Below, one piece after another: positions 1 to 64,000 of a DNA stretch of 64,000 bases (the stretch's first letter is position 1; each line of letters opens with the position of its first letter). The DNA lies in the NCBI GenBank assembly GCA_949317995.1, contig OX439044.1, positions 17,508,641-17,572,640 of the forward strand. Reading direction: 5' to 3'. The DNA is from Acholoe squamosa. Lineage: Eukaryota; Annelida; Polychaeta; Phyllodocida; Polynoidae. The notes below the pieces were generated by a model that saw nothing but the letters and a program-made list of their open reading frames with translations, was not told the DNA's origin and did not search any database. The translations under genes and the position numbers were made by a program.

Positions 1-70
1 GGACATGGAAAAATAAATAGAGAGAGAGGAATATAAACAGAGTCCTTATCTAATCAATTTATGTTTTCAG

Positions 71-3000
71 GGTGACCGACTAAAGGAAGCTACAAAAATT
101 AACTTGTCACTATCTGCTCTGGGTAATGTGATTTCTGCTCTGGTGGACGGAAAAAGCGCTCATATCCCGTACCGTGACGCCAAGTTGACCCGTCTCTTAC
201 AAGGTTTGTAACCATCTGGTCAGATTTGTTTAAAACATTAACTACAATCTTTCAACAGAGATCTTGGATAACCGAAACTTTTTGGGTCTTTATGTTTTAT
301 AACTATTATTAACAGATCAGTCTTATCTTTGTTTTAAACGTTCATTTTGCTCAATTATTTAAGAGAGAAAAAATAGTTAAATAAAAACATAAAGACTGGA
401 AAATTTGGTCAAGCAATATAGATGTGTTATAGAGACAGCCTCTCCCCCTCCTCCCTCCCACCGCCATGGTGTGCTCCTCCATTCATTGTTTTATTTTGTT
501 ATCCACAGATTCTCTGGGAGGCAATGCTAAGACTGTGATGGTGGCCAATATAGGACCAGCGACCTGGAACTTTGATGAAACTATTACAACGTTAAGGTGC
601 ACAAGCTACTTAATATTCTAGCATCTATCTATTACATAGTGCTCCTCACTGTTAGTCTCTCAAAGACATTAGAATAATTACCGGTACCCATATTTTCTTA
701 CTTCTAAAAGAAAAATTGATTTCCCAATATAAAGAGGTGAAAAGCGAAAATGTAAGTCAGAAAAAAAAGAAACTTAATATGTTTTTGTCTTTCTTTTTTT
801 GGGTACAGGTATGCTAACAGGGCGAAGAATATTAAGAACAAGCCTAAGATCAATGAGGATCCCAAGGATGCACTTCTGCGTGAGTTCCAGGAAGAAATCA
901 TGAAGCTAAAGAATGCCTTGGATAAGAAAGGCGGTCCACGACAACTCAGGGACAAAAACAAGAAGAAGAAAGGTCGTGGAAAGCGCAGAAATGCAGACGG
1001 TAAGCTATGTGTATAATTTCCAGTAAAATCATATCTGCCAGTTTGAATCGCCTTTATCTCACAGAAGATGGTGGTCACTGGCTCATGGCTGAAACAGAAA
1101 TTTCATTCGCTGGATTCAGCTCAAGCGATACCAAAATCCTGCACTCGGTGGTTCCCACCTATATTCCAGATTTACTGGAAAAGGGCCTCTTGATCATAAT
1201 AAGGATGTATTACATTCATGGTACCGTAGTTGTGAGGTTAAACGCTTACTCTATTTTGGTGACAGGTGAGATGGTTGACGGCTCAGGCGATGAGTCGGAT
1301 GAAGACGAAGGAGAAGAAATGACAGAGGAAGACTACAGGCAACAAGAACGAGAGAAACTAGAAAAAGAAAAGATGTCGATCATGAACGACTCCTCCCTTA
1401 TCAAAGAGGTAACATACTTGTGTATTTTTTTGTCTTTTTTTTAAAATTTCTTTCTTGCATGACCATATAAACATAAAATACCGCTAAAATAATATTCAGT
1501 AACCCCACATAGGGGGAAAGAACGAAATGGAGGATAACAGAAGGTACAAGAAGATAGGCATAGGTAAATCCCTTTTGGGACAAATTTAGTTCCTTCGGGG
1601 AGGCAGAGAATTCGACAAAACTCAATTATTGACTCAGTATTATCACTCATGTCTTTTTTATTTCATGTTTACTACAGGAGAAAGATAAGTTGATACATGA
1701 AGTAGAAGCCAACGAACGGAAGTTGGCTGAGGAAACAAAAGCCAAAGAGGCCTTAACTGCAAAGATTAAGGTAAATCTATTAGATTGACATTATTGTTGG
1801 CAATTGATGAAATCAAGCTAATATGGCAGGTTCTGTAGTATACTTGGGCCCAATAAGAGTGACAAATTATGAAAAGCCAATACAGTTTTATTGAGTAGAC
1901 ACAGCTAGGAGCCTAGTTACCTAACTACCCACTAGATGTAATGCCCTTCCTGAGTATTTTATTATTATATGATCATGATTGATTTCTTTTGTCTCGTCCA
2001 CAGGCTATGGAGAGCAAACTCTTGAGTGGAGGCAAGAATATCATTGACAGAACAAACGAGCAACATCAAGCCCTGGAACAGAAGAGGCGAGAGATTGCAG
2101 AAAAGAAGGTAAGCTCAAATCTCAACTAGAACTGCTGGGCAGAGAAATAGATGCAAACTAGATGCAAACTTTCAAATGGCCTACGAGCTCCCCATGAGGG
2201 AAATCAGAGACAATTTCTAAAATGAATATACAGGTACTGCTACATGAATTTAATCCTTAGTAAAATCAGAATACTAACAATTTATATCGCTATTCCACCT
2301 ACAGCGTCAGGAACGGGAACTTCAGCAGAAGCTGGAAGAGCGAGAGGAGACGGCCATCAACCTCCAGGACACCTACACCTCACTACAACAGGAGGTGGAG
2401 ATTAAAACCAAGAAACTTAAGAAGCTCTTTGCTAAGCTACAATCCACCAAACAGGAGATACAGGACCTCCAGGAGGAACACGTGCGTGAGCGCCAAGAGC
2501 TGGAACAGACGCAGAATGAGCTCACACGCGAGCTCAAGCTCAAGTATGTTATCCTTGGTGTATGATCATACAAGTCAACGATATTATCAAGGGATTTGGG
2601 GCGTGTTACTATGTTTGCTTGTTACCACCAAAATTAAGCATATGCCATCAACAGTTCTAAGATTTTCAGATTTTGAAAAGCATTGATTTGGGAGATATTT
2701 ACATGTAATTAGTGCTTCTCTGTAGACTAATCCAAACTCCTAGTTATGTAGACGATCATGATGATTAATGCATTTCATATCTTAGGTTATCTATATAGAG
2801 ATTAAAATGGGTCATTCCAAATGAATATGAGGAGGAAGAATCTGGCTAACTCACAGAATCATCTGATCTTTCAGGATGTTGATCATCGAAAACTTCATTC
2901 CACCTGAAGACAAGAACAAGATCATGAACCGTGCACAGTATGACGAGGATGAGGACACATGGAAACTTACCGCTCTTACTAATAAACAAGGGTAAGTCCA

Positions 3001-4487
3001 CCGGTCCATGAGTTGACAATTATGGTAACATATATGGTTGAATTGCCATTGTACCAAGACTTACCTGCTTTACCTGCTGTGAAAAATATGGAGATATTTT
3101 GTGTAAACCATGCATGCAAACTCCTCAGCTTATCTGTCATCTCTCAGGGTCAATTTTGCAATTCGCCCAGTTCCAATAAGATTTCAGTTCATCATTTATA
3201 TCGGGATTGGGGTTTTAATGAAATTCTGAACTTAAACCATTGTCTGATCATAAGTGTTCTCTTGTAGGACTCAGACCATGGCTAAGCGGCCCATCTCCGC
3301 AGTGGGTAACCGACGACCTGTCTCAGAATATGCCAAAATGGCAGCAGCTATGGGTGGCAACCCCAGATATAAGGTATATTGTCTTTTCTTCAGATAGTTT
3401 ATGTGCAAATGTATAAATAAAAGATTATTGAATGTAGAAACTGATTGTGTAAAGTGAATTCTCTCACACCGATAATCTGGCTATAAATTTGCAAAGCATA
3501 CAGATTGACGTCCTAGCACTGACCTCAAGTAATTCTCGACCCGACGTGAAATTAATAAAAATGTGGTGTGAAAAGAGAGGTGTGCTAGTTGAATAATGGA
3601 AATGATATTGACTTAATCTATTGGTTCCTCCAGGGTGAGAACATTCTGCAGGTAGAGTTAGATATGCCCAATAGAACGACTCGTGACTATGAGGGTCCAA
3701 CAGTGGCTCCCCAGGTGCAGGCCGCGCTTGATGCCGCTCTGCAGGATGAAGAGGACATCGATGTCGATGGCAGGTCAGTATAACACTCAATATGGATGCT
3801 GTGTGTGCAGCACCCATCTTCCGAGAATTATGTAGGTATTAGACAAGCACACTGCAAGATCTGCCTGAAACTAGCTGCAGTTGGAGATGGGTGCCGAAAG
3901 TTGCTTATGTTAACATACACGTGGTGATCCAGTCCAGTCCCGATAGAATGTTATAATATGTCCCTTTAGCATAATTATCAATTGCCTCATGGTTGCTAGC
4001 TTACATATACAAATCTCTAAATTGGATAGAAATACCTATGTGTTGTACCCTGCACATTGCTGACTTGTTTTTATCATTTGACTTGCTGAAGTAGAACTCT
4101 TACTTGCTTTCCAAATTTTGAAAAAGCACACTTTTATAGATTTAGCCATATCTGTTTCAGTCCTGCTGTATTTAGTAATAAACCACGGACTAAGGTCAAG
4201 AAGAAGGAAAAGGTAACAGGGTAAGTGTCCAGTGTTTAATTCCCATGATGACCTTGTGGTAAAAATATTGCTGGAAATATAATGGAAAAAGAATTAGTAT
4301 CTAAATGTAAAAAAATGTAGATTACCAGTATTATAGAAACACATTTGCAATAGGAAAGCAGGAAAATGCCTGGTAAAATAAGCCAATCGCTTATTCTTTG
4401 TACAGGCGTCCAAAAACAGCAAAGAAGAGTACAGTGGACAGTGCGAATCACTTTCCAACTTCCCGAGGCCTCGTTCCGAAAAACTGA
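71..4487 (+). CDS. KIF3B: Kinesin-II motor subunit KIF3B, 3' part, 12 exons
   Basis: This is a plus-end motor subunit of heterotrimeric kinesin-II, which pairs with KIF3A and KAP3 and drives anterograde intraflagellar transport. Exons: 71-203, 509-596, 809-999, 1266-1408, 1678-1770, 2004-2108, 2305-2543, 2875-2991, 3268-3373, 3634-3773, 4161-4220, 4406-4487. Every intron is GT-AG, phases agree throughout, and the exons sum to 1497 nt (498 codons plus stop). Exons 1-3 encode the end of the motor core ([54 protein letters not shown]). They are followed by a Lys-rich then acidic linker, a stalk coiled coil (exons 4-8) and the globular tail ending SRGLVPKN. The tail motif [10 protein letters not shown] and the KKLKKLF stalk motif match KIF3B better than KIF3A. 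The first part of the motor, including the P-loop, lies left of the window. Human KIF3B is 747 aa, so about two thirds is present. Confidence 0.95.
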
Positions 4488-4990
4488 TCTTCTTTTGACC
4501 TAGAGCCACATGTTAGTAGCTTTTCCCGCCAGCTGGTCTCAAGACAGGAGTATCTGGTCATGTCATTCGCAGTTCTGCACTGGGATCTGGTCACAAAAGC
4601 CGGCCACCATGTGGCGATAGAGACAGATCTTCCTTATCGGACCCAGCATGCAGCGATAAACCACCTTATCAATGGCAGCAGGCCTTATTCTGCTGTCAAT
4701 GTTACGTTTGATACTTTATCTGTCACTAAATGTAAGCAACTCAGGCTTATGTTGTCTCAAACTTGGGCAAAGAACAGTGATCGATTTTTTGTCGCTGGGT
4801 GTCGTAATCTGGCTGAAGTGGATATCAATGCATTGTAAAGTTATTATCAGAATCATCTCTAATATATATTGGCTACAGCTGCGCGAACAGGCGTCGCCGG
4901 AAGCAGTGTAAAATAATGGTATTGTAAGACAGAGTTAGTTGCATCGTAGTGGAAATACTATAAATATATGTATATTATTGAGTTTGATTA
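4488..4990 (+). other. KIF3B 3' untranslated region and flank
   Basis: The stretch after the KIF3B stop has no canonical AATAAA that I can place; the A/T-rich end near 4955-4985 is the likeliest 3' end. An in-frame stretch of 92 codons (4560-4838) begins with ATG but resembles nothing I know, so I treat it as chance within the UTR. Confidence 0.4.
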
Positions 4991-7900
4991 ATGAACTCTC
5001 TTTCCAAGTCACTGTGGCCTGACTGCGCTCGTTGTACGACCAACACGGACCTCTTTGTGTTTAACTTGCCTGACAGGTCTAGTCTAATAGCTAAGGTTTA
5101 CAGAAAAATGAAAAGGACCAACCAAAGATGGAAAATATAGACTAATATTGTATTGCAGAACCTGAACAATCATATTCCTAGTCTTCAGTCATAACCAATA
5201 TGTCATAGCATACTATCATTCTAATATTTCATTCTAATATATTCATCACAGATTTATTCATACTTTTATTTCAAAGCTTTACTTGTGTCATTCAATAGGA
5301 TATTACAGATTAGTTACAAATCCTGAGGGTAAATTTAAGATATAAGTTATAACACTTACCTAATGCTTATATGATCTTGTATAAGACATTCCAGTAAATG
5401 CAGGCAAACGTTGAGGCGAACAAAATTTCATATCCATACACCTATAACCTAAGTGCATGCATTTACAACTGGTGAGTGCGATTTCCATGTCCTATCTTCT
5501 CAAATGGTTCTGAAATCCTGTACTTGTATACTGAGTATACGCGATACACCTCATCCGAATTTCAGACCATATGATCATACCTAGTCGGTCAGTGCTTCAC
5601 ATTTGAATATATTATAACAGGTGGTATTTTTTTATTCAGCCTTATTGCACCGTATACATCTGAACTGAACAGGAAAGCCAAATAGGCCATGGCACTATCT
5701 AGTATACCAGGGTACTCCCTTAAATCATACATGTTGAGCTCTCGCTTGATGCTTTGTACATTGTATTAGACACAACCCGGTAACTGGAATAGCGAGCAGT
5801 TCCATATGATTCTTTTACTGAAATCCAGTCATTGATTCAGACTTATATTTACTATCTGATAGAAAATATATTTACTATCTGATAGAAAATATTAACTGTG
5901 CATAAGTATATTTACACATTGAAATCCATCTAGTCTTAGAGCCTTTGTGTTGGCCTGAAACAAGACCTGCCTTCTTAATAACAAAACAATTGTTAAACTA
6001 CAACGGAAGGGCTACCAACATTTAAGAGAGTTATAATATATATGCATACGTGTTACCTGTACATTAATAGCGTGAACTGGAGTTCTTACGTATTTCTAAG
6101 GAGTGAAGTCTTTATATTTGAATGCACTTTAACTCTATAGCGAAAAGCCTCTTCGCACACAGTCGGCGCATATATCTCCAGGCTTACGGAGGTGACAGTA
6201 ATGCCACATATTGAATGTACTGTCAGTATTTATATATGCGTACATGTCCGTTGTCAGTCAAATCCGCACATTGTATGGCGTTAAATTGGCAGAAGCCATG
6301 TATATAAATGCACTATATTTGCTGGTTATTCTGTGCGCCCCCTGCCCCCCCCCCATTTGATGTGGCCTTGCACTCCCCCAATTGCCATTTCTATGAGATA
6401 CTGCAAGCGTTTATACATTTGCTCGTTTACACAATGAAAATACTTTGAATTATTAAGGAGATATATCCATGTACTAACATTTTGAAAGAACACTCAATTC
6501 AAGCAGATCCGTCAATCAGTTTTTGAATGTTGATATTTCCTCCCAATTGGCTTCATCAAATGAGACAAAGAAATTGAAATAAGACTGAGCAGATGGTTGT
6601 GAATCTTACAGTATCTCATGATCCAGGTACCATAGTCTACCCTGGCTAGTAAACTCTCCCCGTCTTTGCCATAATGTTGCAACTGTATATATACACAAGT
6701 AAAATGTACTTAGAATAATATCATCGTAGCAAAGCTTACAAGGATTCTGACGACTCCAGCTCAAGCTTCATTGGTGTTTTGTCCCCATGTGTCCTTGCTT
6801 CTAAAAGCTGACATACAGATTAAAGAAAAAAACTAACAGTGGATATTTGAACTAGGCTGATCACTTAATAACAACATACATATATAATATAGGATTGTGC
6901 TCCTGGTATTAATCTGCAGGTTTATAGCAGTCATCATGTAGGATATTTATTTGTATTCTTTTTGTTGCCTTAGTCCAGTTTGAAAATAACTGCTGTGATA
7001 AACTTTTAATTTGTTTTATTTTTCTTGTGTATCCTTGTTTGTCGTCACCGAGATTTGCCAAACTTAGCGGTGTCATAATGTCCCACTGTAATATCCATAA
7101 TAATGCATGTGAGTTTTCATTTTTATACGTTTGCATTTTTTTCGCCCTTATTTTGCCACTATGTTACCTAGCTATTCATAGTAGTTGTATGAGGTGTCTG
7201 ATTCTATAGTATTGTCACTTAGTGTATAATGACCACCAAAGCTTGTTAATGTGGCGTTTACAGCCACCATCCCGCAACCATAAACTTCCTAGATATTGGA
7301 TAAATATGCTGAACAAAGCCACATTTTTGTGCGAGAATCTCAACGTTTTTCTTCGAATTTGCTTAAGACCAATGTTTAGGTCACAGTGGATTGCTCAATT
7401 TAATTATTGGGTTTCAGACAACTTCGGGATTTCAAGCCAGATAATAGTTACTATGCTTCTGTCTTGATTAACACTAGTCAAGCACTTATTAAACATAATT
7501 TAAGACGAATATAACACGACATACATTTTGCTATATAAGTAAATTTATGGCAATTATTTCTAATTATTTTTCTTGGATTTCCTAAGTTTTAATTCCTGTG
7601 GTCAGTCCATTCCCATGTATGTTATAGCCTGCTATGGCTCCATGCTAATTGTGATTTTGAATATGGCTGTATTACATTTTAGTGGACCTTGCAGTTAAGG
7701 CCACTATAACCTTGTATACAACACCCATTGTCTCAGGCTCACCTCAATCACCATAAAACACAATATGATATAGTGGTCGTGGGTGTGCCACAAGGTGTTC
7801 CTCAAGATGTGCAGACCAAAATAAAAGACAAGGTTTTGAGGCCGGTTTTGACAATGGTACCCCAACACTACTCTCAGATAGAAGTACAATATTTACAATG

Positions 7901-10739
7901 GAAACAAACCACACAATTTAATTCTATATATTTCCAATATACTTGTGTGTTATTGTACATATACACCTGCCTGAAATGTGACTTTACAAGTATCCAATCC
8001 AGTGAACAGGACATTGTAAATTATACTATGACTTTAATGTCAGCCAACTGTTGTTTACGATAGAGAATGGAAAGGGAAGAGGCCGCTGTGTCTTTAAGAC
8101 AGTTCCTTTCCTTGTGTAAGACTAAGTCAAAATAAACACATTAAATGCTTATCCTTTATGGCTTGTAGTTTGTGAGGATTTAATACAATAGAATATTTGA
8201 CCTAGGCAGCAAATATGGTCAAAGTGTGGATTTAGGGATTTCAGTAACATGGCAAATAGAAAAAAAAGGCCATAAGTTGCTGGGTCCATTTGTTTCACTG
8301 GAGGGCATTGAAGTTTGGTAGTCTTAACTATAGCCGCATATGAGAGTTTTTTTTCCTACATTAATCGTACAGAAAAAAATACCCTATCAATTTCTTAAAC
8401 TTCAGTAATGCGTATATATGACCATCAGGAACATTTTGAACCCAAATAGTGGGTCAAAGGCAAAATGAAAATTTCCTTAATACAGTACTAAAACTTACTT
8501 ATTCCTAGAGCCTATTGGCATGAGAAATGTGAAAGCAAGACAAGAATGGGTAGAATGCCAATGTATCATACCTAAAGTGTTGACAAAGATGGGTTATGCC
8601 ATGTAAGTTAGGAATGTAAGCAGATCATGTTAAATTTGGCAGTTTCATTTCTTTTGCCAACAGGAGCCATTTGCATAGATCGTCTTTATTACCTTAAAAA
8701 TATTGAAGGTGGGTGTCACATTAAATTGGGGTTTTCTAGTAGACTATTTTCAGGTAGTTCCACTCTTTGTCCCATGCTACCTTAATAGCTATTTCACATG
8801 GTGGTATTGACAAAAGGCCATGGCACACACATTAGGAAATTCAAACTTCATTGTGTTATGTGGCACTTTTTGAAACATTAAAATATTTCCTATTTTGGTG
8901 GCATTGGCAGTATCAAGAATGCTCCAAAAAGACATTATCTGTGAGAATAATCAAAAGTGCTGTACCTTATAAAGAAGCTACAAAGGTCTACACATTTTAA
9001 TATTTTAAAACAGCATTCCACTGGATGGAAAAACGGTGAGAGCCCATCCCAGCAAGGGTGTCAGAGTCCCCATTCAGAGATTGGGCCAGTATGTGGCTCT
9101 AATTAAAGCACATACAGTGTATAAAATGAAAGCCCCCCCCCTCATGAGAAAGTTAAAAGGTTCAAGAATTAATATATCAAAACACCCAAGGATTCAATCT
9201 TATAGGCCTACTGAAAATATGAGAATGAATTCAACTGTAGTTGTCAGTCTCTTTAGCCCTGTCAATGTAAAATGAACCTTCAATGAAATGACATTTACAT
9301 GGTAAAAATAAAATAAAAGTCATAACTCATTATTATGAAGCTTAACAGCCATGTATGATGAAAATGTGGCAGCTGAAACAAGCATGTATTGGAATGTATT
9401 TCTGTCAGTTTACCTTAAAAATCTCTATGGGCACCAAGATGGCTGGCATAAGGATGAAACTCAGGGAGAGTGATAACATGGGAAAAGGGAATGTGGCCAA
9501 CACATTTATTCAGTGTAGGTATTAATAGTCCAGTCAACTGAGTGCTAAATGAACGTTAACCCATAACAAATTGCAATAGTTTCGTACCATGGTTTTCTGA
9601 GTCCTTAGGCATATAGCAATAAAATAATAAAAATCTACATGAATCTAAAGTGGGACAGACTGTTTTTAAGGGGTATTACATGTCATCCATTGAAAATGAC
9701 AAAAATCATAATGACAATGATAATGCTAAACTTATTACCTTGTCAAAATGGTCTTAATATCTCTTTATTAGTCAAAATTATGTTTGTTACCTTCTCTCTG
9801 GAACTACCTTGAAAATGCTATCATAGTGACCTGTTTTTACAAAATGAGGTAGAAGTTGCTCGGATGACTTCTTGTGAGATATTCGCTCTTTGAAAATGCA
9901 CTACCTTGATAAGTTTATCATAGGATATCATGTGTGACCTGTTTCTGCAAAATGAGTTGAAATTTGCCTGTATGACCTTTCCTCTTTGAAACTCCACTTT
10001 TCACAATGCTTCAGACTTTGGACACTATGTCTTTTACTATTCTCTCAATATCTCTCCATTCAGCCAAAAATATGATATGCGCCCCGTTTTTACAAAATGA
10101 GTCGAACGTTGCCAGCATGTCTTTTTTTGGCACCATTGTTTTTGAACACCCATTTTTTACACTTCACCACTTTTGATACTATGACTTATACTAATCACAA
10201 TTAAAGATTCTCCAAGGATGGAGTTACCACTGATTATTGACTACAGGGATTTAAGTCTTCAGGTTTTATCAGGATTTCCTGATTTCTGACGTTTTTGAAT
10301 GACACATATTTTCTTTATATGAGTCATAGAGTGACTGATAAGGAGGGCTGTGACTTACATCCGTGTGACCATATTTCTGCTAGCAAAACTTGAAGATATC
10401 AAAGGTGGAATATATATCACTCAGTAGTTGTCACCTGCAATTTCTATTTGGCCACCTTATATGGACATGGCCATATCATATGGCTATAGCAGTGTCATGA
10501 TATATGCCCACCCAAAGAAATGTAGCCTGGCTTACCTTACCTCCCCGATTGAATTCAAATGAGTAATTGATCAGGCTTATAAATGGAGCAGGCTGGTATT
10601 TGAGGCAGGCTTATATTCCTTCAGATTTTAAAAGATGGAGCAGGTTAGGTCTAAGACCTAAAAGACCCGAGTTTTTAATGCAATTTTCAATGTTATTTTC
10701 AATTCAATTTTCAATATTCAATCTATATTGACAAATAGT
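4991..10739. other. Gene-poor intergenic stretch
   Basis: No convincing exon, RNA gene or element was seen. It is A/T-rich with scattered short ORFs (7728-8063 and 9036-9275 are the longest) that lack recognisable motifs or splice context. A short direct duplication of TTTACTATCTGATAGAAAATA lies at about 5847-5890. Confidence 0.5.
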
Positions 10740-10932
10740 GAGTGATTACTGACATATGTTGATGAACTGCTGACCAATAATGAGCAACTACTAACATGTA
10801 TTGACTAATTGCTGGTAAATAGTGCATTATTACTGACATATTTGGACTAATTACTGAAAAAAAGTGAGTTATTACTAACATAAATTCACTAATTGCTGAC
10901 AAATAGTGCATTATTACTGACATATTTGCTGA
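10740..10932. repeat. 42-bp tandem repeat, ~4.6 copies
   Basis: Units start at 10740, 10782, 10824, 10866 and 10908, exactly 42 bp apart, with consensus around GAGTTATTACTGACATATTT...CTAATTGCTGACAAATAGT. Because 42 is a multiple of three, the minus strand shows an apparent 14-residue protein repeat; it has no gene context and I regard it as non-coding. Confidence 0.9.
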
Positions 10933-10935
10933 CAA

Positions 10936-11061
10936 TGCATCATGACATCCATAAAAGGGTTAACTGCACATCAATGCCTTGTCTATCAATAAAGGGTTGA
11001 CTGTGCATCAATGCATCATGCTATCCATAAGGGGTTAACTGTGTATCAATGCATCATGCCA
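10936..11061 (-). repeat. Three degenerate copies of a ~38-bp repeat, inverted relative to the 21.4-22.6 kb array
   Basis: The motif CATCAATGCATCATG followed by CTATCCATAAGGGGTTAA repeats three times. It is the reverse complement of the unit that forms the large array at 21424-22555 (TTAACCCTTTATAGATGGCATGATGCATTGATG). The stretch runs directly into the 80-bp array that follows. Confidence 0.8.
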
Positions 11062-11440
11062 TGCTACTGACCGCGTATAGACCATCCCCAACAGCATCCC
11101 TATGTCGGCTATATACACGTAATCAAAGAGGCAATGGTCCGTGCTACTCAAGGCGTTTATACCAGCCCAAACAGCGTCCCTATGTCGGCTATATACACGT
11201 AATCAAAGAGGCAATGGTCCCTGCTACTCAAGGCGTTTATACCAGCCCCAACAGCGTCCCTATGTCGGCTATATACACATAATCAAAGAGGCAATGGTCC
11301 GTGCTACTCAAGGCGTTTATACCAGCCCAAACAGCGTCCCTATGTCGGCTATATACACGTAATCAAAGAGGCAATGGTCCATGCTACTCAAGGCGTTTAT
11401 ACCAGCCCCAACAGCGTCCCTATGACGGCTATGTACATGG
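11062..11440. repeat. 80-bp tandem repeat, ~4.7 copies
   Basis: The landmark TATGTCGGCT falls at 11101, 11181, 11261 and 11341, with a variant TATGACGGCT at 11421, an exact 80-bp period. Internal units differ from each other by only one to three bases; the first partial copy (11062-11100) is more diverged. The short ORFs here are products of the repeat. Confidence 0.93.
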
Positions 11441-14400
11441 GTAGACCTACCATAAATAGTCCTACAATATATCTGATACCAATACAATTTACAAATTATT
11501 CTATACCAATTTGCAATGGTCGATTTATGGTGCACATTACCCCTATACGCAAAAAGCTTCGGCGAAAACGTGTACACTACAAGTAGACCCAAGGTCGAAC
11601 CTCGGGTCTAAAAATCACCTTGGAATCTTGCTTAAAATCTTATCATTCATATCCTGTTTAACCTAGTTCTAGGAATAATCCTCAGACGATGGTCACGAAT
11701 GTCGACTCTATTTCATAAATCATGAAAATATCCCCATTAGAACTGAAGTTATGCCTCTCAGTGGACTTCAAATGGATTCCCTTGTTCTGATCAGGCTTAT
11801 ATTCGGGGTCCAGAGTATATTAAGCCCATTGATCCTCTTGACTATGCTTATAAACAGTACAGGCTTATATTTGGGCTCCCGCTTATAATCAAGGAAATAC
11901 GGTATGTACTAATTGCATCTGGCAGAGTTTATTGTACATAAGCACTCTCAGGAGATTATTGTTGCATTATCGGTGTATTATCACAAACCCTAAGGTAGAA
12001 GCACCCAATTGAATTACTATTCCAATTTGCTCATAAAAGCCACAGGTGCTTATACCACCAACCTCGGGCTGCACGATGACAAGTAGATATATAAAGTGCC
12101 TTTACTAATTCACACCACTGCAATGTCTTCTCACCTCTTTAGTCTCTTCATATTTCCTTCCTTAGCTACTGTCCCCTCCTTTTCAACATTTTAGTGGCGC
12201 CAACTATTTCAGCCTCAGTTTCAGTCAAGGGAGAATGAGTCCGTGTATGGCTCCAATGAAAGTTCATGATTGCAAAGATATCGGTTTATCAGCAGCACGG
12301 GTCCTCCTCAAGTGGTGTTAAATTTTGTACTACGTATATATGCTTCTTAATTGCCATATATATGCAGTGTTCAATAGACATTATTCTCAATTCACAAGTA
12401 TTCCCAAATGACATAGGGATCATATATGTTAGAGTAGGGTGGGGGCTATGGGCTAACCTATCAACAATTGGATTTTCGCTAACGCACATAGTCTAGCCCA
12501 ACTATTTTGTAAGTACTACCCCATGCCTCACCCAATCACCTATAAGTTTAATTTGGTCATTTGGCTCTGTTCATGGTACTTCCCTCAGTGGGAATACTGC
12601 CTTATGACCATAGTCCACTTGGCTTCGGTCGCCAGATTTTATATAGTCTTTCTTTGGCTCATTCGTGAGATAGAGGCCAAGTGGAGTATGGGTTTTAGCT
12701 AAGGGGGTAATTCACGTTGATGGCTTTAATAGGGCCATAGAAAAGGTTGATTTGATAGGCATGGTGCTATCACCCAGTCTGTTAATGACTGCAGGTGATT
12801 GGTATATATGTGTGTAGCTTTGTCAGATTCAGTTTTGAGATCAGAAGCATAGGATTTAAAGAAACCAACAGGTTCAGGACACATAGGATTCATCAAGCTA
12901 TAGGGATTCAATTTAACCATGGGATATTATCATGACTTATAGGACTATACCAGGACCCAGCGTGTTCACTGTGAACGGTGATAATGATCAGGTAAGAAAA
13001 TATACCATTATGACTTGTTTGAAGCAGCCTAGGATAATCTCAAGATCTTGAAGGGAGTATACATGTGCAAACTAACCCTTGGACTTTGTTTACCACATTA
13101 CATGTGATTGATCAGCGGGGAAAAGATGATTTCGTACGACAAAGGCCATTTAAAAGGCCTTATTTTTTTATTTAGTCCTCTCTATATATAAATTATAATC
13201 GGGGGCATCCACCCTTCCCACTCAGCAATATATCACTTTAGTCTAATATTAACGCTTAGAAAAGAAGGGGGTGCAGTTTGGGGGGGGGGGGGGTTAAAAT
13301 GTATGTGCTTCGGAAGTCCATTTCTTCTGAGGAATGCTCTCCCTGATCTGATTCTGCTAATAACCTGAAAATAAATCCACAGGGGAATGAAAGAACGTGG
13401 AACAACATCGCGCCCTTTGTAATTAGCCATTTTCAGCTATAATCTAGTCCACAGGCATAACATTCCAAAAATTGAATATCCAAATTTGAGATTGTAAACA
13501 TGCATTTATTCATCACTGTTCATAAGTGATCGTCGAATATGATAGTATACATGTACATCAGAACCTTTCAGTAATACACAATGATACAATAATTGTCATC
13601 ATAATGTCATGGATAGAGTATGATAAATGACAAAAAGTCAATAATGATAACAATGTTTCCAACATTTTTAACACAGGATAAGCGAAAAAAGTCATTAAAG
13701 GTAACACTATTTGCAACATTGCTAACACAGGATATCCATTGTTTAAAACGGTATAAACCAGGTGGGAAAATACAGAATACTTAAATTTAATTAAGCACCA
13801 TTAATTGATTCGGGTAAATTTTAGATTAAGAATATCAAAACTCGATTTTATACTTTCTCCGTTTCTAATGGTATGCGATTATAATGACATTTATGCAATA
13901 CGATAACTGCCCCACTAAAAACGTATACTATACTTTCCAAGAAATTACGGTAACAACAGACACATGTCTCACAACCCTCAAACAATAGGGTAAGTTGCCC
14001 CTGATTCAACCACTAGGCATGTTGGTATACATTAAGTCGATCACCCATCAATCATAGATTCATTTAACAATTTATGAGTATTACTTGCTGCAGGTGCAAG
14101 GTGTATCAAAGTAATTAATGGGGTAATTCTAAGTCACCTGAAAGGAGTTAGTCTATGGTGGTCGACATAACGTACCAATGTGTCTAGTGGTCGAGTCAGG
14201 GGCGACTTACCCTATACATTTTTGTACTGGTTACATTAAACTGCATCACTTCATAACAGGGTACGAGGTTGACACTCAATGCATTGGCTTTGGCAAACTT
14301 ATTAAATCTTTGGTATATTTAATACTGCTAAAGACCTATTTATAGACCATAGACACAATGCTGTATATTATTGACACTAACGTATGTACAGACCAGTCAT

Positions 14401-15273
14401 CTGCAGATCTTGAATAATTCAATGAAATTGAACATTAAAGTTTGCCGACAAATCTTTTGAGACAATAATCAATTCCATAAGGCACACAGTAGGCTTATTT
14501 TCTGAGCTGTATGATACTAATTTGATACAATCATTTTCACCCCACTTACAAGACATACCTGGGCATTTGGGAGAATGCAATATGGCGTAGCAAGGGTTAT
14601 ATTGGGCCAATGTCGGCTTATATTAGGCCAAGCATGGACAAGCATGGCCCAGTGCTCCAATGCTGATTGGGTATGTTATTCACCAATCTAATGAGCGGGG
14701 GACAACCCTCCCCTTCCTAACAGCTCACCGCCCTTCCCTGTTAAAAGTCTAACGATCTAATAAATGGTGTATGGAAAATGATTGAAATGGGTCGTTGACT
14801 TAACGGGGAAAATGATAGAGGGCGCTGGAGTATCAACAAGGCAGATCGACATGACTAGTCTAATCCTGGGGTGGGGGTTATGGGTCAGTGTCAGAATAAG
14901 TGTACAAAACCTGGAAAACCATGGTTTCTGGCCTTTATGCAGCCATAGAATAAATTATGCTTATCCAATCTTGTCTTCCATGGTCTCATCTTACAGAAGA
15001 CATTCTAGCCTTTCAGAAAAATATCCATTTGTGTCTGTCGGGTAAAAATTCTTTGAGTTAAGGTGACCCAAAGTCCCAAAATCACTAAAAAATCTGTTTT
15101 TTGCAGTTTATGTCATTTTCACATGTCCTATTGTTCACTTAAAGACTAGAAACCCATCCAAAATTGACTGTGGTATTAGGCATATATTAGGCCTACACTA
15201 TTTATGTCAGTTTAGGTGGATGTTGATTGAGAATTTTTTTACTATGGTCACTCATGTGTGGAATTTTACTCTT
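11441..15273. other. Gene-poor stretch
   Basis: No gene recognised. Near 11790-11898 a segment ending CGCTTATAATCAAGGAAATACGGTA looks like one end of a MITE of the type whose termini read TACCGTA; no matching second end was found with confidence (10550-10680 contains related GATCAGGCTTATA text). A 14-G run lies at ~13280 and a small palindrome AAGGCC...GGCCTT at ~13143. Confidence 0.4.
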
Positions 15274-15648
15274 CGAGGCGTCTGTGACAATAACTCTTAG
15301 GTCAGAATAACTCTATCAATAATAGGGATATAATGTCTCTATTACATGTCACATAAAGAACTTATAAAGGGGTGAAGTTGGTATAAAGATTTTAGCCATC
15401 GGTCAAATGGTCCCTGATTTGTGGGTCAGAATTAATGTCCATGTGGACTGGGTTTTCGTCACAGACGCCTCAACTAGATGTTATAATGTTGCTAATTTAT
15501 TTAAGTATCTATTTGTGTTTCTTACATGTCATATCAACCATCACAGCCAGCTTATCAATTCTGACAAGCATTGGTAGGCTGTGGGCCTCCAGTGTAGCAT
15601 TTTGAGTACCATTTCTCATATAGGGGGTTTTCGTCACAGACGCCTCAC
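15274..15648. repeat. Inverted/direct copies of GAGGCGTCTGTGAC
   Basis: GAGGCGTCTGTGAC at ~15275 faces two inverted copies, TTTTCGTCACAGACGCCTCA at ~15453 and ~15629. A partial forward copy GAGGCGTCTGGCAC lies at ~16001. The spacing suggests termini of a short non-autonomous DNA transposon, perhaps nested copies. No target duplication was identified. Confidence 0.55.
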
Positions 15649-16258
15649 GATTTTGTTTGTTGCAAAGTCAGAATCATCTGCTGTTACCCAGTGCAAGTCA
15701 ATTACTTGGGAGAGCCTTGTTTTTGTCAAATAAGTGGTACAACTGGTTGTTTATCAAAGATTTTCTGAAGATTCTCTGCAGACTTTGACAAATTTTGCCA
15801 TCAAAGTTCAGGAATCCGATCAAATTTCTTTCGCAGTCCAAAGATTATATCCCCTAGTACTTGCTGATGTGGTTAGATTTGGTTAATTTGGTCTTATTTT
15901 GATGAAAACAGTATAGCTTGATTGAATCAGCAAGCCTCTTGGACTTGGCAGGTGGCTGCCATGTTGATTTTGGGCAATATTTGATACAGACTCATATTCG
16001 TGAGGCGTCTGGCACCAGATATGTGCACTTTTTCTGACATCACCCTTATGTCCTGGGGGTATCCTATGGGAGTGGATGTATATGGGAAGCAGGGGAGAAC
16101 GTTCCAGATGAGATACATGGCTCGAGCGTTTTCCATTTCGCCCAAAGAGGTTACCACTGAATGTCATTCCAACCCCTCGTGGTACTAATGCAATAGCATC
16201 TGCATAAACAATAATTATGTATAGTAGTCCCATACTCTGATACTAAGACCTTGGCCTA

Positions 16259-17566
16259 TCAAGGTAGAATCAAAGGCTCGCATGGCACACCCATTTCTTT
16301 AGCTAAATCTTCTACCACAGCCACTTTCCTCTTGTCCACATTTAGCACCTTGTGTCTTATCATCTGATTCACATCTATAGTATAGTGTTTCATCAGGGCC
16401 TCCAAACAACAAAGTCCAGGGTTACGAGCCTTGCACCATTCCCTTCTTGCTGGCCATGGATACCTGAAGATCGGCTCCCACACCGTGCAGAAGAGATCCA
16501 AGCGATGGGATACACCTTCACAGCCTTTTACCTTAATCCCACCTGCCCTTAGTGACATACAATACCCTGGTACCACTAACTCACCCCTCCATGTCTTCCT
16601 AGCATTCATGTGAGCAATGCCGACAATGGAGGGCATTGTATCATGAATGTGTATCTTATGTCCTTTTGGTAAATCCATGTTATTTCTTACCAGTTCCTGT
16701 GTTTTGATGTGCCAATCATACCTATCATGCTCAAAATACCAGGCATAAGTCATAATAATACATATGGGAGACATCTTATTGTGGGGCAGATAAAACTTTT
16801 TGAAGGCTACTTCAAAGTCATCTGTCTTGAGATATTTAATTATGTAGTTCCTGCAGTTGGTAAAGGTATCCCTGTAGACCAATTGTGGGAAGGTCACCAT
16901 TGCATTTAATGCCATTGGCAGACCTAATGCTGCTTTAGTTGTCATTTTCCATGCTTCTTCCCAGGGAGTCCTCCTGCCATCTCCAATGACCTTCAGCTTT
17001 TTGCCTTTAAACAAATACTGCTTAGTCATTGGTGTAATCAACTCTGTGTCTGTATCCATGTAGGAAATGATAGGATCATTGCTGTACAAATCTGCAAAGA
17101 AGGTGCTCCACATTTGCCTGTTATATTCAGGTGCCCTGGCACTCTCATTGAATATCAATGTTGCCCTATTCCTAGGTAATGGCTCATAATAAATCTTCAA
17201 TAGAAACTCTGGAAAGTGCATCTGCATCTGCTGCTTGAGGGTCTCTCCAAATTTATGGTCTTCCTGTGACTCTTCATCAAGTACTACTGCCAGGGTTCCG
17301 TAGGATGCTGGCCAAAACATTGAAGCAGTACGAAAAAACATGCAGTAGAATCTGGATAGTAATTTAGAAACACTGCTAGTCCTGACCATGATGGTGATAT
17401 TGGGAAAGTCCTTGTAGTTAGAGGCTGTTGGATTGACCATTTGATTTTTACTTAAATTCACCATGGAATCAAACTCAAGTAGGTCTTGACCGTCCATTTG
17501 GTTACGGTATTCCCGTGATGGGATTATCAAGAGTGCTACGACGAAAGCTGCTCCAATGCAGAAGAA
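16259..17566 (-). CDS. Type II membrane protein, probable GT-A-like glycosyltransferase (main 3' exon)
   Basis: A single long exon of 435 codons plus stop. It begins at 17566 just after a clear acceptor (TTTATTTCAG on the minus strand), so the start codon lies in an upstream exon I cannot fix. The first residues form a hydrophobic segment (about 2-16, FFCIGAAFVVALLII) followed by a basic, polar stem: a signal-anchor layout typical of Golgi transferases. Residues 171-173 are DTD in the context ISYMDTDTEL, a DxD-like metal/nucleotide-sugar motif after a strand-like stretch. The rest is a mixed alpha/beta domain with several His and Trp-rich motifs and N-glycosylation sequons (NESA, NITI). I do not recognise the family by name. 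A donor-like CTGCAG/GTAGGT near 19304 (-) may mark a 5' exon. An ATG-containing stretch after an acceptor-like site near 19752 ends in the wrong phase. Confidence 0.7.
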   Translation of the reverse strand, partial: FFCIGAAFVVALLIIPSREYRNQMDGQDLLEFDSMVNLSKNQMVNPTASNYKDFPNITIMVRTSSVSKLLSRFYCMFFRTASMFWPASYGTLAVVLDEESQEDHKFGETLKQQMQMHFPEFLLKIYYEPLPRNRATLIFNESARAPEYNRQMWSTFFADLYSNDPIISYMDTDTELITPMTKQYLFKGKKLKVIGDGRRTPWEEAWKMTTKAALGLPMALNAMVTFPQLVYRDTFTNCRNYIIKYLKTDDFEVAFKKFYLPHNKMSPICIIMTYAWYFEHDRYDWHIKTQELVRNNMDLPKGHKIHIHDTMPSIVGIAHMNARKTWRGELVVPGYCMSLRAGGIKVKGCEGVSHRLDLFCTVWEPIFRYPWPARREWCKARNPGLCCLEALMKHYTIDVNQMIRHKVLNVDKRKVAVVEDLAKEMGVPCEPLILP

Positions 17567-18660
17567 CTGAAATAAAGTTATAAGAAAAATATCTTAAGAC
17601 TCATATATCTTACAAGTGATTTTGCACACTCTATCTGTTAAAGTACAAGTAGGCCTAATGTTAAAGAGTTATACATAGGCCCTGTTTTCCACCAAAATCT
17701 CCAAACAAGGGCTTGATTTGGTTAAAGGTGACCCAAGGTCAACTTTTATCAATCATTTCCGAAATTCTGACAGGATATTCGACTTTTGTTCCAAGTAAAG
17801 TAAAATCTTTTCATAAAAAAGATACATGCAGCCTCTGGTTAAAAGTATTAGATAAGGTTATGTTATTGTAACTTAACCCCCTCCCTCCCTCCGATAACAG
17901 GGCTGTCATATCCTGTCCAGCTGCAAACCCATGCCAAGGAAAACGTGAGTATCCCCAAGCATTCTTAAAGTCAAAGCACGGTCTAAATAGCCAACCTGGA
18001 AACAAAGCTTTGAACAGAAGGACAAACACACATACACAAACAGTGTATGATTGTGAAATTAACAATTACAAGTCTATTATGAAAATGTCATAATATGACA
18101 TAATGATATTGGCATTTGTATGAGAGATGGACAGATACATGGTCAAAGAATAGACCACACATGGTTATTCCATATTGAACTATGGTTAAAACGTGTCAAA
18201 GTAAAAGAGGTCTAATCAGATACGCAGAGTCCTAAAGTCCAGAGCTATTGTGAGTGTGAGTAGAATATCGTAGGCCTAATAGCAAAGTATATTGTCGATA
18301 TAGGACTATCCCTAGGTAGTTGAGGTGTGAGATGAACTGCAGTGCGAGGCAGGCAAATTACCGGAGTCGAATGTGGAGGAGTAACAATAGTGAGGACAGG
18401 AAATAGAAGCAGAAAGTGCAATAGGTCCACTGAATGTGATACCCTTACCACGGAGGACCAATTTTGAAGACTATTTTGGAACATTTACAACACTTTTGGT
18501 CCTTGTGCAAAATGGTATATCTACGGCCTAGACATGAACCCCATTTCCCTCAAAATTGCCTAAACACCACGGATCCTCGATGGCCTCTCTATATATTCCT
18601 TGAAATCAGATTCGCACATATAGGGGCCTATACAGGTAGTGTCCAAAAGCTGGGCGAGTT
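17567..18660. other. Intron/upstream region of the minus-strand membrane protein
   Basis: No further exon could be tied to the downstream coding exon by phase. A short minus-strand frame at 17811-18065 has no convincing splice borders. Confidence 0.35.
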
Positions 18661-19240
18661 CTAGCCCCCGGTTTCGGACCATTCAGCCCCCAGCCATCTG
18701 GCCCCTGACCATCCGGCCCCATCCGTTCAGCCCCTTACCATTCAGCCCCTCATACATCATAACTACGTCATAATCAAAAAGAAAACAAAATTGACGTATT
18801 TATGACGCATTTATGATGTATTTATGACGTACTTATGATGTATTTATGACGTATTTAAGGGCAAGCCAGTAGCAAAACGATTTAGACAGCATTTGATGTA
18901 TTACTGACGTACTTATGATGTATTAATGATGTATTTATAACGGAAATTACAAGGAGTGTTTAAAAAAAGAGTGGTGATATATCTATGACGGAATTATGAC
19001 GTATTTATGACGGAATTATGACGTATTTATGACGAAGTTATGACGTAAATTACAGCAGGAATTAAGAGAAAGGGCAGATGACGTATTTATGATGAAGTTA
19101 TGACGGAAGAATGATGTATTTATGACGAAGTTATGATGTAATTATGACGTATTGGGGCCAAAAGGCTAGGGGCCGAATGACAGGGGGCTGATTGGTAGGG
19201 GCTGTTTGGCAGGGGCCGAATGACCTACAATCCTAGCCCC
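18661..19240. mobile_element. Foldback element with GGGGC-rich inverted ends and TGACG(T/A)ATTTA core
   Basis: Both ends are runs of a ~15-bp unit of the type GGGGCCGAATGACAG. The left end (18661-18750) carries it in the CATTCAGCCCC orientation and the right end (19153-19215) in the inverse, so the ends can pair. The core (18765-19150) is filled with repeats of TATGACGTATTTATGACG and TATGATGTATTTA. No coding capacity. The structure fits a foldback-type non-autonomous transposon; the target duplication was not resolved. Confidence 0.65.
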
Positions 19241-19879
19241 CACCCCCTCTCAGTCCCTCGAATAAGTCAAAAACAGAAAGATCAACAAGCACTAGTAACC
19301 TACCTGCAGTAGCAGCTCTGGTCAGGTTAGTAGGATAGATAGGTCAGGTCAGGAAGGCAATAGGGACTGGAGAGAGAAGGTCATGCATAAAGGTCAGAAT
19401 AAGGCCGAAATTATTGACCAAGGCATAGTGAAGTGATATAGGAAGAAGTGAAGGTGACATATAATCAGATGAGATTAGAGATAACAGTCAGTATATACCC
19501 AGCATCAGTATCACCAGTATTTTATGTATGGAATAGGTGTATCATCTTAAGCCACTTAATCTTGCTGCTTACCTTTAAACTTTCTAACCTCCACACTCTG
19601 CTATAGTTAATACCCTGAATGATATTTTAATCAATCAATATGCATACTATATGAAAGTGCCAACAACTTTAGTTAAGATAACATAATCAAGAGTGTACCA
19701 TTTTCTTCCTCGTTCGATGGGAGCAAAGTAGTCTTGAATACACGCCATGAGTCTGAAAAGAAACATAAACTCCTGTCACTTATTTTAAATAAACCAAGGC
19801 CAGCAAGGGACTAAGCTCTGTGAGGGACCTCTTAAAGTTTAACCTTTATGATCCACTGCTCAAATTACTGTAGTAGGGT

Positions 19880-20069
19880 CTAGGGGCATTTCATTCTAAA
19901 GGTTAGGGAACTGTTCTTCTTTATCAATTTGAGGGAGCAGAATTCAATGGGAGTGGCAACAGGAAATCAAAATTAAAAAAAAAAACCACGACCACTCCCA
20001 TTGAATTCTACACCCTCAAATTGATAAAGACAAATAGTTCCCTAAAGTTTAGAATGAAATGTCCCTAGG
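19880..20069. repeat. 190-bp near-perfect hairpin
   Basis: The left arm (19880-~19955) starting CTAGGGGCATTTCATTCTAAA is repeated in inverse at ~19985-20069, ending TTTAGAATGAAATGTCCCTAG. Between them is an A-rich ~30-bp loop. The arms of about 75-85 bp differ at a few positions. It has the shape of a MITE or of a recent inverted duplication. Confidence 0.85.
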
Positions 20070-20394
20070 CCAAGGATATTCTGGATATCAGTCTCTACTA
20101 TCATCCCACTATCAGGTGTTCTCACTTGATCAGGTACTTCTTTTTGAACCTTGGTATTACTAAACTGGCTTTGGTATTGACTGCGATCCTAAATATTGTA
20201 ATACAAATAATGGTGACATTGTGTGATACAGTTGGAAATTAATCAGCTATTTGCCGATTCTGGGCCAATACTGGCATGCCAGAAGTCAAATGCCATCATA
20301 ATCATTGGGCTAGTACTAGGCCAGTACATTCCAGAACCAGGTCTGTGCCAGTATGATTCAGATTCAATGCCAATGCAATGGCTCAGTACTAGCA

Positions 20395-20712
20395 GTATTG
20401 GCCTGTTACTGTTGTTACATACCATTACAATGCCAGTACTGGACCATTACTGCTGTTACATACCATTACAATGCCAGTACTGGCCCGATACTGCTGTTAC
20501 ATTCCATTACAATGCCAGTACTGGACCATTACTGATGTTACATACCATTACAATGCCAGTACTGGACTGATACTGCTGTTACATACCATTACAATGCCAG
20601 TACTGGCCCGTTACTGCTGTTACATACCATTACAATGCCAGTACTGGCCCGTTACTGCTGTTACATACCATTACAATGCCAGTACTGGTCTGTTACTGCT
20701 GTTACATAACAT
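20395..20712. repeat. 41-bp tandem repeat, ~7 copies
   Basis: TGCCAGTACTGG occurs at 20431, 20472, 20513, 20554, 20595, 20636 and 20677, a strict 41-bp period. Unit text: TTACATACCATTACAATGCC plus AGTACTGGCCCGTTACTGCTG. ORFs here are frame-shifted readings of the same unit. Confidence 0.95.
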
Positions 20713-20950
20713 ATCTAAGTTTTATTACATGTTAGCAAAAGTACAGTCATCACTTATATGTATACAAGACTGTAATAGCCTCAGCACTCAACATGCCTCT
20801 ATCTGTCTTAGAGGCTGTGGGTCACCAAGCCTTAGAGTATATATAAGGGTATATACTGATAAATATAATATCTAATCACTAGTTTTGGGATATATATGAA
20901 TAAGGCATATGCAGGTAAACCTGCGTACTAGGCAAGTCCATCTTATTGTT

Positions 20951-20976
20951 GCCGTTCATTCTTAAGAATGAACGGC
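20951..20976. repeat. Perfect 26-bp palindrome
   Basis: GCCGTTCATTCTT is followed at once by its exact reverse complement. It sits immediately outside or at the left end of the inverted-repeat element below and may be part of its terminus. Confidence 0.9.
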
Positions 20977-21423
20977 TATAGGAGGGGACCCATTCTTAAA
21001 TACAAGCTCTCATAGTGGTGCTTCCTCGCTCTCCATGTATAATCCTCTCATAGGTACAGTATTGAGTATGCCTATACCTGGATTAAAATCTGCAAATCAG
21101 TCAAGCATAGAAGTGGTGGCAGTGGTGGTGTTGGTGGACCTGTTATTGTAGACCCTGGGGACAGTGGTGGTAGCCCTGGACACCAGGCAGAGCCATGGTA
21201 TATAGTATATAGAGCCCCCACCCACCTCTGAATGGTGGTGGTGGCTGTGCTCCTGGGGTGGCCCCATACCTGCCTAGCACCACCTCCCCCAGCACCATGT
21301 GGTTCTCTTCTGCTGGTGGTGCGTTTCTCAGCACCACTGACTATTAACCCACTAAAGGCCACCTACATGTATATTTATGTATACATGTACACATAAGTAT
21401 GATGCACTTTTTTAGGAGTTTTA

Positions 21424-22555
21424 AGTGGCATGATGAATTGATGCACATTTAAACCTTTATGGATGGCATGATGCATTGATGCACACTTAGACCTTTATGG
21501 ATAGCATGATGTATTGATGCACACTTAACCCCTTAGGGATGTATTGATGCACACTTAACCCTTTATAAATGGCATGATGCATTGATGCACACTTAACCCT
21601 TTAGGGATAGCATGATACATTGATGCACACTTAACCCCTTAGGGATGTATTGATGCACACTTAACCCTTTATAGATGACATGATGCATTGATGCACACTT
21701 AACCTTTAGGGATAGCATGATGCATTGATGCACAATTAAACCTTTATGGATGGCATGATGCATTGGTGCACACTTAGACCTTTATGGATAGCATGATGCA
21801 TTGATTCACACTTAACCCTTTATAGATGGCATGATGCATTGATGCACACTTAACCCTTTATGAATGGCATGATGTATTGATGCACACTTAACCCTTTATA
21901 GATGTATTGATGCACACTTAACCCTTTGTAGATTGCATGATGCATCGATGCACTCTTAACCCTTTATGGATGTATTGATGCACACTTAACCCTTTGTAGA
22001 TTGCATGATACATTGATGCACACTTAACCCTTTATGGATATCATGATGCATTGGTGCACACTTAGACCTTTATGGATAGCATGATGTATTGATGCACACT
22101 TAACCCCGTTAGGGATAGCATGATGCATTGATGCACACTTAACCCTTCATGGATAGCATGATGCATTGATGCTCACTTAACCCTTTAGGGATGTATTGAT
22201 GCACACTTAACCCTTTATAGATGGCATGATGCATTGATGCACACTTAACCCTTGAGGGATGGCATGATGCATTGATGCACACTTAACCCTTTATAGATTG
22301 CATGATGCATTGATGCACATTTAACCCTTCATGGGTTGCATGATGCATTGATGTACACTTAACGCTTTCGGGATGGCATGATGCATTGATGCACACTTAA
22401 CCCTTTATAGATGGCATGATACATTGATTTACACTTAACCCTTTAGGGATGGCATGATGCATTGGTGCACACTTAACCCTTTATGGATGGCATGATGCAT
22501 TGATGCACAATTAACCCTTTATGGGTGACCTGCTACATTGATGCACACTTTAAGC
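21424..22555. repeat. 38-bp/~29-bp satellite array, about 30 units
   Basis: The unit is GATGGCATGATGCATTGATG then CACACTTAACCCTTTATA (38 bp). Shorter units of about 28-30 bp lack the GGCATGATGC part (for example at ~21540, ~21641, ~21901, ~22190). The mix of two unit lengths suggests higher-order amplification. Confidence 0.93.
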
Positions 22556-22631
22556 ATTATAATTAACCATGCCAAAATAAATCACCACGGCTATGCCGTG
22601 CTTAACTGATTTCCTTAATCCATCAAATACA

Positions 22632-24605
22632 CGCCTCCTAGTTGTTTTCCATGTGTGTCGGCTATCTTTGTTTTAGGAAACACAGGGATCCAGCTCATAT
22701 ATTGTCAATTTTAATCTTCAAAAGTTATCAGATGGATGTTAGTGACCATTGGGACACCTCAACTAGCTAATTTTATTGTTCTCCATATATGTCGGCCATC
22801 TTTGTTTTAGGAAACACAGGGATCCAGGCCATATATGGTCAACTTCGATCTTCAAAAGTTATCAGATGGATGTTAGTGACCATTGGGACACCTCAAGTAC
22901 CTAATTTTATTGTTTTCCATGTGTATCGGCCATCTTGGTTTTCGGAAACACAGGGATCCAGGTCATATGTGGTCAATTTTGATCTTCAAAAGTTATCAGA
23001 TGGATGTTAGTGACCATTGGGAGACCTCAACTACCCAATTTTGTTGTTTTCCATGTGTGTCGGCCATCTTTGTTTTAGGAAACACAGGGATCCAGGTCAT
23101 ACATGGTCAATTTTGATCTTAAAAAAAAGTTATAGATGGATGTTAGTGACCATTGGGACACCTCAAGTACCCAATTTTATTGTTTTCCATGTGTGTCGGC
23201 CATCTTTGTTTTAGGAAACACAGGGATCCAGGTCATATGTGATCAATTTTGATCTTCAAAAGTTATCAGATGGATGTTAGTGACCATTGGGAGACCTCAA
23301 CTACCCAATTTTGTTGTTTTCCATGTGTGTCGGCCATCTTTGTTTTAGGAAACACAGGGATCCAGGTCATACATGGTCAATTTTGATCTTAAAAAAAAGT
23401 TATAGATGGATGTTAGTGACCATTGGGACACCTCATCTACCCAATTTTATTGTTTTCCATGTGTGTCGGCCATCTTTGTTTTAGGAAACACAGGGATCCA
23501 GGTCATATGTGGTCAATTTTGATCTTCAAAAGTTATCAGATGGATGTTAGTGACCATTGAAAGACCTCAACTACCTAATTCTATTTTTTTCAATATGTGT
23601 CAGCCATCTTTGTTTTAGAAAACACAGGGATCCAGGCCATATATGGTCAACTTTGATCTTCAAAAATTATCAGATGGATGTTAGTGACCATTGGGAGACC
23701 TCAACTACCCAATTTTATTGTTTTCCATGTGTGTCGGCCATCTTGGTTTTAGGAAACACAGGGATCTAGGTCATATGTGGTCAATTTTGATCTTCAAAAG
23801 ATATCAGATGGATGTTAGTGACCATTGGGACACCTCAACTACCTAATTCTATTGTTTTCCTTGTGTGTCGGCCATCTTGGTTTTAGGAAACACAGGGATC
23901 TAGGTCATATGTGGTCAATTTTTGATCTTCAAATGTTATCAGATGGATGTTAGTGACCATTGAAAGACCTCAACTACCGTAAACTCCCGCGTATAAGACG
24001 CGTCCTCTACGCCAAACAAATTGCTGGGAGGTCTTATAGGATGTACTGAAAATGGGGGTTGCGTCTTATACGAGGGGTAATTTTACTATAGAAATGTACT
24101 GGATTGACAAAAATCACCCTTAAAATGTGCGTCTTATACGCGAAAATGCATGTGCTAAGTTTGGGGTGCGTCTTATACGCGCAGCGCGTCTTCTACGCGG
24201 GAGATTACGGTACCTAATTCTATTGTTTTCCATATGTGTCGTCCATCTTGGTTTTCGGAAACACAGGGGTCCAGGTCATATGTGGTCAATTTTGATCTTC
24301 AAAAGATATCAGATGGATGTTAGTGACCATTTGGACACCTCAACTACCCAATTTTATTGTTTTCCATGTGTGTCGGCCATCTTGGTTTTAGGAAACACAG
24401 GGATCCAGGTCATATGTGGTCAATTTTGATCTTCAAAAGTTATCAGATGGATGTTAGTGACCATTGGGACACCTCAACTACCTAATTCTTTTGTTTTCCT
24501 TGTGTGTCGGCCATCTTGGTTTCAGGAATCACAGGGATCCAGGTCATATGTGGTCAATTTTGATCTTCAAAAGTTATCAGATGGATGTTAGTGACCATTG
24601 TGACA
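22632..24605. repeat. ~135-bp satellite array, about 13 full units plus one interrupted
   Basis: Landmark TGTCGGCCATCTT recurs at intervals of 133-136 bp (for example 22791, 23060, 23196, 23330). Each unit contains GGAAACACAGGGATCCAGGT and ATCAGATGGATGTTAGTGAC. Neighbouring pairs (23017-23286 and 23287-23556) are almost identical, so part of the array grew as ~270-bp dimers. The 65-77-codon ORFs are repeat artefacts. Confidence 0.93.
23977..24210. mobile_element. 234-bp MITE with TA target duplication
   Basis: The element runs from CCGTAAACTCCCGCGTATAAG to CTTCTACGCGGGAGATTACGG, which are inverted ends of about 25 bp. Flanking TA at 23975-23976 and 24211-24212 equals the single TA found at the same place in uninterrupted satellite units (CAACTACCTAATTC), so this is a clean insertion. 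TA duplication points to a mariner/Tc1-like or similar transposase. The interior repeats GCGTCTTATACG in both orientations; no ORF. Confidence 0.92.
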
Positions 24606-24830
24606 CCACCACCACCAATACCACCACCACACTACTCCCAACCCTCACACACATTCCTTATTTGCATATTTTAATCCAGGCATAGGTTTACTCCATACTA
24701 TAGCAATGGGACAGGATTTTACATGGAGAGCGAGGAAGCACCACAATCAGAGCATATATTTAAGTATAGGTCCATTCCAAAGGCCATAGAGTTCATATAT
24801 AATGATCTTTTTTCCTTGGATCATAATAGG

Positions 24831-25072
24831 AATATGCACGGCATTACAGCATTGCTGTGTTTACTTTCCTGAAAGTATGTTATAGATTAATAAATTGCAA
24901 AACACACAACATATGAAGGGCTTTTATATTCCGTATTAAAATAATATTTGTTCTGAAAATTTTGATCTAAGATCATATTAAAAATGTTGTAAATCAATTC
25001 TATACTTCTTAGAACATGATATGAATATGCACGGCATTACAGCTTTGCTGTGTTTACTTTGCCGAAAATATG
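24831..25072. repeat. Direct ~50-bp duplication, 192 bp apart
   Basis: AATATGCACGGCATTACAGC followed by (A/T)TTGCTGTGTTTACTTT occurs at ~24831 and ~25023. It lies between the inverted-repeat element and the DIRS element and could be part of either flank. Confidence 0.8.
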
Positions 25073-25325
25073 GGATAAATTTCTAATCCGGGAAACGCAC
25101 TGCAATTTAACTGCTTTTAGAATTGATATTAAACTCAGAATTGATCGTCAAATTTAAATATGAAATCCTAATATCTTGATCATAGATGACAGATCCTAAA
25201 TTCAATCCTCTCAATTGCATCCTTAACACGGGCCTCTTGATCATAGATCTTAGATCCTAAATTTTCAATTGAATCCTTAACATAATCTCCTAACCATTGA
25301 CCCCTTGTTACATGAATCTCAGAGA

Positions 25326-25886
25326 TCATAGCTCCATCAGAAATGGGATGAAGTCTGTTGGCTGTTGTACCAGCGGGGCATATAAGGGTCTGTTGTAAAA
25401 TCTGGTAAAGGTGGTCTCATTTGACCACCCAGCCAATTTAAGGATTTCCTGTACCGGTACTCTGACCCTTGCTGCCGCTGAGGTAGATGCATGATGGGCA
25501 GAGTATGCAGTACACTGTGCATCTACCCTGGCATCAGTCAATGCCAATTTAACTTGGCGTGATATAGTTTTGGCACTGGCCCTGGTTGTAGGGAGCTTGA
25601 CTGTTGAGAATACAAACGGTACTGCTGACTGCGATCTCTGATCTGCTATGTAGGCTCTCAGGTGTGAATATACACAAAGCCTTTCATCTGCTTGTTTCTG
25701 GAAATACGTAACCAATGGTTTGTCTACGGGGTTGTTGGTTTTTGTGCTGAGCAAGTAGGTGATTTTCACTGAATGTTCAGTCCACTCACAAAAAACCCTC
25801 AGCATAAGGTGTAGGGCCTGTAGCCTTTGGCCTGTGGCTAGTAAGACTAACAGCATGGTGCACCTGGTGAGTTTTTCAAAGTCCAA
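25326..25886 (-). pseudogene. DIRS tyrosine recombinase, C-terminal catalytic part
   Basis: This 186-codon frame carries the catalytic-domain layout of DIRS/Ngaro recombinases. The first Arg is in ATGQRLQALH, a His box in YSAHHASTSAA, and the Tyr nucleophile in TFTRFYNRPL, preceded by ILKLAGWSNE. At the His box the second catalytic Arg expected three residues after the His is not present, so the enzyme is probably dead even though this frame is open. In an active element it would integrate the circular cDNA by site-specific recombination, without target duplication. The N-terminal part is not recovered in one frame upstream (about 25890-26430). Confidence 0.85.
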
Positions 25887-26438
25887 CTCATTTATGTATC
25901 CCCATCCTTGGAGGGTTAATAGGACTGGTTGCGGGTCCCATACAAAGTCAATTGATTTTGATGGGGGCTTTTTGACTTTTAATAGTTCCCCTTACAAAGC
26001 CTGAAATGGTTGGTTCTTCACCTGCTGGCTTTCCATTGAAAGTGATAAAGCAGGATAGGAATGACCTGGAGGTGTTGATGGAGCTGTGTCCTACTCCTGT
26101 GTCTACGTATTAACTTAAGAACTGTATGCAATCAGTGACTGAGGGCTGTGTAGGGTGCACATCTCTCAGGCTTGTAAATGTTGTCTATTGTTTAGCACAG
26201 CCCTCATAGGCTGCCGCCATGTTAGGGCTCCATGCCATTGTCATGACCTGCCATGCTCTGAAGGAGAATCCCCATAGATCACACCATATGGGATAATCAG
26301 TAGCTGTGATCTTACTGCTAATGGGAACTTCTTGTTGGGGTCTCCTGTCCACAACAGGGTCGTAGGTGTAATAGAAATCTGCAGGTGCTCATCGTATCTT
26401 TTGAGCTTGGTTAGGCTGGCAAACCACGGTTGTGTTGC

Positions 26439-27996
26439 CTAGTTGGGTACCACCAGCAACCCAGATGTCTTGTCTTGTTTGATCTTCCTCAGCACCCTTC
26501 CGACAAGAGAGAAAGGTGGGAAGATTAGTGAGTCATCATTCCATGTACAGGTGAATGCATCAGTTGCTATGGCATTGGCATCATAATGTAGCGTTATGTA
26601 TTTTGAGCAAAGTGCATTTTGGTATGATGCAATCAAATCCACTCTGGGTTTGTGGAAGGCAGAGAATATGTAACTTTGTGTTGTGGGAGACAGTGACCAC
26701 TCTGCGGATGAGGCAAAAGCCCTTGATGCCTATCTGCTTCTACATTGAGTTTTGTAGGGCAGTAGGACAACTTGAAGGTGATTCTGTGCTTCCATGCATA
26801 ATTATATATACACTGTGTCACGTCATCACAGGGTATGGAGCCCAGAGAACCACCCTTTTTGATGCAGCTTAGGGCAGTAGTGTTATCAATGAACAGATGT
26901 ACACATTGGCCTTTTACTCAGCATTGAAGCTTTTTCAATGCCATTAGAACTGCCTTCAATCCTAGGACATTAATATGCAGTTCTTGGGTATCGATGGGCC
27001 ATTCCTCCCCATACTCAAAGTTACCCTGTTGCCAGTAGCAACCCCATCCTGTCTTGGATGAATCTGTGTAGATTGACACTAGTGGTTGGATTTCTGCATA
27101 CAGTGCAGATGCGATAGGGAGGTGGGACAGCCACTGTTTGATACAATCATGTACCGCATCATTTAAGTACATGATTTTTTGGTTCAGTGGCTGTCAGTTT
27201 TCCTATGACTCCTGCAAATTTTCTGACAGACAGTCTCCTGACCTTCAGGATGTCACATGCTATGCTCATTAATATATCCACTTTTTTATGAGGTATGTGG
27301 AGTGTCAGTTTGGTCGAGTCAATGGTGAGGCCTAGGTATTCAATGGACTGTGCTGGGGTCAAGACTGATTTCTTAAAATTGATCATTAATCCGGCTTCTT
27401 GTAATACCCTTAGAATGTGTTTTACAGACTGTGCCACTATCTCTGGGGTTTCTCCAAAGATCAGTGTGTCATTGATATAAAACACAAGGTGCATTTCAGG
27501 GTGCAGTCTCAGATATGAAAACAATGCCTTCATGATGCATGTGAACAATCTTGGCCCTGGCGAGTAACCATTTGGTAGGCATGTGTACCTGTAGCGTTCA
27601 CCATAAAACTGGAATTGTAAGAAATCCCTGTCTCTCTCTTTTATGGGTAGAGTGAAGTAAGGCTGACATGATATCTACAGAGCTCATGAAGGGGTGTTTT
27701 GGCAAGATTCCCATTACTGACTAGATGGTCCATTTTGAAGTGTTTATAGACTGTAAATTCATTCAGTCCTGAGAGGTTCAAAATAGGTCTAAAAGTGCCA
27801 TCTGGTTTTGGCCTTAGGAACATGTGTGATACAAAAGCTCTTGCATTATGTACGCTGGTTCTATGATGTCTTTGTTTAACATATCCTTTATTTGCATATC
27901 CAGCTGCGCATCCTTTAAAGGGTTAATGGATGCCGAGTCAGGAATGTCTGATTGGAGTGAAATGGAGTGTAGAACTATGGTCAGCCCTTTTACCAT
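26439..27996 (-). pseudogene. DIRS reverse transcriptase-RNase H, broken
   Basis: Fragments in at least five frames: 27814-27996 and 27641-27823 (RT fingers, PDGTFRPILNLSGLNEF), 27159-27548 (palm, thumb), 26918-27172 (RNase H, IYTDSSKTGWG and a His-containing ELHINVLGLKAV helix), 26633-26821 (RNase H end, KLNVEADR), 26439-26642 (connection to recombinase, FPPFSLVGRVL). The RT active site reads FYINDTLIFG. The first Asp of the YxDD box is Asn, from codon AAT at 27471-27473 (reverse complement). Frameshifts and this substitution make it inactive. Confidence 0.85.
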
Positions 27997-28150
27997 ATCT
28001 TAAACCCATTTATCAATGGTGAGTTTTTGCCATCTTTGAGCTCTCCTCCCCAATCCACCTGCTAAAAATGCCTGTGGATTTTGGTGGATTTTTCAGGTGT
28101 ATTGGGCAGTTGGCTCAAGTGGATTGAATTAACAACTGAGTGTCTTACAT

Positions 28151-29899
28151 CTATTTGTTGTTTTCTTTGTTGTTACCTTTGTAGTGGTTCTGCCTGCTTG
28201 ACTTGCCATGCTTGCCACCCCTGGGGGTGTTGTTGTTGGGCCGGTAGTCTTGCTGGTGATTTGACACCCCTGGTGGCATTTGCTGTCCTGACTGGACCTG
28301 GAATGGTCTGCTGGGTACCTGCGGTTGGACCCACTCTTGGTGTGGTGGCTGCGGGTCTGGCCCCATTTGTAGTTTCTCCTGGCGGCGGTTACAGGACCTA
28401 GTGGCAGCTACTACATCTAGTAGGGCTGCTTCTTATTTCTGCCTGACCACAATCTGCTCTCTAGCATCTTCTCCAAGCAGGTATTTAAAGCTCTTGTGGT
28501 TCTTCAGCTTCTGTGTTACCTCCAGACCCACACCTTTCAGGCCTGCATAGACATTGTTGCGTCTAATGTCATTCGTCTTCCATGAGGCTTTGGCTATCAA
28601 TCTCATCGAATCCGTTATGGTTGTGACCAGCTTTTTAGAATTGAGTGTTTCTCCACTGCCTAGGTAGTTGAGCGCCTGTACCAATGGCCTGGCTGCAAAC
28701 TGCAGACTCAACTGCAGAGACCTGAAAGTGTTGCCTCTTTGTACCACCGCTTCCCTGTTCCTTTTTACCAGCTGTCTAGAGACATCCTCATTAAGCCTGG
28801 TTTATGGAGGACTTCTAGGTTTGAGGACCTAGGGTAAGTCTTGTAGAGCGCCTTCAGCTGGTCCTTAGTAGAGGGGTTAAGATATACCGCGTCCACTAAG
28901 GTTTTCACCTTTTCTGGTGTGTTTGTGGTCTCAGCATCCTGTGGCTCTGTAAATGGTAGCTGTACTGTGGCAGGAGGACAGTCAAATGGTTGTGGTCCAA
29001 ACACCGGCACTGGGTTTACCTCCTACTGATCCTCCTGAAAGCCTCTGAGCCGTCCAACTTTTGCAGGTGGGTGATCTCCCCTGATGGGAGGTCCATCATC
29101 TCGCCTGACTTAAGATGTGGTCATGGATCTGTCTGACTCAGATGACTTGTGGTTATCAGGATACCACCCTGAGCTAGCGAGATTCCTGAGAATAAATTAC
29201 TGTGCTCATAGCACTATGATCACTGTATCTTGAGCCTGCAAACATGGTGTGAGCTGCTCGCCTTTGGGTATGCTGGGCATTTTGGAACACCTGCTCCACC
29301 TCCCGGTCCTCTAATGATCTATAGCTGTTGTTGCCAACAAAGGTGTGCTCAGGTTGGTCAGCGTATAGAGGTATGGCTAGTGGCGGTTCACCCCTGCCCC
29401 TTATCCACCTGGGATGGTGATCTCTGTCTTGAGAATGCACTGCTCCAGGGTCAGAGGACGGGCTGGTAAATGTGTAATTGTAATATACAGCACCGTGATG
29501 TGACGGCCCATTCTGTACTGTTACCGGTATCAGCTGCCTGGGTTTTCAGTCTCTTGGCTGTATGAGTGGTTGGTCTGCCTTCCTCTTCATTGGTGCTGAT
29601 GGGGCACTCTGCTGTGGAGACCTATGCACAATTGGTGTGGGGTGATAGACCACTCCTGATGAGCTGCTCTCATTCACTGCACTTGAAGTTGAAGGGTCAG
29701 TTGTATGCACTATAGGGCCATTTACAGCAGGTCTTGTGGGTGAATACTGCGTGATGAAAGGTGGGTCTGGTGAAGGTGAGTAGCGATTCACTGGTTCACT
29801 CTTAGGTGGAGATTGCCCATCTTGGGTAGACCCATCATCATAATGTGTATCACCCGGTGAGAAAAGATCTTTGACGGTTGGGAGTCCCTGGGGGCGCAC
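28151..29899 (-). pseudogene. DIRS ORF1 (gag-like), broken
   Basis: Open pieces at 29546-29899, 29174-29440, 28765-29010, 28433-28747 and 28151-28366 follow one another. The piece at 28433-28747 is the most protein-like (helical, ending FKYLLGEDAREQIVVRQK), as in the ORF1 of DIRS elements. The last piece is Gln/Asn/Lys-rich (HGKSSRQNHYKGNNKENNK), suiting nucleic-acid binding. The upstream pieces are Pro/Ser-rich. Stops between pieces show decay. Assignment rests on order and context more than on motifs. Confidence 0.6.
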
Positions 29900-30695
29900 T
29901 CCTCCAATTGTCCTAATTGTATGGCTTCATTCAAAATGTCGCCCCTAGGTGGAGTGGAAGGTGATACTGGTCTCAGGTCAGGCGTCTCAATGTCTGTCGC
30001 GAGCTGCTCAGCAGTGTGTTGACAACAGACACCTGTTACTACTTAAGTAGCCCCCAGTGGTCAAGCCCTCAGGCATGGGGTGGAGTGGATTCAGCCATTC
30101 AGCGCGCTGATGAGACTCAATTAGTGTGTGGTCAAACAGTAGACCCTTGTGTGATTAACAGGTCGGTGTTAACGTCCCCCACACGGTGTGTCGATTAATA
30201 GACACCTACTTACCTCATCATGTGGGGATGCTTGTCACCAGATGTCCTCAGTAGGGCACTGTGACGCTACTTGTCTTAAGAATCCAACATATGTCGGACG
30301 CTGCCACCTGGTGGCATGTCGCGTCGCGTCCCCCTTCTGGGGGCAGCGAGCTGCTCCATGGTTCCCCATGTGTTGCTCAGGTGTCATGTGGCTGGTTCTC
30401 CCCGGACCCCTGGTGGGGGCATCGGCATCTGCTCCCGCCAGTGTGCCCTTGCCCCGGCATCTTGACAAGCCCAGTGTGCTCTCATTGAGACATCCATTTC
30501 CAAGGAGACCTGGTTCAAGTGATGATGAGCTCACCGTTCCTGACCTGTCTCATATAGCCTATCCACTAATCGGCGGTCAATTAAAGGATACTGGTAGTAA
30601 TTCAGCGTTATGTGCGTCACCCTTTATGACTAGACTTCAATTCCGAACCTATACTGACCATCCGAACCAATGTGTGTTGCTCAGCATGATGTAAT
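29900..30695. other. Flank between DIRS ORF1 and the provirus
   Basis: G/C-rich compared with the surroundings and probably the DIRS 5' end and leader. Opposing ORFs of 99 and 168 codons (30235-30534 on minus, 30188-30694 on plus) overlap each other and show no known motif; neither is supported. Confidence 0.4.
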
Positions 30696-30699
30696 ACAC
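30696..30699. repeat. Target-site duplication, left (ACAC)
   Basis: ACAC directly precedes the 5' LTR and is repeated at 48368-48371 directly after the 3' LTR. A 4-bp duplication is usual for Ty3/gypsy-type integration. Confidence 0.85.
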
Positions 30700-31270
30700 T
30701 GTCAATGGACTATTCTATGTATCATAATTATGAACGACATACTCAAACCAGACTGGCCAAGCTACCCCCTAGTTCAAACCAAGGTCAACCTATTTTTAGC
30801 TTGGCAGGGTGAAGAGTTCACACCTGCCCTCCTCCAGTGGGAAATCCCCAGGCTCCCTCCTGTGGATCCCCCACTGGAGAACTCAACTATTTTTAGATTC
30901 ACCTAGCCAATAGGAGCAGCTCACCCCTCCTACCACAGATTGGGACTGAGCAGAACCACCGACTCAGCATATTTGAGTCGCTCCCTATACTAAAAATAGA
31001 AAGTACAGAAATAGACACGACGTCATCTGGGCTTGCTCCTGACTATATAACCTAGTCAGGATCAAGCCTCAGCATCTTATTCTTCTCCAACCTAGACCCT
31101 ACGACACTCAGGTGCCTTGGCTTAGGATATAGCTTGGTCAGACTGGCGAGTACTATATTGTACACTGTATCAGTTACTCATCATGCCAATCTTACAATAA
31201 AGCTGGATCATCAACTGAATTGTCTGGACTCCTGTTACCTCACTTCATGACATGTAACGAGACATTGACA
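30700..31270 (+). repeat. 5' long terminal repeat (571 bp)
   Basis: The LTR starts TGTCAATG and ends CATTGACA, a perfect 8-bp inverted terminus. TATA box TATATAA at 31044-31050, polyadenylation signal AATAAA at 31196-31201, a GACGTCAT CRE-like site at ~31019. A second inverted repeat (CTCCAGTGGG ... CCCACTGGAG) spans ~30831-30880. It supplies the promoter for the genomic transcript. Confidence 0.96.
31031..31067 (+). promoter_or_regulatory. LTR core promoter: TATA box inside a 15-bp-arm hairpin
   Basis: GCTTGCTCCTGACTA (31031-31045) and TAGTCAGGATCAAGC (31053-31067) are inverted with one mismatch, and TATATAA spans the tip. The same structure is at 48128-48164 in the 3' LTR. It could extrude as a cruciform, or fold in read-through RNA; function is inferred. 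Confidence 0.7.
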
Positions 31271-31271
31271 A

Positions 31272-31284
31272 TGGTGGAGAACCC
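31272..31284 (+). other. Primer-binding site
   Basis: TGGTGGAGAACCC starts one base after the LTR. TGG pairs with the CCA end of a tRNA, as in retroviral minus-strand priming. Which tRNA is used would need the host tRNA set. Confidence 0.75.
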
Positions 31285-31322
31285 TATTTGTAACGTCCCA
31301 TTGTTTTCACCTCTCATGAGCC

Positions 31323-34300
31323 ATGAATCAAAGTGAGACAACAACCAAAGAGCCATTTACAGAAGATGCCGTTACATCCCCAGGGCTAGACGCGCCCCCA
31401 CCAGCAGCAGCAGCAGCAGCAGCACCAGCAGCAGCCCCAGACCAGCAGCAGACTGTTCCGTCATCTGACTCGTCACCTGACGCCTTTCTGTTGGATCCAA
31501 TCCTACCACCATCATTTCTAACACCCAAGCCAACACCTGTGAGTAGAAACAAAACTTTTTCATCAACAATTGATGACAATAATACCGGTACACAGACCAG
31601 CACCCCACTCACATCACAGGCACCAGGACTTAATCTGACTTTACCTGGTTTTTCAAGTGCTGAATCCCCAGTCCTAAGACTTGCTGGTCTACCAGGTGAA
31701 ACATCATCTACACCTGTAGCTTCACCAAGCCACTTAGACCTGGACTCACACCTAGAGCCCAGGTCACCACGATTACAGGCCGCCTTAGAAAGCATACCTA
31801 CATTACCTCGGCAGCCTGCTACCGGTACAGACACCACCTCACCCCCAGCTGGTTTTACACACCCCAACCCTTCTGAACTCACCTGGGACAGTTATATTCC
31901 CCCTGACCCTACATTACCACCTGAATCTGATCTCTGGAGACAAAGGATAAGATCAGCTATCAATAGGTGGAGATCAGTAAGGACAAATAGAGCTCAGGAG
32001 GCACCAGCCCCCAACACTCACAATACACAGTGTGGTGAAAGTCCCTCAGCATTTTTAGGTCGCATTAATAGAATACTAGAGGAGCAGTGGCCTGACGCCA
32101 CCACATCTAGTGACCCCTTCAGGTCATATCTAAATACCCCGACCCCTGAGGCCACCCCAACACCACCAAACACTCTCAATACCCCAAGCCTGGACACAGG
32201 GGCCACCTCTTCAGACTATACACCCCTACCTAGGCCCAGGAGAAGGAGGGCGCAGTCTACCTCACCTCTTAGAAGGCAGACACCCCCCTACTATAGGGTA
32301 TTGAGGAGCATAGACTCAGCAGTAACAGGTGCTATAGGAGCCACCTCCCAGATCTTCAGGAGAAGAGCCACCCCATACTGCACCTCAGAAGACAGCCTAA
32401 CCTCTGAGGACGATCCTGAAATCACCTTCCCTCACCTACACAGAGGCAGGATGGACAGCAGGACACCCACTACACACCCTCCCAGGTATGATCAGGACGA
32501 CCTGGCCAGGAATCTGGTAAGAGAATGTACACAGGCAGTCAGTGATTCCTTAAGCAATTTACTGACTGGCCAGATTAATCTCCTATCAGCTGAAATCCAA
32601 AGGGTAGGCCAGGAGCACACCAGCCATCTAAACAGAGTCAACGACAGGTTAGACAACATGGACACCTGGAAGGCTCAGATGGAGCGCGACTTGATACAAT
32701 CACACAGGAGAGCTGCAGAAGATAATGCAGATGTCCTGAGAAGATCTGAAATGATGGCAGCAGATATCTCTGAGCGCATCAACAGGAACATGGATGATGT
32801 TAGGAGAGAGATTTGCTCAGTTTATGGCCACAGGCCCCCACTCCAGCCCCCTCCTGCCCACGCCTCACCGGCAAACTTGGGTATACCTCACGCCTCACAG
32901 ACCCCCAGTGCACCTACCATGCCAGGTTACCAACATGCTGGCAATGACATAAGGTTAAGCCCACCCAGCGCCTTCCAGAACAACACTCCAGCTGGTTTAT
33001 TGGGTGCCACGCCCACCTCACACAGGTCAACCCGAGACGATATACCTAGTGTCTCCGCTACTCGCCAGATGGCAGCTCCAGCCACCACCCCAGTGCAGGC
33101 CAATGCTAACACATTAGGTACAGTGGCAGGTAGTATCTATATCCCTGCTCATGCTCGTACACCCAGCAACATGCCTATACCCATGCAAACCCTGTATTCT
33201 CAAAGCACAGGTGCACATCCAACAGGACACCGCCAGGCATACGACCACTCCACCCCTATGATACCAATGATAGGCCAATCTCACATCGCCAGTGGTTTGG
33301 GTCAAATGACTTTGAGTGATGACAAACTCTCCTCAGCCCAACTCAGCTCTTTTAATAAGCCTGAGACATTTGACAAACCAACTGAGTACAGGTCTGCCGC
33401 CAAATTCATCACAGAATTTAAGTTCTGGATCAGGAATGTATACCCCCGCCACCAACACCTGCACGCCTCCTGCCTATACACCTTCCTAAAGGGCAGGGCA
33501 GCTCAATGGTTCTTCGCCAATATTTTTGAGAAGCCCATCATGTATGACAATGAGGCAGTATATGCAGCCTTCCTGAAGCGTTTTGGCACCCCTGACCCTG
33601 CAACCATCAGCAAAGGTTATAGAAACAGGACACAACAGCCAGATGAGACAGTGGAACAGTACTTAGAAGACATGACCCTGCTCTTGGCAAACAGCAACCT
33701 GGAGGAGTCAGTTCAAGTGGATTACCTGATTAATGGGCTTAAGCCTCAAATTAAATCAGTAATCCTCCCTGACATGCCCAAAACCATAGCTGATGCAGAA
33801 AAAATGGCCCTTACACAGGAATTGCGCATAGAAGCACATAAAATGGCCATGGCTGGGACCCAACAAGCAGACCTCTGTGCCATGAACAGTAACAAAAACA
33901 ATAGTGGCACACCCAGAAAGGAAAACCAATACTCCAACAATAAAAAGTATGACAGGTACCCCAGTGGCAACTACAACAGGCAGTATGAGACCAGGACCCA
34001 AAACGGCTCCAGCAACCAATCTGACCCCAATTACAGAAGGTTCAGAAGGTCAAGGTCTCAGGATGCTTCTGGAGGAAGAAATAAACCACCTCAGCAAAGA
34101 GCTAGATCACAAAGCGCCTCCAGAAATCCTACCTCCAGGGATGACAACAAAATAGTCATCACAGTGGCCACAGCCCCGGCAAACAATAAACAGGTTTCCT
34201 TTAAAAAGGTCACACATGAGGCTGATATCATAAACAGCAATAGTCCCCCTTACCAGAATAGGAGGACCAGAGACCCCACACCCAGCAGATTCCCCAGGAA

Positions 34301-34433
34301 TAACAATGAAAGTGATCCGACGGAACCTGAGGGCAACGCTGACCTACATAACATTGATGAAGACAATCATGATCACAACGATGGTGATGAAGACTTCATT
34401 GATGAAGACACAGACTATGATGACGAAGAATAG
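31323..34433 (+). CDS. gag: Provirus Gag polyprotein (1036 aa)
   Basis: Structural protein that would form the particle and package RNA. The ATG at 31323 is the first in-frame start after the leader. Layout: Ala/Gln-rich and Pro/Ser/Thr-rich N-terminal third; a coiled-coil region at about 420-495 (Asp/Arg/Glu heptads, LNRVNDRLDNMDTWKAQM); capsid of the retrotransposon-gag type at about 680-835 (KFITEFKFWIRNVYP, FLKGRAAQWFF, FLKRFGTPDP, YLEDMTLLL). After the capsid there is no CCHC zinc knuckle. In its place is an Arg/Ser-rich stretch at about 904-940 (RRFRRSRSQ, RARSQSASR), followed by a very acidic C-terminus. At 1036 aa it is about twice the usual gypsy Gag. The frame ends in UAG and the same frame continues into pol. 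Possible splice donors lie at 31333 (CAAA/GTGAGA) and 31539 (CCT/GTGAGT). Confidence 0.93.
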   Translation: MNQSETTTKEPFTEDAVTSPGLDAPPPAAAAAAAPAAAPDQQQTVPSSDSSPDAFLLDPILPPSFLTPKPTPVSRNKTFSSTIDDNNTGTQTSTPLTSQAPGLNLTLPGFSSAESPVLRLAGLPGETSSTPVASPSHLDLDSHLEPRSPRLQAALESIPTLPRQPATGTDTTSPPAGFTHPNPSELTWDSYIPPDPTLPPESDLWRQRIRSAINRWRSVRTNRAQEAPAPNTHNTQCGESPSAFLGRINRILEEQWPDATTSSDPFRSYLNTPTPEATPTPPNTLNTPSLDTGATSSDYTPLPRPRRRRAQSTSPLRRQTPPYYRVLRSIDSAVTGAIGATSQIFRRRATPYCTSEDSLTSEDDPEITFPHLHRGRMDSRTPTTHPPRYDQDDLARNLVRECTQAVSDSLSNLLTGQINLLSAEIQRVGQEHTSHLNRVNDRLDNMDTWKAQMERDLIQSHRRAAEDNADVLRRSEMMAADISERINRNMDDVRREICSVYGHRPPLQPPPAHASPANLGIPHASQTPSAPTMPGYQHAGNDIRLSPPSAFQNNTPAGLLGATPTSHRSTRDDIPSVSATRQMAAPATTPVQANANTLGTVAGSIYIPAHARTPSNMPIPMQTLYSQSTGAHPTGHRQAYDHSTPMIPMIGQSHIASGLGQMTLSDDKLSSAQLSSFNKPETFDKPTEYRSAAKFITEFKFWIRNVYPRHQHLHASCLYTFLKGRAAQWFFANIFEKPIMYDNEAVYAAFLKRFGTPDPATISKGYRNRTQQPDETVEQYLEDMTLLLANSNLEESVQVDYLINGLKPQIKSVILPDMPKTIADAEKMALTQELRIEAHKMAMAGTQQADLCAMNSNKNNSGTPRKENQYSNNKKYDRYPSGNYNRQYETRTQNGSSNQSDPNYRRFRRSRSQDASGGRNKPPQQRARSQSASRNPTSRDDNKIVITVATAPANNKQVSFKKVTHEADIINSNSPPYQNRRTRDPTPSRFPRNNNESDPTEPEGNADLHNIDEDNHDHNDGDEDFIDEDTDYDDEE

Positions 34434-34481
34434 GTTTCAGGGGAAGGATGCAAAGCACCAAACCACCCCGCCCCCACCACA
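34431..34481 (+). promoter_or_regulatory. In-frame UAG between gag and pol: likely readthrough site
   Basis: Gag and pol share frame 0. After the TAG at 34431-34433 there are 16 sense codons before the GTG at 34482 where an isolated pol frame would be called; the first ATG is 34488. The next bases, GTTTCAGGGGAAGG, form a G/A-rich spacer before C-rich text able to pair (GGGG with CCCC). This is the arrangement used for Gag-Pol readthrough in gammaretroviruses. A point mutation in this copy is the alternative. Confidence 0.7.
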
Positions 34482-37400
34482 GTGGATATGAAATCTGGAA
34501 CGCCCCCCGCCAGCCACCACCCAACTGATATTCAAAGTGATGCAGAAATCAACTCCCTACAGCGGCCAAAAATGGATTTTTCCAAGGACAACAACCTGGA
34601 TTTTGGTGACAGCTCCTCTTCAGACAGCGAAGACTGTTACGAGGACAGCAGTAGCAGAGTGGCACGGCTTCAACTGAGAATCAAGTCAGATAAGTATGGG
34701 CAGCAAGGTAAGGTCTCTCGCATTAATACCGAGTTAACTAAAGGTGCAATCTTTGTCGACATAAATGACCACCCCTATAGAGCTTTGGTAGACTCTGGAG
34801 CATCCCTATCTTTTATCAGTCAAAAAATGGCAGATAAGGTAATACACACCCCAAACTTTAAACATGGAAGACGCTCACGTATGAATGTCCTCCTAGCAGA
34901 CAGATCCACAGTACAGGTAAACCATGCCATTACACTCAGCTTCCTAATTGAAGGCAAAGAATTTGTTACAAGATTACATGTTGTACCAAAATTAAATCAC
35001 CCCATCATTCTTGGAGTAAACTTCATGACCAAGTACAAAGCTAAGCTTAGTTTTGGCCCCAAGCTTCCCTCCATAAACACAATCAGGCCTGCTGAAAATA
35101 TCACAATACCACCAAACTCTGAAACCACTCTCAATGCTATTGTCAACGGTTCAGAAAATTTAAATAAATTGACAGGCATCACTGAAAATATCAAACCAGC
35201 CCTACCTTTCTTGATTAAGCACGCCTTGGTTAAACCCAAGACTAGTGCAAAATTAATACCGGTAACTGTGGCAAATCCAAATGATTTTCCTTTGCATTTA
35301 AAAAAGAAACACACACCTCTAGGTATTTTCAAACCTTTCAACATGAAAAAGGCTATACCAATAGGCCCCCTGGACACTCATCATTCACTGAACCATGTCT
35401 CACCTGCCAGCGAGCTTTTTCCAATAAATTGTGGTGAAGACCCCCTGGAGCAATTTCCCAAGGGTAATGAACCCCTACAATACAAAATTTGTGAGCAGCT
35501 CACTGAGACTCAAAAAACGCAGGTGCGTAAAATTGTTGAACAGAATAGGCAGGCTTTTGTGATTGATGACAGCGCCATTGGCTCCAACACTGAGAATGAG
35601 GTCAAGCTGGAATTAATTCCAGATTTCAAGCCCTGCAACAGGCCCTCATACAGAATGTCCCCTCATAAAGAAATTTTCCAAAGAGAGCTCCTAAATAAAC
35701 ATTTAAAACAGGGGATCATTGAGGAATGTACCAAGCCCTGTGAATGGAATTCACCAGCTTTCTTAGTACCCAAACCTCAGGGAGACAGATCTGTAGCCTC
35801 AGGCTGGAGAGTGGTAGTGGATTACAGATGGGTTAATCAAAACCTCAAATCTTTTTCCTACCAATTCCCCAGAGCAGACGACCTCATGCAACAAGTTGGC
35901 AGAACAGGTGCAAAATATTTCTCAAAATTAGATGTATATAGTGCCTACCATCAAATTCCCCTGGCGGAAGAATCTAGGCCTATTACCACCTTTTCAGCCA
36001 ATGGAACCAGATACATGGCCAAAGTTCTCCCAATGGGACTCAAAACCTCAGGTTTGTCTTTCATGAATGTCATGGAGCAATTGCTCATGAAATGCAAGTA
36101 CAGAAATGCAGTAGCATATGTTGACGATGTGGCTATTTATAGCCCCACCTGGGAAAGACACCTGCAGGACCTAGATGAGGTACTCAAACCTTTCATCAAG
36201 GGAAATATCAAACTGAAATCAGAAAAATGTGAATTTGGCACAACCAAGATGGATTTCTTGGGATTTTCTCTAGATCAACACGGTGTGTCACCTTCCCCAG
36301 ACAAAATCTGGCCAGTCAAAACCTTCCCTCCACCTAAAAACATCCACGACCTTAGATGTTTCAATGGCATGGCACAATTCTACAAAAGGTTTATTAAAGG
36401 TTTTGCCCACATAATGGCACCTCTATATGAAGCCACCAAAGGGACCTTTAAATGGACCACTAGTTGCCAGCGCGCCTTTGAGAAAATCAAAGCTTCAATT
36501 TGCACTGAAGCTGTCCTCAAATTCCCTGACTACAGCAAGCCATTTGTCATATTTACAGACTCAAGCAACTATAGCTTGGGAGCTGTGATCACACAGGTAG
36601 ATGAAAATGGTTTCTATAGACCAATTGAATTTGCAGGTAGAGGTTTGACACCACAGGAGACGAGATATGGAATAACAGACAAAGAACTTCTAGGCATCGT
36701 CTTTGCAGTTAAAAAGTTCCACCATTATGTGGATGGAGCCCACTTCAAAGTGTACTCAGACCACACTGCCCTGGTCTCCCTTTTTAATAAAAAAGAGAAC
36801 ATTACTAATGGGAGACTAGCCAGGTGGGTAGACACAGTCATGTCTTACGACTTTGAGGTGAAGTATCTGCAAGGCAGAGCAAATTTTGTGGCAGATTTCC
36901 TATCCAGGAGATCCTACCCACCCAGCTCTGATGACCCAGTGCCAATTAGATCCCAGGGGAAAATTATTCTCCCCCCCAAGAAATTAACTTTCTCTGATAT
37001 CTCCATGACCAAAGTCTTTAGGTCCAACGAGCCAGTACCCAAGAACCCAATCCAGATGGGACCCCCTAGATCAATTCTAAAAGGAGGTAAAATCTGGGGA
37101 AGCACAGGCAAACCACCCAAAGGTGTAATTGCAAAGAAAAATAGCTCTGAAAGAAACCACTTAGCTGCACTAGCAGCGCCAACGGAGCTGTGCGTCTTGA
37201 CCAGGGCACAGTCACAGAACCCCCAGGAAGACACACCCCCAGCCCCCAGCCAATCACGGTCCAGAACCGCTGTAAACAAACAAGGCCGACCCACAAAGGT
37301 CAAGCCAGCTGGTTCAAGGCCAAGAGGTCGACCTCCCAAGTCTAGGTCACCCAGGGTATCAGTTAAGGCAGCCAATGCCAGACGCGCCAAGCTGTCACAC

Positions 37401-38960
37401 AAAGTGTTACCTTTGGCTGAGAGGGCTATCACCAAAATTTGCAAGCACCCCTCACTCACACCCTCTAGAGAAGTATTGATTAAAGCACAAAAAGAAGATC
37501 TTTTTGCTTCATCAATGCTAAATTACATTCAGGATGGAAAGTTGCCACCAGATCAAGGCTTGACAAATCAGATTTTAGCCAATCATGATCAGTTCATCAT
37601 ACTAGATGAGGTACTTTTCAGAATCACTGACACAGTCATGGGTAAATCCCTAGACCCCTCCCTTCAAATTGTGATTCCAGAAAAGTGGGCAGAATCATTA
37701 ATTGAATCCACACACTGCTCCCCATTAGGAGGGCACTTGGGTTCAATGAAAACATATGCAGCTATCAGGTCACGGTACTATTGGCGCTCAATGTTCAAAC
37801 AGGTGTTTGATTACTGTGGCACATGTCACACATGCCTTACCACCAAAAAGAGGCCGAAAAACCTAAAATCACCAATGACACTCCGTGAACCTGTACTCGC
37901 AGCCTACTCTCATGTCACCATGGATACAATAGGACCATTTAACAAGGCTGTTAATGGATCCCACCACATACATGTGGTCACAGATCATGCCACTAGACAT
38001 GTAACAGCATGGTGCACAGAAGACAACACAAGCGCTGAGGTAGCCCTTGGTTTCTTTCAGAGAGTGATCTGCATCCATGGCACTCCCTCAGTTTTAAACA
38101 CTGACAATGCTAAACAATACACTTCAAAATTCTTTGCCCTCTTCTGCAATAAATTTGGTATTAAGCATGTCACAGGGAGCGCACACTGGTCCAGATCTCA
38201 AGGTCTATGTGAACGCCAACACCAGACAATAGAATCATCCCTCAGAGCCTTTGTGTCTAAATCACAAAAACATTGGTCAACCTTCCTCCAAGCTGTGATT
38301 TTTAGCATGAATAACACAGTCTCCAGTGCCTTGGGTTACTCACCCAATCTCCTGGTATTTGGAAAACAAACCCATCTACCCACAGAGGCTGCATTAGCAC
38401 TGATCACAGCAACAGAAGATGTTGACCCGGCACAAAAAGAAAATGTAGCCACTCATTTATTAAATCTCAGGGATGAAATTCAAATGAAGGCAGCAGAAAG
38501 CATGATAAAGGCCCACAAAAAGATGAAGGCCAAGCATGACGCCTCTGCAGAGGTAGCCACCTTCAATACCGGTCAGTTGGTGTACTTACATATACCTAAC
38601 CTCCTGGTAAAACACACCACCAAAAAGCTGCAACCCACATACTCTGGCCCTTACATCATAGTTAAGATGACCTCATCAGTGACTGCAATTTTAAAAAGGT
38701 TGCAGGATGGACATGTCTTTAAAAAGGCAGTACATGTATCCAGGCTGAGAAGACCAATTACAAGGGCCAACGCCAAAGCCATCATAAAAAGGCTCCAGAC
38801 TGGTCCTGTACAAACTCTCTTCGACCCTGATTCAAGCATAATTGCTGATACCAATACACCAGCCCCTCCCCTCAAGAAAAAGAGAGGAAGGCCGGCAAAG
38901 AAAGGTATCATCACCTTTGCCCCATCACCCAAGAAAAGGGCAAAGAAAAGGAAGCAATGA
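34434..38960 (+). CDS. pol: Provirus Pol polyprotein: protease, RT, RNase H, integrase
   Basis: The stop-to-stop frame is 34434-38960. Residues are numbered from the codon at 34482 (1492 aa). Aspartic protease LVDSGAS with Asp 104 and a C-terminal ILGVNFM. RT about 385-610 with FLVPKPQ, SKLDVYSAYHQI, LPMGLKTS and active site YVDD (546-549). RNase H with Asp 693 (IFTDSSNYS), Glu 735, Asp 805 (VADFLSR). Integrase zinc site H1078/H1085/C1115/C1118; catalytic Asp 1148 (MDTIGPF), Asp 1208 (NTDNAKQY), Glu 1244 (LCERQHQ), a D-35-E spacing. All catalytic residues are present, so it looks functional. A linker of about 200 residues between RNase H and integrase holds an AT-hook core (PRGRPPK, 948-951 RGRP). 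A second, KRGRPAKK (from 1468), lies in a very basic C-terminus. No chromodomain was recognised. Confidence 0.95.
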   Translation, partial: VSGEGCKAPNHPAPTTVDMKSGTPPASHHPTDIQSDAEINSLQRPKMDFSKDNNLDFGDSSSSDSEDCYEDSSSRVARLQLRIKSDKYGQQGKVSRINTELTKGAIFVDINDHPYRALVDSGASLSFISQKMADKVIHTPNFKHGRRSRMNVLLADRSTVQVNHAITLSFLIEGKEFVTRLHVVPKLNHPIILGVNFMTKYKAKLSFGPKLPSINTIRPAENITIPPNSETTLNAIVNGSENLNKLTGITENIKPALPFLIKHALVKPKTSAKLIPVTVANPNDFPLHLKKKHTPLGIFKPFNMKKAIPIGPLDTHHSLNHVSPASELFPINCGEDPLEQFPKGNEPLQYKICEQLTETQKTQVRKIVEQNRQAFVIDDSAIGSNTENEVKLELIPDFKPCNRPSYRMSPHKEIFQRELLNKHLKQGIIEECTKPCEWNSPAFLVPKPQGDRSVASGWRVVVDYRWVNQNLKSFSYQFPRADDLMQQVGRTGAKYFSKLDVYSAYHQIPLAEESRPITTFSANGTRYMAKVLPMGLKTSGLSFMNVMEQLLMKCKYRNAVAYVDDVAIYSPTWERHLQDLDEVLKPFIKGNIKLKSEKCEFGTTKMDFLGFSLDQHGVSPSPDKIWPVKTFPPPKNIHDLRCFNGMAQFYKRFIKGFAHIMAPLYEATKGTFKWTTSCQRAFEKIKASICTEAVLKFPDYSKPFVIFTDSSNYSLGAVITQVDENGFYRPIEFAGRGLTPQETRYGITDKELLGIVFAVKKFHHYVDGAHFKVYSDHTALVSLFNKKENITNGRLARWVDTVMSYDFEVKYLQGRANFVADFLSRRSYPPSSDDPVPIRSQGKIILPPKKLTFSDISMTKVFRSNEPVPKNPIQMGPPRSILKGGKIWGSTGKPPKGVIAKKNSSERNHLAALAAPTELCVLTRAQSQNPQEDTPPAPSQSRSRTAVNKQGRPTKVKPAGSRPRGRPPKSRSPRVSVKAANARRAKLSHKVLPLAERAITKICKHPSLTPSREVLIKAQKEDLFASSMLNYIQDGKLPPDQGLTNQILANHDQFIILDEVLFRITDTVMGKSLDPSLQIVIPEKWAESLIESTHCSPLGGHLGSMKTYAAIRSRYYWRSMFKQVFDYCGTCHTCLTTKKRPKNLKSPMTLREPVLAAYSHVTMDTIGPFNKAVNGSHHIHVVTDHATRHVTAWCTEDNTSAEVALGFFQRVICIHGTPSVLNTDNAKQYTSKFFALFCNKFGIKHVTGSAHWSRSQGLCERQHQTIESSLRAFVSKSQKHWSTFLQAVIFSMNNTVSSALGYSPNLLVFGKQTHLPTEAALALITATEDVDPAQKENVATHLLNLRDEIQMKAAESMIKAHKKMKAKHDASAEVATFNTGQLVYLHIPNLLVKHTTKKLQPTYSGPYIIVKMTSSVTAILKRLQDGHVFKKAVHVSRLRRPITRANAKAIIKRLQTGPVQTLFDPDSSIIADTNTPAPPLKKKRGRPAKKGIITFAPSPKKRAKKRKQ

Positions 38961-40118
38961 AATTTCGTTAAAATCACATATAGAGAAAGCACAAATACCC
39001 CCCCCCCACACACACAGAAACACCTCTCAACCCCGACCCCCCCCCCCCATACACACACACACACTAACACTCACCAGGGCTGTTGGCCCACACTCAGGCC
39101 ACGTGCCACACCCCTGCTATCTACAGGGACACCCGCACTCACACACACCTAGGCCCAATTACCCATCCTACACATGTGACCACCGACCTCAAAGCCCCGA
39201 CCCGATGATAACAAATTCCCTCAGCGGCACTCATCATCAGGTACCCCCTTTTTCTCTTCTTTGAAGATTTACTAACACTCACCTCTTAACTTATCACCTC
39301 GCACGCCTTTTGTTTTTATATTTATCCTTTTATTATATATATCTCGTTTTTCTCAAACCAATTTTATTTTTCCTTTAAATTATTTATCAAAGGCCCAATG
39401 AGCCCAATTATACACTGTTTGACCCCAGGATCAAACCCCTCAACCAGCCGCACTGTCAACCACTCAAGGGCAGCATATGCACACAATTTTGTCCAGCTAT
39501 GGTTAGGTAGCCACATAAATTGCCCACGGCAGCAGTGTATCCTCTGGTACATGTTTTTCATTTAAAGAAAAATCATGCATACACCGGCTAGATAGCTTTT
39601 CAGGGCTCCTATTTACCAGTTGACACGCCTATTGTAGGTGCTCGTATTCCCCCATGCCCACCCATGTTTGTACCTCTGTTTAGCACGAGGGCGCTGATAC
39701 AGGTAGAACCCCATATTTATGAGCTGTCAATTAAGAGCAGCTCGGTACCCCAGGCATGATGTTTCTCACACACATGTATTCATGGTCAGCAAATTTTTAG
39801 ACATGTGAACTGACCTCTCCACTCCCGCCTTATCTCAAACCTGACCCCAGGAATTCCAATTATAAGCTTATTACCGGGGTATAGGTTCCAAATTTGCATA
39901 AGGGACATATGCCCAAACTGCAGCCATCCAATAGAATCAGGCCCAGCCTTTTTAGGGCAAGACATACCACTATAGGGATATCCAAAAGTGAGAAATAGCC
40001 ACCCTCACGGATGGGTTTATAAGCCTTAGCCCACCCCCACCTTAGCCACTCCACAATATCACCCAGATCACACCATATCAGCGTTCCAAGTGAACAAGTG
40101 CCTGGACCAGGGATCACC
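38961..40118 (+). other. Non-coding stretch between pol and the mini-exon
   Basis: CA/C-rich, with (CA)n and poly-C at 38997-39065. A 140-codon frame (38842-39264) overlaps the pol end but is low-complexity His/Pro text and unsupported. The region probably carries splice acceptors for subgenomic RNAs. Confidence 0.5.
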
Positions 40119-40147
40119 ATGGCGTTTACGACGTGCAATAAGCCCAG
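40119..40147 (+). CDS. Candidate 29-nt coding mini-exon of a spliced accessory gene
   Basis: The ATG at 40119 has an ideal Kozak context (ATCACCATGGC). Nine codons plus two bases follow, then a donor CCCAG/GTAGGC at 40148. If not spliced, the frame stops at once (TAG at 40149-40151). The donor phase (two bases carried) matches frame B of the terminal exon at 45812. I infer a two-exon accessory protein; the splice is not proven, and which upstream acceptor would bring this exon into an mRNA is open. Confidence 0.45.
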
Positions 40148-40293
40148 GTAGGCCTGTCCTATGTGCCCATTAACCAGTACTAGTTTTATCAGTCGTTCTT
40201 ATATGGTCAATGACATAATCTGATGTCATGCTACCCAGGTACCTCTATTAACCAATGGCAGTGTGAGTACTAGAATACCTGTAAAAAGTTTGA

Positions 40294-40884
40294 TTGTTCA
40301 CTTCGCGCCCCATACCTGACTCAATTGTTTGTGCCCCCATACTCACCCCTCTGTATGGTTTACAGCTTATTCAAAAAAGTAGCTTACTCAAATTAAAACT
40401 TCTCTTCAGTGAAAATTGGACAATCTACGACCTCCTGGGACCGGTTGGATTATTGAAAGAAGGAAGAGACATTTTTGAGTTTAGGCAGCTCATTGTACAC
40501 CACCAAAATTTGGTCTTCAATATGACTTCTAGACATTTAGCATATTACCTGAATGACCCCGCAGTCCACAAGGAACTGCCGCTATCAAACCCGTTGGTCT
40601 CTACCCTCGTCAAGAGGATGTTACTTTATGTCTGTTGTGACATGCCAACTTCTCCAGATTGGAGCACCTTCAAACCTAAAACAGCCGCTTATATAGCCTT
40701 GCTGTGCGCGCGCACACTTCTGGTCTCTGACCAGCCTTTAAAAGACCTTCCCAGATACTTTAGTGGGACGGGCAGAGCTTTGGTCATCAGGGACGCCATA
40801 GAATTAGTAGTTCAGAAAGCCATTCTTGAGACCCACATGTGGTCCAATAACCTGTCTAAACTCCCACCTACAGCCCATTGCTGA
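40294..40884 (+). CDS. Unrecognised accessory ORF between pol and env
   Basis: The open frame runs 40294-40884 (196 codons from a TTG; first ATG 40522, giving 120 aa). A strong acceptor, pyrimidine-rich then TTTACAG, ends at 40365 and leaves the frame in phase 0 from 40366, giving 172 residues. So an exon joined to an upstream start is more likely than internal initiation. The predicted protein is a mixed helical, Leu-rich globular domain with two Cys (YVCCDM) and no signal peptide or transmembrane segment. It matches no retroviral family I can name (not dUTPase, not a CCHC protein, not an obvious RNA-binding Arg-rich protein). The gag donor at 31539 is also phase 0, so a Gag N-terminal fusion is one possibility. 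Confidence 0.6.
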   Translation: MFTSRPIPDSIVCAPILTPLYGLQLIQKSSLLKLKLLFSENWTIYDLLGPVGLLKEGRDIFEFRQLIVHHQNLVFNMTSRHLAYYLNDPAVHKELPLSNPLVSTLVKRMLLYVCCDMPTSPDWSTFKPKTAAYIALLCARTLLVSDQPLKDLPRYFSGTGRALVIRDAIELVVQKAILETHMWSNNLSKLPPTAHC

Positions 40885-41136
40885 AATAAATCTGACAGGG
40901 TAAGCTACAAAATTTTTACTCTCACAACCCCCCCATTTAGTCTTAGCCTACTAATACCACAGGTCCAGTCACATCTCCATCATACCCCCCTCACACCCTG
41001 GCCAAGCAACCACCCCCACACTGTTTAAACAAACCACACTACACCCACCTAGGTGTGCCTACAGTCCCCTCTCACAGGAGGACACCTCCCACACAATCGA
41101 CCATAAAATCCCCCACCACATAACCCAATTGCTGAT

Positions 41137-43989
41137 ATGACTCACAAACTCAATCCCCCATCACATCTCTTTTACAGAGCCGCAGTACCTCTAATAGTGC
41201 TGTGTATCCTCTTCAACCTCACCAATGGATCACAGGACAAGGAGTTACCACAAAGGATCGTATTCAGACCAAATTATGGAGCACTGTTTACCCAGTTACC
41301 ACAGCCCCTAATCTCAAATTTCATGGACTACCCCCTAGTTTTCAGTCTGAACATCTCCCTGTCCCCCAACCTCCAAAGACCTGATAAAGTGTCACCCCTA
41401 CTTAAGCCCGGCACCCCACCATACATTACCCAAACAGCCAACAATCTGGACACATTGATTAGCACCCTATTTGACAAAACCCAAAATTCATTAGACCTTT
41501 TGATTAATTTAATTTCCAACCCCAGGAACCGTCAGGCCAGAAATGCCCCAGGACAAATCATTGGCGATATTCTCAGAGCAACCCTAGGCCTGGGAACCCA
41601 ACCTGAAATTGACCTTCTAAACGCTGACATTTCTGACATTGACAGAAGATTGGCCACTAAAATGCACGTGGTTGAATTAGCCACCCATTTTCTATTAAAT
41701 ATCTCAGAATACAATTACAATTCCCTAAACATCCTATCTGAATTCCAAAATGATACTGACGACGCACTGTCCCTGCTGGCCCAAAATCTAAAAACATTAG
41801 ATTCCAACTTTTCAAACATTATTTTAAATTTAGAATCCCAAGCCAGACAGGACACCTTTTATTCCATGTTATTTTCTGCAGCAAACTCACAAATTGAGTC
41901 ACTAATCGACCTTCAGGAGGATCTAGATATTTTATTAAGTGCCATAAACAGCTTAATGGAGGGCGAGCTCCCTCCCAACTTAATTTCCCATGACACCCTC
42001 AGGTCAGGCCTAAACAACCTCTCCAGCGCCTTGAGTAGCGCCCACCAAGGCATATCAATCCTTGACATACCCATAGGTCATTACTATAAAAGACGAGTAA
42101 GTGCCCAGTGGAGCGACCCCTCCACCCTCTTCATCTCACTACCCATACCCATAGGACTAGGGGATAATGTTTACACCCTATTCAGAACTGAAACCTTTCC
42201 AGTCCCCTTTGACACATCAGATGTTAACTCTACAGGTTACACCCTGGTACAGCCCCTACCCCCCTACATAGCCATGTCTCCCAGCCACGCCCATTTCATG
42301 GAGCTTCAGCAGGCAGACTTAGACCTATGTACACAAGACACCTTCATCAGCTGTAACCTACCCCTCCCCCTGCTATCACCTCTACACCCCACCTGCACTC
42401 TGTCCCTACTCCTGGACCTACCTGATGCAGTGCACCACACCTGCAGTTTCACTGCACACATGGCTGCACCCATACCCAACCTAATCAAACCCATTTCTAG
42501 GTCAACATATCTCATGATTACTGGTAAGTCGCCATCTTACTTACAGTGTCACAATGCGGGACAAATCCCAATGATCAATGCAGCATACTCAGTCATGTCA
42601 GTACCATGCCTATGCTCTATTAAGAATGCAGGCATGGTTATGATCAATTCAAATATAACCTGCGTACAAAATATAACACTGGAACCCATGGCCATGAGCC
42701 CCATAAACTTACCACTATGGCGACATTTTGGTTCACCTCCAGCTAACATATCAGGCGTTACCATGACAACCGTGCCACGGTCCCTGGAACTACCTAACTT
42801 CCAGCGTCTCAAATCCTTACACAACCAAAAAATAGTACCCTTAATTAAAAGCGTACTCACCCTTAGACGAGCAGCCAAGGGTCTGTCAGATGAGTCTTCT
42901 CTTCTGTCAGCAAGTTCACTAACACACCTTGGTTACCATTTGGAATATTCGATCTGGTTCCACTTAGTGACCCCTCTGATTGCCATCCTCTGTTGTGCAA
43001 TGACATGCCAGATCCAGGTGCGCGTGTCACGCCTGGCTCAGTTGGTGACAGTCCATCTAGCACTCAACACACCCAGAATGGCGGATGCAGCGACTTGGCA
43101 GAATCTCAAGGATCTGATCAACAAGGCCAACAACAACTGGCCCTCGACACCCACACAACAGCCCGTGGAGCAAAGCCTGGAATTTATCCAGACTCCTGGA
43201 CGCTACGATGTGATGTGGGCAATCGGCTCCGTCCTGATCATCTTGTACCTGGCCCGCCTCTTCATCTCCAGATGCTGCAGACACTGGCCACACTGTAGGC
43301 AAGACGAATCCGATGGCTTGCCCCAGTTTGTCCTCCGCATCCACTCCCAGGGCAGAACATACGAGTTTGTTGTGGGAACCATGATTTTCGGCTCCAACCT
43401 ATGGCCACCCTTCATTAAGGCCCCTAAAATTGGAAAGCCCCGCCTCACTATGCCCTTTGGCCGCCACCTGGATCTCAACTGGAAGGCCAAGGTCAGCTTC
43501 ATAATTGGCGCTCAATTAAGAGTGGTGCAGCTCGAGAGATACCCTCGCTGCCCCCTTTTCTGGAGACTACCCCTCTACAGGATCCTAAATGGGAAGCCAC
43601 ATGTTATGACCCTGGTCATCAAATCCAAGACCCAGCCAGATTTCCAGCTGACCCCAGGATATGAGACAATCGAAGACACCAACATCCCAGAAATCCCCAG
43701 GATCCAGGTCCCCAGCAGCCCCAGCCCCAGGCCCAGGGGTACCCAAAATCCCAGCGGCCAGGTGGAGCTAACTAAATTCACACCAAAGGACTACCAACCC
43801 CCTAAGGACATGTACGTGTTCGACCCGACCCGGGAGGATATATCTACCAAATTCCCACCAGAAATCGGTATGTTTATTTTTCCGTTCAAAATCCTTAAGG
43901 TCCGTGTCTTCATTTATGTGGGGATACCCACATGTCTTCGTAGCCAAAATTGCTCTACAGCCACCGGCCACCCCTATTTTCTCATATAA
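41137..43989 (+). CDS. env: Provirus envelope-like glycoprotein (950 aa)
   Basis: Membrane fusion glycoprotein candidate. A signal peptide is at about 15-31 (PLIVLCILFNLTNG). The N-terminal subunit is about 100 residues. A furin-type site RNRQAR ends at residue 135 and is followed by a moderately hydrophobic helix-prone segment and long heptad-like helices (about 180-300). There are many N-glycosylation sequons. A first transmembrane segment lies at about 610-627. The order short subunit/furin site/helical region suggests the baculovirus F/errantivirus Env group, but I could not align it. Unusual features are a second hydrophobic segment (about 693-712) and a further ~240-residue, Pro-rich soluble tail. 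The frame is unbroken. A splice acceptor-like TTTTACAG at 41177 lies inside the first 14 codons. A donor ATCG/GTATGT after 43867 (codon 911) could swap the last 40 residues for another tail. Confidence 0.85.
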   Translation: MTHKLNPPSHLFYRAAVPLIVLCILFNLTNGSQDKELPQRIVFRPNYGALFTQLPQPLISNFMDYPLVFSLNISLSPNLQRPDKVSPLLKPGTPPYITQTANNLDTLISTLFDKTQNSLDLLINLISNPRNRQARNAPGQIIGDILRATLGLGTQPEIDLLNADISDIDRRLATKMHVVELATHFLLNISEYNYNSLNILSEFQNDTDDALSLLAQNLKTLDSNFSNIILNLESQARQDTFYSMLFSAANSQIESLIDLQEDLDILLSAINSLMEGELPPNLISHDTLRSGLNNLSSALSSAHQGISILDIPIGHYYKRRVSAQWSDPSTLFISLPIPIGLGDNVYTLFRTETFPVPFDTSDVNSTGYTLVQPLPPYIAMSPSHAHFMELQQADLDLCTQDTFISCNLPLPLLSPLHPTCTLSLLLDLPDAVHHTCSFTAHMAAPIPNLIKPISRSTYLMITGKSPSYLQCHNAGQIPMINAAYSVMSVPCLCSIKNAGMVMINSNITCVQNITLEPMAMSPINLPLWRHFGSPPANISGVTMTTVPRSLELPNFQRLKSLHNQKIVPLIKSVLTLRRAAKGLSDESSLLSASSLTHLGYHLEYSIWFHLVTPLIAILCCAMTCQIQVRVSRLAQLVTVHLALNTPRMADAATWQNLKDLINKANNNWPSTPTQQPVEQSLEFIQTPGRYDVMWAIGSVLIILYLARLFISRCCRHWPHCRQDESDGLPQFVLRIHSQGRTYEFVVGTMIFGSNLWPPFIKAPKIGKPRLTMPFGRHLDLNWKAKVSFIIGAQLRVVQLERYPRCPLFWRLPLYRILNGKPHVMTLVIKSKTQPDFQLTPGYETIEDTNIPEIPRIQVPSSPSPRPRGTQNPSGQVELTKFTPKDYQPPKDMYVFDPTREDISTKFPPEIGMFIFPFKILKVRVFIYVGIPTCLRSQNCSTATGHPYFLI
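43868..43873 (+). promoter_or_regulatory. Splice donor near the end of env
   Basis: GAAATCG/GTATGT; one base of codon 911 is carried across (phase 1). This phase matches frame A of the exon starting at 45812, so a spliced env would gain an alternative Pro/Gln-rich C-terminus ending at 46050. Confidence 0.45.
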
Positions 43990-44862
43990 TGGAACCGACC
44001 AACCATACCACAGCACACGACCGGATAGCCACACACAGGATAACACATCCTATGTGGGGATACCCCACCTCCCCCCCCTACCCCACAGATAACCCAGCCC
44101 GGCGATGCCGAGCCAAGCCTCATCTAATCCCAGACTCCCATCCCATACCCCGTCAGTCTTATCAGCATAACAAACATAGCCCCATTAAAACAAACATACC
44201 GCCACATACCTATACAATAGCAGCCCCACTGACCCAATTTTGAATGTTGTTAGCGGATCACAGACGTCAAGTGCTGACGCTGCGTCTGGGCATTTTTCGC
44301 GCCAAACGCAGCGTCATGACGTCGCCGAGCGTCCCCAGTACCGAAACCAGTCACCAAATGCAAATTTTTCGCACGGGATCACGCTCACATGACAATATGC
44401 ATAACCAAATAAACGTCCACACGTGGTGTGCACGCCAATACAATAACATATGCACGTGTTCATATTGACAATAGACTTGCAACATACCCCGACTTACCAC
44501 TCCCCGATCACTATACCAATCTAATTCAGACAACACCGGCACCCAATTTACAAGCCCCAAAATTTATAACAAAACTCAGTACTGGTGATCACAGACGCTA
44601 TATTATAAGTAATCAGTGACAATCAGAAGGCTCCTCAGGCCACGGGTATAATAAGATCACAGTCTCTAATCACAGTCAAAATCACAGGGTAATCACAGAT
44701 CTCTGATTCAGCGTCTGTCATGATCTTCCGGCCTCAGGCACCTTTCCAACTCACGGACCCATCTCAGCCTGGAAAATAAAATTCGCCCCGTTAGATCAAA
44801 AACATCCACCACCCCAGTTGGACAAACTGAATTCAGAAATTCAAAATTACACGAGACTGACC
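43990..44862 (+). other. Post-env region, first part
   Basis: No long plus-strand frame with protein character (43950-44243 and 44244-44468 are short and His/Pro- or Arg-rich). The region holds the CRE/E2F hairpin described separately and the 3' end of the candidate antisense unit. AATAAA at ~44407 (+) could serve as an early polyadenylation signal. Confidence 0.5.
44263..44323. promoter_or_regulatory. Hairpin with two CRE-type sites around an E2F-type site
   Basis: GACGTCA (44263) and TGACGCTGCGT (44275-44285) are mirrored by ACGCAGCGTCA (44306-44316) and TGACGTC (44317-44323). The loop holds TTTTTCGCGCCAAA, which fits the E2F consensus. It could be an internal promoter element or an RNA structure in the unspliced transcript; the sequence does not decide. 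Confidence 0.55.
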
Positions 44863-45149
44863 TCAACTCAGCAAGTACCAGACAGGCACTCTCCGGTGTC
44901 CCCGCCGCCTCGGCCATCGCCTCCCTTGAAGGCCCGACACCGGTAAGGCTCGTTAAAAACGTGGACCCACACATAGACAAAGCTGAAACAAACACGGAGA
45001 CCTCACTTTACTAACCTTCCTCCCCAAAAATCGAAGCCAAAAATTCCTCTAGAAAAGTCCCCACGTACTCACCCCAGCGGCCACATGTAGACAGCCAGGC
45101 AGAACAGAGCCCCAGAGGGCATAACCACCCAGCTCACGCTCAGCAACAT
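44708..45149 (-). CDS. Candidate spliced antisense gene in the provirus
   Basis: On the minus strand an ATG at 45149 opens 25 codons with a strongly hydrophobic, signal-peptide-like sequence (ALFCLAVYMW). It ends at donor CTGGG/GTGAGT (exon end 45073). An acceptor GTTTGTTTCAG lets exon 2 start at 44982 in matching phase, and that frame continues to a TGA at 44868. The product would be 63 residues with three Cys near its C-terminus. Exon 2 then has a donor GAG/GTCAGT (exon end 44862) and exon 3 an acceptor TTTTATTTTCCAG (start 44768). In the other frame, exons 2 and 3 join to a helical Arg/Glu-rich end stopping at 44708. Five well-formed signals in 450 bp are suggestive but could be chance. 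Plus-strand splice signals overlap (44872-44942). Confidence 0.35.
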
Positions 45150-45257
45150 GTCTCCTTTTTCTGCGTTTCTTTTCGAGCTCCAAATCTCTCAAATCTTAAC
45201 CACGATCTGCCCGCTTCAAAATTTCTACAGCCTATGACATCATAATGCAATTCATCG

Positions 45258-45266
45258 CCTTTTATA
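45258..45266 (-). promoter_or_regulatory. Antisense TATA box (TATAAAAGG)
   Basis: The TATAAAAGG on the minus strand lies 109 bp upstream of the antisense ATG at 45149. A start site about 30 bp downstream would leave a ~85-nt leader. It is the best core-promoter match in this part of the provirus. Confidence 0.45.
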
Positions 45267-45269
45267 CTA

Positions 45270-45811
45270 GGCCTAGCCGCAGAAAAATCAAGTCGTTTTT
45301 CAAACCTAACTTTCGAACCCAAACCCAGGCAAATCCTTCAAGATTTCATCGTCACACCATCCAGCCATGAAAATTTTCGAGACCCCCCCCAGACCCATCT
45401 CAACCCTGAAGGGTTGGTGCAAGTCTACATCTCTCATTTACCGTAAACTCATAGGCCTTAACGTAAATCCCATACATTAACCAAACGCTGTACAGACGCT
45501 GGCGCAGTGGCGCCTCTTGGTGTTATTTTTCCGAACTAAAATCCGAGACGGAGCAGCGTACGGCCCAGCGACCGTCCGCTGGCGCCGCCAGGTGTGTAGC
45601 ATTGGAATTAACATAGAGTCCTTGGATACGGCCTCCTGCCTAGCTCCAAACCTAAACCTTTGCTTCTGTATGGTACTCCCAAGTGTCGACTTAACCAATT
45701 TTTAGCACCATGAGTTAATCTTGGTATTTTTGTGGACCTGATTGTGAACCATACAACCTGACACAGTCTCTAATGCCTTGTTTTCTCTGCTCTATGTTGT
45801 TTTCTGAACAG
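45270..45811 (+). other. Post-env region, second part, ending in a strong splice acceptor
   Basis: G/C-richer than the rest; short opposed ORFs at 45477-45705 overlap each other and are unsupported. The last ~35 bp (CCTTGTTTTCTCTGCTC...TTTTCTGAACAG) are a classic polypyrimidine tract and acceptor, ending at 45811. Confidence 0.6.
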
Positions 45812-46451
45812 GTCAACGCGAGATGACTGGGACCAGTCCAACACCGACGAAGCCGGCCCCGAAAGACCAGACACCTCCTCAGCCGAAAAATACCCAGGTC
45901 AGGAAACCAGTTACCATCAATACTCAGGAGGAACGAACCCTAATGGCGGCAGCGGAAATACACGCAGCAGAAGGGCCGACACCCCCATCCCAGAGGCCCG
46001 CTACAACTGGAGGAGCAACCCCCGCACCCCAGCAAGGCCAAAATGCCTAATAGCAGGATGCAGACTGTGCTCCAGCACCCCTGAGGGTTTTGTCTGCCCC
46101 TGCTCCTACACAGGCATCAAGTTCAGACCCCTAGTGTCCCAGAGACACTACACCACCACCACCTTCACCAATAGCACCTCAAACCTAGATCACCAGGACA
46201 ACAAAAATGACAATAGCTCCGAGTCTGAAGACTCTGACTCTTCAACCTCTACTTCTGCCGAACCAGGGAACCTGGCCTCGGTGGAAGAGGATTTTAGAGA
46301 CATAGATTTAGACCCCAGCACTCCTATTAAAAGAGCTGCACTCAGAAGGAAGTGGGCAAGAGGCAGATTCTACATAAGAACCCCCAGACCCCACCCTAAC
46401 CTACCCCCCTCCAGTGTCAGTGCTGGAGACAGTAAACCATGGAAACATTAA
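45812..46451 (+). CDS. Terminal exon open in two frames: Cys-rich accessory protein (B) and alternative env tail (A)
   Basis: Frame B is open from 45774, through the acceptor, to TAA at 46449-46451. Entered in phase 2 it gives about 212 residues: an Asp/Ser/Pro-rich start, then a cysteine cluster of pattern C-x4-C-x2-C-x8-C-x-C (KCLIAGCRLC and VCPCSY, DNA 46041-46106) fit for zinc binding. Next come a Thr/Ser stretch, an acidic Ser/Glu/Asp stretch and a basic patch (KRAALRRKWARGRF). Frame A, entered in phase 1, is open to TAA at 46048-46050 and is Pro/Thr/Gln-rich (79 residues). Frame B fits the mini-exon donor at 40148 and frame A fits the env donor at 43868. The zinc cluster plus basic patch suggests a nucleic-acid-binding regulator, by analogy with retroviral transactivators only; no sequence family is recognised. 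Confidence 0.55.
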
Positions 46452-47772
46452 TATTCAGAAAGTCATGTAAACCCCTCCGAATTCAATTACAAATCAGTGT
46501 TATTCTTACCTTCCTTCCATATTTATCGATTGTAGGGACACAATTTAAAACGCCCCCCCCCCAAGAACCACAGTACCGCTTTCATTTGTATGTGACCTTT
46601 AATTCGATCTGCAAGGTTTACACGATTTCTCCACGATTGTAAAATAAAAACCAAAACTCATATTGTACCATCTTTAACAATAATCACCATACCTTTACTT
46701 GTAAAAACTCTGTGTAAGCTTAGAGTTGACCTGGCTGGCAGATCAACCCTATCTTTCAGGTGCCACAGAGCCCCCCATCTCTCTTTTCAAGCCCAACCAT
46801 GTCATTGTATTTATGGGTTTTAGCCTCAGTAGAAAACCATGTGTGAAAAATGTTTTGAAATATTTATTGTCTCAAGAAGTTGAACATCCAGAGCCTGTAA
46901 TTTCCACTACTAAAATTCTACAGAATGCCACCTCGGCAAGCCTTTCAACCCCAAAAGTAACAAGTGACAACTACCTCGGGCCAAATGCCCCCTTTTCCAA
47001 AAATCCAAAATTTTTTTTTTTTTTTTAGAAATTTCACATTTTCACCAACCTCTCGGCTCTGGGTGAACAGTTTCTCCTTGCATGCAAGTTTGTGTTTTCA
47101 ATTATTTTATGTACAAGCTAGTCCAAAAGAGATCTTCGGTCACATCTTACTGTATGTCACTGATGATCGTCACCTCGCCCATATATGTAGCTTAGCAGTG
47201 ATACCACTACTGCCCAGCTCAATCATTAACTTATTTGTTAAAACCTTGTATGTAAGGACAGCATGTACATATTTTCACCTTATTTAAAACCTCTTTTAAA
47301 CAATCTGTGCTTTTATACCGCTGATGTATTTGTAATTTTATACCGTATATTTTTATACTGGATATAGAAAATGTATTTTGACAATGTATGATGCACAGGA
47401 CAGATCTAGTCATGTCCCTACCACCCTGCTCAGCCAGAGCAGTCTTAGTATCCTTAGCATTTATTTTTGTGGTGCTCAAGCCAGATTATTTTGAGTTAGT
47501 TCATAGAGTTTGCCTCAATTGAGAGGATGCAAGTTCAAGTAGTTTTAGCCAAGAAAAATATCAGTTGTTATCCAAGCTCCTATGTTTTGTACCAACTACT
47601 ACCGGTAAAACCAAATATTGTACCCCTTTTCCACAAGAAACTTGGTAATATCAATTTTTACCCAGCGCTGAACATCCTTTCAGCCCCTATTTCACATTTT
47701 ATACTTGAGCATGTCAATGGACTTGATATAGACTCTCATTCCTTATAATTATACTCCCTTTAACCTCATGCA
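46452..47772 (+). other. Provirus 3' untranslated region
   Basis: A/T-rich, no convincing ORF. A run of 16-17 T followed by AG at ~47011-47028 looks acceptor-like. Short frames (46726-47287) have no protein character. Confidence 0.6.
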
Positions 47773-47796
47773 GAGATGAGTGGGAATGTGGGGATA
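47773..47796 (+). other. Polypurine tract
   Basis: GAGATGAGTGGGAATGTGGGG followed by ATA lies directly before the 3' LTR, the position of the plus-strand primer in reverse transcription. Confidence 0.8.
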
Positions 47797-48367
47797 TGTC
47801 AATGGACTATTCTATGTATCATAATTATGAACGACATACTCAAACCAGACTGGCCAAGCTACCCCCTAGTTCAAACCAAGGTCAACCTATTTTTAGCTTG
47901 GCAGGGTGAAGAGTTCACACCTGCCCTCCTCCAGTGGGAAATCCCCAGGCTCCCTCCTGTGGATCCCCCACTGGAGAACTCAACTATTTTTAGATTCACC
48001 TAGCCAATAGGAGCAGCTCACCCCTCCTACCACAGATTGGGACTGAGCAGAACCACCGACTCAGCATATTTGAGTCGCTCCCTATACTAAAAATAGAAAG
48101 TACAGAAATAGACACGACGTCATCTGGGCTTGCTCCTGACTATATAACCTAGTCAGGATCAAGCCTCAGCATCTTATTCTTCTCCAACCTAGACCCTACG
48201 ACACTCAGGTGCCTTGGCTTAGGATATAGCTTGGTCAGACTGGCGAGTACTATATTGTACACTGTATCAGTTACTCATCATGCCAATCTTACAATAAAGC
48301 TGGATCATCAACTGAATTGTCTGGACTCCTGTTACCTCACTTCATGACATGTAACGAGACATTGACA
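47797..48367 (+). repeat. 3' long terminal repeat (571 bp)
   Basis: Same length and, as far as I can read, the same sequence as the 5' LTR, offset by 17097 bp. TATATAA at 48141-48147 and AATAAA at 48293-48298, the latter serving as polyadenylation signal for proviral RNAs. Followed by ACAC (48368-48371), the target duplication. Confidence 0.96.
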
Positions 48368-48371
48368 ACAC

Positions 48372-49983
48372 AACTAATCCATCCTATGGGCTAATAACCA
48401 CAACTGTTTCGAAGATGTTATTATGGACTTCATCCATTTGACATTCATACCTGTTGTATTTAGGGATATGCAAGTAGTACAATATAGATCTCTACATACC
48501 TGTGTTAGTAGTGTCCACCTTGACATGTTTTCAGGTGAGTCAGCGCTGTAATGACAGAAGTGAAATGTCCAGTTATCACTACGGAAATGCAGTTTAATAA
48601 TGCAAGTTATTATGTATATGTACAGACCACGCCCTGAAATAATCTTCGGCGGCGTCTGACACTTATTCGATCTTCCTACCATCTGTAATAACATAGCGTT
48701 TTCGTGATAATCAGGTATTAAACCTAACCGCCAATTGGTTTGGATTATTCTTGTGAATTTCTGCCCATCTCAATGCGACCCCCCCCCGGTCTTTGCTATG
48801 CTATCAGTTGGCTATTGAGACTCCCATCTCACAAATAAAATAGTATTAAATCTATATACCATAGTATCACGATGCTTAGAACTAATTAATGGCCGTGTCA
48901 TATTCTGACTTCAGCTCAGATTTCCTTTAAAGTGCAAAAATAAATATTTACCATGTAAATCAACTAGTTCTATTCAATAGATATACTTAAATCAGCGAAC
49001 CTATAAAATATCTCTCTATATTCGGTCTCTAAAGGGTTAATCCCGTTGAGCCCCTGTAGAGGTTGTAATAATACAATCAATATTATAGACCCTGCTTCAC
49101 AGGCCTCTGGTGGTGCCGTTAGATACCCGTTAGGTATAGCTCCTGTCGTATGCTGCTATAATACACAAGCATGTACTTGCCATATGTAACCATTTCACTG
49201 AAACTAGAAGTTAAACAGCCCATAAACCATCATGGAGCTTGATTTAATAATGCTGCATAATATAAATGATGACTGCCCCTTGAAGGCACTGAGTCAGGAG
49301 AACGTGAAAAACGAGCTTCTCTATAGGCAGGATACTGGCCACGTCTCCATGGATTACCATCATTCCAGGAGATTAAGAATCATGTCAGTATAAAGTCTTA
49401 ATGAAAATGTTGAAATTAAGATTACCTGAGTTATGGATTATAGATGAAAAGGAATCACATGGAGGTAGAGACCGAGTCACATTGCAAAATAATAAGGACG
49501 CTGAGTCACCCTCCGGTTCCCCTCCAGTGTCTGGGACGTTCTGATTGGGGTCATAGCAGATGGAGTTATGGATCAGGTGTAATGGGGATGAACTAAAGGG
49601 GTATAAACGGAATTCTACTGAACATAGCCTATATGGGTTTCATGATTGAGTGTAGGGTGTATACAGGGGGAGGGGGTGGACAAGTATGTCCAGGTATAGG
49701 GTGGAGGTGATGTAACAGGTTGGGGGTGGGGGAGTGCAGTGACCATGCATCCAGGTGGGAGGGGGGATTAAGGGTTAACCTATGGGAAGCATTGTTTAAG
49801 AATGATTGACAGCCACCACATGAGCAAAGAGTGTGTGGCCTCAATTGGACTGTATCTGTGTGTCTATATATGTGAAGGATAATAAAGATTCTATGGAGTT
49901 GACTGGAACCTGTTGTAGTGTTCACTTCTTTCTGCATGCCTATGGGGGGCTTAGGCCTATCTCTTGATATCTCTCAATATTGA
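48372..49983. other. Right flank of the provirus, gene-poor
   Basis: Continues the pre-insertion sequence. Nothing coding recognised; short minus frames at 48374-48694 and 49629-49937 lack motifs. Confidence 0.45.
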
Positions 49984-50106
49984 ACAAGTAATCAGTGGAT
50001 AATTCATGACGAGTGTGTGTTAGTGAAGGATAATTACACGAGGGCGTAGCCTGAGTGTAATTATCCTTTGCTAACACACACAAATTATCCATTGACTACT
50101 TATTTC
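49984..50106. repeat. ~120-bp inverted repeat (55-bp arms)
   Basis: AAGTAATCAGTGGATAATT...GTGTGTGTTAG...GGATAATTACAC is followed after a short GAGGGCGTAGCCTGA loop by GTGTAATTATCC...CTAACACACAC...AATTATCCATTGACTACTT. MITE-like hairpin. Confidence 0.8.
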
Positions 50107-50194
50107 ATTGCACGAAACTAATAGATAATCAATAGAATATCAATAAATTCAAGTTGAATACAAAAATTGTTCCCCCTCCCCGGGACTCGAAGCC

Positions 50195-50605
50195 AGCCAG
50201 TGTGTGTACACGATCGGTACACACACCTCGGCGCCCGGCAGCCGTGTCTTTGTTTGAATGTGTCCCACGGTTATGGTAGCGGACACACAGCGAAAAATAG
50301 TGTTCTTACACCATCGGTACACACACCTTGGCGCCCGGCAGCTGTGGCTTTGTTTGAATGCGTCCCGCGGTTATGGTAGCAGACACATGTCGAAATATAG
50401 TGTATGTACACCTCGTCGCCCGGCAGCGGACAGCTACAGCGCACACGGCAAAAAAAAGACGCGCCCGGACCGGGATTCGACCCGCCTACCTCTGACGGCT
50501 GAGCGCAATGCGCTAACCACTAGACCACTGCATCTCTTCCTTCAGCGGCCGTCTCGGCTTGGGTATGTTTGAATGCGTCCCGCGGTTATGGTAGCGGACA
50601 GCCCA
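50195..50605. repeat. ~100-bp unit repeated around a tRNA-like segment
   Basis: CGGTACACACACC(T)(C/T)GGCGCCCGGCAGC ... GTTTGAATGCGTCCCGCGGTTATGGTAGC occurs at 50215 and 50315. A shortened copy starts ~50408, and the second half recurs at 50562-50600 after the tRNA-like block. This looks like tandem growth of a SINE-related unit. Confidence 0.75.
50461..50531 (-). repeat. tRNA-derived SINE head (minus strand)
   Basis: The minus strand reads GTGGTCTAGTGGTTAGCGCA (A-box region), then GGCGGGTCGAATCCCGGTCC (B-box region with one base missing from GGTTCGAATCC). The ends do not pair as an acceptor stem, so it is a tRNA-derived retroposon part or pseudo-tRNA, not a working tRNA. Confidence 0.65.
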
Positions 50606-50670
50606 CAGTCGTTGCTTCCACGGGCTTTGTATCATATCAAGACCTGGTTATAGCCAGCCACCACTTGTCA

Positions 50671-50970
50671 GTCCCTGTGGTGCAATGCATAGGGAGTTGG
50701 ACTTGGGATTTGAGACTTCTGGTTTGATCCCTACCCTGGCCATGAAAATTTCATGGGTTTTAACATGTAACATATGACATGTAAGGACATGTAAGGCATG
50801 TAGGTTATCCATGGATGACTGCATGGGGTGCCTGTTATCCTTGGATAACTGCACGCCTTCTAAAATCAATGCTACAGCCTTCATGGTGTGCAATATCGAC
50901 AGGTATGTGCATGGGAAATCCAGGAAAAGCACTGAGAATCCCAGAAATCATGGAATAACTCTTGATATAG
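50671..50970 (+). repeat. tRNA-derived SINE
   Basis: GTCCCTGTGGTGCAATGCAT AGGGAG is the A-box region, and CTGGTTTGATCCCTACC, about 45 bp later, fits a B box. A tail with repeated ACATGTAA/GGACATGTAAGG follows. No coding capacity. Confidence 0.65.
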
Positions 50971-51379
50971 GCAGTATGTTGAGTCCCTAGGAATACAGTC
51001 AAGCTTGTTGAGTTTTATTCCATGATAGGAATATGTCCCGTTCATCTTTTGTTTTCACTTTACCTTAGTCAACCAGGTTGCTTTTAACATGACCAAGAAA
51101 ACACTGTGAACACTTTGAGTTAAGGTTTTAACCACAGAAATGGTGTGTCTGCTGTACTGCAGCTGTTGTTTACTTATTTCAAAAAGTTGAGCATAGCCCA
51201 TTATATTTCATGTGGGAACAATTGCTAGATTAGTAATAACCTAAAGCCGAATGACTAGCTATATTCGTCATTAAACCAAATGAAGCACCTTATGACGAGC
51301 AAAACTGTACACACTGCATTGTGAGGTCCTCTAGTGGAAGCACTGTGAAGCACTGGCTGGCTGGAGCTATATTTTTAAA

Positions 51380-51725
51380 AGCTGAGTTAGAGAGTCATTT
51401 ATTGACTCTCTTTCAATTGGGTTGACTCCATTTTCTCTCTCGTATTGTGATAAGGTCTAACATTGCAGGGAGTCAATTAGGAGTCAGCTGAGTTAAGACT
51501 CCACTTTGAGCTGTGCCCCCTGTGGCTGCCCCTCCTGGAGTCCACCCTGCTGCGACTCTCATTCTATGGGAGTCAATTCATTAGAACTCCATTTTGCAAA
51601 CATGGTGTTTAGCAGTTGTGAGTCTATCACCCATGACTCCTCTAAAAGGGGAGTCAATATAGAGTCCTGCTCAGCTGAACCCCATTTTTACTGCATTCAA
51701 AATGCTATGACTCCATTTCTTCTCT
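51380..51725. repeat. Cluster of GAGTC/GACTC motifs
   Basis: About fifteen GAGTC or GACTC occur in 345 bp, often as GGGAGTCAATT or TGACTCC, in both orientations and at irregular spacing. Origin unclear: a degraded tandem repeat or a binding-site cluster. Confidence 0.5.
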
Positions 51726-51789
51726 CTGTGTACGCTTTTCTTAAAACCGACATGGGGACCCCACATCTAGACCCCCTATGTTAATGAAC

Positions 51790-53880
51790 TGAGCCAGATG
51801 GCAACGTACCTGTCGGCCTCTATTGGTAGATCCCGCTTCTGATCCAAGTGAAAACTACTGCAGTTCAGCTTGGCCATGTAGAGTGTGAGTCACCATTGGG
51901 AGTTGCTCATTGCAGATGGGACCGAGCTACTCTGTTTTATCTAGGACACAGGCATCTATGGGATTAGATTTATGTAGAGCTAGCCAAACAGTCCTGTGCA
52001 AACATTGATCTAAAGGATATTCTCTGATTCATGGGACACGCTCTGGGATTTTCTTTCTTCCTTTTTTTTCTGTCACCAAGAAGTATTAGATAGATGCAGT
52101 TTCTAGCAAATCAGTTATAATACATTCGTTAAAAACGGAGAGAAGAGAACAAAAAACACAATATTCAGCAACAAAAAAACAGCCCTATAATATGTATTGG
52201 TCTGATCTGTGGATGTGAGAGAGGCCTATGGTCTTGATGACCAAATACGTCTAGTGCATCTCCCGTAGGCTGCTGTCGATAAAAGGTGTGGGATTAACCA
52301 TCAGAATGGTTAGAATGATATATTCATTTTCTGTTGCCTACCCGTTCATTTTTTACCCCTTCATCGATTTCTTCATTGATATTCGACGCGTCAGAGTAAA
52401 CTGATTGTTTTTGAATAGATGTCATGAATTTTACCAATTATACTTTTTAAATATAACAATTTCCTTTCCTCACAGTCGGTTTCATACCTTTTCTCAAATT
52501 GGCAAAGCAGGAGCCTGTTAATCTCAACTCAACTATCAAACGCTTCTGGGGGTTTTCTACTTGCTCGTGGCGTTGCTTAAGTCTTTTTTTTTATTTGTGA
52601 TCATTTCCATTTTAAATTAGTCTTGAGTTCGCATAGATGAAAATTGAGATATTCCTGTAAGACCCGCTCTTATTATAATAATAATTAGCAAAGCAGGCTT
52701 CAGAAATCAACAAATGAATTGTTTCTCCTTTTTTTGCATCAGCTAATGGTGCTCTCGTTAAGGGTGACTGACTATCGATTCAGACTGGTCATGGATCGAT
52801 GGGTTGAACTCGGTGCTGGCGGTTAATGACTTGATTATTTATGCATTATTAACACAGGTACCCCAAGAGTGGAGTAGCAATAGCGTGAGTTACAGTTAGG
52901 CCCTTGTGACGTCACAGGGTGGTTAGCTGCGGGCAAACATTGCCTACAAGTGTTCAGGAAGCTTCACTTTGAGCAGGAACCCCTCAAAATTTTGATCATA
53001 TCAGATAAGAAATCATTAGATAGAAATATATACAAGACACCTGCACCCTCGAAATATCTTCTTAGTAATATAACAGCATAATCTAACACCCAGAATGTTT
53101 TACCCTCTGTGTATAAAATAAAAGTGATTGAGACATATTTACTTTACCCAACATACTGCCAGAGGTCAATTCAGTACATTTAATTGGTTTGTTTGCCCGC
53201 AGAGACCCATAAATAGAAACAATTAGTAACTGTAACACACGCTATACACGAAATCATTCCCAGAGCGTCAACTCCCCCCCCCCACCACCACTAGTCCTCT
53301 TCCCGATACATAAAGCTGACCATCCCCATCCTAGTGTTGTTGTCCGGTTGACAGCCCACGAGCCGATCACTTATGAAGTCTTATCTCTTTGTATCTAAAT
53401 GCGACCACTAATTAAAGGCGTGCTTAAAATCAGGAAAAAGTCTTAGTATTTACACACATTCTTCCTTGTGCAATCTGAGGGACTAGTTTATGTTGTTTTT
53501 TGTTTATGCGAAATTTTATGGAAAGCGAGTTTAAATAGATGGGGGGGGGGTATAATCCAACTACCCTGTGGTCACTGACCTGGTTGTGCAGTCAAGTAAG
53601 CAGTTCAAACACACCCTGGGAAGTCACCAAAAATAGCTGACTGTTTGTGACCAATATAAGATTCATCAACATATGAACACTGTGTTGTCCGATCACTAGG
53701 GCTACTCGACTAATCACTAATACAGTATTTGTAGTAGAAACGATGATCTAATCAATAGAATATATGAATTTCCCTTAAAAAACCTCAGACGATCTTAAAC
53801 AGTATACAAACTTTAAAATATCTTAAATACACATGTAGTATCCAAATGATAGATATCTCAGCTAGGGCACATGGCTGTGA
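51790..53880. other. Gene-poor stretch
   Basis: No exon or element recognised. Confidence 0.4.
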
Positions 53881-53881
53881 T

Positions 53882-53884
<3 letters not shown>

Positions 53885-53961
<77 letters not shown>
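53885..53961. repeat. (TA)n microsatellite, ~38 repeats
   Basis: Uninterrupted TA dinucleotides. Confidence 0.98.
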
Positions 53962-53964
<3 letters not shown>

Positions 53965-54298
53965 GCTTCTGACCTATCTTATCTTAACGAATCTATAACA
54001 ACACTCTTAAAGTTAGACCCCGGGAGTAGACCCAACGGTAAAATTATCAGAATAAGAATGCAAAATTGTTATAAAACTTACCTGTTCACAAGGATGGTCA
54101 GGTGAGACTCACTCACTCTCCCACTTCAACCTGAAAGTGCCATCCACCTGTCACAATTTGAAAGGTCCACGCAATGCCGGACGCAATGCCATGAATAGCA
54201 TCAAGCGAACAGGGGTCCTTTGCATAAAAATGATGGTTACCCGTCATTGTCATAGATGGAAAGTTCACACGATACCCGGTACCCTGAATAGCCCTTAG

Positions 54299-54457
54299 GA
54301 GTGGTCATTACCTATTCACAGGAGGAGGGGGGGGGGAGTTGTTTACCCCTCCGTAGGGGGGGCGTAAAGAATGTACCCTCATTTTAGCCCCCCCCCCCAA
54401 AAAAAAGTCCACGTGTACCCCCCCCATAAATAATGACCCCCTCGTTGACCACTCCCT
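54299..54457. repeat. G-run/C-run inverted segment
   Basis: GAGTGGTCATTACCTATTCA at the left is mirrored by ATAAATAATGACC...TTGACCACTC at the right. Between them are runs of nine or more G and of ten C. It is likely a short foldback repeat able to form G-rich structures. Confidence 0.5.
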
Positions 54458-55179
54458 ACCGCCAAGCAAACAGGTGTCCTTTACATAATGAGTAAAAACG
54501 AACAAACATCAAAACAACAACAACAAACAACACTGCGTTTGTGAACTCTCATGAATACTGGATGCCCGGGACTGGATGAAATTATATTGCTTTACATCTA
54601 TAGTCTTCTGTCGCAGAAATATATAGGAAATGTTTGGCTCAATTCCGCGACGGAGGCCGAGTGGACTATGGGTTTATGGGATCATATATATGAATTATCA
54701 TTCCAACATAAGGATGCATAAAAGCTACCAATTCAACTTGTGTGAACTGCATAGTCAAAGGTCATTGAAATCGTGAAATCATGAAATTTTGTTGAATAGC
54801 ATCCAGTTTTATGTCATGGCTGATACGAGCGTCACTATAGATTAGTACTAGAACCACCATATTCAATGGGGGGCATTGGATACAATATGTCCGTATTCCA
54901 TGGTAGGTGACATGCTGAGTAAATATTAACCTGTGTAGCCATGACATAAATGCAAACGTCAACTCCCATTACATATTTTTGTATCATATTCCCCTCTGTG
55001 GAGCTGGTCGCATTCGACAACATACTCTATTATCAAGTTGCTCATGTCAATATAGCATGAATTTGTAAGTAACAGTTTAGTGGAGCTATTGTGATACATT
55101 TTTTTTTTCAAAACTGTTTTACTTTGGTGTTCCTTTGAACACCATTGTCCAAGTTGATAAATGGGCAGAATACGATGTC

Positions 55180-55400
55180 ATGTTTGATTGATTGATTGAT
55201 TTGTGTTTTACAGCACTTTAGCGGCACTAAGTGGCTATCCCGTGCTTCACAGGTTGATAATTTAACAGAGGAATGTGTCAGTGCCCACGCATATGTTCAC
55301 CACACACATCCTGAGGGGATAGGAAAGAGGAGATATAGACCCTTTTAAGTGGGCTAGGGAAGCCCGACGATGTCATGTATCACTGGATACACATGGTCTA
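55180..55400. repeat. Probable dispersed repeat starting (TTGA)n
   Basis: TTGATTGATTGATTTGTGTTTTACAGC...CACTTTAGCGGCACTAAGTGGC has the look of invertebrate SINE/retroposon ends that begin with a GATT run. No second copy in this window, so the assignment is weak. Confidence 0.35.
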
Positions 55401-55896
55401 CACTAGGTGACATCGCACCATTGTGGGCCCAATTAGGAACCATTTTCTGTGCACATCTCTGATTCTGTCAGTGTTTGGTGTCCCCTGTGTGAATGCCGAC
55501 AGAAGATGAGAGTTTTATACAAAAATAGAACATGCATATGGGCCTGTATCACATGAACTACCATCCAGGCTCCCACCTGTCTTCACAGAGAAATGGATAC
55601 AAACCCTTTGCTAATGCCCTCCTTTTGATTGAGGTATTTGGTTTATGAAAATCACCATTTTATTTCTACATTCTTTAGTCTATATCAGTACATATTATCC
55701 CTTCTGATTTCTACTGTATGAAAGTGTAGGGAATTGTATGTACTGTGTATCGAGGTCTGTATGTATTTGAGACTGTTACTATACATGTACCGTATTGTGT
55801 AGGATAGGCGCTCTCCTATGTCTCTCATAAGAGGGCACCACTGGTGGCCTCGGGTGGTGTGACGTAGGGGCGTACCAGAGGGCGCTCAGTACAGAA

Positions 55897-55925
55897 CCAA
55901 TCAACCGTAACGAGAGGTATATATT
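55897..55925 (+). promoter_or_regulatory. CCAAT and TATA boxes without an assigned gene
   Basis: CCAAT at 55897-55901 and TATATATT at 55918-55925 lie in a G/C-rich island (55800-56000). No plus-strand coding exon follows within 1 kb. It may be a first non-coding exon's promoter or an LTR remnant. Confidence 0.3.
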
Positions 55926-56735
55926 CCGCCGTCCTCCTACGATCGGGGGACTTTGCAGTCCTACCGAGCTGGTAGGGTAACCCTGTCTCGAAACGGCCTA
56001 ATGATTATCTAAGCGAGAGCATTTTTTTTTTTTACTCAAGTGTTTATTAACCTCTCCACTACGCGAAGAGGTGATAATAATGCAGTTAACTAATTTGGGA
56101 ACAGGTTTCATTGGTGCATACTAGTTTGATATGGGTTATATAAGATGAGAATGAAGACACAAATAAACAAGAGATATGGGTGATATAAGATGAGAACAAA
56201 GACACAAATAAACAAAAGAATCAAGTACAACACATACAAACAAATAAAATTTAAATTATTACTAATCTTAAGATTCGAAATCTGGCTTGTTGTTCAATTT
56301 AGGTGACAAATTGTCCCTATCTACTTGGGATAAAAAAGTGACTTTGTTAATCTAGTGACAAATAATAGACATAACAAGAAAAATTGACCACATTTAAGCT
56401 AAAAAGGACATAAAGTAGGGTAAGAAAATACAGTAAATAGGATAGACTAGCAGTTACCCAAACGGTTGCTAAGACTCATTTGTATTTGGAAGTATTGCAT
56501 ATTATGAAATTCAAAATACACATAGTTAAAGAATTAGCCATATATTGTTACGAGATGTAGTAGAGATAAGTTAGAACTTGAACAGAGGCTTAGTACACAA
56601 ATCTGATCCATCAGCGCATTTCAGGTCTGAGGTCAACACAAGATGTATTTAGAAGGAGCACCAATTTAGTTCCTGTCCCAGGAAGTTCCCCAATTGGGAT
56701 CTCCCCACAGATTGAATTGAATTACTCATTTGATG

Positions 56736-56891
56736 TCATAGAAATGAAACGGGGTCTTCATCTTCGTCAGAAGTCTCACAGATTAGGACGCTGCCATCTA
56801 GGATGGTAGCTTCCTTAAATTTCTTGCTTTGTTTGTGCAGGTCCTTAATTCTCTTGATTCGGGCCTTGAATTGGGATTTCTGCTCAGACTC
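56736..56891 (-). CDS. Last coding exon of an unrecognised minus-strand gene
   Basis: The minus strand has acceptor AAATGCGTTTCAG, then 51 sense codons in phase 0 and TGA at 56736-56738. The peptide is Lys/Arg-rich and helical at first (FKARIKRIKDLHKQSKKFK), then hydrophobic-acidic, ending TSDEDEDPVSFL. Its length is below the usual ORF cut-off, but the splice site, amino-acid composition and clean stop argue for a real exon. AATAAA on the minus strand at 56043-56048 could end the message. The exon at 62279-62434 ends in the matching phase and may precede it. I do not recognise the protein. Confidence 0.55.
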   Translation of the reverse strand, partial: ESEQKSQFKARIKRIKDLHKQSKKFKEATILDGSVLICETSDEDEDPVSFL

Positions 56892-56899
56892 CTGAAACG

Positions 56900-58540
56900 C
56901 ATTTGCAAGTCATCTTGTAACCATACCTTGATAAAGTGATTCTGAAACCTACTCAAACTGACTAGTTATTGCTTTGATAATATAGTTATCTCGATATCAG
57001 TAGGATCTCGAAATGGCAATAACTACAAAAGCATTTCCCTGCATCTTAGTCTGTTCATCCCCAGGTGAATTTTGATTTACCCAAAGTGAAAATGGGTGAT
57101 ACCAAATGCTTATGCTATTAGCTTTAGCTTTTCGCTGAAATTGATCGGCTGCTAAAGCTGAACCATAAAACAACTATTATGGTAAATGAGCTCATGCAAT
57201 TGAAGAGTTTGGTTCCAAACCGCTATAAACATCATTTTGGAAAAAAATGTAGTTAAGATGAGAAAACAACAGGTTGGGGTAAGTGAAAAAATGTTGCAAA
57301 ATCATTTTTTCCCCAAAACAGTCACCATTTCGCACCTAGGGCCAACCTAAAATCCACTTTTTTTCCAAAACGTACTAAATCCCACACATGTTTTGTTCCA
57401 AAATGCAATAGATCTAAATCCACTCAGACAAACATTGTAATGACATGAGTGTAAAAAAGCACTTGTTTCATTTATATCCAACTAAATGAGGAAACTCAAA
57501 TGTAGAAAAGAAAACCATCTTTTGTGGTTATTATATTGATACAAAAAAGAGTCATGTTGGATTTATTGCATTTTGGAACAAAATGGTTTGGATTTGTTGT
57601 GCTTTGGAAAAAATGGAATAAACCACTTAATTTTCCATGAAGGAAGCCTCAAGGATTTCAAAATGAAATGTGGAGGTGTTTTATCCATGGTCCCCTAGAT
57701 ATTGGAACGCAGAAAAATGGGCACTCTCCTGTATTAAGCCGCCATGCAAAAAGGACAGGTCGCCAGATGGCACAAATTATGTGGATTTGTGTGATTAATA
57801 GGAAAAGATGGAACCTAATTGATATAGGTGGACTAGGCAGTGAAAACATACCTTATCCGGTCCTGGCCAGAACCTCAGAAAATCCCATTAAAGTTGTTGG
57901 AGGCTGAAACACACATTACCGTTACGTTTTGCCTCATATCTCAGCAACTAGTGACCCGATCAATGCAATTAAAACAGCTATGAAAAGCCCAGAAGTCCCA
58001 CTTCCAGAGTTCTCATGTACCATTTTACAGAAAGCAGCTATTCACCCCCACCCTTTGGAACACTTCAGACCAGCAGTTGCTCAGCGATTGAAGGTGGTCC
58101 AGCCAATAGACTTCGAAGTGTGTCCAAATGAGATACACATATGTTATCCGGTTCCCCCATACAGCAGCAAATAATGGGCATACTGACAAGATTAGAACTG
58201 TTTTGGAAAGCCAACACAGTCTACCTTCAGATTAGGCTGAAGTCCCAAAATCCATAATTTGAGCCATAAGGTACCATTTCGCTGCCTAGGCCACATAGAT
58301 GGAAAATTCGACGGAACTACAATTAGTAGTATATGTACATATCACTTTGACTATGGATATTATTCAAAATAGACTTTATTCCATTAATATTAAACTAGAA
58401 GCCAATCTTTGGGGGAGGGGGTCTGTAATGGAATAAAGGCAATTACTGTATTATAAAGACATTTAAAAAAAGAGAGCGAGAGAGAGAAAATAGAAAGAAC
58501 ACAAAATTAATATGAACATGCCCTTTATTCCATTACCCTC
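56900..58540. other. Probable intron; ORFs of uncertain status
   Basis: Plus-strand frames at 57668-57907 and 57929-58174 have fairly protein-like composition (for example PLPEFSCTILQKAAIHPHP) but no splice support and no known domain. Poly-purine text at 58470-58500. Confidence 0.3.
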
Positions 58541-58547
58541 CCCCATG

Positions 58548-60170
58548 GCGACCTATTTGTTTTGTGAGTAAAATAAGATTGCGACCAATTTGTCCTGACT
58601 GATTACCCATACTTCCTCTACAGGGAAATCATTCAAGTAAATTTATTAGAATCTGTAACTTCTGCACCTTATTTGCATCAATTATCTTACAGTAGATAGC
58701 TTCTAACTCATAAACTGAATGCTGATACAAATAAGTCGCCATAGGGGCCTATGAATAAAGCTGTGCTTGCAAACCTGTGCATACCAACTGGCGACTTATT
58801 TGTTCTGTGAGTAAAATGAGATGGCGACCTATTTGTTTTGACTGATTACCTATAGTCCCTCTACAGAGAAATCATACATGAGTAAATCTATGATAATGCG
58901 CAACCCTTGAGCTTTATTTACATTGATTTTCTCATAGTATTTAGCTTCTATCCTATAGGATGGATGCTGAAACAAATAGGTCGCCATATGAATAAAGCTG
59001 CGCTTGCAAAACTTAACATCCCGACCCTAGACCTTTTATCCCTCCATATGGCGGGATAAAACCCATATGGCGGGATAAAACAAGAGTAGTATATAGGTAA
59101 GCCCATCCATAATATTTAAGAAACCAAAGACATCCATGGGAGGAAATATCCCCTGGGGAATGGGATTTCAAGGGGGGAAGAAATATATAAAAAAATGGGG
59201 CATAGCAAATTTTGGGGGTATATAAGGTTTGCAAGCGCAGCTTTATTCACATGGCGACCTATTTGTTTCACCATCCATTCTATAAGAAAGAAGGTAAAAC
59301 CTAGACATTTCTTCATATATATACGGGGTGAAAATGTTATTGTTCACTCAATAATTTGCTTTATGTGTAGCCAAAGAATGTTTAATTAACCAGATCAAAC
59401 AGATCGTAAGCCCACCCATGATATAAAACAAACTTAAAAAAAACTATGGGGGAAAATACCCCCATGGGGGAAAGGGTTTTCCTGGGGGGAAACAATGTAT
59501 AAAAAATGGGACATGGCATATTTTGGGGGAGTATTCAAGGGTTGCAAGTGCAGTTTTATTCATATGGCGACCTATTTGTTTCTGCATAAGTTCTTTATAA
59601 AACGGCTGGCAGTGCTCTGCTGCACGATAGAAGTGACCTTGAGTTCATTACACCAGTGTAGTGCACACCTGAGCAAGGTCACCATAGCTGTAAACAAGTC
59701 AAGGGCCATTAATTGGTCTAGACATACCATAATTGGGCATTTAAGTGATTGGAATGAAATGTACAGCGATTTATAAAGACAATAGACAACTCCTTCTTTA
59801 CTTCTTGACTGCACTCAGATGCATCTGTGCATTATAGAACAACAGACAGTCTCGATGTGAAGAAAGTTGTTGTCTATTTTCTAATTATAAAACAAAGTAA
59901 ATACCAGAGGTCTATTCATCAGATTAAGGATGAGAATATATCCCCACTGAGAATGGATGTTTTTCGGGGGGGGGGGGAGAGAAATATATAAGAGAGGGCA
60001 TGTCATATTTTGGGGATTTGTAAAAGTGATAGTCCATTGATTCTAGAACTCATGGCTTTTTAAAAATGGCGGGATAAAAGGTCTAAGGTAGGGATTGAGT
60101 TGCCAAAAAGGAAATACTCATCAAGGGCTTATAGATGATGTTCAGTACTTTTGATATGGCGGGATAAAAG
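58548..60170. repeat. Array of related segments carrying GGCGACCTATTTGTT and GGCGGGATAAAA
   Basis: Two ~240-bp direct copies start at ~58548 and ~58788 (GGCGACNNATTTGTTNTGTGAG...). Each ends in the inverse AACAAATA(A/G)GTCGCCAT. A ~170-bp segment (TAAGCCCA(T/C)CCAT ... CATGGCGACCTATTTGTTTC) occurs at ~59099-59280 and ~59409-59583, with a worn third copy at ~59926-60030. ATGGCGGGATAAA recurs at ~59048, ~59071, ~60066, ~60155 and, cut short, ~61117. These look like nested insertions of one non-autonomous element family. Confidence 0.65.
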
Positions 60171-60179
60171 TTCTAGGTA

Positions 60180-62270
60180 CATATTTTAGACTAAGTACAG
60201 GAGAGGGCACTAGGTGGCAGGCTAACAGGTAAGGCATCTATATTTTGTGCACAGAGGAGTTCCCACACCCCCCCTGATTTTGGTCTAACAGTGACCTTAA
60301 CTTACTAGATTACAGAGTGTTATCTGGCTTATTTGAAGGACAATGAACTGGATGCCAAAAACAAACCATCTGTAAAAAGATCAAGCTGAGCTAGCTAGTC
60401 TATTGAATGTGATTTATCAATTAGTATACCTTTCATGGTGCATACTGAGCCCAATATTCACCATCCAATATTATTCGCATAACAGGGGTGTACCTAAGTA
60501 TGACCTACAACACATATCTTATGGAGACGTTATTTGATGCAAGCCCCTACAAGCTAATGAGGATTTAATGTGCATATGTGGATCAACACAGGAAAAGAGA
60601 CCTCTGTGAGGGGCCTCCCGGGGGTCCCCTTCTATGGTTTATTTTGGTACAGGCAAAGTCAAGCATGTGTCTTAATTGGTGCTATTTACAGTCTGACCGG
60701 ACAACACTCTGCACCTGTGCGGACTGCTCTTTTCATGACATGATCTATTTACAGATCCTATATATAGTGTGCTAACAACCCTGCCTACTCTTAGCTGGAG
60801 TGTGCAGGCTCAGTTGTTACTCAGCCTGAACTGGCCTTGTAAGACTGCCTGCAGACTTCAACTCTCAGATCACAGTTTCAGACACCATTCACACTACAAA
60901 CTAGTGTTCCCAAAACACCCATATCCAATATTTCTAATTTGATTTTCTCAGCTTCTAGGTAACTTGGAACCAAAAGTAAAACTGACTTGAACCATGGCTT
61001 GCATGAACAAACAAAAATCAAAAATATCAACATCTTATTTTTCCTTATTCTGCTTGAAAAAAATACCATTTTTCCTGCTGTAACAAATAGGTTCCTGTTT
61101 TTACTTTTACCTGGATGGCGGGATAATCCCGGATATGGCCGAAAAATGGCCATCCCCTCTTAAATGTTTTGAAATGATAAATGTCTAATTTGTGCAGATG
61201 CCTATCTACAACTCTTATAATATTTTCTGTCCACTCTGTGAGCCTGGTGCACTATAGGCGTGCACCAACACATCCATTTATAAATAGATTTCTCGTAGTT
61301 TTCCTTCATGAATATGACCTTATCTGCCAAATGTCATTAAACAACTATTACTCACTTACCTGGTTTAGTCAATCATACCTATCTTATTAGATTATAGTTA
61401 TATCGGAAAATCACCCTTATGATACATGCATTCGTATTTCAATGACGAAGATATGAGAAGTCGTTGTGTTCACTTCTTTTATTAACTCAATATAGTGTTC
61501 CAGATGACTGACTGTCAATATCTTGTATACATGTTATGTTTCTGGTAGGAAAGGTCTGTTAGAGAAATCATGATTTTAACAGGTGATATGACAACTAAGA
61601 TTAGATCGGCAGGAGCAAAAGTATCATGACTAGATAGTAACGTACGCACGTAAGAGGAAAAGGATCAATAAGCATCAACAATGCTAGAACAAACGCAATG
61701 GGAAAGGGTCGTACACACATATATAGATACCGGGATTAATAGTTATAATACATTATCATAGCTCGAGCGATATCTGATCGATAATATTTAACATGAACCA
61801 ATCAAAAGAAAATTTATAAAAAATACAATTCGTACTGAATGGAAATTCCCTCCAATGATGTCATTGTCTATATGATGGGCATGACTTACACAGAAAGAAA
61901 ATGGCATCATTGCAGCAGGGGGAACTTGTCACAAAACGTGTTTAAAAGTAGAGATTAGATATAGTCGGCAATAGATCGCTCACGGTAATAAATGCCTTAG
62001 CATCAACAGTGGCTGCACCATTGTTCTAATTCTGTACCCAGAGAAGATTTGGGCCTAATTCTTTTAAAATAACAAGGGCAAATATATGGGTTAAATGCAT
62101 TTTGTAAACCCGCTGCCACTAGCTGTCCATGGAGAAGAATTAGAGGCCATAGAGGACAACTGTTACAACATCCAAACTATTATTTTTACTGCCAAAGCTA
62201 ATAAATCTTAACAGTTAACAGGGCCCCGGAGAATAAACCAACTTTCAAGTAGTCTGTAATGGTCCCAGTT
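60180..62270. other. Gene-poor stretch
   Basis: No exon recognised; ORFs of 65-91 codons have no motif. Confidence 0.4.
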
Positions 62271-62278
62271 TGCAATAC

Positions 62279-62434
62279 CTCGTCGATAAAACCAATGCTT
62301 TGTCTTCGCCTGTTTCTTTTGGAAAGAGCCTTGGAGATATCCATGTCTCCTTCCATATCAGGGAGGATTTCGTCGGACATCAGAGACATCTTGTATTCAC
62401 CTTCACTGCTGCCCCCTCGCGTGTATTTTAGGAA
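62279..62434 (-). CDS. Candidate internal exon of an unrecognised minus-strand gene
   Basis: Within a longer open frame (62198-62548), acceptor ATAAAACAG (exon start 62434) and donor GACGAG/GTATTG (exon end 62279) bound 156 bp, phase 0 at both sides. The peptide is charged, with an acidic middle (LMSDEILPDMEGDMD) and a basic patch (LSKRNRRRQS). Phase fits the terminal exon at 56736-56891, whose start is also basic-helical. However, the cysteine-rich gene ends only ~190 bp upstream, leaving little room for a promoter, so it could be a chance ORF. Confidence 0.35.
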
Positions 62435-62687
62435 CTGTTTTATACGTAACTTATAATGTTCATAGCCTATAGGCACATAGCCATGCTGATACATGTATTC
62501 CACATTGAAAAAAAAAATATTATTACGTACATTATCCGTTGTCTTCATTCAGTTCCTTTTAATCGTGTCTTCTTGAGGCATCTAACCTCAACCACCAAAA
62601 AACATCATTTCAAAATACCCATCATTTATTAAAACTAGCAATGAAGTTGAACACAAGTTGTCCGGCTGAGCACTAATGACCAGTTCC

Positions 62688-63345
62688 TCAGTACTTGTTG
62701 AAGTAGTAAGGGTACCGTCTCATCTTGTCCCCGTTGAAGGCATCATAGCAGCTGCCGCAGCAGCCTTCCTGGAAGGACTTCTCCCAGGGCAGTTTGCAGC
62801 GGGCGTACCCAAAGTGGGCCGTGTAGGCGGCACAGTTGTACTTCCTCCTGGAGCGGGTGATGAGCTTCACGTGGTCCCCATATTCACAGCCTGAAATGGG
62901 AGGGGAGGATATTTTAGAGAGAAGCAGATCTAGAGTAGGATTGGGGTCTGGATTCTCCTTTTTCTTGAATTTCATTTGAATAAGTTTAACCCCTCTGGAA
63001 CCCCCTTTTTTTAAATTTCATTCAAATAAGTTTAACCCCTCTCTACACCTATTTAAAATAATTTTTGCTATGGGCTGGGCTGCGGAGACCTACCTCAACT
63101 TTTTGGACTATGTTACCGGAAGCTTACAATTTCTTTTGGGCCTTATTACTTATGATAATCCAGCATGCGCTTACCTAGATAGATGGACAGTTATAGCAAC
63201 GGCCAAAGTGAGTGAAACTGACCTGATCTTGCAGTGTAGTGTTTAGCACAGGTTCCACAACACACCTCTCTGACGTCGTCCTTGTAGCAATGGTACGGCT
63301 TGATCTTAGAGCACGTGTGCACGTCCTTGTCTCCATAACGACATT
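62688..63345 (-). CDS. Secreted protein C-terminus with two six-cysteine PLAC-like modules
   Basis: Two exons are seen: 63345-63223 (123 nt) and 62890-62688 (203 nt with stop), joined in phase 1 by a GT-AG intron; earlier exons lie beyond the window. The first exon gives CRYGDKDVHTCSKIKPYHCY...EVCCGTC, the second CEYGDHVKL...YNCAAY...YARCKLPW...EGCCGSC. Each has six cysteines ending CC-x2-C. The PLAC (protease and lacunin) domain at the end of ADAMTS proteases, ADAMTS-like proteins and papilin has this pattern, so I infer an extracellular-matrix-type protein; the catalytic or thrombospondin parts are not in view. AATAAA on the minus strand at 62625-62630, about 60 nt after the stop, is a good polyadenylation signal. 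Confidence 0.7.
62955..63050. repeat. ~45-bp tandem duplication inside the intron
   Basis: GAATTTCATTTGAATAAGTT then TAACCCCTCT, and AAATTTCATTCAAATAAGTT then TAACCCCTCT, follow each other about 45 bp apart. Confidence 0.8.
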
Positions 63346-64000
63346 CTGATTGTAATAAGAAAATAGATTTTGTTAGGCTACAATATCTAAAACCATACGG
63401 ACATTGTAATATAGTAATGGTGAAAATGAATGCATATAGGATAGGGACTATTCACTGTGAAAAGGACAGTTCTTAGGCAACTTTGTGACAAAGTAGTCTC
63501 TTCTGGTTGGGATTCTAGGGAATACCCTCTCTCGTGTTTGGGGATTGTGGGTCCCCATTTCCTGGAGAATATTACTACCCACGGTACCCACATACATTTT
63601 ACAAATACAGCAACCAGCAGCCAGAACTACTTTTACCCATAAATGCTGGTTATCAGAGACGACTCACGCTAGTGGTCGAGCTGGGGCCAGATTGGTGACA
63701 AAGCTTTCATTACAAGGGAATGCAAGGTTTTCCTACTTGTGACGTGTACGTCATATTTAATTCACTATTTCATTCAAAGAGATTCATCCTATTAAACACA
63801 ATGCTTTCGACATTGTACAGTGTTCTGGAGCATCATTGCAGAAATAACACTGCTTCATTACAAATAGCCTATGATGGTTCACTGTACAGTATATGGCCAT
63901 GCTTCGTTGATTCACCAGACATATTTTAGAGTGTGCTATGGAGAAAGCCATGTCCCTAGATAGGGTGAAGCGCCAAAATCAAAATCTCCAACACAGGTCG
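63346..64000 (-). other. Upstream intron of the cysteine-rich gene
   Basis: No further exon with the PLAC-like pattern was found before the window ends. Confidence 0.4.

What the first reader, a model, noticed from the sequence alone, without database searches (positions are those of the whole stretch)
40119..46451. tat/rev-like two-exon accessory gene overlapping an alternative env tail
One acceptor (45811/45812) opens an exon that is free of stops in two frames. Frame B (to 46451) has a C-x4-C-x2-C-x8-C-x-C cluster, an acidic stretch and a basic patch. It is in phase with the donor of a 29-nt, Kozak-perfect mini-exon at 40119-40147 whose own frame stops at once if unspliced. Frame A (to 46050) is in phase with the donor at 43868 near the end of env. 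Two donors with different phases, each fitting a different open frame of one exon, is the logic of lentiviral regulatory genes. I know of none described in Ty3/gypsy-type elements.
Basis: partly seen in the sequence, partly recalled or inferred. Interest (0 to 1): 0.88.

Follow-up and report, generated by a model that had tools for sequence, protein, structure and literature searches.

The report
Spliced accessory gene in gypsy provirus

Summary
Frame B of exon 45812-46451 is a real gene. Of 40 close genomic copies, 38 keep it open, none has a frameshift, and changes are strongly synonymous (pN/pS 0.39; 0.10 for shared changes in the part only B uses). Sixteen older copies (86-95% identical) agree: B-only pN/pS 0.37, all five Cys invariant. 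No homologue was found.

Frame A is different. Its openness follows from B's composition (5000 of 5000 synonymous recodings), it shows no amino-acid constraint (pN/pS about 1.5), and it is cut short in 5 of 16 older copies. It is a passive tail at most. Env constraint does end at or close to donor 43867.

New point: the mini-exon also fits acceptor 41178 at the Env signal peptide. In 35 of 38 copies the ATG at 41137 is out of Env frame, so Env needs a spliced start too. Best model: one start exon serves Env and, by skipping the Env body, protein B. That is BLV Rex logic rather than tat/rev. A Rev-like spliced factor is already known in Ty3/gypsy (CERV of Cer1). No RNA data; function is inferred.

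The parts
30700..31270 (+). 5' LTR (TGTCAA...TTGACA); TATA-like 31044, AATAAA 31196, R-region donor candidate 31111
   Evidence: 100% identical to 3' LTR over 572 nt; 4-bp flank repeat ACAC by eye; motifs; donor
31323..34433 (+). gag, ending in UAG with pol in the same frame
   Evidence: (capsid match below cut-off)
34434..38960 (+). pol: protease, RT, RNase H, integrase
   Evidence: Pfam; Ty3 Gag-Pol is the best solved relative
40119..40147 (+). mini-exon: start codon plus 8 codons and 2 nt (phase 2); proposed shared first coding exon of Env and of protein B
   Evidence: ATG, frame and donor kept in 38 of 38 copies; exact 31-mer at 128 genomic places, reversed control 0
40522..40884 (+). ORF-X, 120 aa, unknown
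   Evidence: pN/pS 0.61, not significant, n=27
41178..43867 (+). Env body exon; acceptor 41178 lies just before the signal-peptide core; 2690 nt, so skipping it changes the frame downstream
   Evidence: acceptor rank 2 of 1187; AG in 38 of 38; Env-frame pN/pS 0.41 in 42952-43866
43868..45811 (+). proposed intron; contains a hypervariable block (about 44580-45429)
   Evidence: donor 9-mer identical in 38 of 38; Env-frame constraint lost in 43868-43986; block classes
45812..46451 (+). exon B: frame B, 212 codons, Cys cluster 46044-46103, acidic stretch, NES-like segment, basic patch
45812..46050 (+). frame A: possible Env C-terminal tail, no amino-acid constraint seen
47797..48367 (+). 3' LTR; U3 carries the most structured RNA of the element
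   Evidence: fold z -6.6 here and -8.1 in the 5' copy

Best explanation
A recently inserted, multi-copy, env-bearing Ty3/gypsy provirus (17.7 kb) encodes an accessory protein B of about 222 residues. Proposed route: a leader exon is spliced to the mini-exon (40119-40147), which gives about the first ten residues. From there the mRNA either continues into the Env body (acceptor 41178), giving the Env precursor, or skips Env and joins 45812 in frame B, giving protein B. When Env is included the same 3' exon is read in frame A as a short, unimportant Env tail. B most likely works in the nucleus as a nucleic-acid-binding regulator of the element's own RNA (Rex/Rev/CERV-like export or splicing control), using its five-Cys cluster and basic patch. 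Shown: frame B is under purifying selection; Env constraint ends at or close to 43867; the genomic ATG at 41137 cannot start Env in 35 of 38 copies examined. Inferred: the junctions, the shared use of the mini-exon (about 0.7), the nuclear RNA function (about 0.45).
For: B is coding: 38 of 40 copies open, 0 of 40 frameshifted, acceptor AG 40 of 40; 41 synonymous changes against 22.1 expected, 0 of 2000 simulations as high; B-only part 29 against 12.0; shared changes there 13 against 4.3. Sixteen older copies: B-only 52 against 28.3, five Cys 16 of 16, 15 of 16 open, indels of multiples of three except one 10-nt deletion (chosen from rows without stops). Genome-wide, 136 of the 150 scored matches show no stop in the matched part (counted by eye; 1425 candidates). 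Codon score of the B-only part exceeds all 96 off-frame chunks. Shared start: mini-exon phase 2 equals the phase of 41178, the second-best acceptor of the element; in 35 of 38 copies a 1-nt length difference puts ATG 41137 out of Env frame; 3 of 3 mini-exon changes in 38 copies are synonymous (P 0.06). Env end: pN/pS 0.41 before the donor, 1.09 after; density 0.102 against 0.193 per site; frameshift indels in 3 of 38 copies over 918 nt before, 5 of 38 over 122 nt after. Function: five Cys within 20 residues in 0 of 5000 random placements; Cys cluster 9 synonymous to 2 replacement changes, basic patch 9 to 1. Precedents: BLV Rex, CERV.
Against: No RNA data. Acceptors before the mini-exon are weak. 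The leader donor 31332 also offers phase-2 upstream AUGs. The whole 39.7-41.35 kb stretch is nearly identical between copies, so conservation of the mini-exon alone says little. The genome-wide mini-exon test is weak: 13 extra places with third-position changes, 8 with second-position changes; the first-position control did not complete. The first 152 nt of Env after 41178 show no significant constraint (Env frame 0.69, n=11, P 0.39). Five-Cys clusters occur in 43 of 527 control windows and NES-like motifs in 445 of 527; the NES-like segment had 4 synonymous to 7 other changes, one a stop, among close copies, although its hydrophobic residues are invariant in 16 older copies. The AlphaFold model of B is uninformative (mean pLDDT 45.8).
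Confidence: 0.6

Rival explanations
1. B and Env start in the leader, not in the mini-exon: donor 31332, 10 nt inside gag, joins 41178 or 45812, and upstream AUGs such as 31271 give phase 2; the gag AUG gives frame A.
For: Donor 31332 ranks 13th-14th of 672 and is GT in 20 of 20 copies fetched (20 of 38 located were fetched); phases fit by arithmetic.
Against: The four distinct changes within 31271-31332 seen in 20 copies all fall at first codon positions of that frame, against 3 of 3 synonymous in the mini-exon; both numbers are tiny. It leaves the perfect-Kozak mini-exon with its good donor unexplained.
Confidence: 0.2
2. B is a Tax/Tat-like transcription activator of the LTR rather than an RNA export factor (concerns function only; compatible with the splicing model).
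For: Acidic Ser-rich stretch next to a Cys cluster; a CRE-like ACGTCA (label recalled) starts 24 nt before the TATA-like box in U3.
Against: The basic patch and a CERV-like Cys region fit RNA binding as well; the strongest RNA fold of the element is in U3, present at the 3' end of its transcripts. None of this is decisive.
Confidence: 0.25
3. Frames A and B are both selected, overlapping products.
For: Frame A is open in 39 of 40 close copies and its stop is kept in 40 of 40; Env constraint ends at or close to the donor that feeds it.
Against: Openness of A is automatic given B; A pN/pS 1.49, shared changes 3.0, older copies 1.45; A cut short in 5 of 16 older copies, B in 1.
Confidence: 0.08
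4. Frame B is a chance open frame in C-rich, T-poor sequence, protected only by youth of the copies.
For: The window copy is young: its LTRs are identical.
Against: Synonymous bias specific to frame B and absent in both other frames; sequence just past the Env donor has frameshifts in 5 of 38 copies.
Confidence: 0.01

Closest known systems
Deltaretrovirus Rex (BLV, HTLV)
   Same: Doubly spliced 3' regulatory gene; in BLV, Rex shares the Env AUG and a second intron is removed (PMC1839114, passages); arginine-rich RNA-binding motif; structured response element at the 3' end of viral RNAs.
   Different: No sequence similarity found; Ty3-type pol; no Cys cluster is mentioned for Rex in the passages seen; BLV's element lies between AATAAA and the poly(A) site, here the fold is in U3; only one frame of the 3' exon is selected.
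CERV of Cer1 (Ty3/gypsy, C. elegans)
   Same: Ty3/gypsy element; [quoted passage not shown] essential Cys-rich loop; needed for genomic RNA export (PMC10309623, abstract and sections 4, 6, 9, 15 read).
   Different: CERV is 517 aa from five exons and shares its start with gag; Cer1's ORF there does not resemble retroviral Env, whereas this element has a separate Env.
Lentiviral tat/rev
   Same: Small spliced regulatory exons, one 3' exon open in more than one frame (recalled).
   Different: Here only one frame is selected, and the start exon also fits Env.
Errantiviruses / env-bearing gypsy elements
   Same: Ty3-type pol with an envelope gene downstream.
   Different: Element is 17.7 kb with a 950-aa Env frame, ORF-X and gene B; no Pfam envelope family above threshold.

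Membership tests
Ty3/gypsy (Metaviridae) | pol order PR-RT-RH-IN and closest similarity to Ty3 | tested here: met
   Pfam order; best solved relative Ty3 Gag-Pol 553 bits, then 4ol8 RT/RNase H 358 bits (Ty3 by recall), then 248 bits and lower
Ty3/gypsy (Metaviridae) | LTRs, TG...CA ends, short target duplication | tested here: met
   (4-bp ACAC, by eye)
Deltaretrovirus Rex/Tax | sequence homology to Rex or Tax | tested here: not met
   no Pfam match; no homologue at E up to 10 in the 5.8-billion-protein set; only two PDB matches, E 1.1 and 1.9, unrelated
Deltaretrovirus Rex/Tax | start exon shared with Env, spliced past env | tested here: inconclusive
   phases and copy comparison fit; no RNA
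Deltaretrovirus Rex/Tax | structured response element in the 3' LTR bound by the protein | tested here: inconclusive
   U3 fold z -8.1 and -6.6; binding untested
Lentiviral Tat/Rev | homology to Tat or Rev | tested here: not met
Lentiviral Tat/Rev | two selected products from overlapping frames of one exon | tested here: not met
   frame A unconstrained
CERV | sequence homology to CERV | not tested
   CERV sequence not fetched; one search found no homologue in the general protein set
CERV | required for genomic RNA export | not testable with these tools
   needs an experiment

The most novel reading that the evidence does not exclude
A Ty3/gypsy lineage has independently built a complex-retrovirus-style regulatory circuit: an RNA export factor that shares the Env start exon, acting on a structured U3 element carried by its transcripts, with a fast-changing intron block between env and the factor as a further cis-acting part.
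Probability: 0.3. Interest if true: 0.85.

Novelty: new variant of a known kind. Interest (0 to 1): 0.68.

Why it matters
Regulatory genes with shared exons are usually treated as a mark of complex vertebrate retroviruses. A selected, spliced accessory gene in an env-bearing Ty3/gypsy provirus, beside CERV in Cer1, would mean that this way of controlling unspliced RNA arose more than once in reverse-transcribing viruses. Many copies have frame B open, so the prediction can be tested with RNA data from the host.

Tried and rejected
Relatives elsewhere: a protein search with B found none; viral-contig scans with B, an RT piece and P0001 gave none, and the pol alignment gave one 5.6-kb contig, 30% identical at best, of which I only looked at the long frames; genome contigs with the pol alignment gave none. 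Env has one distant protein relative, P0001 (24% over 47%); pol has nine relatives at 36-69% over all or nearly all of the region searched; both come without genomic context. B against PDB: two insignificant matches. Rfam at gathering scores and the tRNA scan: nothing. NES motif as evidence on its own: dropped after the control. AlphaFold of B: uninformative. The Env structure job was never accepted (queue full). Testing the leader for coding constraint: too few changes. First-position control for the mini-exon: not completed. Intron blocks as accessory genes: long open stretches differ between the six class examples looked at.

Rows dropped: two of 40 copies (L063, L082) had no Env donor in the fetched piece and are missing from the 38-copy sets; 7 of 40 lacked block anchors; 20 of the 38 located copies were fetched for the leader. 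The 16 older copies were chosen from the 136 rows marked without stops, so their openness is biased; their synonymous bias and the A/B contrast less so. The 40 close copies are the best-scoring ones of 172 candidates, not a random sample.

Full report
What the element is. Two LTRs, identical over 572 nt, lie at 30700-31270 and 47797-48367, flanked by ACAC on both sides. Between them are gag, pol, a 120-aa ORF-X, env, and the exon in question. Pol has the Ty3 order protease-RT-RNase H-integrase, and a profile of ten related pol proteins (one of them the window's) matches Ty3 Gag-Pol best among solved structures. Env has no family above its cut-off; the one protein relative found is P0001, 24% identical over 47%, with the same NRQ-x-R cleavage-like site.

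The observation. The long open frame B is unlikely by chance (5 of 2000 shuffles of the env-to-LTR stretch, 0 of 2000 locally), has no ATG, and its B-only part has the codon usage of the element's genes (0.129; true-frame chunks mean 0.063, 96 off-frame chunks at most 0.082). Frame A's openness carries no information, since recodings of B keep it open (5000 of 5000), and its codon score is that of an off-frame (-0.096). Conversely, with A fixed, B stays open over the overlap in 629 or 1372 of 5000 recodings, depending on the codon model, so it is the B-only part that proves B.

Copies in the same genome. A DNA search of the genome scored 40 copies of the exon at 98-100% out of 172 candidates. 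I fetched these. Acceptor AG is present in 40 of 40; frame B is open in 38 of 40; the only length change is a 6-nt deletion in 7 copies; frame A is open in 39 of 40. With the window's own sequence as background, 89 changes split for frame B into 41 synonymous, 46 replacement and 2 nonsense, against 22.1 synonymous expected (pN/pS 0.39, 0 of 2000 simulations as high). In the part that only B uses pN/pS is 0.21, for changes shared by two or more copies 0.10. In the overlap neither frame is significantly constrained (B 0.85, A 1.49), and frame C over the exon gives 1.38. A protein search listed 150 scored matches of 1425 candidates at 78-100% identity, 136 without a stop in the matched part (counted by eye; some matches are partial). 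Sixteen older copies, picked from rows without stops, are 86-95% identical to the window in DNA. In them frame B is open in 15, indels are multiples of three except one 10-nt deletion, B-only pN/pS is 0.37 (52 synonymous, 28.3 expected, 0 of 2000 as high), overlap B 0.72 (P 0.06), overlap A 1.45. All five Cys are invariant. Frame A reads to its expected end in 11 of 16 and is cut to 7-42 codons in 5, one of them the copy whose B is also shifted.

Where Env starts. The element's second-best acceptor is at 41178, just before the hydrophobic core of the Env signal peptide, and it takes a phase-2 donor in Env's frame, which the mini-exon is. The genomic ATG at 41137 looks like an Env start in the window, but in 35 of 38 copies a 1-nt length difference between it and 41178 puts it out of frame. 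So in those copies Env with its signal peptide needs a spliced start. The mini-exon keeps ATG, frame and donor in 38 of 38 copies, though the whole 39.7-41.35 kb stretch varies little. Its three changes there are all synonymous (P 0.06). Exact copies of exon plus donor occur at 128 genomic places, the reversed control at none. Third-position variants add 13 places, of which the 7 shown in the capped list are synonymous; second-position variants add 8. That difference is small and the first-position control did not complete, so this test is weak. The 152 nt after 41178 give Env-frame pN/pS 0.69, not significant (n=11). The leader donor 31332 with upstream AUGs is a live rival.

Where Env ends. 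In 42952-43866 Env-frame pN/pS is 0.41 (47 synonymous, 27.4 expected; shared changes 0.13). Past the donor, in 43868-43986, it is 1.09 (n=23), with twice the density of changes and frameshifting indels in 5 of 38 copies, against 3 of 38 in the 918 nt before. The donor 9-mer is identical in 38 of 38; nine invariant sites alone prove little. Env coding therefore effectively stops at or close to 43867, as expected if it is spliced there. What follows, frame A, appears not to matter in sequence or length.

Model. The Env body exon 41178-43867 is 2690 nt, two more than a multiple of three, so including or skipping it switches the frame of exon 45812. Mini-exon plus Env body plus exon gives Env with tail A; mini-exon plus exon gives protein B. 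In BLV, Rex likewise shares the Env AUG and is made from a doubly spliced RNA (PMC1839114, passages). HTLV makes Tax and Rex from a doubly spliced mRNA of exons 1, 2 and 3 (PMC6714889 and PMC3504254, passages). A candidate leader donor at 31111 would give a leader without AUG after the TATA-like box; in the 18 of 20 fetched copies where the search string was found it was unchanged (16) or changed only upstream of GT (2).

What B does. Evidence is only from anatomy. Five Cys in 20 residues is far from chance for B's five Cys (0 of 5000 placements), though 43 of 527 control windows of non-coding frames also hold such a cluster. Among close copies the Cys cluster (9 synonymous to 2 replacement) and basic patch (9 to 1) are strongly constrained. 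A NES-like segment precedes the basic patch; matches of this kind are common (445 of 527 control windows), but the class-1a motif near a patch of charge +8 is rare (4 of 527). Its hydrophobic residues are invariant in 16 older copies, while close copies show 4 synonymous and 7 other changes in the segment. CERV of Cer1 gives the functional precedent: spliced mRNA, Cys loop essential for genomic RNA export. The strongest RNA fold of the element is in U3 (z -8.1 and -6.6 in the two LTR copies); BLV's response element is also in the 3' LTR, but between AATAAA and the poly(A) site. I put nuclear RNA regulation at about 0.45, transcription activation at 0.25, the rest open.

Print record. In searches of the held library, CERV is the only spliced regulatory gene of a Ty3/gypsy element that I recognised from titles and abstract beginnings; other listed papers, such as those on extra ORFs in plant elements, were not opened. 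Subscription papers and preprints are mostly not held. For Troyka (PMC12440569) I read part 1 of 5, which does not describe this.

Noticed in passing
44580-45429 (L050-L089): Block inside the env-to-B intron falls into at least six classes (11, 6, 6, 4, 3, 3 of 33 copies; 7 of 40 lacked anchors). Class examples are about 60-75% alike in the long alignments, one pair sharing a 97% end of 227 nt, inside proviruses that are otherwise much more alike; no ORF common to the examples was seen.
   Followed up: partly
31000-46451: Copies are mosaic: leader and 39.7-41.35 kb pieces differ little from the window (0-5 of about 700 nt in 20 copies; 0-20 of about 1650 nt in 38), the env 3' end more (0-35 of 1061), and the intron block massively.
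   Followed up: partly
34431-34433: gag and pol share a frame and are separated by a single UAG, suggesting read-through as in gammaretroviruses (recalled comparison).
   Followed up: no
40522-40884: ORF-X, 120 aa, no Pfam match; ORF frame pN/pS 0.61 (n=27, P 0.13), 1 of 38 copies frameshifted.
   Followed up: partly
30700-30999 and 47797-48099: U3 RNA is far more structured than shuffles (z -8.1, -6.6); ACGTCA at 31020 starts 24 nt before the TATA-like box.
   Followed up: partly
34434-38960: Pol carries AT-hook-like GRP motifs (recalled label) between RNase H and integrase and at its C-terminus; gag shows no CCHC knuckle by eye.
   Followed up: no
41137-43989: Env weakly matches the torovirus spike family over one stretch, below the curated cut-off.
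   Followed up: no
25326-25991 and 27159-27674, minus strand: Open frames that look by eye like a recombinase and a reverse transcriptase of another (DIRS-like?) element.
   Followed up: no
16259-17593, minus strand: 444-codon open frame, perhaps a host gene; not identified.
   Followed up: no
18769-25173: Dense tandem repeats with spacings near 11, 38, 41 and 134 nt.
   Followed up: no
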